The position numbers were made by a program, and so were the translations under genes. Positions 1-64,000 of a stretch of 64,000 bases of DNA are shown here, piece by piece. The notes under the pieces were generated by a model, which worked only from the letters and a program-made list of their open reading frames with translations, was not told the DNA's origin and did no database searches. The DNA lies in the NCBI RefSeq assembly GCF_037076465.1, contig NZ_AP028908.1, positions 3,782,001 to 3,846,000 of the forward strand, given 5' to 3'. How positions within the stretch are numbered: the stretch's first letter is position 1; each line of letters opens with the position of its first letter. This stretch comes from Pectobacterium araliae (GTDB lineage Bacteria; Pseudomonadota; Gammaproteobacteria; Enterobacterales; Enterobacteriaceae).

Positions 1-1155
1 GCCAAACACGCACCAGAGTTTCCCCAGACAGTGCAAACGCGCCGCTTCAAGCGCTTTTTCCAGCGCATCCGGCGTATGAGCATAATCAACAACGACCGTG
101 GGTTTGCCTTCAGCATGGAAAACCTCCATGCGGCCACATACGGGTTGCAGTTGCGATCCAGCGATCACTAACTTATCGAGCGGATAACCAAGAGACAGCA
201 GTGTTGCCAACGCCAGCAGCATATTGCTGACGTTAAACGCCCCCATCAGGCGACTTTCAATTTCGCCATGTCCCCAGCTTGAATCAAACGCAATCGTGGC
301 ACCGTTGTCGTGATAATCAATCTGTGTCGCTTTCAGCCAGCGCCCACGGCAGCCGGGGACCAAATTGTTTTCCATGGTTACAGCAACCGCGTCCGGCAGC
401 TTCGCTAACCAGCGCAGACCAACCTCATCATCAGCATTGATAATCATCTGACCAACACGATGCTCGGCGAACAGCGCCCACTTGGCCGCTTCATAGCTTT
501 CCATATCGCCATGGTAATCAAGATGATCGCGGCTCAGATTGGTGAACACCGCCGCCGCAAACGGCAAGGCGGCAACGCGATTTTGCACCAGCCCGTGTGA
601 AGAGACTTCCATTGCGGCGAACGTCGCACCTTGCTCGACCAGTTGGCTCAGCACCTGCTGAACATCGACAGCAGATCCTGTCGTATTCTCTGTCGGAATC
701 GCCCGACCCAATAGGCCATTGCCTACCGTGCCCATCACCGCACTCGTTTCGCCTAATGCCTGGCTCCACTGCGCCAGAAGCTGAGTCGTCGTCGTTTTTC
801 CGTTGGTTCCCGTTACGCCAATCAGCTGTAATTTTTCCGCTGGCTGCTGATAAAAACGGCCTGCCAGCGCAGAAAGCCGTTGGTTCAGATTACTGAGATA
901 GACCACTGGCACACCGTGCATTTCGCGAACCGTGCCATCAGCAGCTTCACCTTCTGCTTCGGCAACAATCGCTGCTACGCCTTGCGCAATTGCCTGCGGA
1001 ATATAGCGCCGTCCATCTGTTTTGTGCCCGACAATCGCGACAAACAGATCCCCGGCAGCCGCGATGCGGCTGTCTAATGTCATTTCCCGCAGCGCGTGCA
1101 CCGGGATGTCTTGCACCCACGGCGCAAGTAAATCGCGCAAATTACGATCTGCCAC
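1..1155 (-). CDS. murE: UDP-MurNAc-tripeptide synthetase MurE (C-terminus cut by window edge)
   Basis: Cytoplasmic Mur ligase that adds meso-diaminopimelate to UDP-MurNAc-L-Ala-D-Glu in peptidoglycan synthesis. The start is GTG at 1155, giving [16 protein letters not shown], which matches the recalled enterobacterial N-terminus. The ATP-binding [12 protein letters not shown] motif is encoded near 790-830. 385 codons lie in the window, ending at LWCVFG, so roughly 110 residues with the DNPR-containing C-terminal domain are outside. The gene overlaps the end of ftsI by 14 bp, which suggests translational coupling in the dcw cluster. The GTG start is why the first codons are easy to miss. Confidence 0.96.
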
Positions 1156-2905
1156 CTGATCCCTCTTCTCTATTAATTACAAACTCGTTTTTGTCGCCCG
1201 TCGACAACGCATCCGGTTCAATATTCATCGTACGCAGGACGCCACCCATGATGGCGCCAAAGATTGGCGCAGAAACTGCGCCGCCGTAGTACTTCCCTGC
1301 CTGCGGATCGTTGATCACGACAACCAGAGCAAAACGTGGATTACTGGCTGGCGCCACACCCGCCGTATAGGCAATATATTTGTTGATGTACTTACCATCT
1401 GGGCCGACTTTCTTGGCTGTACCCGTTTTAATCGCGATACGGTAGCCCTTGATGGCCGCCTTGGTGCCGCCACCGCCGGGTAGTGCAACGCTTTCCATCA
1501 TGTGCACTACGGAACGCACGAGCGCTTCAGGGAAGACGCGCTCGCCAGGCACGGGGGGATCAACTTTGGTAATCGACAGCGGGCGGTAAATACCGAAGCT
1601 GCCGATCGTGGCATAGACTCGCGCTAACTGTAACGGTGTTACCATCAGCCCGTAGCCGAAAGAAAAGGTGGCCCGCTCTACGTCAGACCACCGTTGTTTT
1701 TGGGGGTATAAGCCACTGCTTTCTCCGACCAACCCCAAATTGGTCGCTTTTCCTAATCCAAAGCGGGCGTAAGTATCGACCAGCGCAGAGGAAGGCATCG
1801 CTAACGCCAGTCTGGAGACACCGACGTTACTCGATTTCTGCAACACGCCCGTCAGCGTCAATTCGCTGTAGCGCGCCACATCTTTGATTTCATGCCCATT
1901 AACGTAGTAAGGCAGCGTATTGAGTACGCTATTTTCTTTAACGACACCGCGCTGCAAGGCTGTCATCACCACCATCGGTTTAACGGTAGAACCGGGTTCG
2001 AAGATATCGGTGATAGCACGGTTACGCATAATGTCTTTCGGCGTACCTGCCAGATTATTCGGGTTGTAAGACGGGCTATTCGCCATTGCCAACACTTCAC
2101 CAGTATTCACATCGACCAGTACGGCCGTTCCCGATTCGGCTTTGTTAAAGGCAACCGCGTTATTAAGTTCACGGTAAACCAGCGCCTGCAAACGCTCATC
2201 AATACTGAGCACCAGATTATGTGCAGCCTGACTGTCAACGGAGGAGATATCTTCAATCACACGGCCAAATCGGTCTTTGCGCACGGTACGCTCACCGGGT
2301 TGCCCGGTCAGCCAGCGGTCAAAACTTTTCTCAACACCTTCAATGCCTTCTCCATCGATATTGGTGAAACCAATGAGGTGAGAGGTCACTTGTCCAGAAG
2401 GATAGTACCGGCGAGACTCCTGCCGCAGATTAATGCCTGGTAATTTCAGCTTATGAACATATTCGCCAATAGCCGGATTCACCTGACGCGCTAGATAGAC
2501 GAAGCGTCCTTTCGGGTTAGCATTGATCTTGGTTGCCAACTGATCTAACGGAATATCGAGCGCGTCAGAAAGGGCTTTCCAACGTGTATCCAGCGTGATA
2601 CCACCACGGTCGTTCACCTCTTTCGGATCGGCCCAAACGGCATTCACTGGCACACTGACGGCCAAGGGACGGCCAGCGCGATCGCTGATCATACCGCGCG
2701 CCGTCGGCACTTCCTGCACGCGTAAGGAACGCATATCGCCTTCGCGCACCAGTTTATCTGGATTGATGACCTGAAGATAAGCTGCGCGAGCCATCAAGCC
2801 AACCATCGCAAGCAGGATACAGCCGCAAAGCAACGCAAAACGCCAGCTAACAAAGCTGGCTTGCTCTTCTTGGCGCTTTAACTTTCCTGTACGGGCTGCT
2901 TTCAT
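1142..2905 (-). CDS. ftsI: Peptidoglycan D,D-transpeptidase FtsI (PBP3)
   Basis: Septal transpeptidase of the divisome, anchored in the inner membrane and active in the periplasm. The 587-aa product has one N-terminal membrane segment (about residues 22-42), then the non-catalytic domain and the transpeptidase domain. The three active-site motifs are in place: STVK at 306-309 (Ser306 nucleophile), SSN at 358-360 and KTGT at 493-496. Length matches the E. coli protein (588 aa). It lies 26 bp behind ftsL and overlaps murE, as usual in the dcw cluster. Confidence 0.98.
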
Positions 2906-2931
2906 GCTTCGTTGGTTGCCTATTTAGTTCA

Positions 2932-3249
2932 TTACTTAACCACAATATTTTCCTGTGACGGATCAACATGCCCCATTTGCAGTTTTTCCGTCGCGATCCG
3001 CTCAACGCGGCTATGATCCCCTAATGAGTTTTCCTCCAGGATCAGATTTCGCCATTCGATATCCAGCGCATCACGCTCCAGCAAAAGCCGTTCGCGCTCT
3101 GCTGTCAGCAAACGCGTCCGGTGCGCCGTCGTTACGACAAAGACGGCAGAAATCAACACGGCGACCATCAGCAGCACCGGGAGTTTTGCATTACGTAGCA
3201 GATCCTCACCGATGACGCCAACCAGCGTATGCCGTTCATTACCGATCAT
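2932..3249 (-). CDS. ftsL: Cell division protein FtsL
   Basis: Small bitopic divisome protein that works with FtsB and FtsQ. The 105-aa product has a short cytoplasmic N-terminus, one membrane segment (about residues 24-42, [20 protein letters not shown]) and a periplasmic leucine-zipper-like coiled coil (about 48-85). The start overlaps the rsmH stop by 4 bp (ATGA), so translation is probably coupled. Position between rsmH and ftsI supports the call. Confidence 0.95.
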
Positions 3250-4190
3250 GCTGGCAGTCTCTCAGCAAACCGCAGCACCGAACTGCGCGCACGCGGATTT
3301 TCTGCCACTTCTTCTTCCGACGGCATCAGTTTCTTTCCAACAGGCTTTAATGTTTGTCCACCTTGGCTGCGCAGTTGCTCTTCCGTTAGCGGCAGGCCAG
3401 CAGGCACCTGTGGGCCACGGCTTTGATGACGGATAAACCGTTTCACAATCCGATCTTCTAACGAATGGAAGCTGATCACCGACAGACGCCCCTGTGGCGC
3501 CAGTACGCTCAGCGCACCTTCTAATGCACGTTCGATTTCTTCCAGTTCACTATTGATATAAATGCGGATCGCCTGAAAGCTGCGCGTTGCCGGATGTTTA
3601 TGCTTTTCCCGTACCGGGCTAGCAGCAGCAATCAATTCTGCCAGTTCTTTTGTCCGCGTCATCGGCTCAGTACGATTACGTTCCACAATGGCGCGCGCAA
3701 TACGCTTGGCAAAACGTTCTTCACCGAACGTTTTTAAGACCCAAACAATGTCATCAGCTTCCGCTTTCATCAGCCATTCGGCAGCAGACAAACCGCGCGT
3801 CGGGTCCATACGCATATCCAGCGGGCCATCGCGCATAAATGAGAACCCACGCTCAGGGTCATCAAGCTGCGGGGAAGAAACACCGAGATCGAGCAAAACG
3901 CCATCGATCTGCCCGATCAGCCCGAGTTCCGAGACATAATCCGCCATGGCAGAGAACGGCCCATGAATAATGGAGAAACGCGGATCGTTAATCGCTTTGG
4001 CTGCTTCAATGGCCTGAGGATCGCGATCAATAGCTAACAGACGCCCTTCCGGCCCGAGTTGGGAAAGAATGAGGCGGGAGTGACCACCACGGCCAAATGT
4101 GCCGTCAATGTATGTGCCGTCGCTGCGAATATTCAGGCCATTTACAGCCTCATCCAACAGGACGGTGGTATGTTTATAATTTTCCAGCAT
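3246..4190 (-). CDS. rsmH: 16S rRNA (cytosine1402-N4)-methyltransferase RsmH
   Basis: Methylates N4 of C1402 in the decoding centre of 16S rRNA using S-adenosylmethionine. The 314-aa product begins [19 protein letters not shown] and has the SAM-binding GTFGRGGHS motif at residues 30-38; the family ending [11 protein letters not shown] is present. It is the second gene of the dcw cluster, 2 bp behind mraZ and overlapping ftsL by 4 bp. Older name mraW. Confidence 0.97.
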
Positions 4191-4192
4191 GG

Positions 4193-4651
4193 CTATAGCG
4201 ATAGATCCTGCAACCGCTCAGATAAAGGTTCCTGAGTCGATTGTTCAGCGTCAATATCATCCTTGACCTGTTGATACCAAGTCTGTTCATCCCACAGCTC
4301 AAACTTGTTGAACTGCCCGACTAGCATCACTTCTTTTTTAAGGTTCGCATGCTGCCTTAACGTATTCGCAATCAACAAACGCCCTGCACTATCCATTTGA
4401 CACTCGCTGGCATGCCCCAATAACAAACGCTGAACACGGCGCTCCACAGGGTTCATGCTCGACAAGCGAGACAGTTTTTGTTCAATGATTTCCCATTCAG
4501 GTAAGGGATAAAGCAGCAGGCATGGCTGATGCAGATCAATGGTGCACACCATTTGACCTTGCGATTCCTCGTTCAGCATTTCCCGGTATCGGGTAGGCAC
4601 AGCAAGACGCCCTTTACTGTCGAGGTTAACCAGCGTAGCCCCACGAAACAT
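4193..4651 (-). CDS. mraZ: Transcriptional regulator MraZ
   Basis: First gene of the dcw cluster; a DNA-binding protein that represses its own operon. The 152-aa product has two SpoVT/AbrB-like repeats, each with the diagnostic DxxGR signature: DSKGR at 11-15 and DSAGR at 87-91. Three operator repeats of the expected type lie just upstream (see 4682-4706), so autoregulation is supported here directly. Confidence 0.97.
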
Positions 4652-4681
4652 ACCTGAGTTACCCCCCCCATCGCCTTTTTC

Positions 4682-4743
4682 ACCACTTTACCCCACAAAA
4701 TCCCACCTTTAAGAGTGTACGGAGGGTATGAAAACCTTGTCAA
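4682..4743 (-). promoter_or_regulatory. Pmra promoter with three MraZ boxes
   Basis: On the minus strand a -35 TTGACA (4743-4738) and a -10 TACACT (4719-4714) are separated by 18 bp. Just downstream come GTGGG (4706-4702), GTGGG (4696-4692) and GTGGT (4686-4682), spaced exactly 10 bp apart. That is the known MraZ operator pattern (TGGG-type repeats one helical turn apart). It probably drives the dcw cluster. Confidence 0.85.
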
Positions 4744-5541
4744 GCCAGAGCGGACGCGCTTTGGGATTATTCATGAATGAATTGAGGTCAGCATAGAGGT
4801 AAAAGGAATAAGGAGTCAGAATTAACAAAGATTAACATCATGATAATTTGAGAAAAATTCACAACGACGCTGAATTATTGCAAACATATAGCCACCAACT
4901 CGGGTATCTCGATTATTTTTACTGTCACACGCTGATACCAAAGACAAAGGTTTTCAGAATAGTCTCATCAGGCCGAACGCCTTGAATACCAAGGATTGAG
5001 CGAACCCGCTGGATCATACCGCAGAGGTTAACAGTTGCTCAATGTCACATTTCTAACATCTACATCGTCGATTTTTTATTAATTAGCCAATTTACCCTAC
5101 GTTAAGTTCTTTCTCCGACAAATTCGGCTTCCTGAAAAGAAAAACAGGTTCAGGAAGCATGACGAATAAATCGTGCGTTTCATACATCCAGAAAAACATT
5201 AAAATGGACATCACAAGCGACCCTTTTTTATCGGTCATCCCCTCACTTCCTTTAATACTTCAACACAATTCCCCTTCCTCAGAAATGCCTCGCTCTCCAT
5301 GAAATACAACTCATTGTTTTTAATTCATTTAAAATTCTTTGTCGCGATAAAAAAACGAGAAATTTACCGGATAGAAATAAAGTAGCGGAAAAGTATAAAA
5401 AACATTCGCAAATAAATATTTTTAGCTAGTACTAAGCCAGTCATTCAGTGATGTACACTACACAAATAAAATAAGTCATGACAAAAAACCACCCAACCCT
5501 TTAACACCAGTTTATCTGCCCTAAGAATGGAGCATCTCGGT
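4744..5541. other. Long intergenic region between Pmra and alaE
   Basis: About 800 bp, AT-rich, between divergent mraZ and alaE. No credible gene was seen. It contains one perfect 10-bp inverted repeat (5127-5158). In E. coli cra sits directly upstream of mraZ; here alaE is inserted between them. Confidence 0.6.
5127..5158. repeat. Perfect 10-bp inverted repeat
   Basis: GCTTCCTGAA at 5127-5136 pairs with TTCAGGAAGC at 5149-5158 across a 12-nt loop. No T-run follows on either strand, so it is not a classical terminator. It could be an operator or an RNA hairpin in the alaE leader. Confidence 0.5.
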
Positions 5542-5979
5542 ATGTTTTCCCCGACGTCACGATTGCGAAGCGCCACCGCTGATACCTTTGCACTCGTTGT
5601 CTACTGTTTCATCATCGGCATGGCGATTGAAATTATGCTTTCTGGGATGAGCGTCGAGCAGTCATTGTCTTCACGTCTGCTATCTATCCCCGTCAATATT
5701 GCTATTGCGTGGCCATATGGGCTTTATCGCGATCGCGTGTTGAATATGGCCAAGCGTCACGGTGGTGATTATTTCCTGGTGCGCAGCGTTGCTGACCTGT
5801 TTGCGTATGTCAGTTTTCAATCTCCTGTTTATGCTGCGATTCTCTGGGTTATCGGGGCAAGTCCCGCACAAATATTGACCGCAGTCACTAGTAACCTGGT
5901 GATATCAATGGTGATGGGTGTAACGTATGGCTACTTTCTGGAATATTGCCGTCGGCTATTCCGGGTCGCACTGCCATAA
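5542..5979 (+). CDS. alaE: L-alanine exporter AlaE
   Basis: Inner-membrane exporter of L-alanine. The product from ATG 5542 ([20 protein letters not shown]) is 145 aa and colinear with recalled E. coli AlaE, including the [21 protein letters not shown] and [11 protein letters not shown] segments; about four membrane segments are visible. An upstream in-frame ATG at 5527 exists, but the GGAG Shine-Dalgarno at 5529-5532 overlaps it and is well spaced for 5542, so the shorter start is preferred. Confidence 0.9.
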
Positions 5980-6007
5980 AATGAATTGAGAGCAGATTAG
6001 AGAAGAA

Positions 6008-6029
6008 GCGCCATAGCAATCTATGGCGC
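6008..6029. terminator. Hairpin between convergent alaE and cra
   Basis: GCGCCATAG (6008-6016), loop CAAT, CTATGGCGC (6021-6029): a perfect 9-bp stem between two genes that face each other. No long T-run follows, so it is a weak or Rho-assisted terminator candidate. Confidence 0.5.
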
Positions 6030-6046
6030 AGAAAGGCAGAGGAAGA

Positions 6047-7051
6047 TTATGCGCGGCTCAATGAGCCACGACGGTACAGATTGCGTCGAATACGATTCAA
6101 ACCCGGCTTCGGCCTTTTCGGTTCATCCAGACTGGCCAACACCAATTCCAGCACACGCTCTGCAACTTCACGATGGCGCTGGGCGACAGACAATACTGGG
6201 CATTCCAGATAATCCAACAGCTCATTATCCCCAAAGGTCGCGATAGCCAGATTATTCGGCAAACGCCCGTTAATCTTCAGGTTAACGTCCATCACCCCCT
6301 GCAATAATGGGAATGAGGTAGTGAACAATGCATCAGGCATAGGATTATTATTTAAATAATCCATAAACGCTGCCGCCGCTGCTGCACGCTCATAGCTATT
6401 GGAATAAAGATATTTCACTTCACGCGGATCGCTCGCCCACGCCTGCCGAAACCCCTGTTCACGCAGGAAGCTAACAGAAAGCTCAGGTAACGCCCCAAGA
6501 TAGACTACCGATTTCGCCGGCATTTTCCTTAATTCCTGCGCCAACATTTCAGCATCTTCAAGGTCGGCTCCGACCACGCTGGTGAAGTGTTCACGATCTA
6601 ACGCTCGATCTAATGCAATAATCGGCAGGCCGCCGTTTATCCAGCGCTGATAAAACGGGTGCTCGGGTGGCAACGCGGTAGAAACGATAATAGCGTCAAC
6701 TTGCCGCTGTAACAGATGTTCAATACACCGCATCTCGTTATCCGGCTGATCTTCGGAACAGGCGATTAATAACTGATATCCACGCTGTCTGGCCTGGCGC
6801 TCTAGATAATTGGCGATGCGTGTATAGCTGGTATTTTCCAGATCGGGAATAACCAGACCAATTGAACGTGTGCGTCCGGCACGTAATCCAGCCGCGACGG
6901 CGTTGGGATGATAATTGTGCTCCCTGACGACAGCCATGACTTTCTCAACGGTCTTATCGCTGACGCGATATTGTTTGGCCTTCCCGTTAATGACATAGCT
7001 GGCTGTCGTGCGTGAAACACCCGCAAGACGCGCGATTTCATCCAGTTTCAC
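6047..7051 (-). CDS. cra: Catabolite repressor/activator Cra (FruR)
   Basis: LacI/GalR-family regulator that senses fructose-1-phosphate and related sugar phosphates and controls carbon flow. The 334-aa product starts [20 protein letters not shown] with a LacI-type HTH (about residues 1-58) followed by a periplasmic-binding-protein-like effector domain (about 60-330). Length equals the E. coli protein. Its usual upstream neighbours ilvIH are absent; instead the group II intron and mdh follow. Confidence 0.95.
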
Positions 7052-7298
7052 GGTAACCCCTTAGTAGGCCGGAAAATAAGTAGGCCGGCTCAATAAATAG
7101 TGCGATGACCATAAAATCATCATGGATATGGCGTAGATCTAACAGCAGAAGCTTTTGTACGGCAACTGCTTTTATCACGTTACCCACATATTTCAAGCCG
7201 CCATATCAATAATGGACGTCTTTTAGGCTGAATATATTGCTTTTATAGAAAATAAGGGATCGAGTAGGAGGCGAGATTACTCCCGCCGTCCTCTCACA

Positions 7299-7328
7299 CC
7301 ACCGTACGTGCGGTTCCGCATACGGCGG
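7299..7328 (-). ncRNA. Group II intron domain V
   Basis: The minus strand forms an 8-bp lower stem (CCGCCGTA with TACGGTGG), an upper stem TGCG/CGCA with a four-base loop, and a 2-nt bulge, which is the domain V fold. The lower stem carries CGC at the catalytic-triad position, as in class C introns. It starts a few bases behind the RT stop codon. Domain VI follows at about 7259-7290. Confidence 0.88.
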
Positions 7329-7334
7329 TTCATG

Positions 7335-8723
7335 TTAACTCTGGAACTGCCGTTGCTGCTCCACTAGTGATATCAAGCCGAGTCGTCTGAACTGCGCCGT
7401 CTTTATCGCATCATTCATGTGACTCGACCCCGCGTTCCACCACGCTCCTCGCTGGTTACTCGCCGACCTCCACGCTCGCTTTTCACACAAGCCCGCTCGC
7501 ATTAGCATTCGGGCTCGCGTATACGTTCGTTTCCATTGCCGCCACAGTAGACTGCGCAGTTTACGCCTGACCCAGCCGTCAATCTTCTCCAGAACTCCTT
7601 TTACTTCCGTGTATCTGAAGTAGCTCATCCAGCCTCGCAGTATCGGTGTGAGTTCATTGATTACGCCTTTCACTGATTTCGTCGCGTGCCCTGTCGTCAG
7701 GCTACGGATCTTCTCCTTCAGCCTCTCGACACTGCTCCCTGCGATCTTCAGTCGGGTCTGTTTGTGCCGTGTCACGCTGTATCCCAGGAACTTACGCTCC
7801 CACGGTCGCGCCACCGCACTCTTCTGCTCATTGACCTTTAGCTTCAGTATGTCTCTCAGGTACACCCTGATTGCCCTAAAGATATGCTCGCCTGCTTTGC
7901 GACTGCTCACGTAAATGTTGCAGTCATCCGCATAGCGACAGAAGCTGTGACCTCGACGCTCCAGTTCTTTATCCAGTTCATCCAGCAGAATGTTCGACAG
8001 TAGCGGCGACAACGGTCCGCCCTGCGGCATTCCCTTACCTCGCTTCTCTGTCTCGCACCCGTTCGTCATTTCCGCTTCAAGGTAGCGACGTATCAGTTTC
8101 AACAGCCGTTTATCCCTGACATGCCTCGCCAGACGTGACATCAAAATGTCATGATCCACCCGGTCAAAGAACTTTTCCAGATCCAGATCGACCACCCAGC
8201 GTTTCCCGCTTTGTATGTAGCGCTGTGCCTGTTGCACTGCCTGCCACGCATTGCGGTTACTTCTGAACCCGTAACTCGATTCGCAGAAGTGCGGCTCCAC
8301 GACCGGACTGAGTTGTTGTGCTATCGCCTGCTGGATAAGCCTGTCCACTACCGTCGGGATACCCAGGGTTCTCACGCCGCCGTCCGGCTTTGGGATATCC
8401 ACTCTGCGTATCGCCTGCGGCTGGTAGGCGCCCGTAATCAATGCCTGCCTGATACTCGCCCAGTTCTGTTTCAGCCACGGCTTCAACTCCGTCACTTTCA
8501 GGTTATCTACCCCTGCCGCGCCGTTGTTTTCCACCACGCGCTGATAGGCCAGCATCAGGTTCTCTCTCGTTATCACCGTTTCCATCGTCAACGGCATTTC
8601 CGCTTTCGTTTGCCCACCGACCGCCGTGGGGATTTCAGCACCCTCATGCAGCACTGACGGATACTGTCCGTCTCCTCTGCCGCTGGCCGCAGTGCTCTGC
8701 GCTTGTGCCTCATTAATTCCCAT
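7335..8723 (-). CDS. ltrA: Group II intron reverse transcriptase/maturase
   Basis: Intron-encoded protein that helps the RNA fold and splice and copies it during retrohoming. The 462-aa product shows the RT fingers-palm motifs (VDRLIQQAIAQ, SYGFRSNRNAWQA, GMPQGGPLSPLLSN) and the catalytic RYADDCNIYV. The maturase (X) region is the C-terminal GWMSYFRYTEVKGVL stretch. No separate HNH endonuclease domain is seen, as expected for class C. The frame is uninterrupted, so the intron may still be mobile. The first 40 or so residues look less conserved, and a start at the internal METVITREN is possible. Confidence 0.92.
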   Translation of the reverse strand: MGINEAQAQSTAASGRGDGQYPSVLHEGAEIPTAVGGQTKAEMPLTMETVITRENLMLAYQRVVENNGAAGVDNLKVTELKPWLKQNWASIRQALITGAYQPQAIRRVDIPKPDGGVRTLGIPTVVDRLIQQAIAQQLSPVVEPHFCESSYGFRSNRNAWQAVQQAQRYIQSGKRWVVDLDLEKFFDRVDHDILMSRLARHVRDKRLLKLIRRYLEAEMTNGCETEKRGKGMPQGGPLSPLLSNILLDELDKELERRGHSFCRYADDCNIYVSSRKAGEHIFRAIRVYLRDILKLKVNEQKSAVARPWERKFLGYSVTRHKQTRLKIAGSSVERLKEKIRSLTTGHATKSVKGVINELTPILRGWMSYFRYTEVKGVLEKIDGWVRRKLRSLLWRQWKRTYTRARMLMRAGLCEKRAWRSASNQRGAWWNAGSSHMNDAIKTAQFRRLGLISLVEQQRQFQS

Positions 8724-9179
8724 CGAGTATCGGTGTCCTAATCACGGTTAATCATGTTCAGCCCTTCATGCTGCCAGTTATGCAGCACTACTACGGCTTC
8801 GGCTGACTGCTGCACGTTCATCCCGTCGCCTCTCGACGCTCGGTAGCCCTGAAGCAAACGTGCAGCCCTCCCGGGGTAATTCGCGCGACCTTCCTGCTTA
8901 TGCCTGTCAGCTTTACGTCACAGCGTTCTGTGCAAGTATTGGGCTTTGATGATATTTGCCACCTTACCCCGCTGTGCCGCCTAAACTGCTTCCTGTTCGT
9001 CAGGCCAGCATTTTGCCTTCAGCTTCCTTCAGATCCCACCTCGCGGTGGGCACCCTTGCCGTTCGGCTAACACTTCCCCTTGCCGGGTGTGTAGAGGACT
9101 TTCACCGCCAAGTCGCCCCTTGACCACTACAGTCAACGGACAGCGCCCGTCAAGGCGCTACGCGCCATGCCCGGCGCAC

Positions 9180-9217
9180 AAAAAGAAAAGCCGGAGATCG
9201 GCATCTCCGGCTTTTTA
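9180..9217. terminator. mdh terminator, target of the intron
   Basis: AGCCGGAGAT (9189-9198), loop CGGC, ATCTCCGGCT (9203-9212): a perfect 10-bp stem flanked by T-rich tails in both directions. On the minus strand it ends mdh transcription, and its tail TTTCTTTTT runs directly into the intron 5' end at 9179. Confidence 0.9.
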
Positions 9218-9251
9218 CTCTGCGTATTATTAACGCCCAATAATACGCTAA

Positions 9252-10190
9252 TTAGTTCTTGATGAACGTCTCACCTAACTCAATATCCTGCTTCAGCGTA
9301 TCCAACATGCTGTTAAGTGCGTTTTGCTCAAACGCACTTAATACGCCAATGTCTTTACGCTCAGCGACGCCATCTTTGCCTAACAGAATCGGCTGCGCGA
9401 AGAAACGAGCATGTTTGCCATCACTCTCAACGTACGCACATTCCACCACACCGTTTTCACCTTGCAGCGCACGAACCAGAGACAAACCAAAACGCGCAGC
9501 AGCCTGACCCATGGACAACGTAGCCGATCCGCCACCTGCTTTGGCTTCAACAACCTCAGTGCCTGCATTCTGGATACGCTTGGTCAGATCGGCCACTTCC
9601 TGCTCGCTGAAGCTAATACCAGGAACCTGAGACAGCAGAGGCAGAATCGTCACACCAGAGTGTCCGCCGATAACTGGCACGTTAATATCCTGCGGCTGTT
9701 TGCCCTTCAGCTCAGCAACGAACGTGTTGGAACGGATGATATCCAGCGTTGTGACACCGAACAGTCTGTTTTTGTCGTACACGCCAGCTTTTTTCAGCAC
9801 TTCGGCTGCAATAGCAACGGTCGTATTCACCGGGTTGGTAATAATGCCGATACAGGCTTTCGGGCAAGTAACCGCAATTTGTTCAACCAGATTACGCACA
9901 ATACCCGCGTTGACGTTGAACAGATCGGAACGATCCATGCCAGGTTTACGTGCCACACCGGCAGAAATCAGCACGATATCTGCGCCAACAAGCGCGGGTT
10001 TAGCATCTTCACCGCTATAGCCTTTGATCTTCACTGCTGTAGGAATATGGCTCAGATCGACGGCAACACCCGGCGTGACCGGAGCGATATCGTAAAGGGA
10101 TAGTTCTGAACCTGAAGGAAGCTGGGTTTTGAGGAGGAGTGCGAGCGCCTGACCGATACCACCTGCTGCTCCGAGAACTGCAACTTTCAT
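9252..10190 (-). CDS. mdh: Malate dehydrogenase
   Basis: NAD-dependent TCA-cycle enzyme that interconverts malate and oxaloacetate in the cytoplasm. The 312-aa product has the Rossmann motif GAAGGIGQA (7-15), the substrate loop [15 protein letters not shown] (around 81-95) with the substrate-binding arginines, and the catalytic IGGHSG (around 174-179). Length matches E. coli Mdh. It is divergent from argR, as in other enterobacteria. Confidence 0.98.
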
Positions 10191-11129
<939 letters not shown>

Positions 11130-11153
11130 TTCGCTCGTCTGCTGCCGCTTTTT

Positions 11154-11180
11154 ACTACGTGTAGACCTGCTACACGTAGT
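11154..11180. terminator. Hairpin between convergent argR and tsaD
   Basis: ACTACGTGTAG (11154-11164) pairs perfectly with CTACACGTAGT (11170-11180) over a 5-nt loop. It lies between two genes that converge, so a shared terminator is likely, although there is no clear U-run on either strand. Confidence 0.55.
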
Positions 11181-11197
11181 GATTATCGCCCGAACGC

Positions 11198-12211
11198 TCA
11201 CACCGCGGGCAATTCAGCCAGTGGCCAGCGTGGCCGAACAGATACGCCAAGCGTCTGGCTCGCACCATGAACCAGACGCACGCTGCCCGCATAGGCAATC
11301 ATCGCACCGTTATCTGTGCAAAACTCGGGACGCGCATAAAACACTTCACCACCGCGTTTCGCCATCACCTCGCCTAGACGCTGGCGTAATGAACGGTTGG
11401 CACTTACGCCCCCCGCCATAACCAGCCGCTTAAAACCGGTATCATCCAACGCACGACGACATTTGATGGCCAGCGTATCCACGACAGCATCCTCAAACGC
11501 ACGTGCAATATCAGCACGCGTCTGCTCATCATCACCATTGCTACGAATTGTATTAGCAGCAAACGTTTTTAGGCCAGAGAAGCTGAAATCCAACCCCGGC
11601 CGATCGGTCATCGGGCGCGGAAACGTAAAGCGATGAGGATCGCCCGCCTGTGCCATTTTCGACAGCATCGGCCCCCCCGGATAGTCCAATCCCAGTAATT
11701 TGGCGGTTTTATCAAACGCTTCACCCGCTGCATCGTCAACCGATTCACCCAGCAAACGGTATTCACCAATCCCCGTCACGCTGATGAGCTGCGTATGACC
11801 GCCAGACACTAACAACGCAACAAAGGGAAATGCAGGTGGGTTATCTTCCAACATCGGGGCCAGCAAATGCCCTTCCATGTGATGCACAGGAATCGCCGGT
11901 ACGCCCCAAGCGAAGGCCAGAGCACGGCCGACAGTCGCGCCCACCAATAATGCGCCAACTAAGCCAGGCCCAGCGGTATAAGCCACGCCATCAATATCAC
12001 CGGCCTGCAACCCAGCTTCACGCAGCGCCGCCTGAATTAACGGAACCGTTTTACGCACGTGGTCACGTGAGGCTAGCTCAGGCACGACGCCACCGTAGTC
12101 AGCGTGCAATTTGATCTGGCTGTATAATTGATTGGCGAGCAAACCCGTTGCCGTGTCATAAATGGCCACACCCGTTTCATCACAGGATGTTTCGATACCC
12201 AATACGCGCAT
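11198..12211 (-). CDS. tsaD: tRNA threonylcarbamoyladenosine synthase subunit TsaD
   Basis: Kae1/TsaD ATPase-fold protein that, with TsaB and TsaE, transfers threonylcarbamoyl to A37 of ANN-reading tRNAs. The 337-aa product begins [16 protein letters not shown] and has the metal-binding HHMEGH with His111 and His115, LVSGGHTQL, and the C-terminal [10 protein letters not shown]. Length matches E. coli TsaD (older names ygjD, gcp). It is divergent from rpsU, the normal enterobacterial arrangement. Confidence 0.98.
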
Positions 12212-12341
12212 TACTGTTCCTACCTTGACGACGATACAAGCACGCGTTAAATGCTGCTTGCTTCAAACTGTGGGTAGTCTACCATAAGCGGCCTGATTTC
12301 TGCGCTGGCCTTGGTTGCGCGTTTTATGATCACCGCGATGC

Positions 12342-12371
12342 TTTACAAAGGCGTCACGTTTGCAGTAGAAT
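12342..12371 (+). promoter_or_regulatory. Candidate rpsU-dnaG-rpoD promoter
   Basis: TTTACA (12342-12347) and TAGAAT (12366-12371) are 18 bp apart and 68 bp upstream of rpsU. The position agrees with the main promoter of the macromolecular synthesis operon. The assignment is by motif only. Confidence 0.6.
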
Positions 12372-12426
12372 TCCGCACCATTTTGAAAAGGCTGGCACAA
12401 GGCCAGCGGCAAACCGAATTTATTAA

Positions 12427-12654
<228 letters not shown>

Positions 12655-12717
12655 TTTTCAGGAGGGTTTCCCTCCAACGCGTGATTAATCCGCAGACTTA
12701 GCAGTTGCATACGTAAG

Positions 12718-12757
12718 GCCGTGCTTTCCGAAAGGAAGCGCGGCTTGTTGTCGTTTA
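12718..12757 (+). terminator. Internal terminator between rpsU and dnaG
   Basis: A GC-rich stem (GCCGTGCTT...CC at 12718-12729 with GGAAGCGCGGC at 12734-12744) closes on a GAAA tetraloop and is followed by the U-rich TTGTTGTCGTTT. It matches the position of the operon's known internal terminator T1, which keeps DnaG levels well below S21. Confidence 0.75.
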
Positions 12758-12808
12758 TAAGCTATATCCAATGTAACCACCTTACAGAAGGATATACACC
12801 AGGGGCTT

Positions 12809-14563
12809 ATGGCTGGACGAATCCCACGCGTATTTATTAATGACCTGCTGGCTCGCACCGACATCGTCGATCTCATTGACGCGCGCGTCAAACTGAAAAA
12901 GCAGGGCAAAAACTACCATGCGTGCTGTCCGTTCCATCACGAGAAAACCCCCTCATTCACTGTAAACGGTGACAAACAGTTCTATCACTGTTTTGGCTGT
13001 GGCGCACATGGCAACGCCATAGACTTTTTGATGAATTACGATCGTCTCGAATTCGTTGAAACCATTGAAGAACTAGCTACCCAATACGGCCTCGACGTGC
13101 CTTATGAAAGCGGTACAGGCCCAACCCAGTTAGAGCGTCACCAACGGCAAAGTCTGTACAAATTGATGGGACAGCTCAGCGGGTTCTATCAACAAGCGCT
13201 AAGCCAATCCGTCGGTACACCAGCGTTACAGTACCTGCAACAGCGCGGTTTAAGCGCAGAAGTGATCAGTCATTTTGCAATTGGCTTCGCCCCGCCCGGC
13301 TGGGATAACGTTTTAAAGCGCTTTGGCCGTAATAATGACGACCGCAGTACATTGAACGATGCTGGCATGCTGGTGACTAACGATCAGGGTCGCATGTATG
13401 ACCGCTTCCGCGAGCGTGTCATGTTCCCTATCCGCGACAAGCGGGGTCGAGTGATCGCCTTTGGCGGACGTGTATTAGGCGACGGTACGCCAAAGTATCT
13501 TAACTCGCCGGAAACAGAGATTTTTCATAAAGGTCGCCAGTTATACGGCCTGTATGAAGCGCAGCAGAGCCATACAGACCTCAAACGACTCTTGGTTGTT
13601 GAGGGCTATATGGATGTGGTGGCACTGGCGCAGTTTGGTATTGATTATGCGGTGGCGTCGCTGGGGACTTCCACGACCGCCGATCACATTCAGTTACTAT
13701 TTCGCGCCACAGACCAGGTGGTGTGTTGTTACGACGGAGACCGTGCCGGACGCGAAGCGGCATGGCGCGCGCTGGAAACTGCGCTACCCTATTTGAATGA
13801 TGGTCGTCAGCTACGCTTTATGTTCCTGCCGGACGGTGAAGACCCCGACACGCTGGTGCGTAAAGAGGGCAAAGCAGCTTTTGAACAGCGCATGGAACAC
13901 GCTCTACCACTGTCACAGTTCCTGTTCGAGACACTGCAACAGCAGGTGGATATGAGTTCACCCGATGGCCGGACCAAGCTCAGCACGCTGGTGCTGCCGC
14001 TGATAGGCCAGGTGCCGGGAGAAACGCTGCGGCTGTATTTACGCCAGCAGCTCGGTAACAAGCTAGGGATTTTGGACGACAGCCAGTTGGACAGACTGCT
14101 CCCAAAAGTGGCAGAGCAGACTCAGTCCTACCAGCCGCCGCAACTAAAAGTCACAACTATGCGTATACTTGTAGGACTTTTAGTACAAAACCCAAGACTG
14201 GCGACAGAGGTGCCTGACCTCACGCTGGAAGACATTGAAGAAGACAAAGTGGCTGGCTTATCGCTGTTTCAGGATTTGGTAAAAACCTGCAACGCCAGCC
14301 CAGGAATGAATATGGGTCTGCTGTTGGAAAAATATCGCGACAGCAAATACCGTAAGCAGCTTGAAACCATGGCGTCATGGAACCATATGATCGTAGAAGA
14401 AGAGCTCGACGAGAAGTTCAGAATCAGTCTGGCAGAGCTCTACGATCAGTTATTGAACCAGCGATTAGATATTTTGATAGCCCGTGACAGAACGCATGGG
14501 CTCAACGCCAAAGAGAAAAAAGAGCTTTGGTCGTTGCAACTGGCATTGACCAGAAAACACTGA
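12809..14563 (+). CDS. dnaG: DNA primase DnaG
   Basis: Makes RNA primers at the replication fork. The 584-aa product has an N-terminal CHC2 zinc finger with Cys40, His43, Cys61 and Cys64 (CCPFHHEKTPSF ... YHCFGCGAHG), a TOPRIM catalytic core (VVEGYMDVVALAQFG around 266-280 and CYDGDRAGREAA around 308-319), and a C-terminal DnaB-interacting region. Slightly longer than E. coli DnaG (581). The ATG is preceded by AGAAGGATATACACC. Confidence 0.98.
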   Translation: MAGRIPRVFINDLLARTDIVDLIDARVKLKKQGKNYHACCPFHHEKTPSFTVNGDKQFYHCFGCGAHGNAIDFLMNYDRLEFVETIEELATQYGLDVPYESGTGPTQLERHQRQSLYKLMGQLSGFYQQALSQSVGTPALQYLQQRGLSAEVISHFAIGFAPPGWDNVLKRFGRNNDDRSTLNDAGMLVTNDQGRMYDRFRERVMFPIRDKRGRVIAFGGRVLGDGTPKYLNSPETEIFHKGRQLYGLYEAQQSHTDLKRLLVVEGYMDVVALAQFGIDYAVASLGTSTTADHIQLLFRATDQVVCCYDGDRAGREAAWRALETALPYLNDGRQLRFMFLPDGEDPDTLVRKEGKAAFEQRMEHALPLSQFLFETLQQQVDMSSPDGRTKLSTLVLPLIGQVPGETLRLYLRQQLGNKLGILDDSQLDRLLPKVAEQTQSYQPPQLKVTTMRILVGLLVQNPRLATEVPDLTLEDIEEDKVAGLSLFQDLVKTCNASPGMNMGLLLEKYRDSKYRKQLETMASWNHMIVEEELDEKFRISLAELYDQLLNQRLDILIARDRTHGLNAKEKKELWSLQLALTRKH

Positions 14564-14716
14564 ACAGAGGCTTAATTGCCGATAAATAGCAGGGTCGAGC
14601 CCTGCAAAGAGCCGCTACAGGGGCTGCGGCGATAATAAAAATACCCCTAATGCTATTGTTAGCGAACTACGCTGACCGACACCAACCCAAATACTCTGAA
14701 GTGTGGATACCGTCTT

Positions 14717-16549
14717 ATGGAGCAAAACCCGCAGTCACAGCTGAAACTGCTTGTCACCCGTGGTAAGGAGCAAGGCTACCTGACCTATGCTGAGGTCAAT
14801 GACCATCTGCCGGAAGATATCATCGACTCGGATCAGATCGAAGATATCATCCAGATGATTAACGACATGGGCATTCAGGTGATGGAAGAAGCCCCAGATG
14901 CTGACGATCTGTTGCTGGCCGAAAACACCAATGATGCCGATGAAGATGCGGCAGAGGCTGCTGCGCAGGTTCTATCCAGCGTTGAATCGGAAATTGGTCG
15001 TACTACCGATCCGGTTCGCATGTACATGCGTGAAATGGGTACCGTTGAGCTGTTGACGCGTGAAGGCGAGATCGATATCGCCAAACGTATTGAAGACGGT
15101 ATTAACCAGGTTCAGTGCTCTGTTGCCGAGTATCCTGAAGCCATTACTTACCTGCTGGAACAGTATGACCGTGTCGAAGCGGGCGAAAGCCGCCTGTCCG
15201 ATCTGATCACCGGCTTCGTCGATCCTAATGCGGAAGAGGACATTGCGCCTACCGCGACTCACGTTGGTTCCGAACTTTCGACCGAAGAAATGGACGATGA
15301 GGACGAGGAAGAAGACGAGGAAGAAGAAGACGACAACAGTATCGATCCTGAACTGGCGCGTGAAAAGTTCACCGAACTGCGTGAGCAATATGAAACGACC
15401 CGTCAGGTTATCAAAGCCCACGGTCGTAGCCATGCGCTGGCAGCACAGGAAATCCTGAATCTGTCCGAAGTGTTCAAGCAGTTCCGTCTGGTGCCGAAAC
15501 AGTTCGATTTACTGGTTAACAGCATGCGCTCCATGATGGATCGCGTCCGTACTCAGGAACGTTTGATCATTAAGCTTTGCGTTGAGCAGTGCAAAATGCC
15601 GAAGAAAAACTTCGTCACGATGTTCACTGGCAATGAAACCAACAACACCTGGTTTTCCGCAGCCGTCGCAATGGGCAAACCTTGGTCTGAAAAGCTGAAT
15701 GATGTTGAAGAAGACGTCACCCGTAGCCTGCAAAAGCTACAGCAGATCGAAGAAGAAACCGGTCTGACGATCGAACAAGTTAAAGACATCAACCGCCGTA
15801 TGTCGATTGGTGAAGCGAAAGCTCGCCGTGCTAAGAAAGAAATGGTGGAAGCCAACTTGCGTCTGGTTATTTCTATCGCGAAGAAATACACCAACCGCGG
15901 TTTGCAGTTCCTCGACCTGATTCAGGAAGGCAACATCGGTCTGATGAAAGCGGTAGATAAGTTCGAATATCGCCGTGGTTACAAATTCTCGACGTATGCC
16001 ACTTGGTGGATCCGTCAGGCGATCACCCGTTCTATCGCCGATCAGGCGCGTACCATCCGTATTCCTGTACACATGATTGAGACGATCAACAAACTGAACC
16101 GTATCTCTCGTCAGATGTTGCAGGAAATGGGTCGCGAGCCGACGCCGGAAGAGCTGGCTGAGCGTATGCTGATGCCAGAAGACAAGATCCGTAAAGTGCT
16201 GAAAATCGCGAAAGAGCCGATTTCAATGGAAACCCCAATTGGTGATGATGAAGATTCACATCTGGGCGATTTCATCGAAGATACGACGCTGGAGCTGCCG
16301 CTGGATTCCGCGACGTCGGAAAGCCTGCGTTCGGCGACACACGACGTATTGGCTGGCCTGACTGCGCGTGAAGCGAAAGTCCTGCGTATGCGTTTCGGTA
16401 TCGATATGAACACCGACCATACGCTGGAAGAAGTGGGTAAACAGTTTGATGTTACGCGTGAACGTATTCGTCAGATCGAAGCGAAAGCGCTGCGTAAACT
16501 GCGCCACCCAAGCCGTTCCGAAGTGCTGCGTAGCTTCCTGGATGATTAA
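14717..16549 (+). CDS. rpoD: RNA polymerase sigma-70 factor RpoD
   Basis: Housekeeping sigma factor. The 610-aa product has region 1.1 at the N-terminus, region 1.2 ([16 protein letters not shown], around 96-111), a non-conserved insert with a very acidic stretch (residues about 190-210), regions 2.1-2.4 (RFIDLIQEG-like [21 protein letters not shown] then [10 protein letters not shown]), region 3, and region 4.2 with the HTH ([20 protein letters not shown]). Third gene of the macromolecular synthesis operon; strong terminator follows. Confidence 0.99.
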
Positions 16550-16576
16550 TTCATTCCTTAGCTAATCCACACGATA

Positions 16577-16608
16577 AATAACCTCGGTTCGCCGGGGTTA
16601 TTTTTTGT
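16577..16608 (+). terminator. rpoD intrinsic terminator
   Basis: AATAACCTCGG (16577-16587), TTCG tetraloop, CCGGGGTTATT (16592-16602), followed by a T-run. The stem is 11 bp with one G-U pair, and the UUCG loop is unusually stable. Confidence 0.93.
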
Positions 16609-16631
16609 CTGTCAGAACCCCCAGATTGGAT

Positions 16632-17135
16632 TTATGCCTTATCCTGCAACGCCAGATGCAGCTCCTGATAAGACGCCACCAGCGATTCCAGCGTCGCACG
16701 ATTCAGTCCACTAGGATTCGGCAACACCCAAACCTGCGTCTCGCCAATGCGCAACTCCTGACGCCCCCACGAAACCTTCTTGATACCAAACGCCTGACTG
16801 AACGCCTGCTTACCCAGCACGGCCAGCGCACGCGGCTGATAGCGCTCCATCTTCTCAACAATCGCATTCCCGCCTTGCAGCAGCTCATCTCGACCCAGCT
16901 CGGTTGCCTCGACCGTTGGACGCTCCACCAACATGGTGATACCGCACCCCGTGTCAAGCAGATGCTGTTCTTCCGCAGGTGTCAGCAAGCGTTCAGTAAA
17001 GCCTGCTTGATAAATCACTTTCCAGAAGCGATTACTGGGATTAGCAAAGTGGTAGCCGTGATGCGCCGTCGACAGCCCGGGGTTAATGCCGCAGAAAACC
17101 ACCTGAAGATGCATGGCCAGAATATCGGTAATCAT
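16632..17135 (-). CDS. mug: G/U mismatch-specific DNA glycosylase Mug
   Basis: Base-excision repair enzyme that removes uracil or ethenocytosine opposite G. The 167-aa product has the family motifs GINPGLSTA (around residues 17-25) and NPSGLNR (around 140-146). It converges on rpoD and is followed across the intergenic by ileX, as in E. coli. Confidence 0.95.
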
Positions 17136-17257
17136 GTCTTTCCCTACTGCCGTTGACTACAGCCATCGTAAATTCTGATAAGAATAACAACAAGCTATCT
17201 TGAGTATAAAACCACCACCCGGTAGATAGGCTATAGACCTTCCCCCACACATTACCG

Positions 17258-17263
17258 TATAAT
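17258..17263 (+). promoter_or_regulatory. ileX promoter -10
   Basis: Perfect TATAAT 12 bp upstream of the tRNA 5' end, with a weak -35 (TAGACC, 17234-17239) at 18 bp spacing. The TSS would fall a few bases before the mature tRNA. Confidence 0.65.
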
Positions 17264-17275
17264 CACCGCCCATTC

Positions 17276-17351
17276 GGCCCCTTAGCTCAGTGGTTAGAGC
17301 AGGCGACTCATAATCGCTTGGTCGCTGGTTCAAGTCCAGCAGGGGCCACCA
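17276..17351 (+). tRNA. ileX: tRNA-Ile2 (CAU anticodon)
   Basis: 76 nt including the encoded CCA. Acceptor GGCCCCT pairs with AGGGGCC, the D-arm is TTAGCTCAGTGGTTAGAGC, and the T-arm is GCTGGTTCAAGTCCAGC. The anticodon is CAU in CTCATAA. Sequence and position next to mug match E. coli ileX, whose C34 is converted to lysidine to read AUA, so this is not a methionine tRNA. Its 3' 46 nt are the attachment core of the island. Confidence 0.96.
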
Positions 17352-17353
17352 AA
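17306..17353 (+). repeat. attL, 48-bp direct repeat
   Basis: The 48 bp from ACTCATAATC through the tRNA CCA and two further A residues recur exactly at 36026-36073. The copy here completes a functional ileX, so it is the tRNA-side junction. It marks site-specific integration by the tyrosine recombinase at 34416-35843. Confidence 0.96.
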
Positions 17354-17359
17354 CATATC

Positions 17360-17396
17360 AAGGAGTTACGTTAATAGCGTGACTCCTTTGTTTTTT
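17360..17396 (+). terminator. Island-borne terminator behind ileX
   Basis: AAGGAGTTACG, loop TTAATAG, CGTGACTCCTT (11 bp with one G-U), then TGTTTTTT. It replaces the chromosomal ileX terminator, now found beyond attR (36077-36112), and shares that one's loop and outer stem. Confidence 0.9.
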
Positions 17397-17398
17397 CG

Positions 17399-17419
17399 GG
17401 GATACTTATGGGATACCTC
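17399..17419 (+). repeat. Candidate integrase arm site, left end
   Basis: Two tandem copies of GGGATACYT separated by 2 bp. The same 21 bp recurs at 35900-35920, and an inverted copy lies at 35860-35868. Position just inside both att cores suits arm-type binding by the integrase or a directionality factor. Confidence 0.65.
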
Positions 17420-17610
17420 GTAACAGTAACCGTAGGTATTAAAATGGCTAGGTGACCGAATTGCCGCACTATTACCATGTTTACGGCTGTGGTCTTTAGC
17501 ATAAATACGGCATGAATTAATAAAAACTCACAACATATTGTTTTTAATTACTTTTATAAGAAATAACAGGCTTTTTTTTATAATATAAATACACTGGTTA
17601 CTGAACAATA

Positions 17611-17642
17611 AAAAAAGCACCAGTACGGCACGGTGCTTTTTT
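17611..17642. terminator. Bidirectional terminator behind the YoaC-like gene
   Basis: AAAAAAGCACC (17611-17621) pairs with GGTGCTTTTTT (17632-17642) over a 10-nt loop. Read on the minus strand it ends the YoaC-like gene with a T-run; the symmetry makes it work in both directions. Confidence 0.85.
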
Positions 17643-17666
17643 GTTAAAACGCTTATTTTGATGAAG

Positions 17667-17969
17667 TCACTCGATGAGTGCTCGAAGTTCTTCCTGCATA
17701 TTTTCAGAAAAATAGCCAGGGTGCTTAACTATTACACGACCACCAGAAGCAACTTTATCAGCCCACTCAGCCATCTTCTTCGTAAATCCTGAATCCCATC
17801 CATTTTGAACGCCACGAGCATAGATAGCGTCAGCACTGATAGGGTTATCCACACCTTTAAGGTATTTGAACATCTCTTTGGCACGGCTTTCATCCATAGG
17901 ATGTGGAGCTGATGTCGAAGTGTTCATGCTGCTTATATAGTCGAGAGCTTTATCAATGATTGCTGACAT
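17667..17969 (-). CDS. YoaC-like DUF1889 family protein
   Basis: 100-aa cytoplasmic protein from ATG 17969 (MSAIIDKALDYISSMN). It resembles recalled E. coli YoaC (DUF1889) along its whole length: IDKALD at the start, MFKYLK, GFTKKMAEWADK and YFSENMQEELRALI at the end. The function is unknown. A longer frame reaches 18155, but the extra N-terminus is low-complexity and has no good ribosome site, so the short start is chosen. It is the last gene before attL, so it may be cargo. Confidence 0.75.
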   Translation of the reverse strand: MSAIIDKALDYISSMNTSTSAPHPMDESRAKEMFKYLKGVDNPISADAIYARGVQNGWDSGFTKKMAEWADKVASGGRVIVKHPGYFSENMQEELRALIE

Positions 17970-18413
17970 CGGATTATCCTTATCTGATTTATTGTTCCGC
18001 CCCAGACTAACAAAAAATAGAGCCCAAAAGCACCAGATTGTCAGCATGATGCCGTTGTACGCATAATAACCCTGCCACCTCAACCTAGTGCCCCCCCTTC
18101 CTGCTGCATAATGCAACAATGAACTAACACCTACGTTGCAACAATCGTGACGCAACCAACTACCAGGCCAAATCTGAGATAGATTTCAGGGAACGGCCCA
18201 ACGTCACCTCTCTGTCGCTAAGTTAGTGAGTGGATAGCTTTCTTAGTATCAAAAGTTACCATCTTGATCCCGAATCGTTCCGCCCCATTGCATCGTTTGG
18301 TTGTACATTAACTGTTGGAGAATAGTATTGCGGCTTCTGATGATTTTGAGAGCCACTCATAGGCTGTCATGCTAATCAGCAAAGTGCAGGAAAAAACAAG
18401 CACTGGTGACTAT
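17970..18413. other. Non-coding stretch upstream of the YoaC-like gene
   Basis: 444 bp with no convincing gene. It holds two copies of TGCAACAAT (18112-18120 and 18137-18145), a sequence also present near 23232 in the same island. Presumably it contains the promoter of the YoaC-like gene. Confidence 0.4.
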
Positions 18414-18995
18414 CTAATTATCTTCGGCCAGAACATAAAGCATTGAAGGGACCACCTCACGTATCGCCGTTGTCTCTGTTTCATCACTCATCAGCATCAG
18501 TGTGTAATCCCGGCACTCAAATACCACGTCAGCATTGGATAGCCCAAAGGCTCCACCAGCAATAATCTCCCCAACCTCACACGCTGGCGTTTCGACGATA
18601 GACAGGCGATAGCCGCCAAACGTTACTGGCGGGTTATCAGGGCCTTCACTTAAATAGAGGCCTACAGCCTTAGCAGACAGTGCAGCACGTTCATGCCCAT
18701 CCATGCCAACCGCCTGACCAACACAATCCGCCAGGTGCCGCTTAATCTCAGTGACGCTCATTTCTACCAGATCGTTACCTGCTTTTTTCTTCTTTCTGGC
18801 CAGCACAGACTTGCTCTTGGCGTTCTGTGCTCGTGGATCATGACTGTCACGATACCGAGACAGATAAGCGTCACAAGCATCCGAATCAACCTTACCGCTA
18901 ACCCGCACAGGAAAGCCCGTTTTGCTCTCCCAGTTGTAGAATGCTCGGCGACTCATCCCGGCATGTTCAGCGTACTGGCTTACTGACATCAACAT
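18414..18995 (-). CDS. HTH protein, possibly Nu1-like small terminase
   Basis: 193 aa. The N-terminal 55 residues (SVSQYAEHAGMSRRAFYNWE then GFPVRVSGKVDSDACDAYL) look like the winged-helix DNA-binding domain of Nu1-type small terminase subunits or excisionase-like regulators. A basic segment (KSKSVLARKKKKAG) follows, then an acidic domain I do not recognise. The location beside the tail-like module fits a packaging role, because satellites often bring their own small terminase, but the family assignment is tentative. Two ATGs are usable, at 18995 or 18989. Confidence 0.45.
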   Translation of the reverse strand: MLMSVSQYAEHAGMSRRAFYNWESKTGFPVRVSGKVDSDACDAYLSRYRDSHDPRAQNAKSKSVLARKKKKAGNDLVEMSVTEIKRHLADCVGQAVGMDGHERAALSAKAVGLYLSEGPDNPPVTFGGYRLSIVETPACEVGEIIAGGAFGLSNADVVFECRDYTLMLMSDETETTAIREVVPSMLYVLAEDN

Positions 18996-19020
18996 AAAAA
19001 TATTCTCTCTGACAGGCAGA

Positions 19021-19178
19021 GTGTGAACCCTTCACACTTGTGCACACTAACATCTGCGAAGGGTTCACACTTTTTAATGAAAAGTGTGAATCAAACTGTG
19101 AAGCAAATACTGTTCTATTTCCTCGCTACGCCTTGCCACCAAGTACTTGTAACAATCCCTCAACAAAACTGTGAAGTG
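19021..19178. repeat. Cluster of GTGTGAA inverted and direct repeats
   Basis: GTGTGAACCCTTC (19021-19033) pairs with GAAGGGTTCACAC (19058-19070). TTCACACTTTT (19064-19074) also pairs with AAAAGTGTGAA downstream, so two mutually exclusive hairpins share one arm. More GTGAA-type copies continue to about 19190. It lies between the Nu1-like and tail-like genes; an operator, switchable leader or origin-like site is possible. Confidence 0.6.
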
Positions 19179-19305
19179 TAAAGTGTGAATCAAATTCAAA
19201 AGTTGATAGCTAGTGAAACAACGCGGCTCGCAATGCCCGTGCTTTACAAAAGTGCCAGGAAGGACCCATTTTTTTCTAGATGATAACCGTTGTCATTTGT
19301 TGCCA

Positions 19306-19950
19306 TCATTTCGCCGTCCTCATCGCTTCCGCTATCGCTTTACTCAACTCACCCGGCATCAATGCTGCCGCCATCGTGTTAGCTCTGTCCATGTAACCTA
19401 GGGTTGGGTTGACTTGCAGCGCGTCACCAAAACGAATCAACAGCTTTGGCGCTGGCATCTTCTGTCGAGAACGACGAGAACCATTTTGTGATCGCTTCAG
19501 CCGTTTTTTCCCTTTCTTTGTCTTCTTCGCCTTCCTGCGCTGCCATACACCGTTTACGCCACCGACCTCGCCAACAAACACATCTGGCTTGGCTTTCAGT
19601 TGCGACATCTTGTTACGCGTCAGGTTGCCGTGTTTGTTCAGCTTAATGTTTTTGGGATTGAGCAATGCCTGACTATTCAGCTTATGAACACCACCGAATT
19701 CAAATGGCTCTAAATAGCTGGCAGCAATATCGCGAACAAACACTCTGGCTTTTAAATTGTTTCTATTAGCCCCCACAGACCCTAGCGAATTGACTGTAAA
19801 CGGGGTAGGGTTTTCCAGATTCCGTTGAAATGCTGTTTTTTGCGACGCCTGAATTTTTCGTGCAACACTCGTCAATGCCTGAGCCGTGGCGAATGGAATC
19901 TGTTTCTTTATTCTTTGCAGTTGAGCCGATAACTCTTTCAAGCCAGACAT
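19306..19950 (-). CDS. Phage-like minor structural protein (unrecognised family)
   Basis: 214 aa, strongly basic in its C-terminal half (WQRRKAKKTKKGKKRLKRSQ). The N-terminal part (LKELSAQLQRIKKQIPFATAQALTSVA) resembles the start of small phage tail-completion or neck proteins that begin with an amphipathic helix. It follows the tape-measure gene by 53 bp. I can support only a phage-associated label from context and general appearance. Confidence 0.45.
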   Translation of the reverse strand: MSGLKELSAQLQRIKKQIPFATAQALTSVARKIQASQKTAFQRNLENPTPFTVNSLGSVGANRNNLKARVFVRDIAASYLEPFEFGGVHKLNSQALLNPKNIKLNKHGNLTRNKMSQLKAKPDVFVGEVGGVNGVWQRRKAKKTKKGKKRLKRSQNGSRRSRQKMPAPKLLIRFGDALQVNPTLGYMDRANTMAAALMPGELSKAIAEAMRTAK

Positions 19951-20003
19951 ATCACCACCTAAAAGTAATTAAATTTCGTCATTACCCATAATGATTTATG
20001 TAT

Positions 20004-21770
20004 TTACGAAAATTGCAGCGGTGTTGTTATTCTCCCGCCATTACCACTGGATAACGTTCGCCGTTCTCCTGTTTTGTTATCAATCATTGATATTTCGATC
20101 TGCATTGGGCCATCTTGCAAAGTTTGATTAAGTGTAGATAGCGCTGAGATCAAATCCTTACTGGCATCAGCAACATCACTATTACCTTGAGAGGACTGAT
20201 TACTGAATATTAATGATGAATTTCGGTTAACGCTGCCATCCATTTCCAAATCACCATCTTGTTGATAGAAATATGATGGCAAGCCCGGCATTGTTTTATG
20301 CAGATAATCTCTGGTTTCCTTTGGCGCACGCCCCAAGCCATAATCACGAACCCGCCCAGGTCCCCAGTTATATGCGGCAAGGGCCTTCTTCACATCGCCA
20401 TCGAACATTTTGAGTAAATCTGACAAGTAGCGTGCTGCGGCCTCACTCGATTTGTGAAAATCCATTCGATCACCTGACGAATTAAGCCCATAATCTCTGC
20501 CAGTAGCTGGCATAAACTGGAATGGGCCTTGAGCGCCTTTGGGCGATAACAGATTTTTTCCACGAGAAGATTCAGCATCCCACACATTATCAAGAATACC
20601 TGAAGGGAGTTTGTGTTTAGCTTCCAACGTTGAAAGATGTTTTTGTTCTGGTGTATTTCCTAGCGCTCTATCTGTTGGGTTAATTATCTTTTCATGTTGA
20701 GACTGCCAACTTTCAGAATATTTACGGTTTAACTTGTCCTGTAAAACATCCCCAGGCCTACCGAGCGCTAATTCAAGCCCTTCTTTGAATGTTAAGGAGT
20801 TCTTAAACTCCTCATCACGTCGTGCTCGATGTAAAATATCCTGTTGCTTATCACCATGATAAAAATTATTTTCACTGTCTTTTTCGTACTTTTTACTTTC
20901 CTTTAGTGCTTTTGCTGCGGGTGATTCACCACTTCCGCCAAGTAAAGCCTGAGACTTGAGGATTAACCCATCAAACCGAGCACCTATTTGGTTAAGTTGC
21001 TGCTTGAACGCTACGGCGTTCTGGATTTCTTTATCACTAAGAATTAGCCCATCACGCTGCGCCTGATCTTTAAGTCGTTTAACCTCATCCGTTGAATTTC
21101 TCATCAAACTCAGCAAATCTGGAGATAACCCAAGCTTATTGGCATATAGTGCCTGAAGACCTGGCGGCATGGATTGCATCACTCGGTTCAGATCATCAAC
21201 TAGCCTCCCAACATCAGCTAGCCCCTCTTTTGTTTTATGTATGTCAATGCCCATTTGCATCAAATTTGACTTAAAAGCGTTGTTACCCCCCCATAAGCCA
21301 TCAGTTGCTTTTGTGAATAAATCGTTTATTGCCGATTCAGAAGCCTCCCGAGCGCTACCGTTTTCAATCATAGCTCCGGTAAGTTCCTGAAAGGCATGAG
21401 CCGTCATGCTGACATTCTTTGCAGTGGTATCAATGCGGTAACCGTAATCTGCAAACTCTTTCAGGTTATTTTTAACAACATTGATAACCGTGGCAGCGCC
21501 ACCCAGCCCAAGTGTTAACCCCCCCACCATTTTCAGCGGGGGAACCAGATCGCCAACAAACTGGACACTATCTTTGGCGTATCGAGATAAATTCTCGAAT
21601 TTTCCACCAAGTTCATCAATCTCCTGACGCGAATCATCCCCGCCTAGCTTCAGCTTGTCTCGCGCATTATCCAAGACGGGCTCTAACTTCCGCACAGCCT
21701 CTTCAATTCGAGCTATGGAGGCACTAGCCTGTTCATTAGCTGTTAGCTCAAAATCAAATGAATTACTCAC
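20004..21770 (-). CDS. Tape-measure-like protein with lytic transglycosylase domain
   Basis: 588 aa. The N-terminal half is helical and coiled-coil prone (residues about 10-75 and 180-270) with a hydrophobic segment at about 76-99, as in tail tape-measure proteins. Residues about 382-480 form an SLT-type transglycosylase domain: catalytic Glu400 in VWDAESSRG, GAQGPFQFMPATGRDYG, and AYNWGPGRV. Such proteins set tail length and open peptidoglycan at DNA entry. The start abuts the stop of the upstream gene. The protein is short for a siphophage tape measure, so a short tail or an injection device is possible. Confidence 0.75.
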   Translation of the reverse strand: MSNSFDFELTANEQASASIARIEEAVRKLEPVLDNARDKLKLGGDDSRQEIDELGGKFENLSRYAKDSVQFVGDLVPPLKMVGGLTLGLGGAATVINVVKNNLKEFADYGYRIDTTAKNVSMTAHAFQELTGAMIENGSAREASESAINDLFTKATDGLWGGNNAFKSNLMQMGIDIHKTKEGLADVGRLVDDLNRVMQSMPPGLQALYANKLGLSPDLLSLMRNSTDEVKRLKDQAQRDGLILSDKEIQNAVAFKQQLNQIGARFDGLILKSQALLGGSGESPAAKALKESKKYEKDSENNFYHGDKQQDILHRARRDEEFKNSLTFKEGLELALGRPGDVLQDKLNRKYSESWQSQHEKIINPTDRALGNTPEQKHLSTLEAKHKLPSGILDNVWDAESSRGKNLLSPKGAQGPFQFMPATGRDYGLNSSGDRMDFHKSSEAAARYLSDLLKMFDGDVKKALAAYNWGPGRVRDYGLGRAPKETRDYLHKTMPGLPSYFYQQDGDLEMDGSVNRNSSLIFSNQSSQGNSDVADASKDLISALSTLNQTLQDGPMQIEISMIDNKTGERRTLSSGNGGRITTPLQFS

Positions 21771-22205
21771 TCATATCCCCAATCTCAAAGTAGATATTGA
21801 AATAAAATCTTCAGCGGTGAGTGGCTCGACGCATTTCTCCAATGCCACCAGCGCAGCGTTAAAACCAGCACTATATCCATTGGCATCATTATTCAGCGAA
21901 CTGTAAATAAACGCCGCCATATTACGATCTTCCGTATCCAGACATTCCCAGCCAGGATAAGCCGCAATCATTTTACGTTTGGTGTAATGGCTAAGGTGCC
22001 GATGGCTTACTGACAGAATATCGATTGCCTGCTGATAGGGCTTACCCCGTTTAATCAGCTTGAGTGCAAATATGGGGTTACTTTTTGCTTCTTGGCTAAC
22101 CGCTATCCAATGTGCATTGGAATGCTGTGATTGCCTCTCCTGTTCAGCGGCTAGGCCGCTATCCTGTACCCCAAGATTTAAATGGCTGAACGTTCTCATA
22201 AGCAC
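21771..22205 (-). CDS. Unknown protein, paralogue A
   Basis: 144 aa. Residues about 27-135 align colinearly with residues about 38-147 of the next gene upstream: QHS.AH, EAK.NPI.A..L.K, a W-containing middle, D.NG.SA..N.A..AL and EPLT..... It lies directly before the tape-measure gene, where tail-assembly chaperones normally sit, but I see no slippery frameshift site and no family match, so that role is only a positional guess. Confidence 0.6.
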   Translation of the reverse strand: MLMRTFSHLNLGVQDSGLAAEQERQSQHSNAHWIAVSQEAKSNPIFALKLIKRGKPYQQAIDILSVSHRHLSHYTKRKMIAAYPGWECLDTEDRNMAAFIYSSLNNDANGYSAGFNAALVALEKCVEPLTAEDFISISTLRLGI

Positions 22206-22213
22206 TCATCCAG

Positions 22214-22927
22214 TTAACGAGGCGGCATATCAATGATCGGCAATCCTGCATCCAGTCGAGATTTAATCTTTGCAGCTTCATTCACTGGATTGGCGGCTTT
22301 ACCGCTGACTAACCGACTGTCTCCAGGCAAAACAGCACCCGTTGCGCGGAATTGCTGATTGCGACGTGCGGCGGCTTGAGCCAGCGTCTCTTTGTACTCT
22401 TCATCGGCCTTACGGCGTGCATTAAGGTTGTCTATCGAGTTAGGATCGGAATCATTTATCATTTGGGTGGAGCGTGCTGCCAGCGCCTGAAGCTCATCAT
22501 CAGTCAAAGGCTCTTCCATTTTCTTCAACGCTTTTGTGGCACTGTTACGGGCTGCGCTAAAACCGTTTTTATCACCGTTCTGGACAGAGTAAGTCAGCGC
22601 TGTCCGTGCCTTTTCTTCATCGTCCTGAAATTCCCAGGTGGGATCGTTCTCTTCCATAAATTTTTGGGTAAATACGGATAATCCCTGCGGTGAAGATACC
22701 AGCTTCGCCTTGATTTTCTTGGATGACAATTCAGTCTCTTTCAGCAGGCGAATAGCAAGGATAGGGTTTTCCTTGGCTTCATCAGAAATAGCGACATTAT
22801 GTTCACGGCTATGCTGACTGGGACGAGCAACCTTAATCGGCTCTTTTTCATCGGCAGATTGAATAACATCATTGCTGTTTGAGCTTTTGGCTTTGGAACC
22901 GCCAAAAAGATGTGAAAAATCAAGCAT
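22214..22927 (-). CDS. Unknown protein, paralogue B
   Basis: 237 aa from ATG 22927 (MLDFSHLFGGSKAKS), preferred over the longer frame because AAAGGAAA precedes it at a good distance. It contains the same domain as its neighbour (residues about 38-147) plus a C-terminal extension rich in Ala, Arg and Gln (DNLNARRKADEEYKETLAQ...). No signal peptide or membrane segment. The function is unknown; the gene order suggests an early step in particle assembly. Confidence 0.6.
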   Translation of the reverse strand: MLDFSHLFGGSKAKSSNSNDVIQSADEKEPIKVARPSQHSREHNVAISDEAKENPILAIRLLKETELSSKKIKAKLVSSPQGLSVFTQKFMEENDPTWEFQDDEEKARTALTYSVQNGDKNGFSAARNSATKALKKMEEPLTDDELQALAARSTQMINDSDPNSIDNLNARRKADEEYKETLAQAAARRNQQFRATGAVLPGDSRLVSGKAANPVNEAAKIKSRLDAGLPIIDMPPR

Positions 22928-23014
22928 GGATATTTTTCCTTTAGAGACATGTTGACGGTCGTTAATGGCCTCTCTGAATTCGCCAAAAACCAAAAAATTA
23001 GAAGCGCTGTGCCG

Positions 23015-23185
23015 TTACCCCACTATTTTGTTTAACACCTTGTCCATCAGGCGGCGGGCAACTTCATGGATTGACGGTGTGATACCAAGCTCAGAACGCT
23101 TACTCTCTTGCTCCCGTAAACGTTGTAGTGCCTCCACTTGTTTCCGTGTAAGCAGTACAGCCTGTGTATTGGGTTTACGATTCAT
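23015..23185 (-). CDS. Small basic protein, 56 aa
   Basis: ATG 23185 to TAA at 23015-23017: MNRKPNTQAVLLTRKQVEAL followed by QRLREQESKRSELGITPSIH and EVARRLMDKVLNKIVG. It is shorter than common ORF cut-offs. The composition (short, basic, strand then two helices) resembles ribbon-helix-helix or CopG-like DNA-binding proteins, so it may regulate the morphogenesis genes directly downstream. The family is not certain. Confidence 0.5.
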   Translation of the reverse strand: MNRKPNTQAVLLTRKQVEALQRLREQESKRSELGITPSIHEVARRLMDKVLNKIVG

Positions 23186-23781
23186 ATGATGGCCTTAACT
23201 GATTATTTATACAGTTAAATATATTGCAATAAATGCAACAATACAAATTATTATTGCAATTTAAGGGATATAGTTAAGCTCATCATTCCAATGCAAAACG
23301 CCAACTTACGGCACTTGCCAGAACGGGAAAGTTAATCAGGGAAGATGTTTTTTGCAGCAAGGGAGGATTGGTGGCGCTGATAAATGCTTCTAAAAGCAGT
23401 TCTGGTATTCAGGTTTCCACCAGCACCTTTCAGATAAAGCCGTGTCTTTCAGGTTAGACAGTGGTTAACAGGGTATGCATCTATGCTGTGAGATCGATTT
23501 TCTTCTACCGGAGTCTAGGCAATCTTTTCATGCCGTGGTTTCCGTAATGTTTGTAATAAAGCGTGAAACCAGCGTGGAAAAGGGCTAAGGCCGTTTAATT
23601 TTTTTCTGCATTTCGCAGGCTACTTCGCGCAGCTTGATTAAACGGCCAAGTTGCGACTCACATCTGAGAGTCACTCTTCAAGATTTACATAAAAATATAA
23701 AGAAAAAACCATCAAGAAAGTGGAAAGCATGAGTAAAAACAACCTCCAATAAAATAAACTATCAAATGTCCAGATAGTTAT
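23186..23781. other. Non-coding stretch with a structured element
   Basis: 596 bp without a convincing gene. It contains promoter-like AT-rich DNA near 23190-23280 and the long-range hairpin at 23589-23647. Confidence 0.5.
23589..23647. ncRNA. Possible structured RNA in the island
   Basis: GGCCGTTTAAT (23589-23599) pairs perfectly with ATTAAACGGCC (23637-23647). The 37-nt loop holds a second hairpin CTGC-ATTTC-GCAG (23606-23618) and a repeat of its 3' arm (CGCAG). No ORF overlaps it. P4-like satellites use small structured RNAs for immunity; the link is a guess from position. Confidence 0.4.
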
Positions 23782-24102
23782 TTAACCGATTGATATCTCT
23801 GCAAACCACATCCAATCCTTACCGTTCTCGACCCACTCCGTACCGGAAATAATAATAAGTCCAGTTTCACTATCTTTCACCACTCGGGCTGTTACTGGAA
23901 TTTCATATCTAACATCATTCAAAGTATTTTTAAGTGCGACCCCCTTAAAAAGGCTACCGTACTTTTTTTTCAAAGATACAGTGTAATTGTCTCCATAATG
24001 ATTCATATCAAATGAGATACTTTCTTCTTTTACAACAACATCAGTAAATTTTCCTTGCTCACTATTCTCGTAAAAAATAGCTTTTCCATCATTGTATTCC
24101 AT
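23782..24102 (-). CDS. Hypothetical protein
   Basis: 106 aa, MEYNDGKAIFYENSEQGKFT..., acidic, predicted all-beta from its alternating pattern, no signal peptide. I do not recognise the family. It sits in the cargo segment next to two IS elements and remnants, so it may be accessory cargo. Confidence 0.55.
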   Translation of the reverse strand: MEYNDGKAIFYENSEQGKFTDVVVKEESISFDMNHYGDNYTVSLKKKYGSLFKGVALKNTLNDVRYEIPVTARVVKDSETGLIIISGTEWVENGKDWMWFAEISIG

Positions 24103-24117
24103 AATTACCCTCGTTAA

Positions 24118-24204
24118 TTATTTCTCACTCATCCATTCAGCATGTTCAGGCAGCAGACGTCGATACACTTCAGATTGATCCAGAAGAGCATGCAACAGTG
24201 TCGG
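24118..24204 (-). pseudogene. C-terminal gene remnant
   Basis: A 28-codon open tail ending in TAA (24118-24120) encodes TLLHALLDQSEVYRRLLPEH-AEWMSEK. It has no start and runs into a stop just upstream (TGA read from 24205-24207), near the IS630 copy. It looks like the last part of a gene broken by IS activity. Confidence 0.4.
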
Positions 24205-24285
24205 TCATCGTAGAAAAAACCTTATTTAAGAGCCTGACGATAATCTGCTGTATGCATCGTATCTAAATAGCTTTTCATAATACTG

Positions 24286-25317
24286 CTACACCCTTGCCTT
24301 TCCCGGTGCATTTCCAGGGAAAGGCGAAGCAGCCTCCATGAACTGGGCTACGTTCTGCAATAACTGCCACATGTAATGACAGTGATGATTTCGTGTTACC
24401 GTTTCATGCAACTTATGCCAGAGCCCTTCTATTCTGTTCAGCCAGGGCGAGTAAGTCGGCAAAAACAGCAGGTTGAACTTCGGATTCTCTGCCAGCCAGC
24501 GCTGGGTTTCCTTACTTTTATGAATGATGTAGTTATCTACTATCAGTGTGATAATGCTGGCGTGCCGGTATGTGCGTTTCAGTTTAACCAACAGATTTAT
24601 AAACAATTTTGATGTCTTCTTTATTCCGCCTATATAGGTCACCTTTCCTGTGTCCGCGTGCAGTGCGCCAGCCAGATAATGTTTCTGATTCTGGCCCGGC
24701 GTCACTATCCGTTTTTGGTTACCTTTCTGGCTCCAGTCAGCGCCGATTTTCGGGTTGAGGGCAATATCAACCTCATCCTGATAAAACACGGGATGTTCCG
24801 AACTGTTGACAGCCAGCGCGGCCTGAATAGCGGTCATTTTTTCATCGTAATCTGGGTCGGAGAGCTTCAGTGTGGGGGCAGCCCGACGCCAGACAAGACC
24901 GGCCATCTTAACCCAGCGATACAGGGTACTTCGTGAGGCATTAATGTTGAAAAAACCATTTATCTCCATGGTCAGCAATTCCAGACTCCAGCGCGAGCGT
25001 AGCCATCCGACATCCTGTGGCGAGTAATCAACCAGATGAGATAGCAGCGGCAATACAGGCTCTGGCGACCATTTCGGCGGTCGTCCTGCGGGTCGGCTTT
25101 CCAGTCCTTCGGCGCCACTTTGGGTAAACCAGTTTATCCAGCGTCCGACGGTGGAACGAGCAGCCTGAAGGTGTTTAGCCACATCGGAAACGGAGATGCC
25201 ATCATCAAGCATTAGTAGAGCGGCAAGCCTGCGATAATGGTTCTTGTCGCGTGTCGTCTGCATGGTTTTCTGCATCAATTGACGCTCGTCGGGTTGGATA
25301 GGTGTTATGATCGGCAT
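24286..25317 (-). CDS. IS630-family transposase
   Basis: 343-aa DDE transposase. The N-terminal HTH region (DGISVSDVAKHLQAARSTVGRWI) is followed by the catalytic motifs YQDEVDI (first Asp), LIVDNYIIHKS (second Asp) and PTYSPWLNRIEGLW (Glu). The frame is complete. I could not define the terminal inverted repeats or the expected TA target duplication with confidence. Confidence 0.9.
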   Translation of the reverse strand: MPIITPIQPDERQLMQKTMQTTRDKNHYRRLAALLMLDDGISVSDVAKHLQAARSTVGRWINWFTQSGAEGLESRPAGRPPKWSPEPVLPLLSHLVDYSPQDVGWLRSRWSLELLTMEINGFFNINASRSTLYRWVKMAGLVWRRAAPTLKLSDPDYDEKMTAIQAALAVNSSEHPVFYQDEVDIALNPKIGADWSQKGNQKRIVTPGQNQKHYLAGALHADTGKVTYIGGIKKTSKLFINLLVKLKRTYRHASIITLIVDNYIIHKSKETQRWLAENPKFNLLFLPTYSPWLNRIEGLWHKLHETVTRNHHCHYMWQLLQNVAQFMEAASPFPGNAPGKARV

Positions 25318-25471
25318 GACTCAGTCCGGTTGGTGATTTGGGATATTCAGCGATTGATCAGATCGCTCAACTTGGACTGAGTTCCCCCCCAAGTGATGTG
25401 ATGGACGTCCCTCCTCAACATAATCCTGCCACACTTATGTTGAGCCGTCCCATTTATAGAGGAACAACATC

Positions 25472-26506
25472 ATGAACACGATAAAAGTCGTCGGTATCGA
25501 TCTGGCTAAATCCGTTTTTCAGCTTTGTGTCTGGATGAATGATGGGACCGTTGCCTGGAATCGAAAAGTTTCTCGCAGCAAGCTGTTAGATACTGTTCGT
25601 CAATTCCCGCCGGATACACTTATCGCAATGGAAGCTTGTGCAACCTCGCATTACTGGGGGCGGACTTTCCAATCCATGGGATACGCCATCCGGCTCATTC
25701 CAACCCAACATGTAAAGGCGTTAACTCGTCATCAGAAAAATGATGCCAATGATGCTCTAGCAATATGTGAGACGGCATTTCGTCCGGGGATTCACTTTGT
25801 TGCTGTAAAAACTCTTGAGCAGCAAGATATCAAAGCGCTGCGTTGTGCCCGTCAGTTGATGGTCGAACAGCGCACCGCCGCCGCCAATCAAATTCGTGCT
25901 CTGGCCGCTGAGCAGGGCTTCGAGTTCCCGGTTGGGATACACACTTTGCAACAGCGATTACCCGATTTGATTGAAGATGCGGAAAAGCCTGTGTCTCCGG
26001 TATTACGCCATTTGCTTTCCACTTTATTGGAAAACATCCACACACTGAATGAATATATTCGTTCAACAGAATATGAAATCGCAGCATTGTGTCAACAGCA
26101 ACCCCGGTATCGAGCACTGATGACTATACCGGGTGTTGGCCCGCTCATCGCCGCCGCTTTTTTAAGTGAGGTTGATGCAGAACAATTTGCTAACGGAAGA
26201 CAACTTTCCGCCTGGTGTGGTCTGGTTCCCCGGCAACATAGTTCCGGCGGGAAACACATCCTCACTTCGATGACTAAAAATGGTAACTGCGACCTTCGGA
26301 CACTCATCATTCATGGAGCCAGAGCGGTCATGCGCTGTGCCCAAAAGCGGGATGACCGTCTTGGAAGATGGCTTAATCATGTCACTGAGCGACGGGGAAA
26401 AATGAAAGCCACCGTGGCGCTGGCAAATAAGTTAACACGTATTGTCTGGCGGTTGCTGTCTGAACCGGTTGATTTCAATATGGATAAGGCATTTGCGATG
26501 AAGTAA
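25472..26506 (+). CDS. IS110/IS1111-type transposase
   Basis: 344-aa RuvC-like DEDD transposase. The N-terminal domain has VGIDLAKSVFQLCVW, IAMEACATSHYWG and KNDANDALAICEA-type motif (KNDANDALAICET). The C-terminal transposase_20 region has IPGVGPLIAAAFLSEV, LSAWCGLVP and RQHSSGGKHILTSM, with the conserved serine. IS110 enzymes work with a bridge RNA from the element's non-coding end. ATG follows AGAGGAACAACATC. Confidence 0.93.
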   Translation: MNTIKVVGIDLAKSVFQLCVWMNDGTVAWNRKVSRSKLLDTVRQFPPDTLIAMEACATSHYWGRTFQSMGYAIRLIPTQHVKALTRHQKNDANDALAICETAFRPGIHFVAVKTLEQQDIKALRCARQLMVEQRTAAANQIRALAAEQGFEFPVGIHTLQQRLPDLIEDAEKPVSPVLRHLLSTLLENIHTLNEYIRSTEYEIAALCQQQPRYRALMTIPGVGPLIAAAFLSEVDAEQFANGRQLSAWCGLVPRQHSSGGKHILTSMTKNGNCDLRTLIIHGARAVMRCAQKRDDRLGRWLNHVTERRGKMKATVALANKLTRIVWRLLSEPVDFNMDKAFAMK

Positions 26507-26727
26507 TGATTTAGTTCGGCACAAAGTAAAAGATTTCCTGAGTTTGCAGGCACTGATGAGAAAACGGTAAACCAACCCTGTAATAACCTGAAGTAGATCC
26601 AGGTAGAAAATACCGGTCAAGTGATAAGGAAACAGGGTGCGGATGACATCATGGCGCGGGAAAATTTTCCCAAAAAGACGCCGGATATATGACAGCAAAC
26701 CGTATCACGTCAGTACTTGTACGCCAC
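26507..26727 (+). ncRNA. Candidate bridge-RNA region of the IS1111-type element
   Basis: About 220 bp of non-coding DNA between the transposase stop and the right inverted repeat. In IS1111-group elements the bridge RNA is encoded at this end. It includes repeated short pairings (GGTAAACCAACCCTGT / AACAGGGT; GGGAAAATTTTCCC). No covariance model was run. Confidence 0.45.
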
Positions 26728-26748
26728 GGGACGTCCATATATGATCTA

Positions 26749-26826
26749 TTATTTCGGAAAGCTATTTAGGCTGGTTAATCCAAACTTCTCTTGGTGTTCC
26801 CTAATTTCATCATCAGTTATTGACAT
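26749..26826 (-). pseudogene. N-terminal gene remnant cut by IS110
   Basis: ATG 26826, preceded by the good ribosome site GGGAGTGATAT, opens MSITDDEIREHQEKFGLTSL-NSFPK and then stops right beside the IS110 right end. The real start signal and abrupt ending suggest the 5' end of a gene disrupted by the insertion. The family is unknown. Confidence 0.45.
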
Positions 26827-26865
26827 ATATCACTCCCAAAATGAAAACACACGGTGAAGCCCAGA

Positions 26866-27336
26866 CTAAAAAATAAACTTACCAGCGTCTTTATAGCCCA
26901 AAGGCTTTGCTTTAGGCAGCTTCATAAGGGCATCTAAGTTAGATTGCCGGACATAGATATCGAAAATTCTATCACCATGTACCCCCATAATATATTTCCC
27001 CGTTTTTCTTTCTATCCAACAACTGGCATGTACCCCAATAAAGGCTTTCACTTTTGATTTTTTAGCCACTGGCTTTGCTGACAGATAGCGCTCATCTTTT
27101 TGCTGAGGGTGCTTCTCATGGTTATAATCCCACCAAACTGAAAATCGTAACTCATCACATCCAATGTCAGCCCAATTAATTACAGTTGGTTTGCCATCAA
27201 TTTCGCAAAGTATGTACTCATGCTTTTGGTTATGATCTTCATGAGAAACACCGTTTAAATCAATTTTGTTTTGCCGTATCGCCTCGTTCAGTGCGGTAAC
27301 AAGTAAATTTAATAGAGCTTCACGTTTGCTTAACAT
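26866..27336 (-). CDS. Hypothetical protein
   Basis: 156 aa, MLSKREALLNLLVTALNEAI... . Mixed alpha/beta character with tryptophan- and charge-rich central part (CDELRFSVWWDYNHEKHPQQ). No recognised domain. It lies immediately beyond the iteron array, downstream of the helicase gene, so it may belong to the replication module. Confidence 0.6.
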   Translation of the reverse strand: MLSKREALLNLLVTALNEAIRQNKIDLNGVSHEDHNQKHEYILCEIDGKPTVINWADIGCDELRFSVWWDYNHEKHPQQKDERYLSAKPVAKKSKVKAFIGVHASCWIERKTGKYIMGVHGDRIFDIYVRQSNLDALMKLPKAKPLGYKDAGKFIF

Positions 27337-27416
27337 AGCTACTCCTCAGGCAATAGATGTTGTACTGTTCTATACGTTTGGCAAAGTAAAAAAAAGACGT
27401 AAGTAAATAAATATGT

Positions 27417-27694
27417 GTGGGTTACGTGGGTTATTGGGTTATCTTCGCTTGCTAAGTATTTTTTATTCCATACATTCAATAAGTTAACTTTTAATCAACA
27501 CAGAAAAGTAACCCACTCAGCCCCTCAAATAACCCACTCAAGCGTTTTTCAGGTGGGTTACGATTTTCACAGTGGGTTATTTTGCCCTGTTAGTGGGTTA
27601 TAAATAGCCTTTTGTGGGTTACGAGTGGGTTATAGCATTCCTTTAAAATCAGCACGTTAAATAACTTTTCTATCACGTAACCCACATAACCCAC
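27417..27694. repeat. GTGGGTTA iteron array, candidate replication origin
   Basis: Eleven exact copies of GTGGGTTA and one near copy (TTGGGTTA, 27434). Plus-strand copies start at 27417, 27426, 27553, 27572, 27593, 27614 and 27625; minus-strand copies (TAACCCAC) start at 27509, 27530, 27678 and 27687. Many are 19-21 or 9-11 bp apart, near whole helical turns. AT-rich DNA (27442-27508) separates the groups. It directly follows the DUF927 helicase gene, so an origin or copy-control region is the best reading. Confidence 0.8.
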
Positions 27695-27721
27695 CTCTAT
27701 AAGCCTCACCTGTATAAAAAA

Positions 27722-29854
27722 TTACTCATCATCAGGAGAGAACATCAGCACATAAAACACATGCTGCTTACCTCCCATCTTGCGGAGTGCTTTTTTCTTG
27801 TGCCGCCCCTTATCCCCGGTCTCAAGCATCCCGGCACTGGCTAAAGCTCTGGCAAATTGCGTATGGTTAAAGCCACTCGCTATTTCCCGCTCAAATGCAG
27901 CAGGAAAGGTGTAAAATTTGTAAACCTCATCCCCGGATGGGTTTCCAGTCCGGTAGCCTGCCAGCTCTTTGATCGGCAAATCCCGTGCATCGGTTTCAGG
28001 GTAGGGAAGGTAACGACTGAAACCATAGGCATTAAGAAACGCCTCACACTGCTCGATGATCTGCTGGTGTTCCTTGTTACCCGTCCCGAACTCTTTCACC
28101 CAGGCGTTAAAGCTATGCTGGATGGCATCACGGCTGGCCTGTTCACTCCATCCGGTGATCGGCACACCAGCTACCAGCGCCGCTTCAAGGATTGCAAAGC
28201 GTTCGGCCACGCGGTGTACCTGCTCACCATAATCGGCCGGAATAAGACCACGCCAGCGCGTCTGCGCGTCACGTACCGCCTGTTTTGCCTCCTGCTGGTG
28301 AGCCGCCAGCCATTTAACCCACTCACGCCCCGCCGCCCCGTGGTTATCAATCCAGGATTCTTTCAGTGCGTCAGCATGAGCCTTGCCGTTCGGGAGACCG
28401 TTAAAGACCGTCGATTTCTCCATAGGGATGTTCAACAAGCGTACCAGTTGCCCTGCCTTAACTTTTAGCCCACCAGCAGCAAGGAAGGTTTCAATGTCCA
28501 TTTCCCCGGTACTGATCGCCACAGTGCGCCAGCGTTTCAGTTCCCGATTACCGCCCTCCTTGGCCCCCTGTAACTTTCCGGCACCGTTAAACAGAGTGTA
28601 AGCAGACGTGGCAACATCTTTGGCACTGCTGCCTTGCCCCACCTCATCAAGCGGTAACAGACTGTCGTTATGTGCTTCCGCTTCGTTGGCTATGCCAAGC
28701 GCAGTCCCATACCAGGTAAGCCGCAGGGCATCCGGTTCCCCCCACAGGCTGCTCGCAATATTGGCCGTGGTAGTCTTACCAGCACTCGATTGTTCGAACA
28801 AATGGACACCGAAACCATCAGCCCCCACCAGCCCGATAAGCGGGGCAGATAATGCAGCCGCCACGCCCAACATCATTGAAGGGTTTCCTCCGGCCAGACG
28901 TGCGACGGAATCCCGCCAACTGGCGGTTGTACCAGCAATGGCATACCCGAAAGATGCCGCACTGCGACCATTAAAGAGAATAGGCATCTCTGGATCGCCA
29001 ATCACTTCACCATCGGGCATGATGTATGCACCATGATGCCAGCCCGTAGTATGGGTAATAATCCATTCCCGATCAGCACCACTTTGCTGCAACCAGTCAG
29101 CCAAGATTGCCCGAAAGGTACTTTTGGTGGTGACATTCACCCCGCCAGCCTTGAGGGAGCGCCAGCCGTCACGCTCTCCAATATCAGCACAGGGGATCGC
29201 TCTGGTAATATCTTCGTGGCCACGCGGCGAACGCCAGCGCAAAACAAGATAACGCTCTGCACCATCACTACCAGAACCCACGACCTCAAGGGGCGAACAC
29301 AACCACGTTTCGTTATTGATGATCTCGCCGCTGTCCTTGTCCACCTTTGGCGTGATCCAGTACAAGCCATCGTTACGGCTCTCTACACGGGGTTTCAGTT
29401 CATCACCTGGTTCGGGCTTCGGTTCCCGTTTCTTCACAGGAAGATTTATCACAATACTTTCCCCACGCTCTGCCTCTTCCCTGAGCCGTGGAAGTATGTC
29501 CGTCCAGTTCTCCTTTGGCTGGGGTTCAAACATGCTGTTAAACAGGCTGGCTTCTTTCACATCTGATAGCGCCAGTTTCGTTGCAATAGTGCTTATCTGA
29601 GTTTCGGACAGATCACCAGCGCGGATCACACGAACGTAATGACGGCCTCTATCAACAATGTTGAGTCTTTCCAGCTCCGCCAACTGCGATTTACCCAGAT
29701 ATACGGGTGGTATATCATCACCCGCCCTTTTCCCTTCACTCTCGATCCAGTGCTGAGCATGTGAATAGGCATCTTCACCCGCAAAGATAATCGCCTCGGT
29801 AAATTTATCTTTCGGCAGAAATTTAATATTCGGGGCATTTTTCATCTTCATCAT
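27722..29854 (-). CDS. DUF927 domain replicative helicase-like protein
   Basis: 710 aa. The C-terminal two thirds match the DUF927 family of phage and satellite replication ATPases: Walker A EQSSAGKTT (355-362, Lys360) and Walker B LLPLDEVGQ (399-407, Asp403-Glu404), then GNRELKRWRTVAISTGE. The N-terminal 150 residues are unassigned, and no zinc finger or TOPRIM primase motif is visible. Usually such proteins unwind DNA at the element's own origin. It overlaps the upstream gene by 4 bp and is followed by the iteron array. Confidence 0.85.
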   Translation of the reverse strand: MMKMKNAPNIKFLPKDKFTEAIIFAGEDAYSHAQHWIESEGKRAGDDIPPVYLGKSQLAELERLNIVDRGRHYVRVIRAGDLSETQISTIATKLALSDVKEASLFNSMFEPQPKENWTDILPRLREEAERGESIVINLPVKKREPKPEPGDELKPRVESRNDGLYWITPKVDKDSGEIINNETWLCSPLEVVGSGSDGAERYLVLRWRSPRGHEDITRAIPCADIGERDGWRSLKAGGVNVTTKSTFRAILADWLQQSGADREWIITHTTGWHHGAYIMPDGEVIGDPEMPILFNGRSAASFGYAIAGTTASWRDSVARLAGGNPSMMLGVAAALSAPLIGLVGADGFGVHLFEQSSAGKTTTANIASSLWGEPDALRLTWYGTALGIANEAEAHNDSLLPLDEVGQGSSAKDVATSAYTLFNGAGKLQGAKEGGNRELKRWRTVAISTGEMDIETFLAAGGLKVKAGQLVRLLNIPMEKSTVFNGLPNGKAHADALKESWIDNHGAAGREWVKWLAAHQQEAKQAVRDAQTRWRGLIPADYGEQVHRVAERFAILEAALVAGVPITGWSEQASRDAIQHSFNAWVKEFGTGNKEHQQIIEQCEAFLNAYGFSRYLPYPETDARDLPIKELAGYRTGNPSGDEVYKFYTFPAAFEREIASGFNHTQFARALASAGMLETGDKGRHKKKALRKMGGKQHVFYVLMFSPDDE

Positions 29855-30186
29855 TGCAACTTTCCCACCATCTGGAACTTGCCGATCAACGGGTGGAACC
29901 AGTATTTACTGCCGTATTTACGTTTGGCGCCCTTAATAACGATCAGAGCCGCTTTACGGAATTTCTCTTCATGCACGATGTAGCCATTGCCCTGCTTCAC
30001 AATCATTACGCCACTGTTACGCGCCAGTTCCTCCGCCTTACTGGTGGATAACCCCATTTCAGCCGCCAGCGTCGTTAGCGGAGCCATACCATCCGGTACG
30101 TTGCCTTTTTGCTGCATCGCTGCAAGGGCAAGCTCCAGCGCTTCTACGCGCTTCACCAATCCGTTAAACGTTACTTGGCTGATCAT
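29851..30186 (-). CDS. Hypothetical small protein
   Basis: 111 aa from ATG 30186 (MISQVTFNGLVKRVEALELA). A coiled coil at the start, then a stretch like a helix-turn-helix (TLAAEMGLSTSKAEELARNSG). Overlaps DUF4222 by 23 bp and the helicase start by 4 bp, so translation is coupled to replication gene expression. Function unknown; a helicase partner or regulator is possible. Confidence 0.6.
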   Translation of the reverse strand: MISQVTFNGLVKRVEALELALAAMQQKGNVPDGMAPLTTLAAEMGLSTSKAEELARNSGVMIVKQGNGYIVHEEKFRKAALIVIKGAKRKYGSKYWFHPLIGKFQMVGKLQ

Positions 30187-30358
30187 GTTTGGCCCCTTCC
30201 ATAAAAACAAATTCGGCAAGAAAGCGGTTATCGGGATAAACACACTCCGCTGAATAACCATCACGCACAAACGTTACACGGTTAAAAGCATTCGTCCTGA
30301 CAGTGACGCATTGGCCGTTTTTGCCCTGATAGCGATCATTTGGTTGAGGCTGGCGCAT
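30164..30358 (-). CDS. DUF4222 family small phage protein
   Basis: 64 aa from ATG 30358 (MRQPQPNDRYQGKNGQCVTV), after a GGAGG site. The pattern P.P.D.Y/F...G..V.V......VTFVRDGY......P..RFL.EF matches recalled DUF4222 proteins from lambdoid prophages. Function unknown. Confidence 0.7.
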   Translation of the reverse strand: MRQPQPNDRYQGKNGQCVTVRTNAFNRVTFVRDGYSAECVYPDNRFLAEFVFMEGAKHDQPSNV

Positions 30359-30560
30359 TGCGTACCTCCATAGCTTTATCAAGATGATTAATGGCACCAG
30401 CCACCAGCGACAGAACGGCGGCAACAAGGTTAGCGTCCTCTTCGTCCCGTTCCTCACTCGGTAAGGCGTCAAGCCACATTGAAAGCACCGCTCTGGCCTG
30501 CTTGTTCATTGCATTGGCATGTTCAACGCACGTAACGACTTCAAGATGTTGTCTGTTCAT
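30336..30560 (-). CDS. Hypothetical small protein
   Basis: 74 aa, MNRQHLEVVTCVEHANAMNK..., mostly helical, acidic middle. Overlaps both neighbours (4 bp and 23 bp) within the coupled chain, which supports its being real. No family recognised. Confidence 0.5.
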   Translation of the reverse strand: MNRQHLEVVTCVEHANAMNKQARAVLSMWLDALPSEERDEEDANLVAAVLSLVAGAINHLDKAMEVRNAPASTK

Positions 30561-30994
30561 GACTGAATCCCCGCATCTACTTCCTCAAAGCACGTAATGG
30601 CGTAAATACCATCAACCCACAAATAAACCTCACGGCGTTGTTGTTCGTCAGTGATTTGGGGAATGACCTCAGTCAGTAGGTGCCGTAATCCCACCTGAGC
30701 GCGTAACAGACGATTACGCGATATGTTTTCCGGCGTAGCGGGTACTGGCGCACAATTTGAGCTAATCAGGGCGTTAACACGCCGCTGATCGTCGTAGTAA
30801 GCATCCAGATTGATTTCGTTCGCCTTTACTGGAGAAAAGTCACGGATAAACGCATCCCGCTGGTAGTGATGCCTGGCTTGTGGGTATTGCTCATAGGAGA
30901 ACACGACGCGATCAACTGTTTGCTCCCGGATAACCACCGACACTTCACTATTGTTCTCGATGAAACGAGCGCCCACAGAAATTAGCTCACGCAT
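30557..30994 (-). CDS. Hypothetical protein
   Basis: 145 aa from ATG 30994 (MRELISVGARFIENNSEVSV), which follows GGAGGTGCACC; the longer frame is rejected. The opening resembles the small beta domain of DUF4222-like proteins (F.VV..Q.VDRVVFSYE). The second half is helical. Coupled to neighbours by 8-bp and 4-bp overlaps. Confidence 0.6.
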   Translation of the reverse strand: MRELISVGARFIENNSEVSVVIREQTVDRVVFSYEQYPQARHHYQRDAFIRDFSPVKANEINLDAYYDDQRRVNALISSNCAPVPATPENISRNRLLRAQVGLRHLLTEVIPQITDEQQRREVYLWVDGIYAITCFEEVDAGIQS

Positions 30995-31304
30995 GGTGCA
31001 CCTCCGTAGAAACAGAAGGTGTTGGCTTAAAGTGGCTTTCAATCACCTGTAGGTTGTCTTCCACCAGCATCACCATTACAGATACCTGGCTCATGGCGCT
31101 GCGCATTCTGGCGTTAACAGGGTCGCGTATCCATTCCAGATCGCGTCTGGTGTCGTACTGCTTACACCATGCCACTGCGATGAATTCCTGGTGTTTAGCC
31201 AGTTCATCAAAGTACGTGCGTAACGTGGTAAGCGCCTCTTCTGGCGTCTTTTCAGGGGAAAGTAATTTCCCGCTGACAACATGCGGAGCGATAGGGTTAA
31301 CCAT
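30987..31304 (-). CDS. Hypothetical protein
   Basis: 105 aa, MVNPIAPHVVSGKLLSPEKT..., helical, soluble. Preceded by GGAGGTGACAC. Overlaps upstream and downstream genes by 8 bp each. No family recognised. Confidence 0.55.
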   Translation of the reverse strand: MVNPIAPHVVSGKLLSPEKTPEEALTTLRTYFDELAKHQEFIAVAWCKQYDTRRDLEWIRDPVNARMRSAMSQVSVMVMLVEDNLQVIESHFKPTPSVSTEVHHA

Positions 31305-31479
31305 GTGTCACCTCCACCAGCTCAGCTTCTGCCCTTTCCAGTATTTCAGCGACGGCTTCAAGTGCGTTTTCTACAGCGGGATTGTTAATGTCTTGGGACG
31401 CTATCAGCGTAATAATGGCCTTAGCGTGAACAATCTGAGTGTGCGCTTCATCAGCATGATTGATGTGTTTCTTAAGCAT
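31297..31479 (-). CDS. Hypothetical small protein
   Basis: 60 aa from ATG 31479 (MLKKHINHADEAHTQIVHAK), preceded by GGGGAGG. Two helices predicted from periodicity. Overlaps both neighbours by 8 bp. The upstream TTG (31485) is a poorer start. Confidence 0.55.
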   Translation of the reverse strand: MLKKHINHADEAHTQIVHAKAIITLIASQDINNPAVENALEAVAEILERAEAELVEVTHG

Positions 31480-31666
31480 GACCAACCTCCCCTTGAACCG
31501 TGGTTTCCGATGTATGGACGGCTTGGTGAAGGCTATTCAGCCGTTCCGCTAACACGAAAGTTAAAATCTCTTTAGCTTCGGGGTTGCTCAGTTCAACAAT
31601 GGCGTAGACCAGCGCACGGCACTGATCGATAACCTCTTCCAATTCCAACTGTGTGTTATCAAACAT
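31472..31666 (-). CDS. Hypothetical small protein
   Basis: 64 aa from ATG 31666 (MFDNTQLELEEVIDQCRALV), preceded by AGGAGG at good distance; the longer frame into the Icd-like gene is rejected. Helical and acidic. Overlaps neighbours by 8 bp on both sides. Confidence 0.55.
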   Translation of the reverse strand: MFDNTQLELEEVIDQCRALVYAIVELSNPEAKEILTFVLAERLNSLHQAVHTSETTVQGEVGHA

Positions 31667-31910
31667 GGCGCACCTCCTGCGTTTCGGTTTCAACAACACA
31701 GATAGGCATGGCGATTTCCACCATACCCGCCAATGGAAGGCGTGCAGCAAAAGAGAGGATGAAGTGAGGGGCCAGAATGCGGCGGGCTTCACATTCAGTT
31801 TCAGCATCAACGGACAGGCGGCAAGGCTTGGCCTTCTTGTCGTGGCGATTAAGAGCAAGAAAGCGCCATGTAAATTTAGGGTGAGTTTGGGTACACTTCG
31901 GCATAGCCAT
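31659..31910 (-). CDS. Icd-like protein (P4-type division inhibitor family)
   Basis: 83 aa from ATG 31910 (MAMPKCTQTHPKFTWRFLAL), preceded by GGAG. The block FLALNRHDKKAKPCRL then EARRILAPHFILSFAARLPL matches the recalled family of host cell-division inhibitor Icd-like proteins of P4-type satellites. Those block septation when overexpressed; whether this one does is unknown. First gene of the nine-gene coupled chain. A much longer frame that reaches 32696 is an artefact. Confidence 0.7.
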   Translation of the reverse strand: MAMPKCTQTHPKFTWRFLALNRHDKKAKPCRLSVDAETECEARRILAPHFILSFAARLPLAGMVEIAMPICVVETETQEVRHV

Positions 31911-32000
31911 AGCGTTAGTCTCCATAACGTTTGTGGTTAGAGGCCCGGTTAGTGTTAGCGCACTGCCGGGCTTCGTTGTTTTGCTCACTAACTCAAGCAA

Positions 32001-32082
32001 GGTGAACACCACCAATATATTAGCAGGTGAACACCACGTCAATACTTGATTTGAGTTTTTTATCAGGCATACTGAACACCAC
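32001..32082. promoter_or_regulatory. Three GGTGAACACCAC repeats in a divergent promoter region
   Basis: GGTGAACACCAC at 32001-32012 and 32026-32037, and ACTGAACACCAC at 32071-32082. They lie between the Icd-like operon (minus) and the YlcI-like gene (plus), so they probably form an operator for one or both. The start GGTGAACA also resembles the P4 alpha-protein iteron as I recall it. Confidence 0.65.
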
Positions 32083-32103
32083 CAAATGTACGGAGATTCA
32101 GTA

Positions 32104-32298
32104 ATGGCAACGGGTAGAAGGAATAACAAATCACTGCAAGTCTCAGTCAGGCTCCCACTGGAAGACTTGGAATTAATCGAAAGCGTCAAAGAATCCGACG
32201 AGAGTACAGCAGGTTTTCTCATTGCCGCCGCCAAGGGTGAGATCAAACGCCGCCAGCGTAGACAGAGCAAACAACCAGCCAATGGGGATACTGAGTAA
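32104..32298 (+). CDS. YlcI/YnfO-like ribbon-helix-helix protein
   Basis: 64 aa from ATG 32104 (MATGRRNNKSLQVSVRLPLE), preceded by GGAGATTCAGTA. The pattern NNKS.QVSVRLP then a helix (DLELIESVKESDESTAGFLI) and a basic tail matches the YlcI/YnfO (DUF3950) RHH group. Likely a DNA-binding regulator, possibly of the repeats just upstream. It overlaps the next gene by 1 bp. Confidence 0.7.
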   Translation: MATGRRNNKSLQVSVRLPLEDLELIESVKESDESTAGFLIAAAKGEIKRRQRRQSKQPANGDTE

Positions 32299-32534
32299 TG
32301 CCTAAGAATCGCTTTACCAGAGAACAAGCTATCGACCAAATGAATGTCGAACTCTCTCCCTTCGTAGTCAACGCAGATAAGGCATGTGACACCGATCCAA
32401 TAAGTTATCAAATCTTCGTTTCTGCCGATGACGATAGGTATATCGAGCACGGTGAATTCGGATATAAAGACTATTCGAAACCAGATGTATTCTTGCCACG
32501 GCTTAGAAAAATCAAAGAATTTTTGCTCTCTTGA
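32298..32534 (+). CDS. Hypothetical protein
   Basis: 78 aa, MPKNRFTREQAIDQMNVELS..., acidic. Its start overlaps the previous stop (TAATG), so it is coupled with the RHH protein and could be its partner. No family recognised. Confidence 0.55.
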   Translation: MPKNRFTREQAIDQMNVELSPFVVNADKACDTDPISYQIFVSADDDRYIEHGEFGYKDYSKPDVFLPRLRKIKEFLLS

Positions 32535-32660
32535 AAACTCAGATGCTTGCTTTACAAGCAAAGCGCAAAATTGCGCTGGTACTGAATGGTCATTTCGCCC
32601 ATTGACCTGATCGATCAGCGTGTTATCCTGAATATGCTTTAATTTTGTGCAGTGACATGG

Positions 32661-32690
32661 GCGGCCCGGCATGGCCGCTTTTGTTTTATT
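32661..32690 (+). terminator. Terminator of the short plus-strand operon
   Basis: GCGGCC (32661-32666), loop CGGCAT, GGCCGC (32673-32678), then TTTTGTTTTATTT. It separates the RHH operon from the convergent AntA gene. Confidence 0.75.
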
Positions 32691-33492
32691 TAGCATCAGA
32701 TACCTCCAGCAGGCGTTTAGCCAGCCAGCGCTGAGCCAGTTCAGTTAATTTCGCCTTGCGGGTAATCGTCGGAGTATCCAAATCCAACAACGCACAATCA
32801 CGATTTCCCAAATAAGCCAATAACGCCAGTTGGTCAGCGTTCATGTGGTCACGCACCTGCTTAATTGCGATACCCTTCTGTTTCGCCCAGGTTCGCGGGT
32901 GTAAGCCCAGCACAAGGTCATTCAGGAACAAACTTTCATTGCTGTAGGCAAAGCCGTGCTGCTTGTCTCCTGTGCGCTCGATGTAGCCTTTCATCGCATC
33001 GGCCATGCTTTTGTGGTCTTCACAGGCTGCTACGCGATTCTTTCGCCAGTTCAGCAGGGCAGATTGGTGTTCCTCTGGCGCTACACGGCGTAAACGTTCT
33101 TCACAGTCGATGAAATACTGACGGGCCAACTTTCCCTGATCGTTACGTTCGACCATCGAAAGCTCTTTCGCCATATTCAGGCTGAGAATGTAATCGTGTT
33201 CGATGCGCTGGCGAGATTTTGAGCTCGCCCGTTTTGGCGAGGTCAAATTCTCAACAATTACATAATCAACCCCTTCAACAAATCCGTATTGCTTGATTCG
33301 GCCTTTAATCCAGTTAGTGAAGTCACGCCCAACTTTTAAAAACTCATGAAGTTTTCGCCCACGAACTGACTGAATTTCTTTACCGTTAATACTGCCATCA
33401 GTAACAGGAAGCAGTTCCGAAAAATTAATAGATTCCTGATTTTCAGCGTAACTAATCTCCTGACCGGTTACGGCCATATTTTTAGTTTTCAT
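32686..33492 (-). CDS. AntA/AntB-type antirepressor
   Basis: 268 aa. Residues about 32-110 form the AntA domain: GSINGKEIQSVRGRKLHEFL, then VGRDFTNWIKGRIKQYGFVE, then the GVDYVI and RIEHDYILSLNMAKELSMVE stretches. The C-terminal part (150-268) is a second domain, as in phage antirepressors that pair AntA with a variable tail. Antirepressors relieve a repressor during induction; here it may answer a helper phage or the SOS state. Flanked by an AlpA-like regulator. Confidence 0.85.
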   Translation of the reverse strand: MKTKNMAVTGQEISYAENQESINFSELLPVTDGSINGKEIQSVRGRKLHEFLKVGRDFTNWIKGRIKQYGFVEGVDYVIVENLTSPKRASSKSRQRIEHDYILSLNMAKELSMVERNDQGKLARQYFIDCEERLRRVAPEEHQSALLNWRKNRVAACEDHKSMADAMKGYIERTGDKQHGFAYSNESLFLNDLVLGLHPRTWAKQKGIAIKQVRDHMNADQLALLAYLGNRDCALLDLDTPTITRKAKLTELAQRWLAKRLLEVSDAK

Positions 33493-33500
33493 ACATCACC

Positions 33501-33698
33501 TCACAATGTTTGTGTTTGACGTACAGAAACCAAGTAAGCATCCAAATCTGATTTGTGATAGATAACTTTTTTCTTACCTACCTTGTAGAACGGGATACAC
33601 TCACGACCAGAACAAGCCCAGTTAGCTAAAGTCTGAGGACTGACACCGATATATTCGGCAGCTTCTTTGCGGGTAAGGCGGGATTTGACTATTTGCAT
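33501..33698 (-). CDS. AlpA/excisionase-like HTH regulator
   Basis: 65 aa from ATG 33698 (MQIVKSRLTRKEAAEYIGVS). Classic HTH_17 pattern: LTRKEAAEYIGVSPQTLANW, then a wing ending in VIYHKSDLDAYL. Such proteins act as excisionases or activate integrase in P4-like islands. A frame to 33710 exists with four more residues. It is followed by the AntA gene after 8 bp. Confidence 0.75.
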   Translation of the reverse strand: MQIVKSRLTRKEAAEYIGVSPQTLANWACSGRECIPFYKVGKKKVIYHKSDLDAYLVSVRQTQTL

Positions 33699-33822
33699 TG
33701 GTATCACCATGTATTACGGGTTAACGATGGTGATAAATATGAATTGATAGATAGCTATCAGATAGACGATGAGCTCGTTATTATATGATTAAAACGCGCT
33801 CTTATGGTATAAAAGCGCGCTA

Positions 33823-34416
33823 TTAGGTAATAACTAAATTAAAAGGAGGAGAAGGCCTAACCTTTTCATGTTGTCCTAACTCATTATCCTTTATCCACTT
33901 TTGTAAACTTTGTCGACTAACTTCCTCATTGAAATGTGAATGCAACTTTTCTACCATCCCGTTTTTGCTTGCATTCGGATATTTTCCCCATGTATCCCGC
34001 ATGATTTTTATAGCGTCATCATAATGACGATGTCGTGGCCCCTGAGCATTGGAACGATTTTTTTCTGAAATTCGATTATTAGTCTCATCGTTAACCACTG
34101 CACCCAACACAACTGGTTCAATTCCTCTATATAAATCATACCGTGCCGTCGCTTTCCTTAATGCAAATGCGGAATTTTCCAGACCCAATACTTCAAGCAT
34201 GGCAATAGCAACCATTAACGCTTTTACGTCATCAGTAGGAATATCCGTCATTAATTTATCGTAATTATCGTCGTTTCCCCTTACGTATTTTATTTTCTCT
34301 TCATCAGAAGTAAATTGCTCTACTTTATAGAACCATTTGTTAGTTGCTGCATTAGTTGCTCTTGAATCCAGATCCAAAATTATTTGTTTTCTTTGTTCTT
34401 CTGTTAGGTTGGTCAT
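33823..34416 (-). CDS. Hypothetical protein downstream of integrase
   Basis: 197 aa, MTNLTEEQRKQIILDLDSRA... . The C-terminal part (YDDAIKIMRDTWGKYPNASK, then SRQSLQKWIKDN) looks like a transcriptional-regulator HTH. Its first 20 residues resemble the last 20 of the integrase (see findings). Start overlaps the integrase stop by 1 bp, so the two are coupled. Confidence 0.6.
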   Translation of the reverse strand: MTNLTEEQRKQIILDLDSRATNAATNKWFYKVEQFTSDEEKIKYVRGNDDNYDKLMTDIPTDDVKALMVAIAMLEVLGLENSAFALRKATARYDLYRGIEPVVLGAVVNDETNNRISEKNRSNAQGPRHRHYDDAIKIMRDTWGKYPNASKNGMVEKLHSHFNEEVSRQSLQKWIKDNELGQHEKVRPSPPFNLVIT

Positions 34417-35843
34417 TATTTTGAAATCATCCCATATCTATTTGTCAATTCAAAAATTAGTTGGCGTTTTTCTTCGTCACTTAATGGAACCAGCGCCATC
34501 ATTAAATTCGCGTCTATTCCTTTTTTACGTTCCACCAGCCCTGCATGCTCTAAAATGGCATGTTCTATTTTCTTCGCGGGCTCTTGCAATTCATCGGCCC
34601 CAAAATGCAAATATCCTTGTGTTACGTCAGCGCTACGCATGGTGCGATGATTCATGAGCCGCTTAAGAATATATGAGCCAACACCCGCCAGCTCTGCCAC
34701 TGTGCCAAAGGTTCTACGGGCATCGTGGCACCTGAATTCGATAGCCGGTAGGTTATCCAGATTCGGTTCTGGCACCGTTGCCGCTACAATACGAGCAATC
34801 ACCCTGCGCGGTTCCTGAATTACCCCACCACTTCGCCCAGGAAAAACCTGTATATCTTTTTCTCCCTTTGTTCTGAGACGACGCCGAAATATTTTTAGCA
34901 AGGTTTCGGTTATGGGCAACTCCAAAGGGTCGCCGTTCTTAGTGGTATCAATCCAAAAATAACGACCTCCCATATTTACCCTGTCCCAGGTAAGCCCAAA
35001 AACCTCAGAGCGACGTAGCCCAGTAAATAAGGCCGTGTCTATCGCATCACACATAGCCACAGCAACATCATCCCTTGTTTCTTCTGCCCTAACTCTGACA
35101 AGATCAACAGCTTTTAACCACCGCCCCAAATCGTGAGTACGGATGCGATCTGTTTTTCTCGTCGTTCCGTGCCACTGGCGTTTAGTGCTCAGTACCATCG
35201 TAGGCGGATCGGGAAGCAACGTTTTCCCTTCTTCATCCCGGTAATGGTCATACGAAAAACGGTAGACAGCGCGTAATGCTCGCGCCCATAAATCAGCTTG
35301 TGCGGTACTTCCAGAACCAACACCAGAACGTAGAGTGCTTTTGTCCACTCCAAACCACACCGAGCCTTCAGTAATTGCCTTATGGCGGTTCTCCACCCTG
35401 TCACGGCTGATATTCGCCATCGGTTGTTTCATCCAATCGCCAGAGAAATTATTGAGGATTGCCCGGTACTGATGCTCAGTCGCTTTTTTAAGTCGGTGCC
35501 CCCGATTCTGTACATAAGTATTAAGAGCGTCTTCTAATGTCACTGAACTCTTGGCTTTTACTCGCTTTATATCGTTTGGATTTCTGCCGCTGGTCGCCAC
35601 CTCGCCAAGCAGCTCTAACGCTTTTGCTCTGGCACTATCGATAGATAAATCAGGGAAGCGTCCCAACGTAGCCCGAATGAACTTGCCCTCGCGTTTACGC
35701 GCTATGCAAAAGCTCTTCACGCCCGTAGCACCAACACGCAATATCAACCCATTCACTACGGTATCCCTGAACTCAAGCCGTGCACCGTCTGGGCTAGGAG
35801 CTAATGCAGATATTCCTGCTTTCGTAAATTTGAAGGATTTCAT
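34416..35843 (-). CDS. P4-type tyrosine integrase
   Basis: 475-aa site-specific recombinase. N-terminal DUF4102-like arm-binding domain (1-95), core-binding domain (about 100-215) and catalytic domain with Arg277 (TGLRRSEVFGL), Lys302, His373-x-x-Arg376 (HDARRTFGT), His399 (LMNHR) and nucleophile Tyr411 (VTQGYLH). All catalytic residues are present. It lies 183 bp from attR and reads away from it. It should catalyse integration at ileX. Confidence 0.95.
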   Translation of the reverse strand: MKSFKFTKAGISALAPSPDGARLEFRDTVVNGLILRVGATGVKSFCIARKREGKFIRATLGRFPDLSIDSARAKALELLGEVATSGRNPNDIKRVKAKSSVTLEDALNTYVQNRGHRLKKATEHQYRAILNNFSGDWMKQPMANISRDRVENRHKAITEGSVWFGVDKSTLRSGVGSGSTAQADLWARALRAVYRFSYDHYRDEEGKTLLPDPPTMVLSTKRQWHGTTRKTDRIRTHDLGRWLKAVDLVRVRAEETRDDVAVAMCDAIDTALFTGLRRSEVFGLTWDRVNMGGRYFWIDTTKNGDPLELPITETLLKIFRRRLRTKGEKDIQVFPGRSGGVIQEPRRVIARIVAATVPEPNLDNLPAIEFRCHDARRTFGTVAELAGVGSYILKRLMNHRTMRSADVTQGYLHFGADELQEPAKKIEHAILEHAGLVERKKGIDANLMMALVPLSDEEKRQLIFELTNRYGMISK

Positions 35844-35859
35844 TAAAAATGCATCCCAA

Positions 35860-35920
35860 AGGTATCCCTAAACGTCGTTTGGTAAAACTCATTCGCTCTG
35901 GGATACTTATGGGATACCTC
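35860..35920. repeat. Candidate integrase arm sites, right end
   Basis: GGGATACYT occurs inverted at 35868-35860 and twice in direct order at 35900-35908 and 35911-35919; the 21 bp from 35900 match 17399-17419 exactly. They lie between the integrase start and attR, which also places the integrase promoter here. Confidence 0.65.
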
Positions 35921-36025
35921 AGAGCGGTATTAATAAGTATTTCTGGGTATTTATACAGTGTCAATGGATTTATTAATTTGTTGAAATATAACAATAAGTA
36001 TTTACAGGTAGGTTTTATTAGAAGC

Positions 36026-36073
36026 ACTCATAATCGCTTGGTCGCTGGTTCAAGTCCAGCAGGGGCCACCAAA
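36026..36073 (+). repeat. attR, 48-bp direct repeat (3' ileX fragment)
   Basis: Exact copy of attL. Only the anticodon arm to CCA part of the tRNA is present, so this is not a functional tRNA gene but the displaced 3' end of the original ileX. Confidence 0.96.
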
Positions 36074-36076
36074 TTC

Positions 36077-36112
36077 AAGGAGCTGCGTTAATAGCGCAGC
36101 TCCTTTATTTTT
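36077..36112 (+). terminator. Original chromosomal ileX terminator
   Basis: AAGGAGCTGCG, loop TTAATAG, CGCAGCTCCTT (perfect 11 bp), then TATTTTTTT. It now stands beyond attR, cut off from the intact tRNA gene. Confidence 0.9.
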
Positions 36113-36202
36113 TGTGCAACCCCATTGTTGGCACTAGACCTTCCCCACCCGATAAGTTCCACACTTGTTACATCGGCTTCTTTCTGATGCGCTGCTAATG
36201 CT

Positions 36203-36620
36203 TTATTTTTTAGAGTAATACTCTATATAAATAGTATGATATTGCATAAATACCCATTCATTAACCAACAAAACAAGTAAATCTTTAACCTGCTTATTGT
36301 GCAGCATGGTGATGCTTGCCGCCGCCCACAGTGCACCGGGCAGCAGGATATCGGCATAGCGGTTAGTCTCGGTATCGAGAAACGCATCTTGTGTGATAAC
36401 CAGCTCAGCCGCTCGCAGCTCCGCGATCACATTCTTGCGGTTGGAAACCGTAGCCACCGGATTCGTACAGATGATCCAACACGCTTTGATCTTACCCACC
36501 ATCATGTCTTCAAACATAGCGACGGTGCCGCTTTGCGGATATCCACCTCTGCCAGCCCGTGATCTCCGCCATTTTCTCTGGGTGGTAGTCTTCAAGAAAT
36601 TCAGGTATCGCCTCCCCCCT
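36203..36620 (-). pseudogene. nasA: Assimilatory nitrate reductase fragment
   Basis: KIKACWIICTNPVATVSNRK and QDAFLDTETNRYADILLPGA are characteristic of the molybdopterin domain of NasA-type nitrate reductase. Upstream in another frame comes FLEDYHPEKMAEITG, then LAEVDIRKAA after an apparent 1-nt loss; a deletion follows. About 15% of the gene remains, with frameshifts, so it is non-functional. Confidence 0.75.
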
Positions 36621-36713
36621 TCAGCGAACTCGGCGATACCGGCTTAATAGAGATGTCGTAAACTGAGAGACCGGAGTTACATAACCAGACAGGAGCATTG
36701 CCGCAGGAATTCA

Positions 36714-36810
36714 GGATTGTATAGTGTTCTAACAAGACGTTACCGCCAATGGCGGGCGAGACTTGGGCAGAGGTGAGTAGTGATACTCTTTTCTGCCCAA
36801 GTTTTTTTTG
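36714..36810 (+). terminator. Leader terminator with possible antiterminator site before bglA
   Basis: ACTTGGGCAGA (36761-36771) pairs with TCTGCCCAAGT (36792-36802), with an inner GAGTA/TACTC hairpin, followed by eight T. The upstream GGATTGT... (36714) resembles the start of a BglG-type RNA antiterminator, but does not overlap the stem as such sites usually do. Confidence 0.65.
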
Positions 36811-36868
36811 CCTGTTATCCGGTAGTTCCCTGTGCGGAACCAGCGTCCGGCGCAGCGTAATGATGTAG

Positions 36869-38095
<1,227 letters not shown>

Positions 38096-38886
38096 ACGGG
38101 AGCACGTTTTTCCCCTGCCGATCCTTCAGCTCTTCATACAGCTTTTTGCGCAGCGCGATTTTGACATTCACGATCTTCTCATCGGTAGCATCGACCAAGT
38201 TGTGCTTCTCTTCCCGATCGTTCTGCATGTCGTAGAGTTCTTCTTTATCCCATACGCCGTAATATTGGATGTATTTGTATTCCGGCGTCCGGATCGCAAA
38301 CGTGGTTGGCGTCTGCGGGAAGCTGTATTGCCAGAAGTATTCATAGACGAAGTAGTGTTTACGCTTCGGCACGGTATAGCCATCCAACCCCAGACGCCAG
38401 AAGCTCTGCCCGTCATAATGCTGTGGTGCGGCAATACCTGCGGCTTCCAGAATGGTTGGCGCTACGTCGATGTTTCTGACGATGTCTTCTACCACTTTGT
38501 CTTTGGCGAAACCCGGCCCAGAGGCAATCAGCGGCACGCGGATCGACTCTTCATAGGCATTACGCTTATCGATCAGCCCGTGTTCACCGAACATAAAACC
38601 GTTATCCCCCATCACCATGATAATGGTGTTCTTATCCAGCCCCTGTTTTTGCAGCCAGTCGCGCCCGCGTCCTACGCTGTCATCCACCGAGCACAGCGTT
38701 TCATAGTAGTCACGCTGGTACTGCTGAAGAGCCATATCCGTGTTATAGGGGTAATCCACGCCGTGCCAGCTGTTGCGCTGGTTCTTCACGCACATCGGCT
38801 TGCCGGCGAAGCCGCCGCTGCGGCCTATACACCCGCTGCTTACATACAGGCCAGCGTAATCGCGACCAGAAGTCTGTTTTTTTCAT
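38096..38886 (-). pseudogene. Sulfatase remnant
   Basis: C-terminal part of an S1-type arylsulfatase: VMGDNGFMFGEHGL (metal-binding Asp-Asn), AYEESIRVPLIASGPG, DIVRNIDVAPTILEAAG and ELYDMQNDREEKHNLV. The N-terminal catalytic part with the CxPSR/formylglycine site is absent. A start region at 38886 (MKK then, in another frame, NRLLVAITLACM, like a signal peptide) joins by deletion and frameshift. The 3' end is cut at about 38096 by the convergent bglA. Non-functional. Confidence 0.85.
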
Positions 38887-38942
38887 CGTTCTTCCTTTTA
38901 TGCCATCCCTTCCCAGAGCACTCGAAGAGTATTCGGCATCGG

Positions 38943-40166
38943 TTAATAAAATTCTGCTTTTATATTCCTTCTTACTTTCTTCATCGATTCCTGGCGTCTC
39001 AATTGAGAGAGCAAGGCATTCATACGTGGTAAAACATGAAATAGGTACGTTTTAAAACCATCACAGAAATAGTTTTTATTCGGTCGCCCATCGCTGGAAA
39101 TTTCAAACCGATGCTTCGGGCAGCCGCCATGACAAACTGCTTTCACTTCACAGTTCAGGCAATCTTTGCTGATGTTTTTTCGCTTATTTTCGCCAAAGGC
39201 GAGGTTTTGCGGCGAATTCACCAGCGACGCCAGATCGTCCTGATTAATATTGCCGAGCTTATTTTCGGGATAAACAAAATGGTCGCAGGAATACACGTCG
39301 CCATTCGCTTCAACAATCAGGTTGCCGCCGCAGGTTTCATTGATGATGCAGGCGCTAAGCTGCCCGGTCATTTTGGTCAGCGTTTGTTCGAAGTTCATGA
39401 CAAACACATTGCCCAAATCGTGCTGAACCCAATGGTCAAAGATCGTATTCAGGAAGCGGCCATACGCTTTGGCGGGCACTGACCACTCCGTCACACTGCA
39501 CTGGCCTGAAAAATCCGGTTGAATCAGCACCAGTCCGTTGTCATCCGGCTGAGCCGCGCGGCGCTCCACCAGCGGAATGAACTGCATGTAGCGGCTGCCG
39601 ATGCGTTTAAGAAACTGGTAGACATCCAGCGGGCGTTTCACGTTTTCCGCATTCACCACCGTCAGGGTATTAAACTCGACCCGATGACGTTTCAGCGCCT
39701 CCAGCCCCTTCATCACGTCATCAAAGGTGCTTTTCCCTGCCCGCGTGAGGCGATGCGCATCATTGCTGATGCGGTCACCGTCAATCGATAATCCCACCAG
39801 GAACTGGTTTTCTTTCAGGAAGCGCGCCCAGTCGTCATCAATATTGGTGCCATTGGTCTGAAAGAAATTATTGATCTGCTTGGTGCCACGGTATTGGTTC
39901 TGCAGCCGCACCGCTTCACGGAAGAAATCGATGCCCAACAGCGTCGGTTCACCCCCTTGCCACGGGAAATCAACAACGGGTGCCTGCTGGCTACTGATGT
40001 TCTTTCGCACATAGTTTTCCAGCGTGTCACCATCCATCTTCCAGCGACTTTTGCGTTCGGGGTACAGATGTTCCTTCTCCAGATAAAAACAGTATGAGCA
40101 ATCGATATTGCACACGGATCCTGAAGGCTTGGCCATCAACTGAAAATTGGCAATAGATTGACTCAT
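38943..40166 (-). CDS. Anaerobic sulfatase-maturating enzyme (radical SAM)
   Basis: 407 aa from ATG 40166 (MSQSIANFQLMAKPSGSVCN), preceded by GAGG. Radical-SAM cluster motif Cys19-x3-Cys23-x2-Cys26 (CNIDCSYC), GGEPTLLG, and a C-terminal SPASM region with CGGNLIVEANGDVYSCDHFV and CLNCEVKAVCHGGCPKHR that binds two more Fe-S clusters. It oxidises a Cys or Ser of sulfatases to formylglycine without oxygen. The frame looks intact although the adjacent sulfatase is not. Confidence 0.9.
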   Translation of the reverse strand: MSQSIANFQLMAKPSGSVCNIDCSYCFYLEKEHLYPERKSRWKMDGDTLENYVRKNISSQQAPVVDFPWQGGEPTLLGIDFFREAVRLQNQYRGTKQINNFFQTNGTNIDDDWARFLKENQFLVGLSIDGDRISNDAHRLTRAGKSTFDDVMKGLEALKRHRVEFNTLTVVNAENVKRPLDVYQFLKRIGSRYMQFIPLVERRAAQPDDNGLVLIQPDFSGQCSVTEWSVPAKAYGRFLNTIFDHWVQHDLGNVFVMNFEQTLTKMTGQLSACIINETCGGNLIVEANGDVYSCDHFVYPENKLGNINQDDLASLVNSPQNLAFGENKRKNISKDCLNCEVKAVCHGGCPKHRFEISSDGRPNKNYFCDGFKTYLFHVLPRMNALLSQLRRQESMKKVRRNIKAEFY

Positions 40167-40190
40167 TGGCACCTCGACTTAACTTATCGG

Positions 40191-41096
40191 TTACGCCAGC
40201 GCGATGACCGTCTCTCCGGCCTGCTGCTGACGTGCAGCGCCAAGGCTGAATACGCGATATTCTTCCGCATTCGTAATAACCATTGGCGTCACGGTATCGT
40301 AGCCCGCCTTCTGGCTCGCCTCCAGATCAAACTCCAGCAGCAGTTGGCCTTTTTTCACCTTGTCGCCTTCCGCAACGTGCATCTGCTTCCGCAACGTGCA
40401 TCTGATAGTGCTGGCGATCCCAGTTGCTCCGCTGTCGCCGGAGCTTCTTTCAGTGGCTGAGCATTTGTGTTTTGGTGTGATACTGGCGAACGTGTTGGCG
40501 CTGGCGTTTTCTCAGCAGGGGCTACGGGATCGTCGAACCCAACAATGACCGTCAGCACAAAACTCACCGCGAAAGCGATGGCACAGCCGATGAGGAACCC
40601 GACAACCCCTTCTCCGTAGAAAATCGGCAACGTCAGTAAACCGGGCATCCCCATGGAAACCGCCGAACTTTTCGCATAGCCAACGATAGCGCCCCCAATA
40701 GCCGCAGCGATTACCGCGCAGATAAACGGTTTTTTCAGCTTCAGCGTCACACCGTACACACCGGGCTCTGTGATACCAAACAGCGACGCGATAAAGGTAC
40801 TACCTGCCAACGCTTTGAGTTTTTTATCTTTGGTACGCACCATGACGCCCAGCAGTGTGGAGATTGAACCAAAAGCGCGGTACACCTTCGGCACTCGATT
40901 CCCGATAACCACCTGCAACTGCCCTGAAGCATTGATGACCGTAATGACACCTTCCAGTGCTTCCAGTGCAGTCATATCGACGTTGCCATGGTCAACAATC
41001 TTAAAGCGCAAGCGTGTTGCACAATGCACCAGAGTAGAAACGTTGGTTTCCCCTCCGACTAACTCCAGAATATTTTCAGCGAGCTTTGCTATTCAT
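40191..41096 (-). pseudogene. BglF-like beta-glucoside PTS permease, deleted
   Basis: EIIBCA-type protein in pieces. The EIIB domain (KLAENILELVGGETN..., HCATRLRF with the phosphorylation Cys) lies out of frame with the start ATG 41096. After VPKVYRAFGSIST the sequence jumps into late EIIC (LLGVMVRTKDKKLKALAGST, SLFGITEPGVYGV), losing most transport segments. The EIIA end (QMHVAEGDKVKKGQLLLEFD) is in another frame, and its active-site His region is gone. About 900 bp remain of about 1.9 kb. Confidence 0.88.
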
Positions 41097-41180
41097 AATA
41101 ACTTCCCGTTTCCTCAATGGAGGCAACTGCCCAATACACGTCATCCCGCTTGTTGTACGCAGTCCAACTGGAAAATAAGC

Positions 41181-41255
41181 AAAAAAAACCTGGATAAAGC
41201 GGCGTGCTATACGCTGCTTTATCCAGGTCTCGCCCAGAAAATTCTGGTGACGTCC
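41181..41255 (-). promoter_or_regulatory. BglG-type antiterminator site and leader terminator before bglF
   Basis: Minus strand: GGACGTCACC at 41255 begins a 31-nt site ending GGCGAGACCT (41225) that aligns with the ribonucleic antiterminator of bgl operons. Its 3' end overlaps the stem ACCTGGATAAAGC (41228-41216), which pairs with GCTTTATCCAGGT (41200-41188) and runs into eight T. The overlap is the expected mutually exclusive design. Confidence 0.78.
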
Positions 41256-41377
41256 TTTCCTGTTTTCTAATAAGTTAACGTGAAGAAAGCTATCTCTACG
41301 TTTTATTCTGTGAAAACAGCCACTAAACTTTTGCTAATCAGGCGAAGCCGCCTGATCCACGACGTGATAAGAGCACA

Positions 41378-41403
41378 ATGGCGCATCTTGGAAGATGCGC
41401 CAT
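41378..41403. terminator. Hairpin behind the DUF305 gene
   Basis: ATGGCGCATCTT, loop GG, AAGATGCGCCAT: a perfect 12-bp stem, 9 bp beyond the DUF305 stop. No U-run follows, so it is a weak terminator or mRNA-stabilising element. Confidence 0.6.
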
Positions 41404-41411
41404 CGGCAAAT

Positions 41412-41777
41412 TTACGGTTTTCCCTGCTTCTTCAGCCAAGCTTCCATTTGGTCGATCTCCGGCTGCTGGGCTTTGATAATCTCTTCCGCCAGCTTGCGCA
41501 ACTCAGGATCTTTACCGTACTGCAATTCCGTTTTCGCCATATCAATCGCGCCGCGGTGATGCGCAATCATCCCTTTGGCGAAGGCAATATCAGGATCGCT
41601 AGACTTCAGCCCTTCCATCATCTCACTATGCATCGCATCCATCCCTTTCCTATACACCTGTTGGGACGACGACGCGTCGTTTGCAGAACCATGGCCGCTA
41701 TGCGCACTGTCGGCCGCAAACGAGAGAAACGGAACCAGCAACGCTGCCGTTAATAACAAATGGACTTTCTTCATCAC
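41412..41777 (-). CDS. DUF305 family periplasmic protein
   Basis: 121 aa. Signal peptide MKKVHLLLTAALLVPFLSFA (cleavage after about residue 21). The mature part has the DUF305 pattern: Y..GMDAMHSEMMEGLK, D..FAKGMIAHHRGAIDMA and I..QQPEIDQMEAWL. The His- and Met-rich helices suggest metal (copper) binding, as in CopM-like members. The start could be either of two adjacent ATGs. Confidence 0.85.
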   Translation of the reverse strand: MMKKVHLLLTAALLVPFLSFAADSAHSGHGSANDASSSQQVYRKGMDAMHSEMMEGLKSSDPDIAFAKGMIAHHRGAIDMAKTELQYGKDPELRKLAEEIIKAQQPEIDQMEAWLKKQGKP

Positions 41778-41845
41778 AACCCCTCAATCAGTCACAGTAC
41801 GTTTTGAGGGTAGACGTTCCAGTAAGGGGAAGGTCAAGGGAAGAT

Positions 41846-43315
41846 TCAAACCTCCTCGACCAGACGCATGCAGACACGATTACGCCCCTGCGCCTTCGCT
41901 TTATACAGTTGCTCGTCCGCCAGCCCGATCAGATCATAAATATTACCGCCCTCATACTGGGCAAACACGGCAACACCAATACTGGTCGTAAAATGGATTT
42001 CCCGCCCATCGGGCTGCGTAAGTGGGGTTAATTCCGTCAGACGCCGTAACGCTTCAGCCATAGCTTCAGACTGCTCAACCGTTAGGTCATAAGCTGCAAT
42101 CACGAACTCTTCTCCACCCCAGCGGCAAAGAACATCGTTCGGACGAATAGTAGCACTCAGCATACGGGCAAAGCTGGCGATCAGTTCATCACCGCAGGCA
42201 TGCCCATAGGTATCATTAACCTGCTTAAAATAATCGATATCCAGAAATAGCAGCGTTAATTGGCGCTTTTTCTTATTCATCAGCATGCCCTGCTTTCCGT
42301 TCAGCATGCTGAGGAAAGCACGGCGATTGAAGGTATTGGTAAGTGCATCCTTCAGGCTGTTGCTTTCAATAATTTTAATCAGCCTCCGGTTCATCGAGAC
42401 AAAATGAGAGACGCTTAACATCGCCATAATTAACATCGCAATATTCAGCCGCGCCGTGGTGAGAAACGAATTAATGTACGCTTCAGAATTTGAATTAATG
42501 AGTATACCGACCTGATTAATATAGAGATAATTCAGTATTACTCCGGTGATTGCACAGAGCAACGACATTACTGGGAAAGAGTAGTTGAATGCACACAGCG
42601 TGAGCGGAATAACAGATAGCGTAATCAGGCTGGCATCCAGAAAAAATAGGCTCACCAAGAGGAAAATAATAAAAACGAGAAAAGGAAAAACATTATCTCT
42701 GACATGCTTAGGACATAGCGGAATATTCCGCAACGCCCGCAGAATGTCTTTACCCCGCAAGAAAAAGAACGCGAGGATAATGCCGGTTCCCAGTTGCTCA
42801 CTGAACCAGTCCATAAACTCGTCATAGCGGTTACCCGTATCGTAGATATAGGCATAAAACCCATATGCCACACCGGATGACAAGGCACCTAAAAACGTCG
42901 AGGCAAAAATAATATAGACGTAATATTTGCTGAATTTTTCAAAGGTGGACCACTTTCCGGTAAACCGACACATCAGGCAAAAGGCGCACCAGGCGGTTAC
43001 CACAAAGACCATATTACACAGGCACAATAGCACCTTGGTTTTTAACGGTGAGCTATTGTCCATCAGTAACGCCGCTAACAGCATCGCGACATAACTCACC
43101 AAAAAACCCATACAGATAGAGAGTGTCTTACTTTTTATCGTCCCTTTTCTGGCCCTGAAGCTAACCATGAGACAAAAAACTAAAATATTAGCGGGCCAAA
43201 ATAGCGATAGCTCATCCAGCACGCGAAATCGAAATCCCATACAACTCACGATGAGGGTAATCAGAAATAAAAACGGCATGAATTTTTTAGTTTTCAACAT
43301 CAAATCTTTATTCAT
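41846..43315 (-). CDS. Membrane diguanylate cyclase with MASE1-like domain
   Basis: 489 aa. About eight membrane segments in residues 12-310 form a MASE1-like sensor region. The GGDEF domain follows (about 330-489) with the active-site GGEEF at 400-404. The inhibitory I-site RPND (391-394) is present, so the enzyme is probably active and product-inhibited. It should make c-di-GMP and thereby affect motility or biofilm. No EAL domain. Confidence 0.9.
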   Translation of the reverse strand: MNKDLMLKTKKFMPFLFLITLIVSCMGFRFRVLDELSLFWPANILVFCLMVSFRARKGTIKSKTLSICMGFLVSYVAMLLAALLMDNSSPLKTKVLLCLCNMVFVVTAWCAFCLMCRFTGKWSTFEKFSKYYVYIIFASTFLGALSSGVAYGFYAYIYDTGNRYDEFMDWFSEQLGTGIILAFFFLRGKDILRALRNIPLCPKHVRDNVFPFLVFIIFLLVSLFFLDASLITLSVIPLTLCAFNYSFPVMSLLCAITGVILNYLYINQVGILINSNSEAYINSFLTTARLNIAMLIMAMLSVSHFVSMNRRLIKIIESNSLKDALTNTFNRRAFLSMLNGKQGMLMNKKKRQLTLLFLDIDYFKQVNDTYGHACGDELIASFARMLSATIRPNDVLCRWGGEEFVIAAYDLTVEQSEAMAEALRRLTELTPLTQPDGREIHFTTSIGVAVFAQYEGGNIYDLIGLADEQLYKAKAQGRNRVCMRLVEEV

Positions 43316-43418
43316 CAGCCCTTTGCCGCCCGCTACCCGATAGATCCACCCGCTTCACCTACGGGAGGATAGCATTAATCATTTCCCTACTCAGCACGAT
43401 GCTTCAGGGAAAAATAAA

Positions 43419-43480
43419 AAAACCACCGGGCTGATGGACTGCTTGTTCGCAGCACATCAGTCCGATGGTCTTGGCGCATT
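43419..43480 (-). terminator. spy terminator
   Basis: On the minus strand ACCATCGGACTGATG pairs with CATCAGCCCGGTGGT (one mismatch, one G-U), with an inner hairpin, followed by seven T. Confidence 0.8.
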
Positions 43481-43515
43481 TATTTCAGATCTCTCGCGGA
43501 CTCCTGGATAATGTG

Positions 43516-44004
43516 TTATTCCGCAGAGGTTCGCTTGCCATCAGGCTTTTGCGGTTGAGTCAGCCGCTTTTCAAAGCTGTCGTTGTACTGTTTCTTCTGC
43601 TCTGACGTCAGAACATTATAAATTTTGTTTTGGGTTTCCAGCCCATTAAGCATTCTGGCCTTGTGTGCCGCGTCCGCTTTATCCAACTGCGCCTGCGCTT
43701 TTGCGGCATCAAACGTCTCTGAGGCGACCAGGCTATGCATGTCACGACGATCGTCCTGCATCGCTTTATGCATTTTCTCGCGTGAATCCTTAATGATGTC
43801 TTTAATTTGCTGTTTCTGCGCTTCCGTCAAATTCAGCTCTTTAAACATCGTATCCGGCCCCATCATGCCACGGTGCTCACGACCCTCTTTCATCATCATT
43901 TTGTGTTCTGAGGCCGGGCCTTTCGGTGCGTCATTAGCATGCGCGAGACCTGCCGCGCCCAATGCCAAAGAAGAAGCAACCAGCATTGCAGTGAGTTTAC
44001 GCAT
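43516..44004 (-). CDS. spy: Periplasmic chaperone Spy
   Basis: 162 aa. Signal peptide MRKLTAMLVASSLALGAAGL followed by AHA cleavage. The mature protein has the two LTxxQ motifs of the Spy/CpxP family: LNLTEAQKQQIKDI and VLTSEQKKQYND. It is an ATP-independent chaperone induced by envelope stress. The Cpx box GTAAA-N5-GTAAA is only partly matched upstream (GTAAATCTCTGCAAG, near 44100). A -10 TATACT lies at 44067-44062 (minus). Confidence 0.88.
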   Translation of the reverse strand: MRKLTAMLVASSLALGAAGLAHANDAPKGPASEHKMMMKEGREHRGMMGPDTMFKELNLTEAQKQQIKDIIKDSREKMHKAMQDDRRDMHSLVASETFDAAKAQAQLDKADAAHKARMLNGLETQNKIYNVLTSEQKKQYNDSFEKRLTQPQKPDGKRTSAE

Positions 44005-44274
44005 ATTCTATTCCTCTCTTTGAATTAACGTGTCGACGGCGAGTGCCGTGCTACGAGAGGAAGTATAGGCTCGACACCTTCAGTTAATTAGAGCAAGGGT
44101 AAATCTCTGCAAGCATCAGCTCCACATTTACGGCAATTATGGAGAATAAGGAGGAATTGTGTAAGAAAGCGGAAGTATTGCGTTAATAAAGCGCCGCGCT
44201 GCAATCGTGCGACTTTACCCCTGATGCTTTTTTACAGCACCGCGGCCACTAGCTAAAAAGTGCCAGCAGTGCGA

Positions 44275-44571
44275 TTACCGCAGTGAACGCCTAAAGGCCG
44301 TAGCCTCTTGTGCCAACACATCAAGATGGGCATAAATAACTTTCATTTTCTGAATCAACGGATTTCGCTCTGGAGAGCTATCCATCGTGCTCAACTGCGC
44401 AGAGAGTTTTTCAATCTGCGCACAAAGGTAGGCATCACGCTCTTTCGCCTGAAGCAATTGCTGATGAAGGGAGTGATGTTCCTGTCGCCACGTCTGTTGC
44501 TGACGCTGCACGCTTTGTTCTAACGCCTGAAGCGCGCTATCCAGCCGATATTCCAACTCTTCCACCCGCAT
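44275..44571 (-). CDS. Small coiled-coil protein
   Basis: 98 aa from ATG 44571 (MRVEELEYRLDSALQALEQS), after AAAGG. Almost entirely heptad-patterned helix, rich in Gln and Leu. No signal peptide. I do not recognise the family. A TTG 18 bp upstream extends the frame but is a worse start. Confidence 0.65.
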   Translation of the reverse strand: MRVEELEYRLDSALQALEQSVQRQQQTWRQEHHSLHQQLLQAKERDAYLCAQIEKLSAQLSTMDSSPERNPLIQKMKVIYAHLDVLAQEATAFRRSLR

Positions 44572-44738
44572 AACGATACCTTTGCCCAATAAACTCGCGG
44601 ATTATAATGTCACACGCCCCCGACAACAAACACTCCAGCGCACGATCCCTTGTCTGCACACACTTATCCCTATGGTTAGCAATGACATCAATCACAATAA
44701 ACAAACATAAATTTCACAACTCCCTCAATTACCGCTAG

Positions 44739-46841
<2,103 letters not shown>

Positions 46842-46857
46842 CGTAGACACATTCAGG

Positions 46858-47997
46858 TTAGCGAGACGATCCCGTTTTAACCGCACGCAGTACAGCGAAC
46901 TTCGTGTTGCTGGCAAGGGTTTCACAGTTACCGAATAGACGCTTCAGCTTGTGGAAGTAATCCAGATGACGATTACCCACAATACGCAGTTCTCCGCCAA
47001 CCTGAAGGCAGCGTCTGGCATCCATAAACATCTGCCAGGCGATTTCGTCCGTCACCGCCTGCTGCTGGTGGAATGGCGGGTTACACAGCACCGCCTGCAA
47101 CGTATCGCGCTTAACGCGCACCAATCCGTTATTCACCACGAAGCTACAGCGCTCAATATCCTGCGGGCAATTGGCCTCAACGTTCATCTGGCTCGATGTC
47201 ACCGCCATATAGGATTCATCGAAGAAACCGACAGTAGCTTCCGGGTTAGCTTTCAACGCGGCCAGCCCAATGACACCATTGCCGCAGCCGAGATCGATAA
47301 TCTTACCGTCTAGTTGTTCCGGCAAATGCTGCATAAAGAAACGTGCGCCGATATCTAACCCATTACGCGAATACACGTTCGCATGGTTTTGGATGCGATA
47401 ACCGTAGCCGTCCAGCTCCCACTCGGTAATAAGTGGCTGCTCACTAACTTTCAGATCCGCCCACTCACAGTGAACCAAACGCGCCTTTTTCCAGGCTAAT
47501 GAGGTTTTCGTCGGCCCCATTACGCGCTCAAACAGTTGCAGCGTCGAGGTATGAATATCCTTCGCCTTTGCTCCGGCAATGATGCGCGTTTGCGGCGTGA
47601 CGACCTTGCGCAACATTCTCAGTTGGTGTTCCAGCAGCGCGATCGTTTTAGGTATTTTAATCACCACCAGCGCAGGCGCAGCGGGTAGATCCGCCATACT
47701 ATCCAACAGCGTTACCACATCGGCATCATAACCGTTCAGTTCCAGGTTATGTCGCGTCGCCAGTTGGCTAAGATAAGAGTCACTGATACTAACGGGCGAT
47801 TGTGCCTGTAAACCGCAGGCCAGCGCACCAAATGTATCATTGAAAATCAGGCGCGGGCCCGGCGCGATTTCCATGTTGGCCAGTTCACGCAGCAGATATT
47901 CATCTGCGGCATCCCACGCCTGTAGCGCCGAGTTTTCAGCGACCTGAGGGTAACGCACCAACGTCAGGTTGCACGTTTCCAATTCGAGTTGGCTCAT
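46858..47997 (-). CDS. rlmG: 23S rRNA (guanine1835-N2)-methyltransferase RlmG
   Basis: Methylates G1835 of 23S rRNA. 379 aa from ATG 47997 ([20 protein letters not shown]). Duplicated MTase fold; C-terminal SAM site [13 protein letters not shown] and catalytic NPPFHQQ. It aligns with the recalled E. coli RlmG (ygjO) along its length. An upstream frame to 48015 adds MMQERL but has no better ribosome site. Confidence 0.95.
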
Positions 47998-48159
47998 TAG
48001 CCTCTCCTGCATCATAAAATTTGCGCTGTTTATCCCTTAAAATAGCCCATCAGTAAATGCTTTTCTCTGCCAGAACGGGAAATGATCGACGTTACCTTGT
48101 CATTTCACCGTGATAATCTGCGTAGTCATGCATGAATGCCTTCAGGATACCAAACGCTT

Positions 48160-49158
48160 ATGATTCGCTTCGCTATTGTAGGAACCAGTTGGATCACCCG
48201 TCAGTTTGTGGATGCCGCCCATGAAACTGGCAAGCTGAAGCTCACCGCCATCTATTCCCGAACGGCAGAAAAAGCGCAGCCGTTTCAAGCCGATTACATG
48301 GTGGATACGCTATTTGATTCACTGGACGCCATGGCGAAATCCAACCTTATCGACGCCGTATATTTGGCCAGCCCTAACTCACTGCACTGCGAACAAACCC
48401 TGCTTTTCCTGAGCCACGGCAAGCACGTCATCTGCGAAAAACCACTGGCTTCCAACCGCTATGAAGTCGAACAAATGATCGCCTGCGCCAGAGAAAACCA
48501 GGTCGTGCTGTTTGAAGCGTTCAAAACCGCCAGCCTGCCTAATTTCGGCGTGATACAGCAGGCACTGCCGAAAGTCGGCAGATTGCGTAAAGTGGTGCTG
48601 AATTACTGCCAGTATTCTTCACGCTACCCGCGCTATTTGGCAGGCGAGAACCCGAACACGTTCAATCCAGCGTTCTCCAACGGTTCCATTATGGATATCG
48701 GCTACTACTGTCTGGCCTTCGCCGTGGCACTGTGGGGAGAACCTTGCACCACGCAGGCTAGCGCGACGTTGTTGGAAAGCGGCGTGGATGCGCATGGCAG
48801 CATCATCCTGAATTACGGCGACTTCGATGTGACCATCATTCATTCCAAAGTCAGCCACTCTGCCATCCCCAGTGAGATTCAGGGGGAAGACGGCTCGCTG
48901 GTGATTGAAAAAGTCTCCGAATGTCATAACGTGAAATTCATCCCGCGTGAAGGCAAACAGTTGGATCTCAGCCAGCCGCAGCATATCAACAGCATGTTGT
49001 ACGAAGCCGAAGTTTTTGCCGCATTGGTGAACGACAACGATATTAACCATGCTGAACTGGCGCGCTCACGCACCGTCGCTGGGATGCTGACAGAAATACG
49101 CCGCCAAACCGGTGTCGTATTTCCAGCCGATGCCGCAGCGCCGGGAAATGCAGAATAA
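48160..49158 (+). CDS. ygjR: Gfo/Idh/MocA family oxidoreductase YgjR
   Basis: 332 aa from ATG 48160 (MIRFAIVGTSWITRQFVDAA), a Rossmann NAD(P) fold, with the EKPLASN motif of the Gfo/Idh/MocA family. Colinear with E. coli YgjR. The substrate is unknown. It lies divergent from rlmG. Confidence 0.92.
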   Translation: MIRFAIVGTSWITRQFVDAAHETGKLKLTAIYSRTAEKAQPFQADYMVDTLFDSLDAMAKSNLIDAVYLASPNSLHCEQTLLFLSHGKHVICEKPLASNRYEVEQMIACARENQVVLFEAFKTASLPNFGVIQQALPKVGRLRKVVLNYCQYSSRYPRYLAGENPNTFNPAFSNGSIMDIGYYCLAFAVALWGEPCTTQASATLLESGVDAHGSIILNYGDFDVTIIHSKVSHSAIPSEIQGEDGSLVIEKVSECHNVKFIPREGKQLDLSQPQHINSMLYEAEVFAALVNDNDINHAELARSRTVAGMLTEIRRQTGVVFPADAAAPGNAE

Positions 49159-49207
49159 GACGGTGATGACGATTTGACCAAGATCATCTTTTCACCTATC
49201 TTCAGTC

Positions 49208-49403
49208 AGGCAAAGGGGAGTAACTTTTCCGCCAGCTAATCGTCATTACGGTGCGTTCCGCATCCGGTTACTGGGCAACGTTGATGAAAAGCGTCATTCT
49301 TAATGAAACAGCTTCATTAACGTTGTAAGTGAGACCTTGCCGGAAGGCGAGGTGCATTTGCAGCTTTAATCATGAGCGGCCAGCGTCCTTCCGATGTTGG
49401 CCG
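49208..49403 (+). promoter_or_regulatory. Mn2+ (yybP-ykoY) riboswitch with terminator, alx leader
   Basis: AAAGGGGAGTAAC (49211) and GAGACCTTGCCGGAAGGCGA (49331-49350) then GGTGC are the two conserved blocks of the yybP-ykoY/PRE element. Downstream, CGGCCAGCGTC (49377-49387) pairs with GATGTTGGCCG (49393-49403), 11 bp, followed by TTTTTGTTTC. The leader therefore probably senses Mn2+ and pH and gates transcription and translation of alx. Confidence 0.85.
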
Positions 49404-49430
49404 TTTTTGTTTCTATTTAAGGAGCTTGCT

Positions 49431-50384
49431 ATGCACACCATTGGCACCCCCTGGTTATGGGGCAGCTTCGCTGCCATTGTTATTGTGATGCTGGTCATTG
49501 ACCTGCTCTACCAAGGGCGCAAAGGGTCGACGGTAATGACGTTCAAACAGGCTGCCGTCTGGTCTATCATCTGGGTCACACTCTCTCTGCTGTTCAACGC
49601 CGGTTTCTGGTGGTATCTGGATGGCATGATGGGTCGCGAGGTCGCCAACGCCCAGTCGCTGGCGTTCCTGACCGGTTATTTGATCGAGAAAGCCCTCGCC
49701 GTCGATAACGTCTTCGTCTGGTTGATGCTCTTCGGCTACTTCGCTGTTCCCCCACAATACCAACGTCGCGTACTGATTTACGGCGTGCTGGGTGCCATCG
49801 TTCTCCGAACGCTGATGGTGTTTGGCGGCAGTTGGCTGGTCACACAGTTCCAATGGCTGCTCTATGTATTTGGCGCGTTTCTGCTGTTCACCGGTATTAA
49901 AATGGCGCTGGCTAAAGAGGGGGACGGAGCAATCGGTGACAAACCGCTGGTGCGCTGGCTGCGTAGTCATCTGCGCATGACGGACAGCATCGAGAATGAA
50001 CGATTCTTCGTGCGCCGTAACGGCCTGCTGTATGCCACGCCGCTGTTTCTGGTGCTGATTATGGTTGAAATCAGTGACGTGATTTTCGCTGTCGACAGTA
50101 TCCCGGCGATTTTCGCCGTCACGACCGATCCCTTTATCGTGCTGACATCAAACCTGTTTGCCATTTTGGGTCTACGTGCCATGTACTTCCTGCTGGCTGG
50201 CGTGGCTGAACGCTTCTCGCTGTTGAAATATGGCCTGGCCGTCATCCTGATTTTCATCGGTATCAAGATGTTGCTCATCGACATTTTTCATATTCCGGTG
50301 GCGATTTCTCTGGGCGTCGTCGCCAGTATTCTGGTCATCACCATGCTGATCAACGTCTGGGTGAACAAACGCGCCGAGCGTTAA
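49431..50384 (+). CDS. alx: Alx, TerC-family manganese exporter
   Basis: 317 aa from ATG 49431 ([20 protein letters not shown]), after AAGGAG. About nine membrane segments; the acidic TerC motifs [13 protein letters not shown] and [15 protein letters not shown] are present. Alx exports Mn2+ and is induced at alkaline pH through the leader described above. An earlier frame start at 49329 lies inside the riboswitch and is rejected. Confidence 0.95.
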
Positions 50385-50412
50385 TCCTGTTCTCCCTCTC
50401 CGTAGAGTTATA

Positions 50413-50444
50413 CGGGGTGACGGGGTGACGGGGTGACGGGGTGA
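50413..50444 (+). repeat. 8-bp tandem repeat, four copies
   Basis: CGGGGTGA is repeated four times perfectly (50413-50444) behind alx. It runs into a small hairpin (GACGGAC, GTCCGTC, 50443-50462). Confidence 0.85.
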
Positions 50445-50619
50445 CGGACAAGGATGTCCGTCATAAAAAACCACATCAGCGCTTTTCTCAACAGCAAATT
50501 TTCATATACTGATACACACAAACACATTTAGTTACGGAAAGAAAAAACCACCCGGCGCACGCCAGAGGTGTCAGTCCGTGCACACAACCACTTAGCGGAA
50601 CGGTTACACCGTCAAAAAT

Positions 50620-51867
50620 ATGGAAACTCAACAGTCTCGTTTTTTGCAGTACATTACCCGCGGCAGTCTGGTCCAACAGATTCTTCTGGGACTTGTAGCC
50701 GGTATCATTCTGGCTTCGTTGTCCACACAAGCCGCATTGGCTGCCGGTTTATTGGGTACGCTGTTCGTCGGTGCCTTAAAAGCCGTCGCGCCCATTCTGG
50801 TATTAGTGCTGGTCATGGCTTCTATCGCCAACCACCAGCAGGGGCAGAAAACCAATATTCGCCCGATCTTGTTTCTTTATCTCATCGGTACTTTCTCCGC
50901 CGCGCTGATTGCCGTGGTGCTAAGCGTCATTTTCCCTTCTACGCTGGCACTCAACGCGCAGGCAACTGACATCACACCGCCTTCAGGCATTGTCGAAGTG
51001 CTGGAAGGGCTGTTGATGAGCATCATCGCTAACCCGATTCACGCACTGCTGAATGCGAACTATATCGGTATTCTGGTCTGGGCCGTGGGACTGGGCATTG
51101 CGTTCCGTCACGGTTCGGACAGCACCAAGAGCATGATTAATGATGCCTCCAATGCGGTTACCATGATTGTACGCGTGGTGATTCGTTTCGCACCGCTGGG
51201 GATTTTCGGTCTGGTCGCCTCAACGCTGGCGGAAACCGGCTTCGGTGCACTGTGGGGTTATGCCCATCTGTTGATGGTGCTGATCGGTGGCATGTTGCTG
51301 GTCGCGCTGGTGGTCAACCCATTGATCGTTTACTGGAAGATTCGCAGTAACCCTTACCCGCTGGTGCTGCGCTGCCTGCGTGAGAGCGGCGTGACCGCCT
51401 TCTTTACTCGCAGCTCCGCCGCCAACATTCCGGTGAATATGGAGCTGTGCCGCAAGCTGAATCTAGATGAAGACACTTACTCTGTCGCTATTCCACTGGG
51501 TGCCACCATCAATATGGCAGGCGCGGCGATTACCATCACCGTGCTGACGCTGGCCGCCGCACATACGTTGGGCATTCAGATCGACGTACCGACAGCACTG
51601 CTGCTTAGCGTCGTGGCCTCACTGTGTGCCTGTGGCGCATCGGGCGTCGCGGGTGGTTCGCTGCTGCTGATTCCGCTGGCATGTAGCATGTTTGGAATTT
51701 CCAACGATATCGCCATGCAGGTGGTCGCGGTGGGCTTCATCATCGGCGTCTTGCAGGACTCGGCAGAAACCGCCGTCAATTCTTCAACGGATGTGATGTT
51801 TATCGCCGCCGTGTGTCACGCGGAAGATGCCAAGCTGGCGGAAAAAGAGCGTCTGAATTCGCTGTAA
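50620..51867 (+). CDS. sstT: Serine/threonine:Na+ symporter SstT
   Basis: 415-aa DAACS-family transporter for L-serine and L-threonine. Eight membrane segments and two hairpins expected; the family motifs [16 protein letters not shown] and [13 protein letters not shown] are present, and the C-terminal [19 protein letters not shown] matches E. coli SstT. ATG 50620 follows a 230-bp leader. Confidence 0.96.
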
Positions 51868-51887
51868 TCTATTCAGGGCTTGATTAT

Positions 51888-51915
51888 ACGCCGTTCGCTT
51901 AAAAACGAGCGGCGT
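51888..51915. terminator. Hairpin between convergent sstT and ygjV
   Basis: ACGCCGTTCG (51888-51897) pairs with CGAGCGGCGT (51906-51915; one G-U). No clear T-run, so it is a weak shared terminator candidate. Confidence 0.55.
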
Positions 51916-51939
51916 TAACGTGATGAGAAACACCTGAAA

Positions 51940-52470
51940 TTACGCTTTCTTCTCCGCGCTAAAAGGATCGATGCCGCGCTGCTGCATACGCCAGAAGCGG
52001 ATGATGTTAAAGCCATTCATCAGCAAAAAACTGCCTTCTATTAGCGATCCGCCAATCGAACCCAACCAGATATTATGTGCAACCCAGCAAGCGGTTGAGC
52101 ACCACATCACGCAGCGCGTCGTCAGCCCAGAAGTACGGAACAGCGCCCAGGTACTGGCGACCGTGCCTACTATCGGCAGCAGTTCCATTGCATGTTTCAT
52201 GCCTGATAAACCAAATACGAGCGTTAATGCAATAAAGACAAACATCACGATGATGTTGTGTGTTTTGAGTGAAATGAGCGTACGTGCCGAGTTCAACAAG
52301 GCGCTGGCACCCGCCGCATTTGCCCCCATCAGGAAGAAATGCAAACCAATGACGGCGCTGTATGCCGAGAGCTGTATTTTGAATTTTTGATCGTTACGGT
52401 TGAAAAACATGGTAATGCCGACGACAAACGCCAGTACACCGACAGACTGGGCAATCCAATACTGTGTCAT
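51940..52470 (-). CDS. ygjV: Inner membrane protein YgjV
   Basis: 176 aa, about five or six membrane segments (QSVGVLAFVVGITMFF; LHFFLMGANAAGA; IIVMFVFIALTLVFG; LLPIVGTVASTWAL; HNIWLGSIGGSLIEG). Colinear with E. coli YgjV. Function unknown. Confidence 0.9.
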   Translation of the reverse strand: MTQYWIAQSVGVLAFVVGITMFFNRNDQKFKIQLSAYSAVIGLHFFLMGANAAGASALLNSARTLISLKTHNIIVMFVFIALTLVFGLSGMKHAMELLPIVGTVASTWALFRTSGLTTRCVMWCSTACWVAHNIWLGSIGGSLIEGSFLLMNGFNIIRFWRMQQRGIDPFSAEKKA

Positions 52471-52559
52471 GATCCCTGCCTCTAAAAAGTTGTGGCGAAA
52501 AAAAACGGCACCATTATGAAAATGAAACGCCGTTTTATTTTAATTGGAGTGGATAAGAT

Positions 52560-54050
52560 TTACAACGTCACGCCGCTCTTAAATATGGCCAATTCACGGA
52601 AATCGTTCACTTCATTCCTCGTGCGCTTACCGTCAGCAATCTCGACAATCAGCGCTACGAACTGGCTCAGCAGTTCATCCATCGGCATGTCGTGGATCAG
52701 ACGCCCCGCATCGAAATCAATCCAATGTGGTTTCTTCTTCGCCAGCTCACTATTGGTCGCTAGTTTTACGGTAGGAACAAATCCACCGTAAGGCGTACCA
52801 CGTCCGGTACTGAACAGCACCATATGACAACCCGCTCCCGCCAGCGCGCTGGTTGCGACGGCATCATTCCCCGGTGCACTGAGCAGATTGAGCCCCGGTG
52901 TATGTAAGCGCTCGCCATATTTCAGCACGTCGACCACTTTGCTCTGTCCGGCTTTTTGCGTACAACCCAGTGATTTCTCTTCCAGTGTGGTGATCCCGCC
53001 CGCTTTGTTACCCGGCGATGGGTTCTCGTAAATCGGCTGGTTGTGCGCAATAAAGTACTGTTTGAAGTCATTCACCATGTGCACCGTTTTCTCAAACGTC
53101 GCTTCATCACGGCAACGGCTCATCAGAATACGTTCCGCACCGAACATTTCCGGCACTTCAGTCAGCACCGTCGTGCCGCCATTAGCAATCAGATAGTCGG
53201 AGAAACGGCCTAGCAGCGGGTTGGCCGTAATACCAGACAATCCATCGGAGCCGCCACATTCCAGACCAAACTTCAGTTCGCTCAGCTTACCCGGCTCGCG
53301 TTTGTCATGACGCATCGCCTCATACAGCGTATGCAGACGCTCCAAACCGGCTTCAACTTCATCGTCCTGCTGCTGGCACACCATGAACGTCACGCGATCG
53401 GAATCAAAATCACCCAGCGTAGTGCGGAACGCATCAACCTGATTGTTCTCACAACCCAGACCGATCACTAGCACCGCCCCCGCATTCGGATGACGCACCA
53501 TGTTTTGCAGCATCGTGCGGGTGTTCTCATGATCCTGACCCAGCTGTGAACAGCCGAAAGTATGGCTGAACAGGTAAACGCCGTCGATACCTTCCGCATC
53601 GTTGGTTTCTTTCAGGAAACGCTGCTGAATCTGGCGAGCAATCCCGTTTACACAGCCGACGGTTGGCAGAATCCATAACTCATTACGGATACCGACATCG
53701 CCATTTTTGCGACGGTAGAGTTGTACCTCACGATCGCCCATCTGTACAGGCAGTTCGAGAAATTCAGGTTGGTACTGGTATTCATCCAGATCGCTCAGAT
53801 TAGTCTTCGCATTCTGGGAGTGAATATGTTCTCCGGGAGCGATGGTTTCCAGCGCATGGCCGATCGGCAGGCCATACTTGGTAATCATTTCTCCCGGTGC
53901 GATGGTTTCCAGCGCGAACTTATGTCCGCGCACGACAGGTTGCTGAAGTGTCACCGTATGGCTATCCACCGACACCGTTTCACCTTGCTCAACATCACGC
54001 AAGGCAACAGCCACATTGTCCAGAGAATGAATTTTTATAATACTTTGCAT
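52560..54050 (-). CDS. uxaA: Altronate dehydratase UxaA
   Basis: Dehydrates D-altronate to 2-keto-3-deoxygluconate in galacturonate use. 496 aa from ATG 54050 (MQSIIKIHSLDNVAVALRDV), one residue longer than E. coli UxaA. N-terminal SAF domain (1-90), then the catalytic part with TVGCVNGIARQIQ, GCSQLGQDHENT, GLECGGSDGLSGI and SLGCTQKAG (Fe-binding Cys). It follows uxaB by 19 bp in the uxaCBA cluster. Confidence 0.96.
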   Translation of the reverse strand: MQSIIKIHSLDNVAVALRDVEQGETVSVDSHTVTLQQPVVRGHKFALETIAPGEMITKYGLPIGHALETIAPGEHIHSQNAKTNLSDLDEYQYQPEFLELPVQMGDREVQLYRRKNGDVGIRNELWILPTVGCVNGIARQIQQRFLKETNDAEGIDGVYLFSHTFGCSQLGQDHENTRTMLQNMVRHPNAGAVLVIGLGCENNQVDAFRTTLGDFDSDRVTFMVCQQQDDEVEAGLERLHTLYEAMRHDKREPGKLSELKFGLECGGSDGLSGITANPLLGRFSDYLIANGGTTVLTEVPEMFGAERILMSRCRDEATFEKTVHMVNDFKQYFIAHNQPIYENPSPGNKAGGITTLEEKSLGCTQKAGQSKVVDVLKYGERLHTPGLNLLSAPGNDAVATSALAGAGCHMVLFSTGRGTPYGGFVPTVKLATNSELAKKKPHWIDFDAGRLIHDMPMDELLSQFVALIVEIADGKRTRNEVNDFRELAIFKSGVTL

Positions 54051-54069
54051 GGATAACCCTTCTTGCTGA

Positions 54070-55536
54070 TTAGCAATAACCTTCCACGGCTGCGCGCATA
54101 CCGCGTTCAACGATGGTTTGTAACTGTTCTGTCACCTGTGCAGCAAGCCCAGGAACCTGCGTTAAATCCTGTTCCCAATGGTCCGCATCGCGCAGCACAA
54201 CATTCACCAACTCAGCCAGACTGACGGTGTTCTCTTTTACGCCCGCCCATAGTGAGGAATAACGTTCCAACCAATGTGCGTCGTCCTGCAACGGATAGGT
54301 TTGCAACGCATTGCCTTCACCGCTACGCTCACCGCGATAGAAGGCAATCAGGGCAGCCAGCGCAAACGTCAAACGCGCAGGTAGCTCACCGTGACGCTCA
54401 CGGTAGGTCAGCAGTTGCGGCAGAATACGGGTGCGGAATTTAGTCATACTATTCAGCGAGATAGATAACAGTTGATGCTGAATAAACGGGTTACGGAAGC
54501 GGCTTAGCACGGCCTGAGCAAATGAGGTCAGTTCGTCATGCGGTAAATCCAGTACCGGCACAATCTCTTCGGCAATGGTCTTTTCCACGAATTTGCCAAT
54601 CAGCGCATCATTCATCGATTCGCCAACAGTATCCAGACCCGCCAGGAACGCGACCGGCACCAACGCGGTGTGAGCACCGTTGAGAATTGCCACTTTACGT
54701 TCTTTGTACGGCTTGATGTCATCAACGATACGAACGTTCAAATCCAGCTTGTTCAGACGCAATTCTTCCGCCAGCCACTGTGGCCCCTGAATCACGAACA
54801 GGTAGAAGTGTTCCGCTGTGTCCCAGAACGTATCCTTGTAACCCATCTCCTGTTCTAACGCCTCAACTTCAGCACGCGGGTAACCCGTCACAATACGGTC
54901 GACCAGCGTCGAGCAGAAGGTGTTGTGATCGTTCAGCCAGGCGGTAAACGTTGGCGTCAGTTCCCACTGTGCGGCATAACGCAGCACCAGCTCTTTCAGC
55001 GCCACACCGTTGTAATCAATCAGTTCGCACGGCAGCAGTACCCAGCCTTTGTCTGCCGCACCGTCAAAATGACAGAAGCGCTCATACAGCAGACGCGTTA
55101 ATTTCGCAGGGAAACTGACTGGCGGCGCATCGCTCAGGCGGTCTTCCGCGTGGTAGCTGATACCCGCTTCGGTGGTATTGGAGAAGACGAAGCGGATGTT
55201 CGGATCGTGCGCTAACGCCAGATAGTCATCGAACTGACGGTATACGTTGATTTCACGGTTTACCGAACGGATCAGACGTGATTCGCGAACGGCTTCACCT
55301 TGCTCATTCAGGCCACGGATAATGGTGGTGTACAGCCCATCCTGAGTGTCCAGCGCGGGCGGGAAATCGGAATCGATCGGGCGCACAATGACAATACCCG
55401 CATCCAAATCGGTGTGCTCATTCAGCAGATCCAACTGCCAGTCAACAAAGGCACGCAGGAAGTTACCTTCACCAAACTGGATAACACGATCCGGGTGTTG
55501 ACGACCAGGGAAATTACGACGATTTAACGTTTGCAT
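54070..55536 (-). CDS. uxaB: Tagaturonate reductase (altronate oxidoreductase) UxaB
   Basis: Reduces D-tagaturonate to D-altronate with NADH. 488-aa polyol-dehydrogenase fold: N-terminal Rossmann region ([16 protein letters not shown] at 22-37) and catalytic [20 protein letters not shown] then [11 protein letters not shown] (Lys/Asn/His). Second gene of uxaCBA. Confidence 0.96.
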
Positions 55537-55649
55537 TAACAGGCTACCTTAAGACAAAAGACCGAGACACACAGAGTCGCGGCGTAAGCCCCTTCGGGAA
55601 CCTTACTGCCGCGCCTCTCGTGCAATTCACACCTTACGACGCGGTGGAA

Positions 55650-57059
55650 TTACAGCTCGATGGCAAAATAGTTTTTAGCGTTATCGAAACTGATGTTTTT
55701 CACCATTTCGCCCAGCAAAGGAAGATCGGCTGGCGCTTCGCCATCTTCCACCCAGCGGCCAATCATTTGGCACAGAATGCGGCGGAAATATTCATGGCGG
55801 GTATAAGACAGGAAGCTACGGCTATCGGTCAGCATACCGACAAAGCGGCTCAGCAAACCAAGCTGTGCCAGCTGTGTCATCTGGCGTTGCATACCGTCTT
55901 TCTGATCGTTAAACCACCAGCCAGAACCGAACTGCATCTTGCCCGGCATCCCTTCGCCCTGGAAGTTGCCGATCATGGTACCGAGCACTTCGTTATCGCG
56001 CGGGTTCAGGCAGTAAAGGATGGTTTTCGGCAGCAGGTTTTCTTCATTCTGTTTGCTGAGCAGGCGAGACAGTTCCTGAGCCAGCGGACGGTCATTGATG
56101 GAGTCGAAGCCCACATCCGGCCCCAGCAGCTTGAACTGACGCAGGTTGTTGTTACGCAGTGCACCAATGTGGTACTGCTGAACCCAGCCGCGGCGGGCAT
56201 ATTCCGCACCCAGCCAGACCAGAACGCCGGTCTTGAACTGTGCCACTTCATGTTCACTCAGCGTTTCGCCCGCAAGACGACGCGCCAGAATTTTATCCAG
56301 CGTTGCCTCATCCGCCTCGGCAAACATCACCACATCCAGCGCATGGTCAGACACTTTACAGCCATGTGCCGCGAAGTGATCCAGACGCTTGGTCAATGCC
56401 GTTTGCAGATCGCTGAAACGACGAATGTCGGTGTCAGAAACCTCACCCAGCTTCGCCATATAGTCATTGAAAGTTGCCAGATCAATGTTGAACGCTTTGT
56501 CGGGGCGCCAGCTCGGCAGCACTTTGATGGAGAAGCTTGAATCCTGAGCAACGGCTTTATGGTGGCGCAGATCGTCAATCGGATCGTCTGTCGTCCCCAC
56601 CATTTTCACGTTCATCTGTTGCATGATGCCGCGCGCGGTAAAGTCATCGCGTTCCAACATCGCATTACAACGATCCCAAATGTCTTTTGCCGTACTCGGT
56701 GACAGCAGCGTACCAGTGACGCCGAACGGACGACGCAGTTCCAGGTGTGTCCAGTGGTAAAGCGGATTGCCTATGGTGTGTGGCACGGTAGCGGCCCAGG
56801 CTTCAAATTTTTCCCAATCGCTGGCATCGCCCGTACACAAACGCTCAGGCACGCCGTTAGTACGCATCGCACGCCACTTATAGTGATCGCCCTTCAACCA
56901 GATGTCATACAAATTTTTAAAGCGATAATTTTCCGCGATCTGCTCAGGCGGTAAATGACAGTGGTAGTCAAATATCGGTTGGTCGACGGCATACTCATGA
57001 TAAAGGCGACGGGCAAATTCAGTGTCTAACAGAAAATCTTCACTCAGAAACTGGGGCAT
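55650..57059 (-). CDS. uxaC: Uronate isomerase UxaC
   Basis: Isomerises D-glucuronate to fructuronate and galacturonate to tagaturonate. 469 aa from ATG 57059 ([20 protein letters not shown]), with AAGGAAG upstream. Metal-binding FDYHCHLPP near the N-terminus; amidohydrolase fold. First gene of uxaCBA, 113 bp before uxaB, divergent from exuT. Confidence 0.96.
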
Positions 57060-57475
57060 GTTTTCTTCCTTACCGTGCTTCTTGTGCACCAAATGGGTTG
57101 GTCGTTAAAAGATATCACACCAATTATGCGCAATATCTCACAGCATTTGTGAGGTCATGATCGCAAAAATGTAACAAAGCAGTACAATAACGCAGCACTT
57201 AAGGCCTTATACCGCCTCACTCTCTCGGTTTAAACGAGGAATTTGTTATTCCATATAAAAATAATGGTTTTGTGATATCACTCAACTTTTAAAGTTGTAT
57301 GACAAATTATTGTAGCGCTGCCTTAAGCAGGGATTCAATCGCTATCTCACAAAGAGAAGGGGTTTCCTGTTCAGCACAACAAAAAAACGTGTCGCATTAC
57401 ATCACAAGACACCTCACACCGTGACGCTACTCAAGAGCCACCACTGTGTTTTTTATTGATCGGAGAGAAAGTTAA
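57060..57475. promoter_or_regulatory. uxaC-exuT divergent control region
   Basis: 416 bp between divergent hexuronate operons. Two candidate ExuR sites: ATGGAATAACAAAT (minus, 57254-57241) and AAGTTGTATGACAAATTA (57292-57309). A partial CRP site TGTGATATCACTCA lies at 57271-57284. Confidence 0.6.
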
Positions 57476-58777
57476 ATGCGTAAAATCAAAGGATTACGCT
57501 GGTACATGATCGGCCTAGTGACCGTTGGTACCGTGCTGGGATATCTGACGCGTAATGCAATTTCTGTCGCTGCCCCGACGCTACAGGATCAATTGCATAT
57601 CACCACACAGCAGTATTCTTACATCGTGGCTGCCTATTCAGCTTGTTATACCATTATGCAGCCCATCGCCGGTTACGTACTGGATTTGCTCGGCACAAAA
57701 ATCGGCTATGCCGTGTTTGCGATCCTGTGGGCTGTCTTCTGCATGGGAACCGCACTGGCAAACAGCTGGGGGGGATTAGCGATCGCCCGTGGCGCGGTCG
57801 GTATGGCAGAAGCCGCAATGATCCCTGCAGGCCTGAAAGCCAGTAGCGAGTGGTTCCCGGCAAAAGAGCGTTCTATCGCCGTCGGTTACTTCAACGTGGG
57901 GTCGTCTATCGGTGCAATGGTCGCACCACCATTAGTGGTGTGGGCCATTGTGGCGCACAGTTGGGAGATGGCCTTTATCATTACTGGTGCACTGAGCCTG
58001 GTCTGGGCCATCTGCTGGATCGCTTTCTACAAGCATCCAAAAGATCAGAAAAAACTCAGCGACGAAGAGCGCGACTACATTCTTAATGGGCAGGAAGCAC
58101 AGCACCAAACCAATAACGCGAAAAAAATGTCTACCTGGCAGATCCTGCGTAACCGCCAATTCTGGGGTATCGCGCTGCCGCGTTTCCTGGCTGAACCTGC
58201 GTGGGGAACCTTCAACGCGTGGATCCCGCTGTTCATGTTTAAAGCCTACGGCTTCAACCTGAAAGAAATTGCCATGTTCGCCTGGATGCCAATGCTGTTC
58301 GCCGATATCGGCTGCATCCTAGGTGGATACCTGCCGATGCTGTTTCAGAAGCATTTCAAAGTGAACCTGATCGTGTCTCGCAAGCTGGTTGTCACCATGG
58401 GTGCGATACTGATGATTGCTCCGGGGATGATCGGGTTGTTCTCCAGCCCTTATGTCGCCATCGCCCTACTGTGCGTCGGTGGCTTCGCACACCAGTCACT
58501 GTCCGGCGCACTGATTACGCTGTCATCCGACGTATTTGGCCGTAATGAAGTGGCCACGGCAAACGGTTTGACGGGTATGGCAGCCTGGATGGCAAGTACC
58601 CTATTTGCACTGGTGGTCGGCGCGCTGGCTGATACGCTGGGCTTCAGCCCGCTGTTTGCCGCACTGGCGGTCTTTGATCTCTTGGGCGCCGTCGTCATCT
58701 GGACGGTGTTGAAAAACCAACCCGCATCAGAAGTCGCCGCGGCCGCTGAAACATTGAAAGAAGCTAACCAGCACTGA
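57476..58777 (+). CDS. exuT: Hexuronate transporter ExuT
   Basis: 433-aa MFS (ACS family) symporter for galacturonate and glucuronate, 12 membrane segments. The family sequence MRKIKGLRWYMIGLVTVGTV with GYLTRNAISVAAPTLQ matches recalled E. coli ExuT. ATG follows GGAGAGAAAGTTAA. It feeds uxaC. Confidence 0.96.
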   Translation: MRKIKGLRWYMIGLVTVGTVLGYLTRNAISVAAPTLQDQLHITTQQYSYIVAAYSACYTIMQPIAGYVLDLLGTKIGYAVFAILWAVFCMGTALANSWGGLAIARGAVGMAEAAMIPAGLKASSEWFPAKERSIAVGYFNVGSSIGAMVAPPLVVWAIVAHSWEMAFIITGALSLVWAICWIAFYKHPKDQKKLSDEERDYILNGQEAQHQTNNAKKMSTWQILRNRQFWGIALPRFLAEPAWGTFNAWIPLFMFKAYGFNLKEIAMFAWMPMLFADIGCILGGYLPMLFQKHFKVNLIVSRKLVVTMGAILMIAPGMIGLFSSPYVAIALLCVGGFAHQSLSGALITLSSDVFGRNEVATANGLTGMAAWMASTLFALVVGALADTLGFSPLFAALAVFDLLGAVVIWTVLKNQPASEVAAAAETLKEANQH

Positions 58778-58889
58778 TAATCCCTGCATGATCCTAACTC
58801 ATCCGGTATGATCTGATACCGGTTGAGCCGCCTCTCCCCGATAACACACTGCGATAACTGTGACCACAATATTGGTTACTGCTATTATT

Positions 58890-58907
58890 AAGTGGTATAA
58901 CAAATCA
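58890..58907 (+). promoter_or_regulatory. Candidate ExuR operator before exuR
   Basis: AAGTGGTATAACAAATCA resembles the two sites near uxaC/exuT, which suggests autoregulation of exuR. Motif comparison by eye only. Confidence 0.55.
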
Positions 58908-58986
58908 TCCCTCAAAGATTAACGAGATAGACACTCAGGCCCTGACGTGGCACATGGACCGTCATCTATCGAGAGTAGACATCATC

Positions 58987-59763
58987 ATGGCACTCACTGA
59001 ACCCAGACGGCTATACCAGCAATTAGCCGCAGAATTAAAACAGCGTATCGAAAGCGGTATATATCAGGTCGGCGAAAAATTACCGGCAGAACGTTATATT
59101 TCTGAAGAAATGAACGTCAGCCGCACCGTAGTACGTGAAGCTATCATCATGCTGGAAGTCGAAGGATACGTTGAAGTACGCAAAGGTTCAGGTATTCACG
59201 TTATTTCCAACCAGCAGAAGAACCCGCTCATTAATAGTAGCGATATTGAATTCGTTGCGGCCGGCCCATTTGAGCTACTTCAGGCTCGTCAGCTTATTGA
59301 AAGTAACATTGCTGAATTTGCGGCCACGCAGGTGACCCGTCAGGACATCATCCAACTGATGGAAATTCAGGAATATGCGCGTCAGGAAGATCGTTTCCGT
59401 GATTCTCAGTGGGATCTCAAATTCCACGTCCAGGTTGCGCTGGCTACGCAAAACTCCGCGATGGCAACCATCGTAGAAAAAATGTGGAGCCAGCGGGTTC
59501 ATAATCCCTACTGGCGTAAATTGCATGAGCACATCGACGACAAGTCGATTGAAAGCTGGTGCGAAGAGCACGACCGCATCCTTAAAGCGCTGATGCGCAA
59601 AGATCCATACGCCGCAAAACTGGCAATGTGGCAACATCTGGAAAATACTAAACAGATGCTGTTTCGCGCCACAACGGATGATTTCGAGTTTAACGTCGAT
59701 CGTTACATGTTCGCCGAAAACCCCGTCGTTCATCTCGACCAGATACACACCGGTAAACCCTAA
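58987..59763 (+). CDS. exuR: Hexuronate regulon repressor ExuR
   Basis: 258 aa from ATG 58987 ([20 protein letters not shown]). GntR/FadR-type winged HTH (1-75, [20 protein letters not shown]) and FCD effector domain. Colinear with E. coli ExuR. It represses uxaCBA and exuT unless fructuronate or tagaturonate is present. Confidence 0.95.
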
Positions 59764-61008
<1,245 letters not shown>

Positions 61009-61010
61009 TC

Positions 61011-61406
61011 GTGTCACGTCACTGGCTATTCCCTAAGTTTTCCCCCAGGAAAGTAGGTCGCATACTGCTCTTACTTGCCCTGCCACTGATTGCCTTAACG
61101 CAGTCCCAATCAGTGCGTCTTTCCCAAGACGATGCTATGCTACATATCAAACCTTATGGCGGTGCCGCATTGCCAGATGGCTTTTACGTGTATCAGCGCC
61201 TCAATGAAAAAGGGATAGCGATCAAAAGTATTACGCCAGAACAAGATAGCCTGATCGTTCGTCTTGCTTCACCAGAACAGAGTATCGCAGCCAGAGATGT
61301 CCTGCGTTTGTCTCTCCCTAAAGTCACCATTACTGCGCAGCAAGTGACAACCCCGCCCCCCTTCTGGCAGCAGAAACTGACACAGAAACAATCCAAACTG
61401 GGGTGA
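61011..61406 (+). CDS. mzrA: EnvZ/OmpR modulator MzrA
   Basis: 131 aa with a GTG start at 61011 (preceded by GGGAG). One N-terminal membrane segment ([16 protein letters not shown]) and a periplasmic domain with [20 protein letters not shown] then ITPEQDSL, as in E. coli MzrA (yqjB), which binds EnvZ and links Cpx to OmpR. Overlaps yqjC by 4 bp. Confidence 0.88.
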
Positions 61407-61816
61407 CGACTATGACATTATTTCCATCGAAACTATCTCCATCCATTATTGCCTTATCTGTCCTGCTTTCCGGTCATGCGCTGGCTAATACCGCCAGTCA
61501 GGTAGAGACCTGTCAGCAGAAAGCGCAAGATATTCAGCGCCAAATCGATGAAGCGCGTAAACACGGTAATCAGAACCGCATTAGTGGATTAGAGAAGGCA
61601 CTGGACGGCGTGAAAACCCACTGCACGGATGTTGGGTTAGCAGAGAAACGTCAGGAAACCATTGCGAAAAAACGCAAAGACGTCGTTGAACGGCAGCAAG
61701 AACTGAATGAAAGCCGCCAGAAAGGGGATGACGCCGACAAGATCCTCAAGCGCGAAAGAAAGCTGGCTGAAGCCGAGCAGGAATTACGCGCCGCGGAACG
61801 TGCCTCATCGCAATAA
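61403..61816 (+). CDS. yqjC: DUF1090 periplasmic protein YqjC
   Basis: 137 aa from GTG 61403, or 134 from ATG 61412. Signal peptide ([17 protein letters not shown]). Mature part is charged helix with [20 protein letters not shown] and RIS.LEKAL..V..HC, the DUF1090 pattern. Coupled to mzrA by the GTGA overlap. Confidence 0.9.
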
Positions 61817-61991
61817 CCCATCAATAGATTGCCCTGATAAAACACACAGCAACTGTTCATTTTGTATTCAAAAACCAAATCACTAAAATTTACAGCGCGT
61901 TATCAGAATTGTCCGTACCCATTTAGGGCGGCATAAATTTCAGCTTCAGCTATAGTTAACGTTCAGGTTTATAACATGAAGGGTTATTAAT

Positions 61992-62297
61992 ATGGCTAAA
62001 GATCAAAATTCTGAGTACCTACGCGCCGAATTGAAATCACTAGCGGACACACTGGAAGAAGTATTAAGCACCTCCAGCGATAAATCTAAAGCAGAACTCG
62101 ACAAACTGCGTAGTAAGGCAGAGAGCGCACTGAAAGAAACCCGTAGTCGCCTGAGCGATACGGGTGAGCGCATCGCATCCCACACCAAAGAAGCGGTTGA
62201 ATCAGCGGATGACTATGTGCGTCAGAATCCATGGACCGGTGTCGGCATTGGTGCAGCAGTCGGCGTCGTGCTTGGCGTTCTGCTGTCTCGTCGCTAA
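61992..62297 (+). CDS. yqjD: YqjD, ElaB/YgaM family ribosome-associated membrane protein
   Basis: 101 aa. Long N-terminal helix, then a C-terminal membrane segment (NPWTGVGIGAAVGVVLGVLL) ending SRR, the family signature. In E. coli YqjD binds ribosomes at the membrane in stationary phase. Confidence 0.93.
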   Translation: MAKDQNSEYLRAELKSLADTLEEVLSTSSDKSKAELDKLRSKAESALKETRSRLSDTGERIASHTKEAVESADDYVRQNPWTGVGIGAAVGVVLGVLLSRR

Positions 62298-62311
62298 TTT
62301 AGCGGATTGCT

Positions 62312-62707
62312 ATGACGGATAAATCACAACAAGGCCCCGCAAGCGGGGTCATGGCTTCTGCTCAGCGCATCATCTCCATTATTGTCAGCATGGTGGAAAG
62401 CCGCGTCCGATTGGCTGTAATTGAATTAGAGGAAGAGAAAGCCAATCTAATTCAGTTGCTGATCATGGTCGGCTTGACGCTGCTTTTTGCCACTTTTGGC
62501 ATTATGAGCCTGATTGCGCTGATCATCTGGGGCATCGACCCACAATATCGTCTCTTTGCGTTGGGATGTATTACCGCCACATTGCTTGGGCTGGCGCTGA
62601 TAGGCGGCATATGGACACTCCTAAAAGTACGTCGTTCTACCTTGCTCAAAGCAACGCGTAAGGAGCTGGCGACCGACAGATCGCTGTTGGAGGAAGAGAC
62701 CAAGTGA
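62312..62707 (+). CDS. yqjE: Phage-holin family membrane protein YqjE
   Basis: 131 aa. Two membrane segments (LIQLLIMVGLTLLFATFGIM; LFALGCITATLLGLALIGG) after a helical start. Lies 14 bp behind yqjD and overlaps yqjK by 4 bp (GTGA). Function unknown despite the family name. Confidence 0.92.
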   Translation: MTDKSQQGPASGVMASAQRIISIIVSMVESRVRLAVIELEEEKANLIQLLIMVGLTLLFATFGIMSLIALIIWGIDPQYRLFALGCITATLLGLALIGGIWTLLKVRRSTLLKATRKELATDRSLLEEETK

Positions 62708-62994
62708 ATCAGCACCAACAGCGAGACAGAGAAAAAGCCCAGCTACTGCGCCAGATACAACAGCAGCGGCTGGATTTATCGGCAGGTAAGAAGCACTGGC
62801 TGAATACCACAGCCCGTTACGATCGCGGCTGGCAAAGCCTGATGCAGTGGCGTAAATACTGGATCGTAGGTTCCAGCCTCGTGGCACTCTATGGTGTGCG
62901 CCATCCCAGCCGCATGATTCGCTGGGGACGCCGCCTCGTCGGGCTTTGGGGGACATTCCGACTCGTACGCAAAACATTTGACCAACGCCCGTAA
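62704..62994 (+). CDS. yqjK: YqjK-like protein
   Basis: 96 aa, GTG start at 62704 overlapping the yqjE stop. Basic, with one weak hydrophobic stretch (YWIVGSSLVALYGVR). Pattern REKAQLLRQIQQQRLDLSA matches YqjK. Confidence 0.9.
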   Translation: MNQHQQRDREKAQLLRQIQQQRLDLSAGKKHWLNTTARYDRGWQSLMQWRKYWIVGSSLVALYGVRHPSRMIRWGRRLVGLWGTFRLVRKTFDQRP

Positions 62995-63268
62995 CGCTCT
63001 CTGTTTCATCGATTATTTGCCTTCCCTATTAGACACTTCTCATCTCACTTTTTGCCTAACGCGCTCACGTTTTTACAGCGCGTTCTTGCCTAATTAACTG
63101 AACATCAATTTTTCTGAAATAAAGCAACAATTATACTCGCTGGCAGCGCAAATCATCTCTCTATACTATCTGCCCATAACCTGATGGCGGGCAACGTTTT
63201 CAGATAACACCTGCTACAACAAACACAATAGGGTCGTATAGCCCACAACAAAATCAATTGGAGAGATG

Positions 63269-63664
63269 ATGAAAAATTTAGAAAGCACTGCACTGCTGGT
63301 TGCTCGTATCTTAATGCCGATTCTGTTTATCGTTGCAGGTTACGGTAAGCTGGGTGATGCCTATGCAGGCACACAACAATACATGCAGGCGATGGGCGTA
63401 CCGACCTTCCTGCTGCCGCTGACCATTCTGCTGGAACTGGGTGGTGGTTTGGCGGTTCTGTTCGGGCTGCTGACGCGTACTGTCGCGCTGGCCACTGCGG
63501 GCTTTACACTGCTGACTGCACTGCTTTTCCACTCTAACTTTGCGGAAGGCATGAACCAACTGATGTTCATGAAAAACCTGACCATCGCTGGTGGTTACCT
63601 CCTGCTGGCTGTCACTGGCCCAGGCGCATTCAGCATCGACCGCCTGCTGGGCAAAAAGTGGTAA
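63269..63664 (+). CDS. yqjF: DoxX family membrane protein YqjF
   Basis: 131 aa from ATG 63269 (MKNLESTALLVARILMPILF), better spaced from GGAG (63260-63263) than the adjacent ATG at 63266. Four membrane segments, with the DoxX-like AGYGKLGDAYAGTQQYMQAM region. Colinear with E. coli YqjF. Probably cotranscribed with yqjG in many enterobacteria, but a terminator lies between here. Confidence 0.93.
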   Translation: MKNLESTALLVARILMPILFIVAGYGKLGDAYAGTQQYMQAMGVPTFLLPLTILLELGGGLAVLFGLLTRTVALATAGFTLLTALLFHSNFAEGMNQLMFMKNLTIAGGYLLLAVTGPGAFSIDRLLGKKW

Positions 63665-63714
63665 GGCGAACCTTTTCCGGTTTGTACTACACTTAATCAT
63701 CAAATAATGAATGA

Positions 63715-63746
63715 GACGGCAAGCACACAAAGCTTGCCGTCGTTTT
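63715..63746 (+). terminator. yqjF terminator
   Basis: GACGGCAAGC (63715-63724), 7-nt loop, GCTTGCCGTC (63732-63741), then GTTTTA. Perfect 10-bp stem. Confidence 0.85.
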
Positions 63747-63768
63747 ATCATCACTCACGGGAGGATTT

Positions 63769-64000
63769 ATGGGACAACTGGTTGACGGCGTATGGCACGA
63801 TACCTGGTATGAAACCAAATCTACCGGCGGTCACTTTAAACGTTCAGAATCTGTATTCCGTAATTGGGTAACGCCTGATGGCTCTCCCGGCCTCACTGGC
63901 AAAGGCGGCTTTCCCGCTCAGTCTGGCCGTTATCACTTGTATGTTTCACTCGCCTGTCCGTGGGCACATCGCACACTATTAATGCGACAGTTGAAAGGGT
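63769..64000 (+). CDS. yqjG: Glutathionyl-hydroquinone reductase YqjG (C-terminus cut)
   Basis: 77 codons to the window edge: MGQLVDGVWHDTWYETKSTG then GHFKRSESVFRNWVT... SLACPWAHRTLLMRQLKG. The CPWA motif holds the catalytic Cys of the Xi-class glutathione transferases. GGGAGGATTT precedes the ATG. About 250 residues lie outside. Confidence 0.93.
   Translation, partial: MGQLVDGVWHDTWYETKSTGGHFKRSESVFRNWVTPDGSPGLTGKGGFPAQSGRYHLYVSLACPWAHRTLLMRQLKG

What the first reader, a model, noticed from the sequence alone, without database searches (positions are those of the whole stretch)
27417..27694. Array of eleven GTGGGTTA iterons behind a DUF927 helicase: candidate origin
Eleven exact 8-mers and one near copy lie in 280 bp, seven on one strand and four on the other. 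Most are spaced by about one or two helical turns, with an AT-rich core at 27442-27508. By chance one 8-mer on either strand would be expected far less than once in this length. In P4 the crr region next to the alpha gene and the ori carry iterons bound by alpha; here the same place behind the helicase gene is filled by an unrelated motif. The protein that would bind it may be the helicase N-terminus (no known domain) or the 111-aa HTH-like protein.
Basis: partly seen in the sequence, partly recalled or inferred. Interest (0 to 1): 0.82.

Follow-up and report, generated by a model that had tools for sequence, protein, structure and literature searches.

The report
Satellite origin with swappable recognition cassette
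The repeats are very probably the replication origin of an integrated phage-satellite-like island, read by the tail end of the helicase encoded next door; this kind of origin is known, but relatives show that origin and reading domain are exchanged together as one cassette.

Summary
Confirmed: 11 exact GTGGGTTA, 7 on + and 4 on -, at 27417-27694, plus TTGGGTTA at 27434. They lie just 3' of an intact DUF927 helicase gene (27722-29854, -) in an 18.8-kb island bounded by 48-nt repeats of a tRNA 3' end.

Most relatives have an array there: in 116 of 127 loci the 400 bp after the helicase stop hold strictly the most-repeated 8-mer of the locus. The layout is largely kept while the letters change.

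Repeat class follows the last ~100 residues of the helicase, not its N-terminus or the 111-aa neighbour. The C-terminal tree needs 10 class changes, the minimum; the ATPase tree needs 20. L056 and L058 are 95-100% identical in DNA, then 33-63% over the final ~100 codons plus array, then 92-100% again. The C-terminal fold best matches SaPIbov1 Rep.

Verdict: a SaPI/PICI-type rep-ori replicon, a new member of a known kind; the natural joint exchange of reader and origin is the less expected part. Binding and replication were not tested. In a further 60 stretches, 17 had no array.

The parts
27417..27694 (.). iteron array, candidate replication origin (11 GTGGGTTA + 1 near copy)
   Evidence: arrays at the same place in relatives
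27553..27694 (-). origin module 1 in rep orientation: iterons 27687, 27678 | AT-rich 27633-27677 | inverted iterons 27625, 27614, 27593, 27572, 27553
   Evidence: a first module alone in the 'single' origins
27417..27537 (-). origin module 2 in rep orientation: iterons 27530, 27509 | AT-rich 27442-27508 | inverted 27434 (near copy), 27426, 27417
27442..27508 (.). AT-rich core (73.1% AT), candidate melting site
27722..29854 (-). rep: 710-aa DUF927 protein, Cch / SaPIbov1 Rep-like helicase and replication initiator
27722..28054 (-). C-terminal domain of rep (about residues 601-710), winged-helix-like, inferred to read the iterons
29426..29854 (-). N-terminal module of rep (residues 1-143), 46% identical to the N-terminus of the otherwise different D5-type Rep of EcCICFT073
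34416..35843 (-). tyrosine integrase of the island (475 aa)
33501..33710 (-). AlpA-like / excisionase-like HTH protein (69 aa; HTH_17)
   Evidence: tblastn kin in 10 fetched loci
32686..33492 (-). AntA-type antirepressor-like protein (268 aa)
17306..17353 (+). left attachment repeat, 3' end of a tRNA gene (anticodon cat)
36026..36073 (+). right attachment repeat (48 of 48 identical)
18414..18995 (-). terminase-small-subunit-like protein of the island
   Evidence: phrog_57, E 6.8e-9

Best explanation
The array is the origin of replication of an integrated, satellite-like island (PICI type). The 710-aa Rep, an MCM-like DUF927 helicase, binds the GTGGGTTA iterons through its C-terminal winged-helix-like domain, assembles on the inward-facing iteron sets, melts the AT-rich stretch between them and loads itself as replicative helicase on the excised circle. 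Shown here by comparison: a repeat array 3' of rep in most relatives; largely conserved spacing and orientation with changing letters; close association of repeat word with the C-terminal domain; exchange of the two as one block of roughly 600 bp. Inferred: binding, melting, helicase loading and replication.
For: The 400 bp after the rep stop hold strictly the richest 8-mer cluster in 116 of 127 loci. Orientation and spacing are similar across classes (21 loci mapped). Trees on 72 dereplicated rows, 11 classes: 10 class changes for the C-terminal domain (least possible), 20 for the ATPase core; 89 rows, 14 classes: 15 (least possible 13) against 25. Block exchange: L056 against L058, L060, L070; L085/L112, L101/L111, L082/L014, L076/L078. 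C-terminal identity, median, in pairs with cores at least 95% identical: 0.96 if same class (60 pairs), 0.39 if different (42 pairs; pairs are not independent). C-terminal model pLDDT 78.5, pTM 0.76; top PDB match SaPIbov1 Rep 8tch, probability 1.00, E 3.1e-3. Pfam HTH_56 'Cch helix turn helix domain' in 33 of 87 members at E up to 1, best 2.3e-7. Whole Rep: the four best fold matches are Cch and SaPIbov1 Rep, E 1.9e-10 to 8.9e-9. Nine further DUF927 records (eight plasmid records, six of them circular, and SaPI PT1028) each have a cluster of 5-13 copies of an 8-mer just past the gene. [quoted passage not shown] a Gram-negative PICI rep-ori segment maintains a plasmid in E. coli DH5alpha (PMC6092414, passages).
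Against: No binding or replication experiment was possible. The Gram-negative replicon tested in PMC6092414, EcCICFT073, has a different helicase type (D5_N/Pox_D5; DUF927 only at E 0.15) and GGTAGACA/GGTAGATA repeats, so it is not a direct test of this one. C-terminal domain and array are adjacent, so linkage alone would give some association. In 11 of 127 loci the cluster was not strictly the richest, and 17 of 60 further stretches had fewer than four copies of any 8-mer; among these, L227, L239, L270, L275 and L276 have C-termini that look like those of array-bearing relatives, so some Reps lack a recognisable array there. HTH_56 is below Pfam's cut-off for the window protein (16.7 against 26.2 bits). 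No C-terminal PDB fold match reached E 0.001, a PDB sequence search with the C-terminal alignment found no relevant chain, and the same region in the full-length model was below pLDDT 50. TTATCCCA repeats also occur with C-termini (L145, L148) whose closest relatives outside their own group are of other classes at 37-40% identity.
Confidence: 0.86

Rival explanations
1. The repeats are an operator array: a regulator (the 111-aa neighbour, the AlpA-like protein or the antirepressor) binds them to control genes downstream of rep.
For: The array lies between rep and the next ORF on the same strand (26866-27336), and phage regulators can bind repeated operators (established knowledge).
Against: The 111/139-aa protein is detected in 8 of 72 dereplicated relatives, and close kin of the AlpA-like protein in 10 fetched loci (more divergent AlpA-like proteins would be missed), while arrays are far commoner. 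In L056/L058 the repeat word changed while the surrounding DNA stayed 92-100% identical apart from the C-terminal block. W and L056 share rep and array but little else of the island.
Confidence: 0.05
2. An origin, but read by the Rep N-terminus or by a host initiator, with the C-terminal domain merely linked to the array.
For: Domain and array are neighbours, so recombination can carry them together without functional coupling. The N-terminus is a separate module also found on another helicase type.
Against: The word changes while the N-terminus stays (L056/L058), and relatives without this N-terminus have arrays of the same word (N-terminus in 17 of 42 GTTGGTTCA rows). In L056/L058 the flank beyond the array does not change with the word. 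One chromosome holds two such loci with different words (GTGGGTTA and GTCGGTTC), which a shared host reader would not explain easily.
Confidence: 0.05
3. A partition, incompatibility or copy-control site rather than the initiation site.
For: Iterons can serve partition or handcuffing in plasmids (established knowledge). 70 of 126 loci were scored as two-module and 56 as one-module, so one module may be auxiliary.
Against: Position, AT-rich stretches and inward-facing sets match published PICI and SaPI origins (PMC6092414). No partition-type match appeared among the 27 island ORFs scanned.
Confidence: 0.04

Closest known systems
SaPIbov1-type staphylococcal island replicon (Rep + 3' iteron origin)
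   Same: Rep of the same family by sequence and fold (8tch); origin directly 3' of rep with iterons; C-terminal recognition domain (PMC7581432, passages).
   Different: Different repeat word; Rep here carries an extra N-terminal module; Gram-negative host; many origins of this group were scored as two-module (70 of 126 loci).
Gram-negative PICI origins, e.g. EcCICFT073 (PMC6092414)
   Same: Same placement, iterons around an AT-rich stretch, integrase and small HTH regulator in the island; Rep N-terminal 141 residues 46% identical.
   Different: EcCICFT073 Rep has a D5-type helicase and Pox_D5-like C-terminus and GGTAGACA/GGTAGATA repeats. The iteron sequences in Fig. 2a of the paper were not visible to me, so GTGGGTTA may already be drawn there.
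SCCmec Cch helicase (5dgk)
   Same: Best fold match of the whole Rep, E 1.9e-10; Pfam names HTH_56 after Cch; Cch contains DUF927 (PMC7581432, passages).
   Different: SCC elements are not tRNA-integrated satellites (established knowledge); PMC7581432 says that an origin had not previously been identified for SCCs and examines a candidate for Cch2.
P4 satellite (alpha protein, ori, crr)
   Same: A satellite whose replication protein has a cognate origin; PMC6092414 lists this as shared with PICIs (passages).
   Different: Pfam finds only DUF927 in the window Rep. The P4 repeat word is recalled and was not compared.

Membership tests
SaPI/PICI-type rep-ori replicon | Rep helicase of the SaPIbov1/Cch family | tested here: met
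   DUF927 E 4.3e-49; phmmer to 8tch E 1e-13; the four best Foldseek matches are Cch and SaPIbov1 Rep
SaPI/PICI-type rep-ori replicon | iteron sets flanking an AT-rich stretch immediately 3' of rep | tested here: met
SaPI/PICI-type rep-ori replicon | Rep C-terminal domain recognises the iterons | tested here: inconclusive
   co-variation and block exchange agree; binding itself cannot be tested here
SaPI/PICI-type rep-ori replicon | rep-ori drives autonomous replication | not testable with these tools
   indirect only: circular records with DUF927 and array, which may be excised islands
Gram-negative PICI (element) | site-specific integrase and attachment repeats | tested here: met
Gram-negative PICI (element) | AlpA-like regulator | tested here: met
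   HTH_17 protein at 33501-33710, 61.8% identical over 68 aa to a stretch of the E. coli island L008
Gram-negative PICI (element) | induction and packaging by a helper phage | not testable with these tools
   none
capsid-forming PICI | own capsid and head genes | tested here: not met
   no capsid, portal or protease match among 27 island ORFs scanned (smaller overlapping ORFs not scanned); tail-type proteins and a terminase-small-subunit-like protein instead
P4-like satellite | alpha-type primase-helicase | tested here: not met
   Pfam finds only DUF927 at E up to 0.01

The most novel reading that the evidence does not exclude
Rep proteins of these elements are three-part mosaics: an N-terminal module, a helicase motor that can be of DUF927 or D5 type, and a C-terminal reader. 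Reader and origin move together as a specificity cassette of roughly 600 bp, with one edge in a conserved stretch near codon 608-612 of rep and the other just past the outer iterons. An element thereby switches replication specificity in one recombination event while its surroundings stay nearly identical. A conserved repeat scaffold filled with at least a dozen different words is a natural data set for a protein-DNA recognition code and may let several elements coexist in one cell as orthogonal replicons.
Probability: 0.6. Interest if true: 0.62.

Novelty: new member of a known kind. Interest (0 to 1): 0.5.

Why it matters
It says what the array most likely is and points at the right part of the protein to test. 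Across the family the repeat word changes inside a largely fixed layout together with one small domain, and near-identical elements with exchanged cassettes exist. That makes initiator-origin recognition in phage satellites directly testable with natural pairs. It also suggests how several such elements in one chromosome could keep their replication separate; the window's own genome holds two such loci with different words.

Tried and rejected
Rejected: Rep N-terminus or the 111/139-aa protein as reader. Rejected: 'two-module origins belong to satellites, one-module origins to full prophages'; contig lengths are mixed in both groups. Rejected: L152 as a long-distance transfer of a cassette; its core is 97% identical to L038 of the same class. 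Not settled: whether co-resident elements avoid sharing a word; 11 of 12 genomes with two callable arrays have different words and one (G298) the same, and no null was computed. The full-length model left residues 610-710 below pLDDT 50; a fragment with a more diverse alignment gave a usable model. A PDB sequence search with the C-terminal alignment gave two protein A chains (E 0.02 and 0.1, no single stretch significant), taken as chance.

Rows dropped before counts: L040 and L050 (contig ends before the stop) left 127 loci; L053 (internal stop) was dropped too, leaving 126 of 129 proteins. L017, L049, L052 and L054 were dropped for coverage, leaving 122, dereplicated to 72. L154 was dropped for a stop in the extended tree. 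L014 was labelled by hand GTTGTCCC because its copies read TTGTCCC. In the extended tree the classes of L145-L183 were set by hand from the top 8-mers. In the tree a row counted as labelled from three copies of its word upwards. Of the 60 stretches, 44 come from genomes with two or more matches (two fragments left out) and 16 are a selection from the rest, so they are no even sample; the counts 43 and 17 are my own from the printed table.

Literature: nine paper searches listed nothing that from title, abstract or passage describes exchange of reader plus origin. The library lacks most subscription papers, including the primary SaPI origin papers, which I know only through passages of PMC7581432 and PMC6092414 and from recall.

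Full report
Observation. Eleven exact GTGGGTTA lie at 27417-27694, seven on + and four on -, and a near copy TTGGGTTA at 27434. The window has 15 against 1.21 expected. In the whole 4.66-Mb genome the word occurs 157 times against 112 for the word read backwards, so what is special is the cluster: two copies separated by 1-13 bases occur at seven places, all here.

Setting. The array is directly 3' of the 710-aa DUF927 gene (27722-29854, minus strand). The gene lies between identical 48-nt repeats at 17306-17353 and 36026-36073, the 3' end of a tRNA gene with anticodon cat. This 18.8-kb island carries an integrase, an HTH_17 (AlpA-like) protein and an AntA-type antirepressor, a terminase-small-subunit-like protein, a tape-measure-like protein and a minor-tail-type protein. 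Among 27 island ORFs scanned no capsid, portal or protease match was found. Two transposase-like genes at 24286-26506 lie downstream of the array and touch neither rep nor array. An island in an E. coli genome, L008, lies at a tRNA beside mug and rpoD and shares both attachment stretches of the window at 87-91% identity.

Relatives. They came from a collection of 84,980 species genomes (44 loci), IMG/VR (the best 80 of 161) and four E. coli genomes chosen from 39 with a match. Of 127 loci with a readable stop, 116 have strictly their richest 8-mer cluster in the 400 bp after it. The other eleven are L110, L116, L055, L121, L130, L017, L024, L033, L049, L054 and L053; four of them tie with or fall just below another place, and L017, L053 and L054 show no array. 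The words differ: GTGGGTTA, GCGGGTTA, ACGGGTTA, GTTGGTTCA, GTTGTCTC, GTTGTCCC, TTATCCCA, TTAGCCCA and others. The layout is largely the same in the 21 loci mapped: one or two copies pointing one way near position 25-45 after the stop, an AT-rich gap, then three to five pointing back at steps of about 11, 21 and 21 bp; L015, L078 and L014 deviate. By a simple rule, 70 of 126 loci have a second module of the same form and 56 do not.

A further set was less uniform. DUF927 was found in 90 of 392 genomes of the family. From these I took 60 stretches, 44 from genomes with two or more matches and 16 others. By my count 43 of 60 had at least four copies of an 8-mer within 450 bp after the stop and 17 did not. 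Some of the 17 are broken genes or other subfamilies, but L227, L239, L270, L275 and L276 have C-termini resembling those of array-bearing relatives. These are unexplained.

Which part reads the array. Against L058 (88.7% identical overall, GTTGGTTCA class) residues 121-600 of the window protein are 90-100% identical in blocks of 30, and residues 601-710 only 30-62%. Against L020, L074 and L012 (80-86% overall, GTGGGTTA class like the window) the last stretch stays 77-100%. On 72 dereplicated rows with 11 classes the C-terminal tree needs 10 changes of class, the least possible; the core tree needs 20. With 89 rows and 14 classes the numbers are 15 (least possible 13) and 25.

Cassette exchange. 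In 60-bp steps, L056 and L058 are 95-100% identical from 1380 to 300 bp before the rep stop, 33-63% from there to 300 bp after it, 73% in the next step and 92-100% for the rest of the 1.5 kb compared. L070 shows the same (92-100% on both sides). L060 recovers to 97-100% from 360 to 660 bp and then differs again over about 600 bp of other DNA. Other class pairs show such a block: L085/L112, L101/L111 and L082/L014, and, with flanks of about 77-92%, L076/L078. For L132/L081 identity falls from about 180 bp before the stop and does not recover, so that pair shows no bounded block. At a larger scale the window and L056 share 27419-29860 at 88.7% DNA identity and little else of the island: rep plus array is itself a module, and its edge falls at the outermost iteron.

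Fold. The fragment 586-710 gives a model with pLDDT 78.5 and pTM 0.76. Its best PDB matches are SaPIbov1 Rep (8tch, probability 1.00, E 3.1e-3 and 1.1e-2), then a relaxosome accessory protein bound to oriT DNA (5vfx, E 0.07); none reaches E 0.001. Pfam HTH_56, the Cch helix-turn-helix domain, is matched by 33 of 87 members at E up to 1, and by the window protein below Pfam's cut-off. The whole model matches Cch and SaPIbov1 Rep best.

Natural replicons. Nine further records were scanned: eight plasmid records, six of them circular, and a stretch of SaPI PT1028. Each has a cluster of 5-13 copies of an 8-mer just past the DUF927 gene; in L139 and L142 it starts about 200 bp past it. In eight of nine this was the best place in the sequence scanned; in L137 an equal cluster of the same word lies near 8.3-8.8 kb. 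The 15,995-bp Klebsiella record carries integrase and head genes, so it may be an excised island rather than a stable plasmid.

Two loci in one chromosome. The window's genome has a second DUF927 gene (G000:C1:1820591-1821424), 55.8% identical over residues 114-710 and followed by nine GAACCGAC (that is GTCGGTTC). Of 12 genomes with two callable arrays, 11 have different words and one the same; no null was computed, so this is not evidence of avoidance.

Literature. PMC6092414 (passages only) reports that Gram-negative PICI origins lie 3' of rep with two iteron sets around an AT-rich region, and that the EcCICFT073 segment maintains a plasmid in DH5alpha. I placed that island at about 1377930-1388654 of NC_004431 by its gene content; the identification is my inference. 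Its Rep is of D5_N/Pox_D5 type, followed by GGTAGACA/GGTAGATA repeats, and its clear similarity to the window Rep is confined to the N-terminal ~140 residues (46%). [quoted passage not shown]

Mechanism. Best supported: Rep assembles through its C-terminal domains on inward-facing iteron sets, the AT-rich stretch melts and the helicase loads. Shown here are the layout, the association of domain and word, and the family membership; the rest follows from the SaPI model. How priming occurs is open: Pfam finds no TOPRIM part in the window Rep, whereas some longer relatives are annotated with one, and its N-terminal module also occurs on a Rep of another helicase type.

Novelty. The origin is a new member of a known kind. 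I found no description of the joint exchange of reader and origin in nine searches (listed under Tried and rejected), but the primary SaPI origin papers are not in the library, and Figure 2a of PMC6092414, which shows iteron sequences, was not visible.

Noticed in passing
window 18414-22993: The island carries tail-type proteins (minor tail phrog_1924; a 588-aa tape-measure-like protein with an SLT domain) and a terminase-small-subunit-like protein, but no capsid, portal or protease match among 27 ORFs scanned, unlike capsid-carrying relatives such as L010 and L136.
   Followed up: partly
window 29426-29854; L282 37242-38996: The N-terminal ~140 residues of Rep are 46% identical to those of a D5-type Rep (EcCICFT073), so one N-terminal module sits on two different helicases. 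Its function is unknown.
   Followed up: partly
G000:C1:1820591-1821424 (L188, L262): A second DUF927 locus in the same chromosome with a GTCGGTTC array; the same word leads in four other genomes of the genus or family, G151, G184, G241 and G308.
   Followed up: partly
window 24286-26506: Two transposase-like genes lie side by side inside the island downstream of the origin (the names IS630-type and IS110-type are recalled).
   Followed up: no
L101, L103, L108 and others, after the array: In 51 of 126 loci a relative of the gene after the array in L101, which looks like a single-stranded-DNA-binding protein, lies within 1.2 kb of the rep stop.
   Followed up: partly
L137 about 8250-8800: A second cluster of the same GAACCAAC word lies away from rep in this 12-kb circular record.
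   Followed up: no
L239, L270, L275, L276, L227 (after the rep stop): DUF927 genes whose C-termini resemble array-bearing ones but with no repeated word of four or more copies in the next 450 bp.
   Followed up: no
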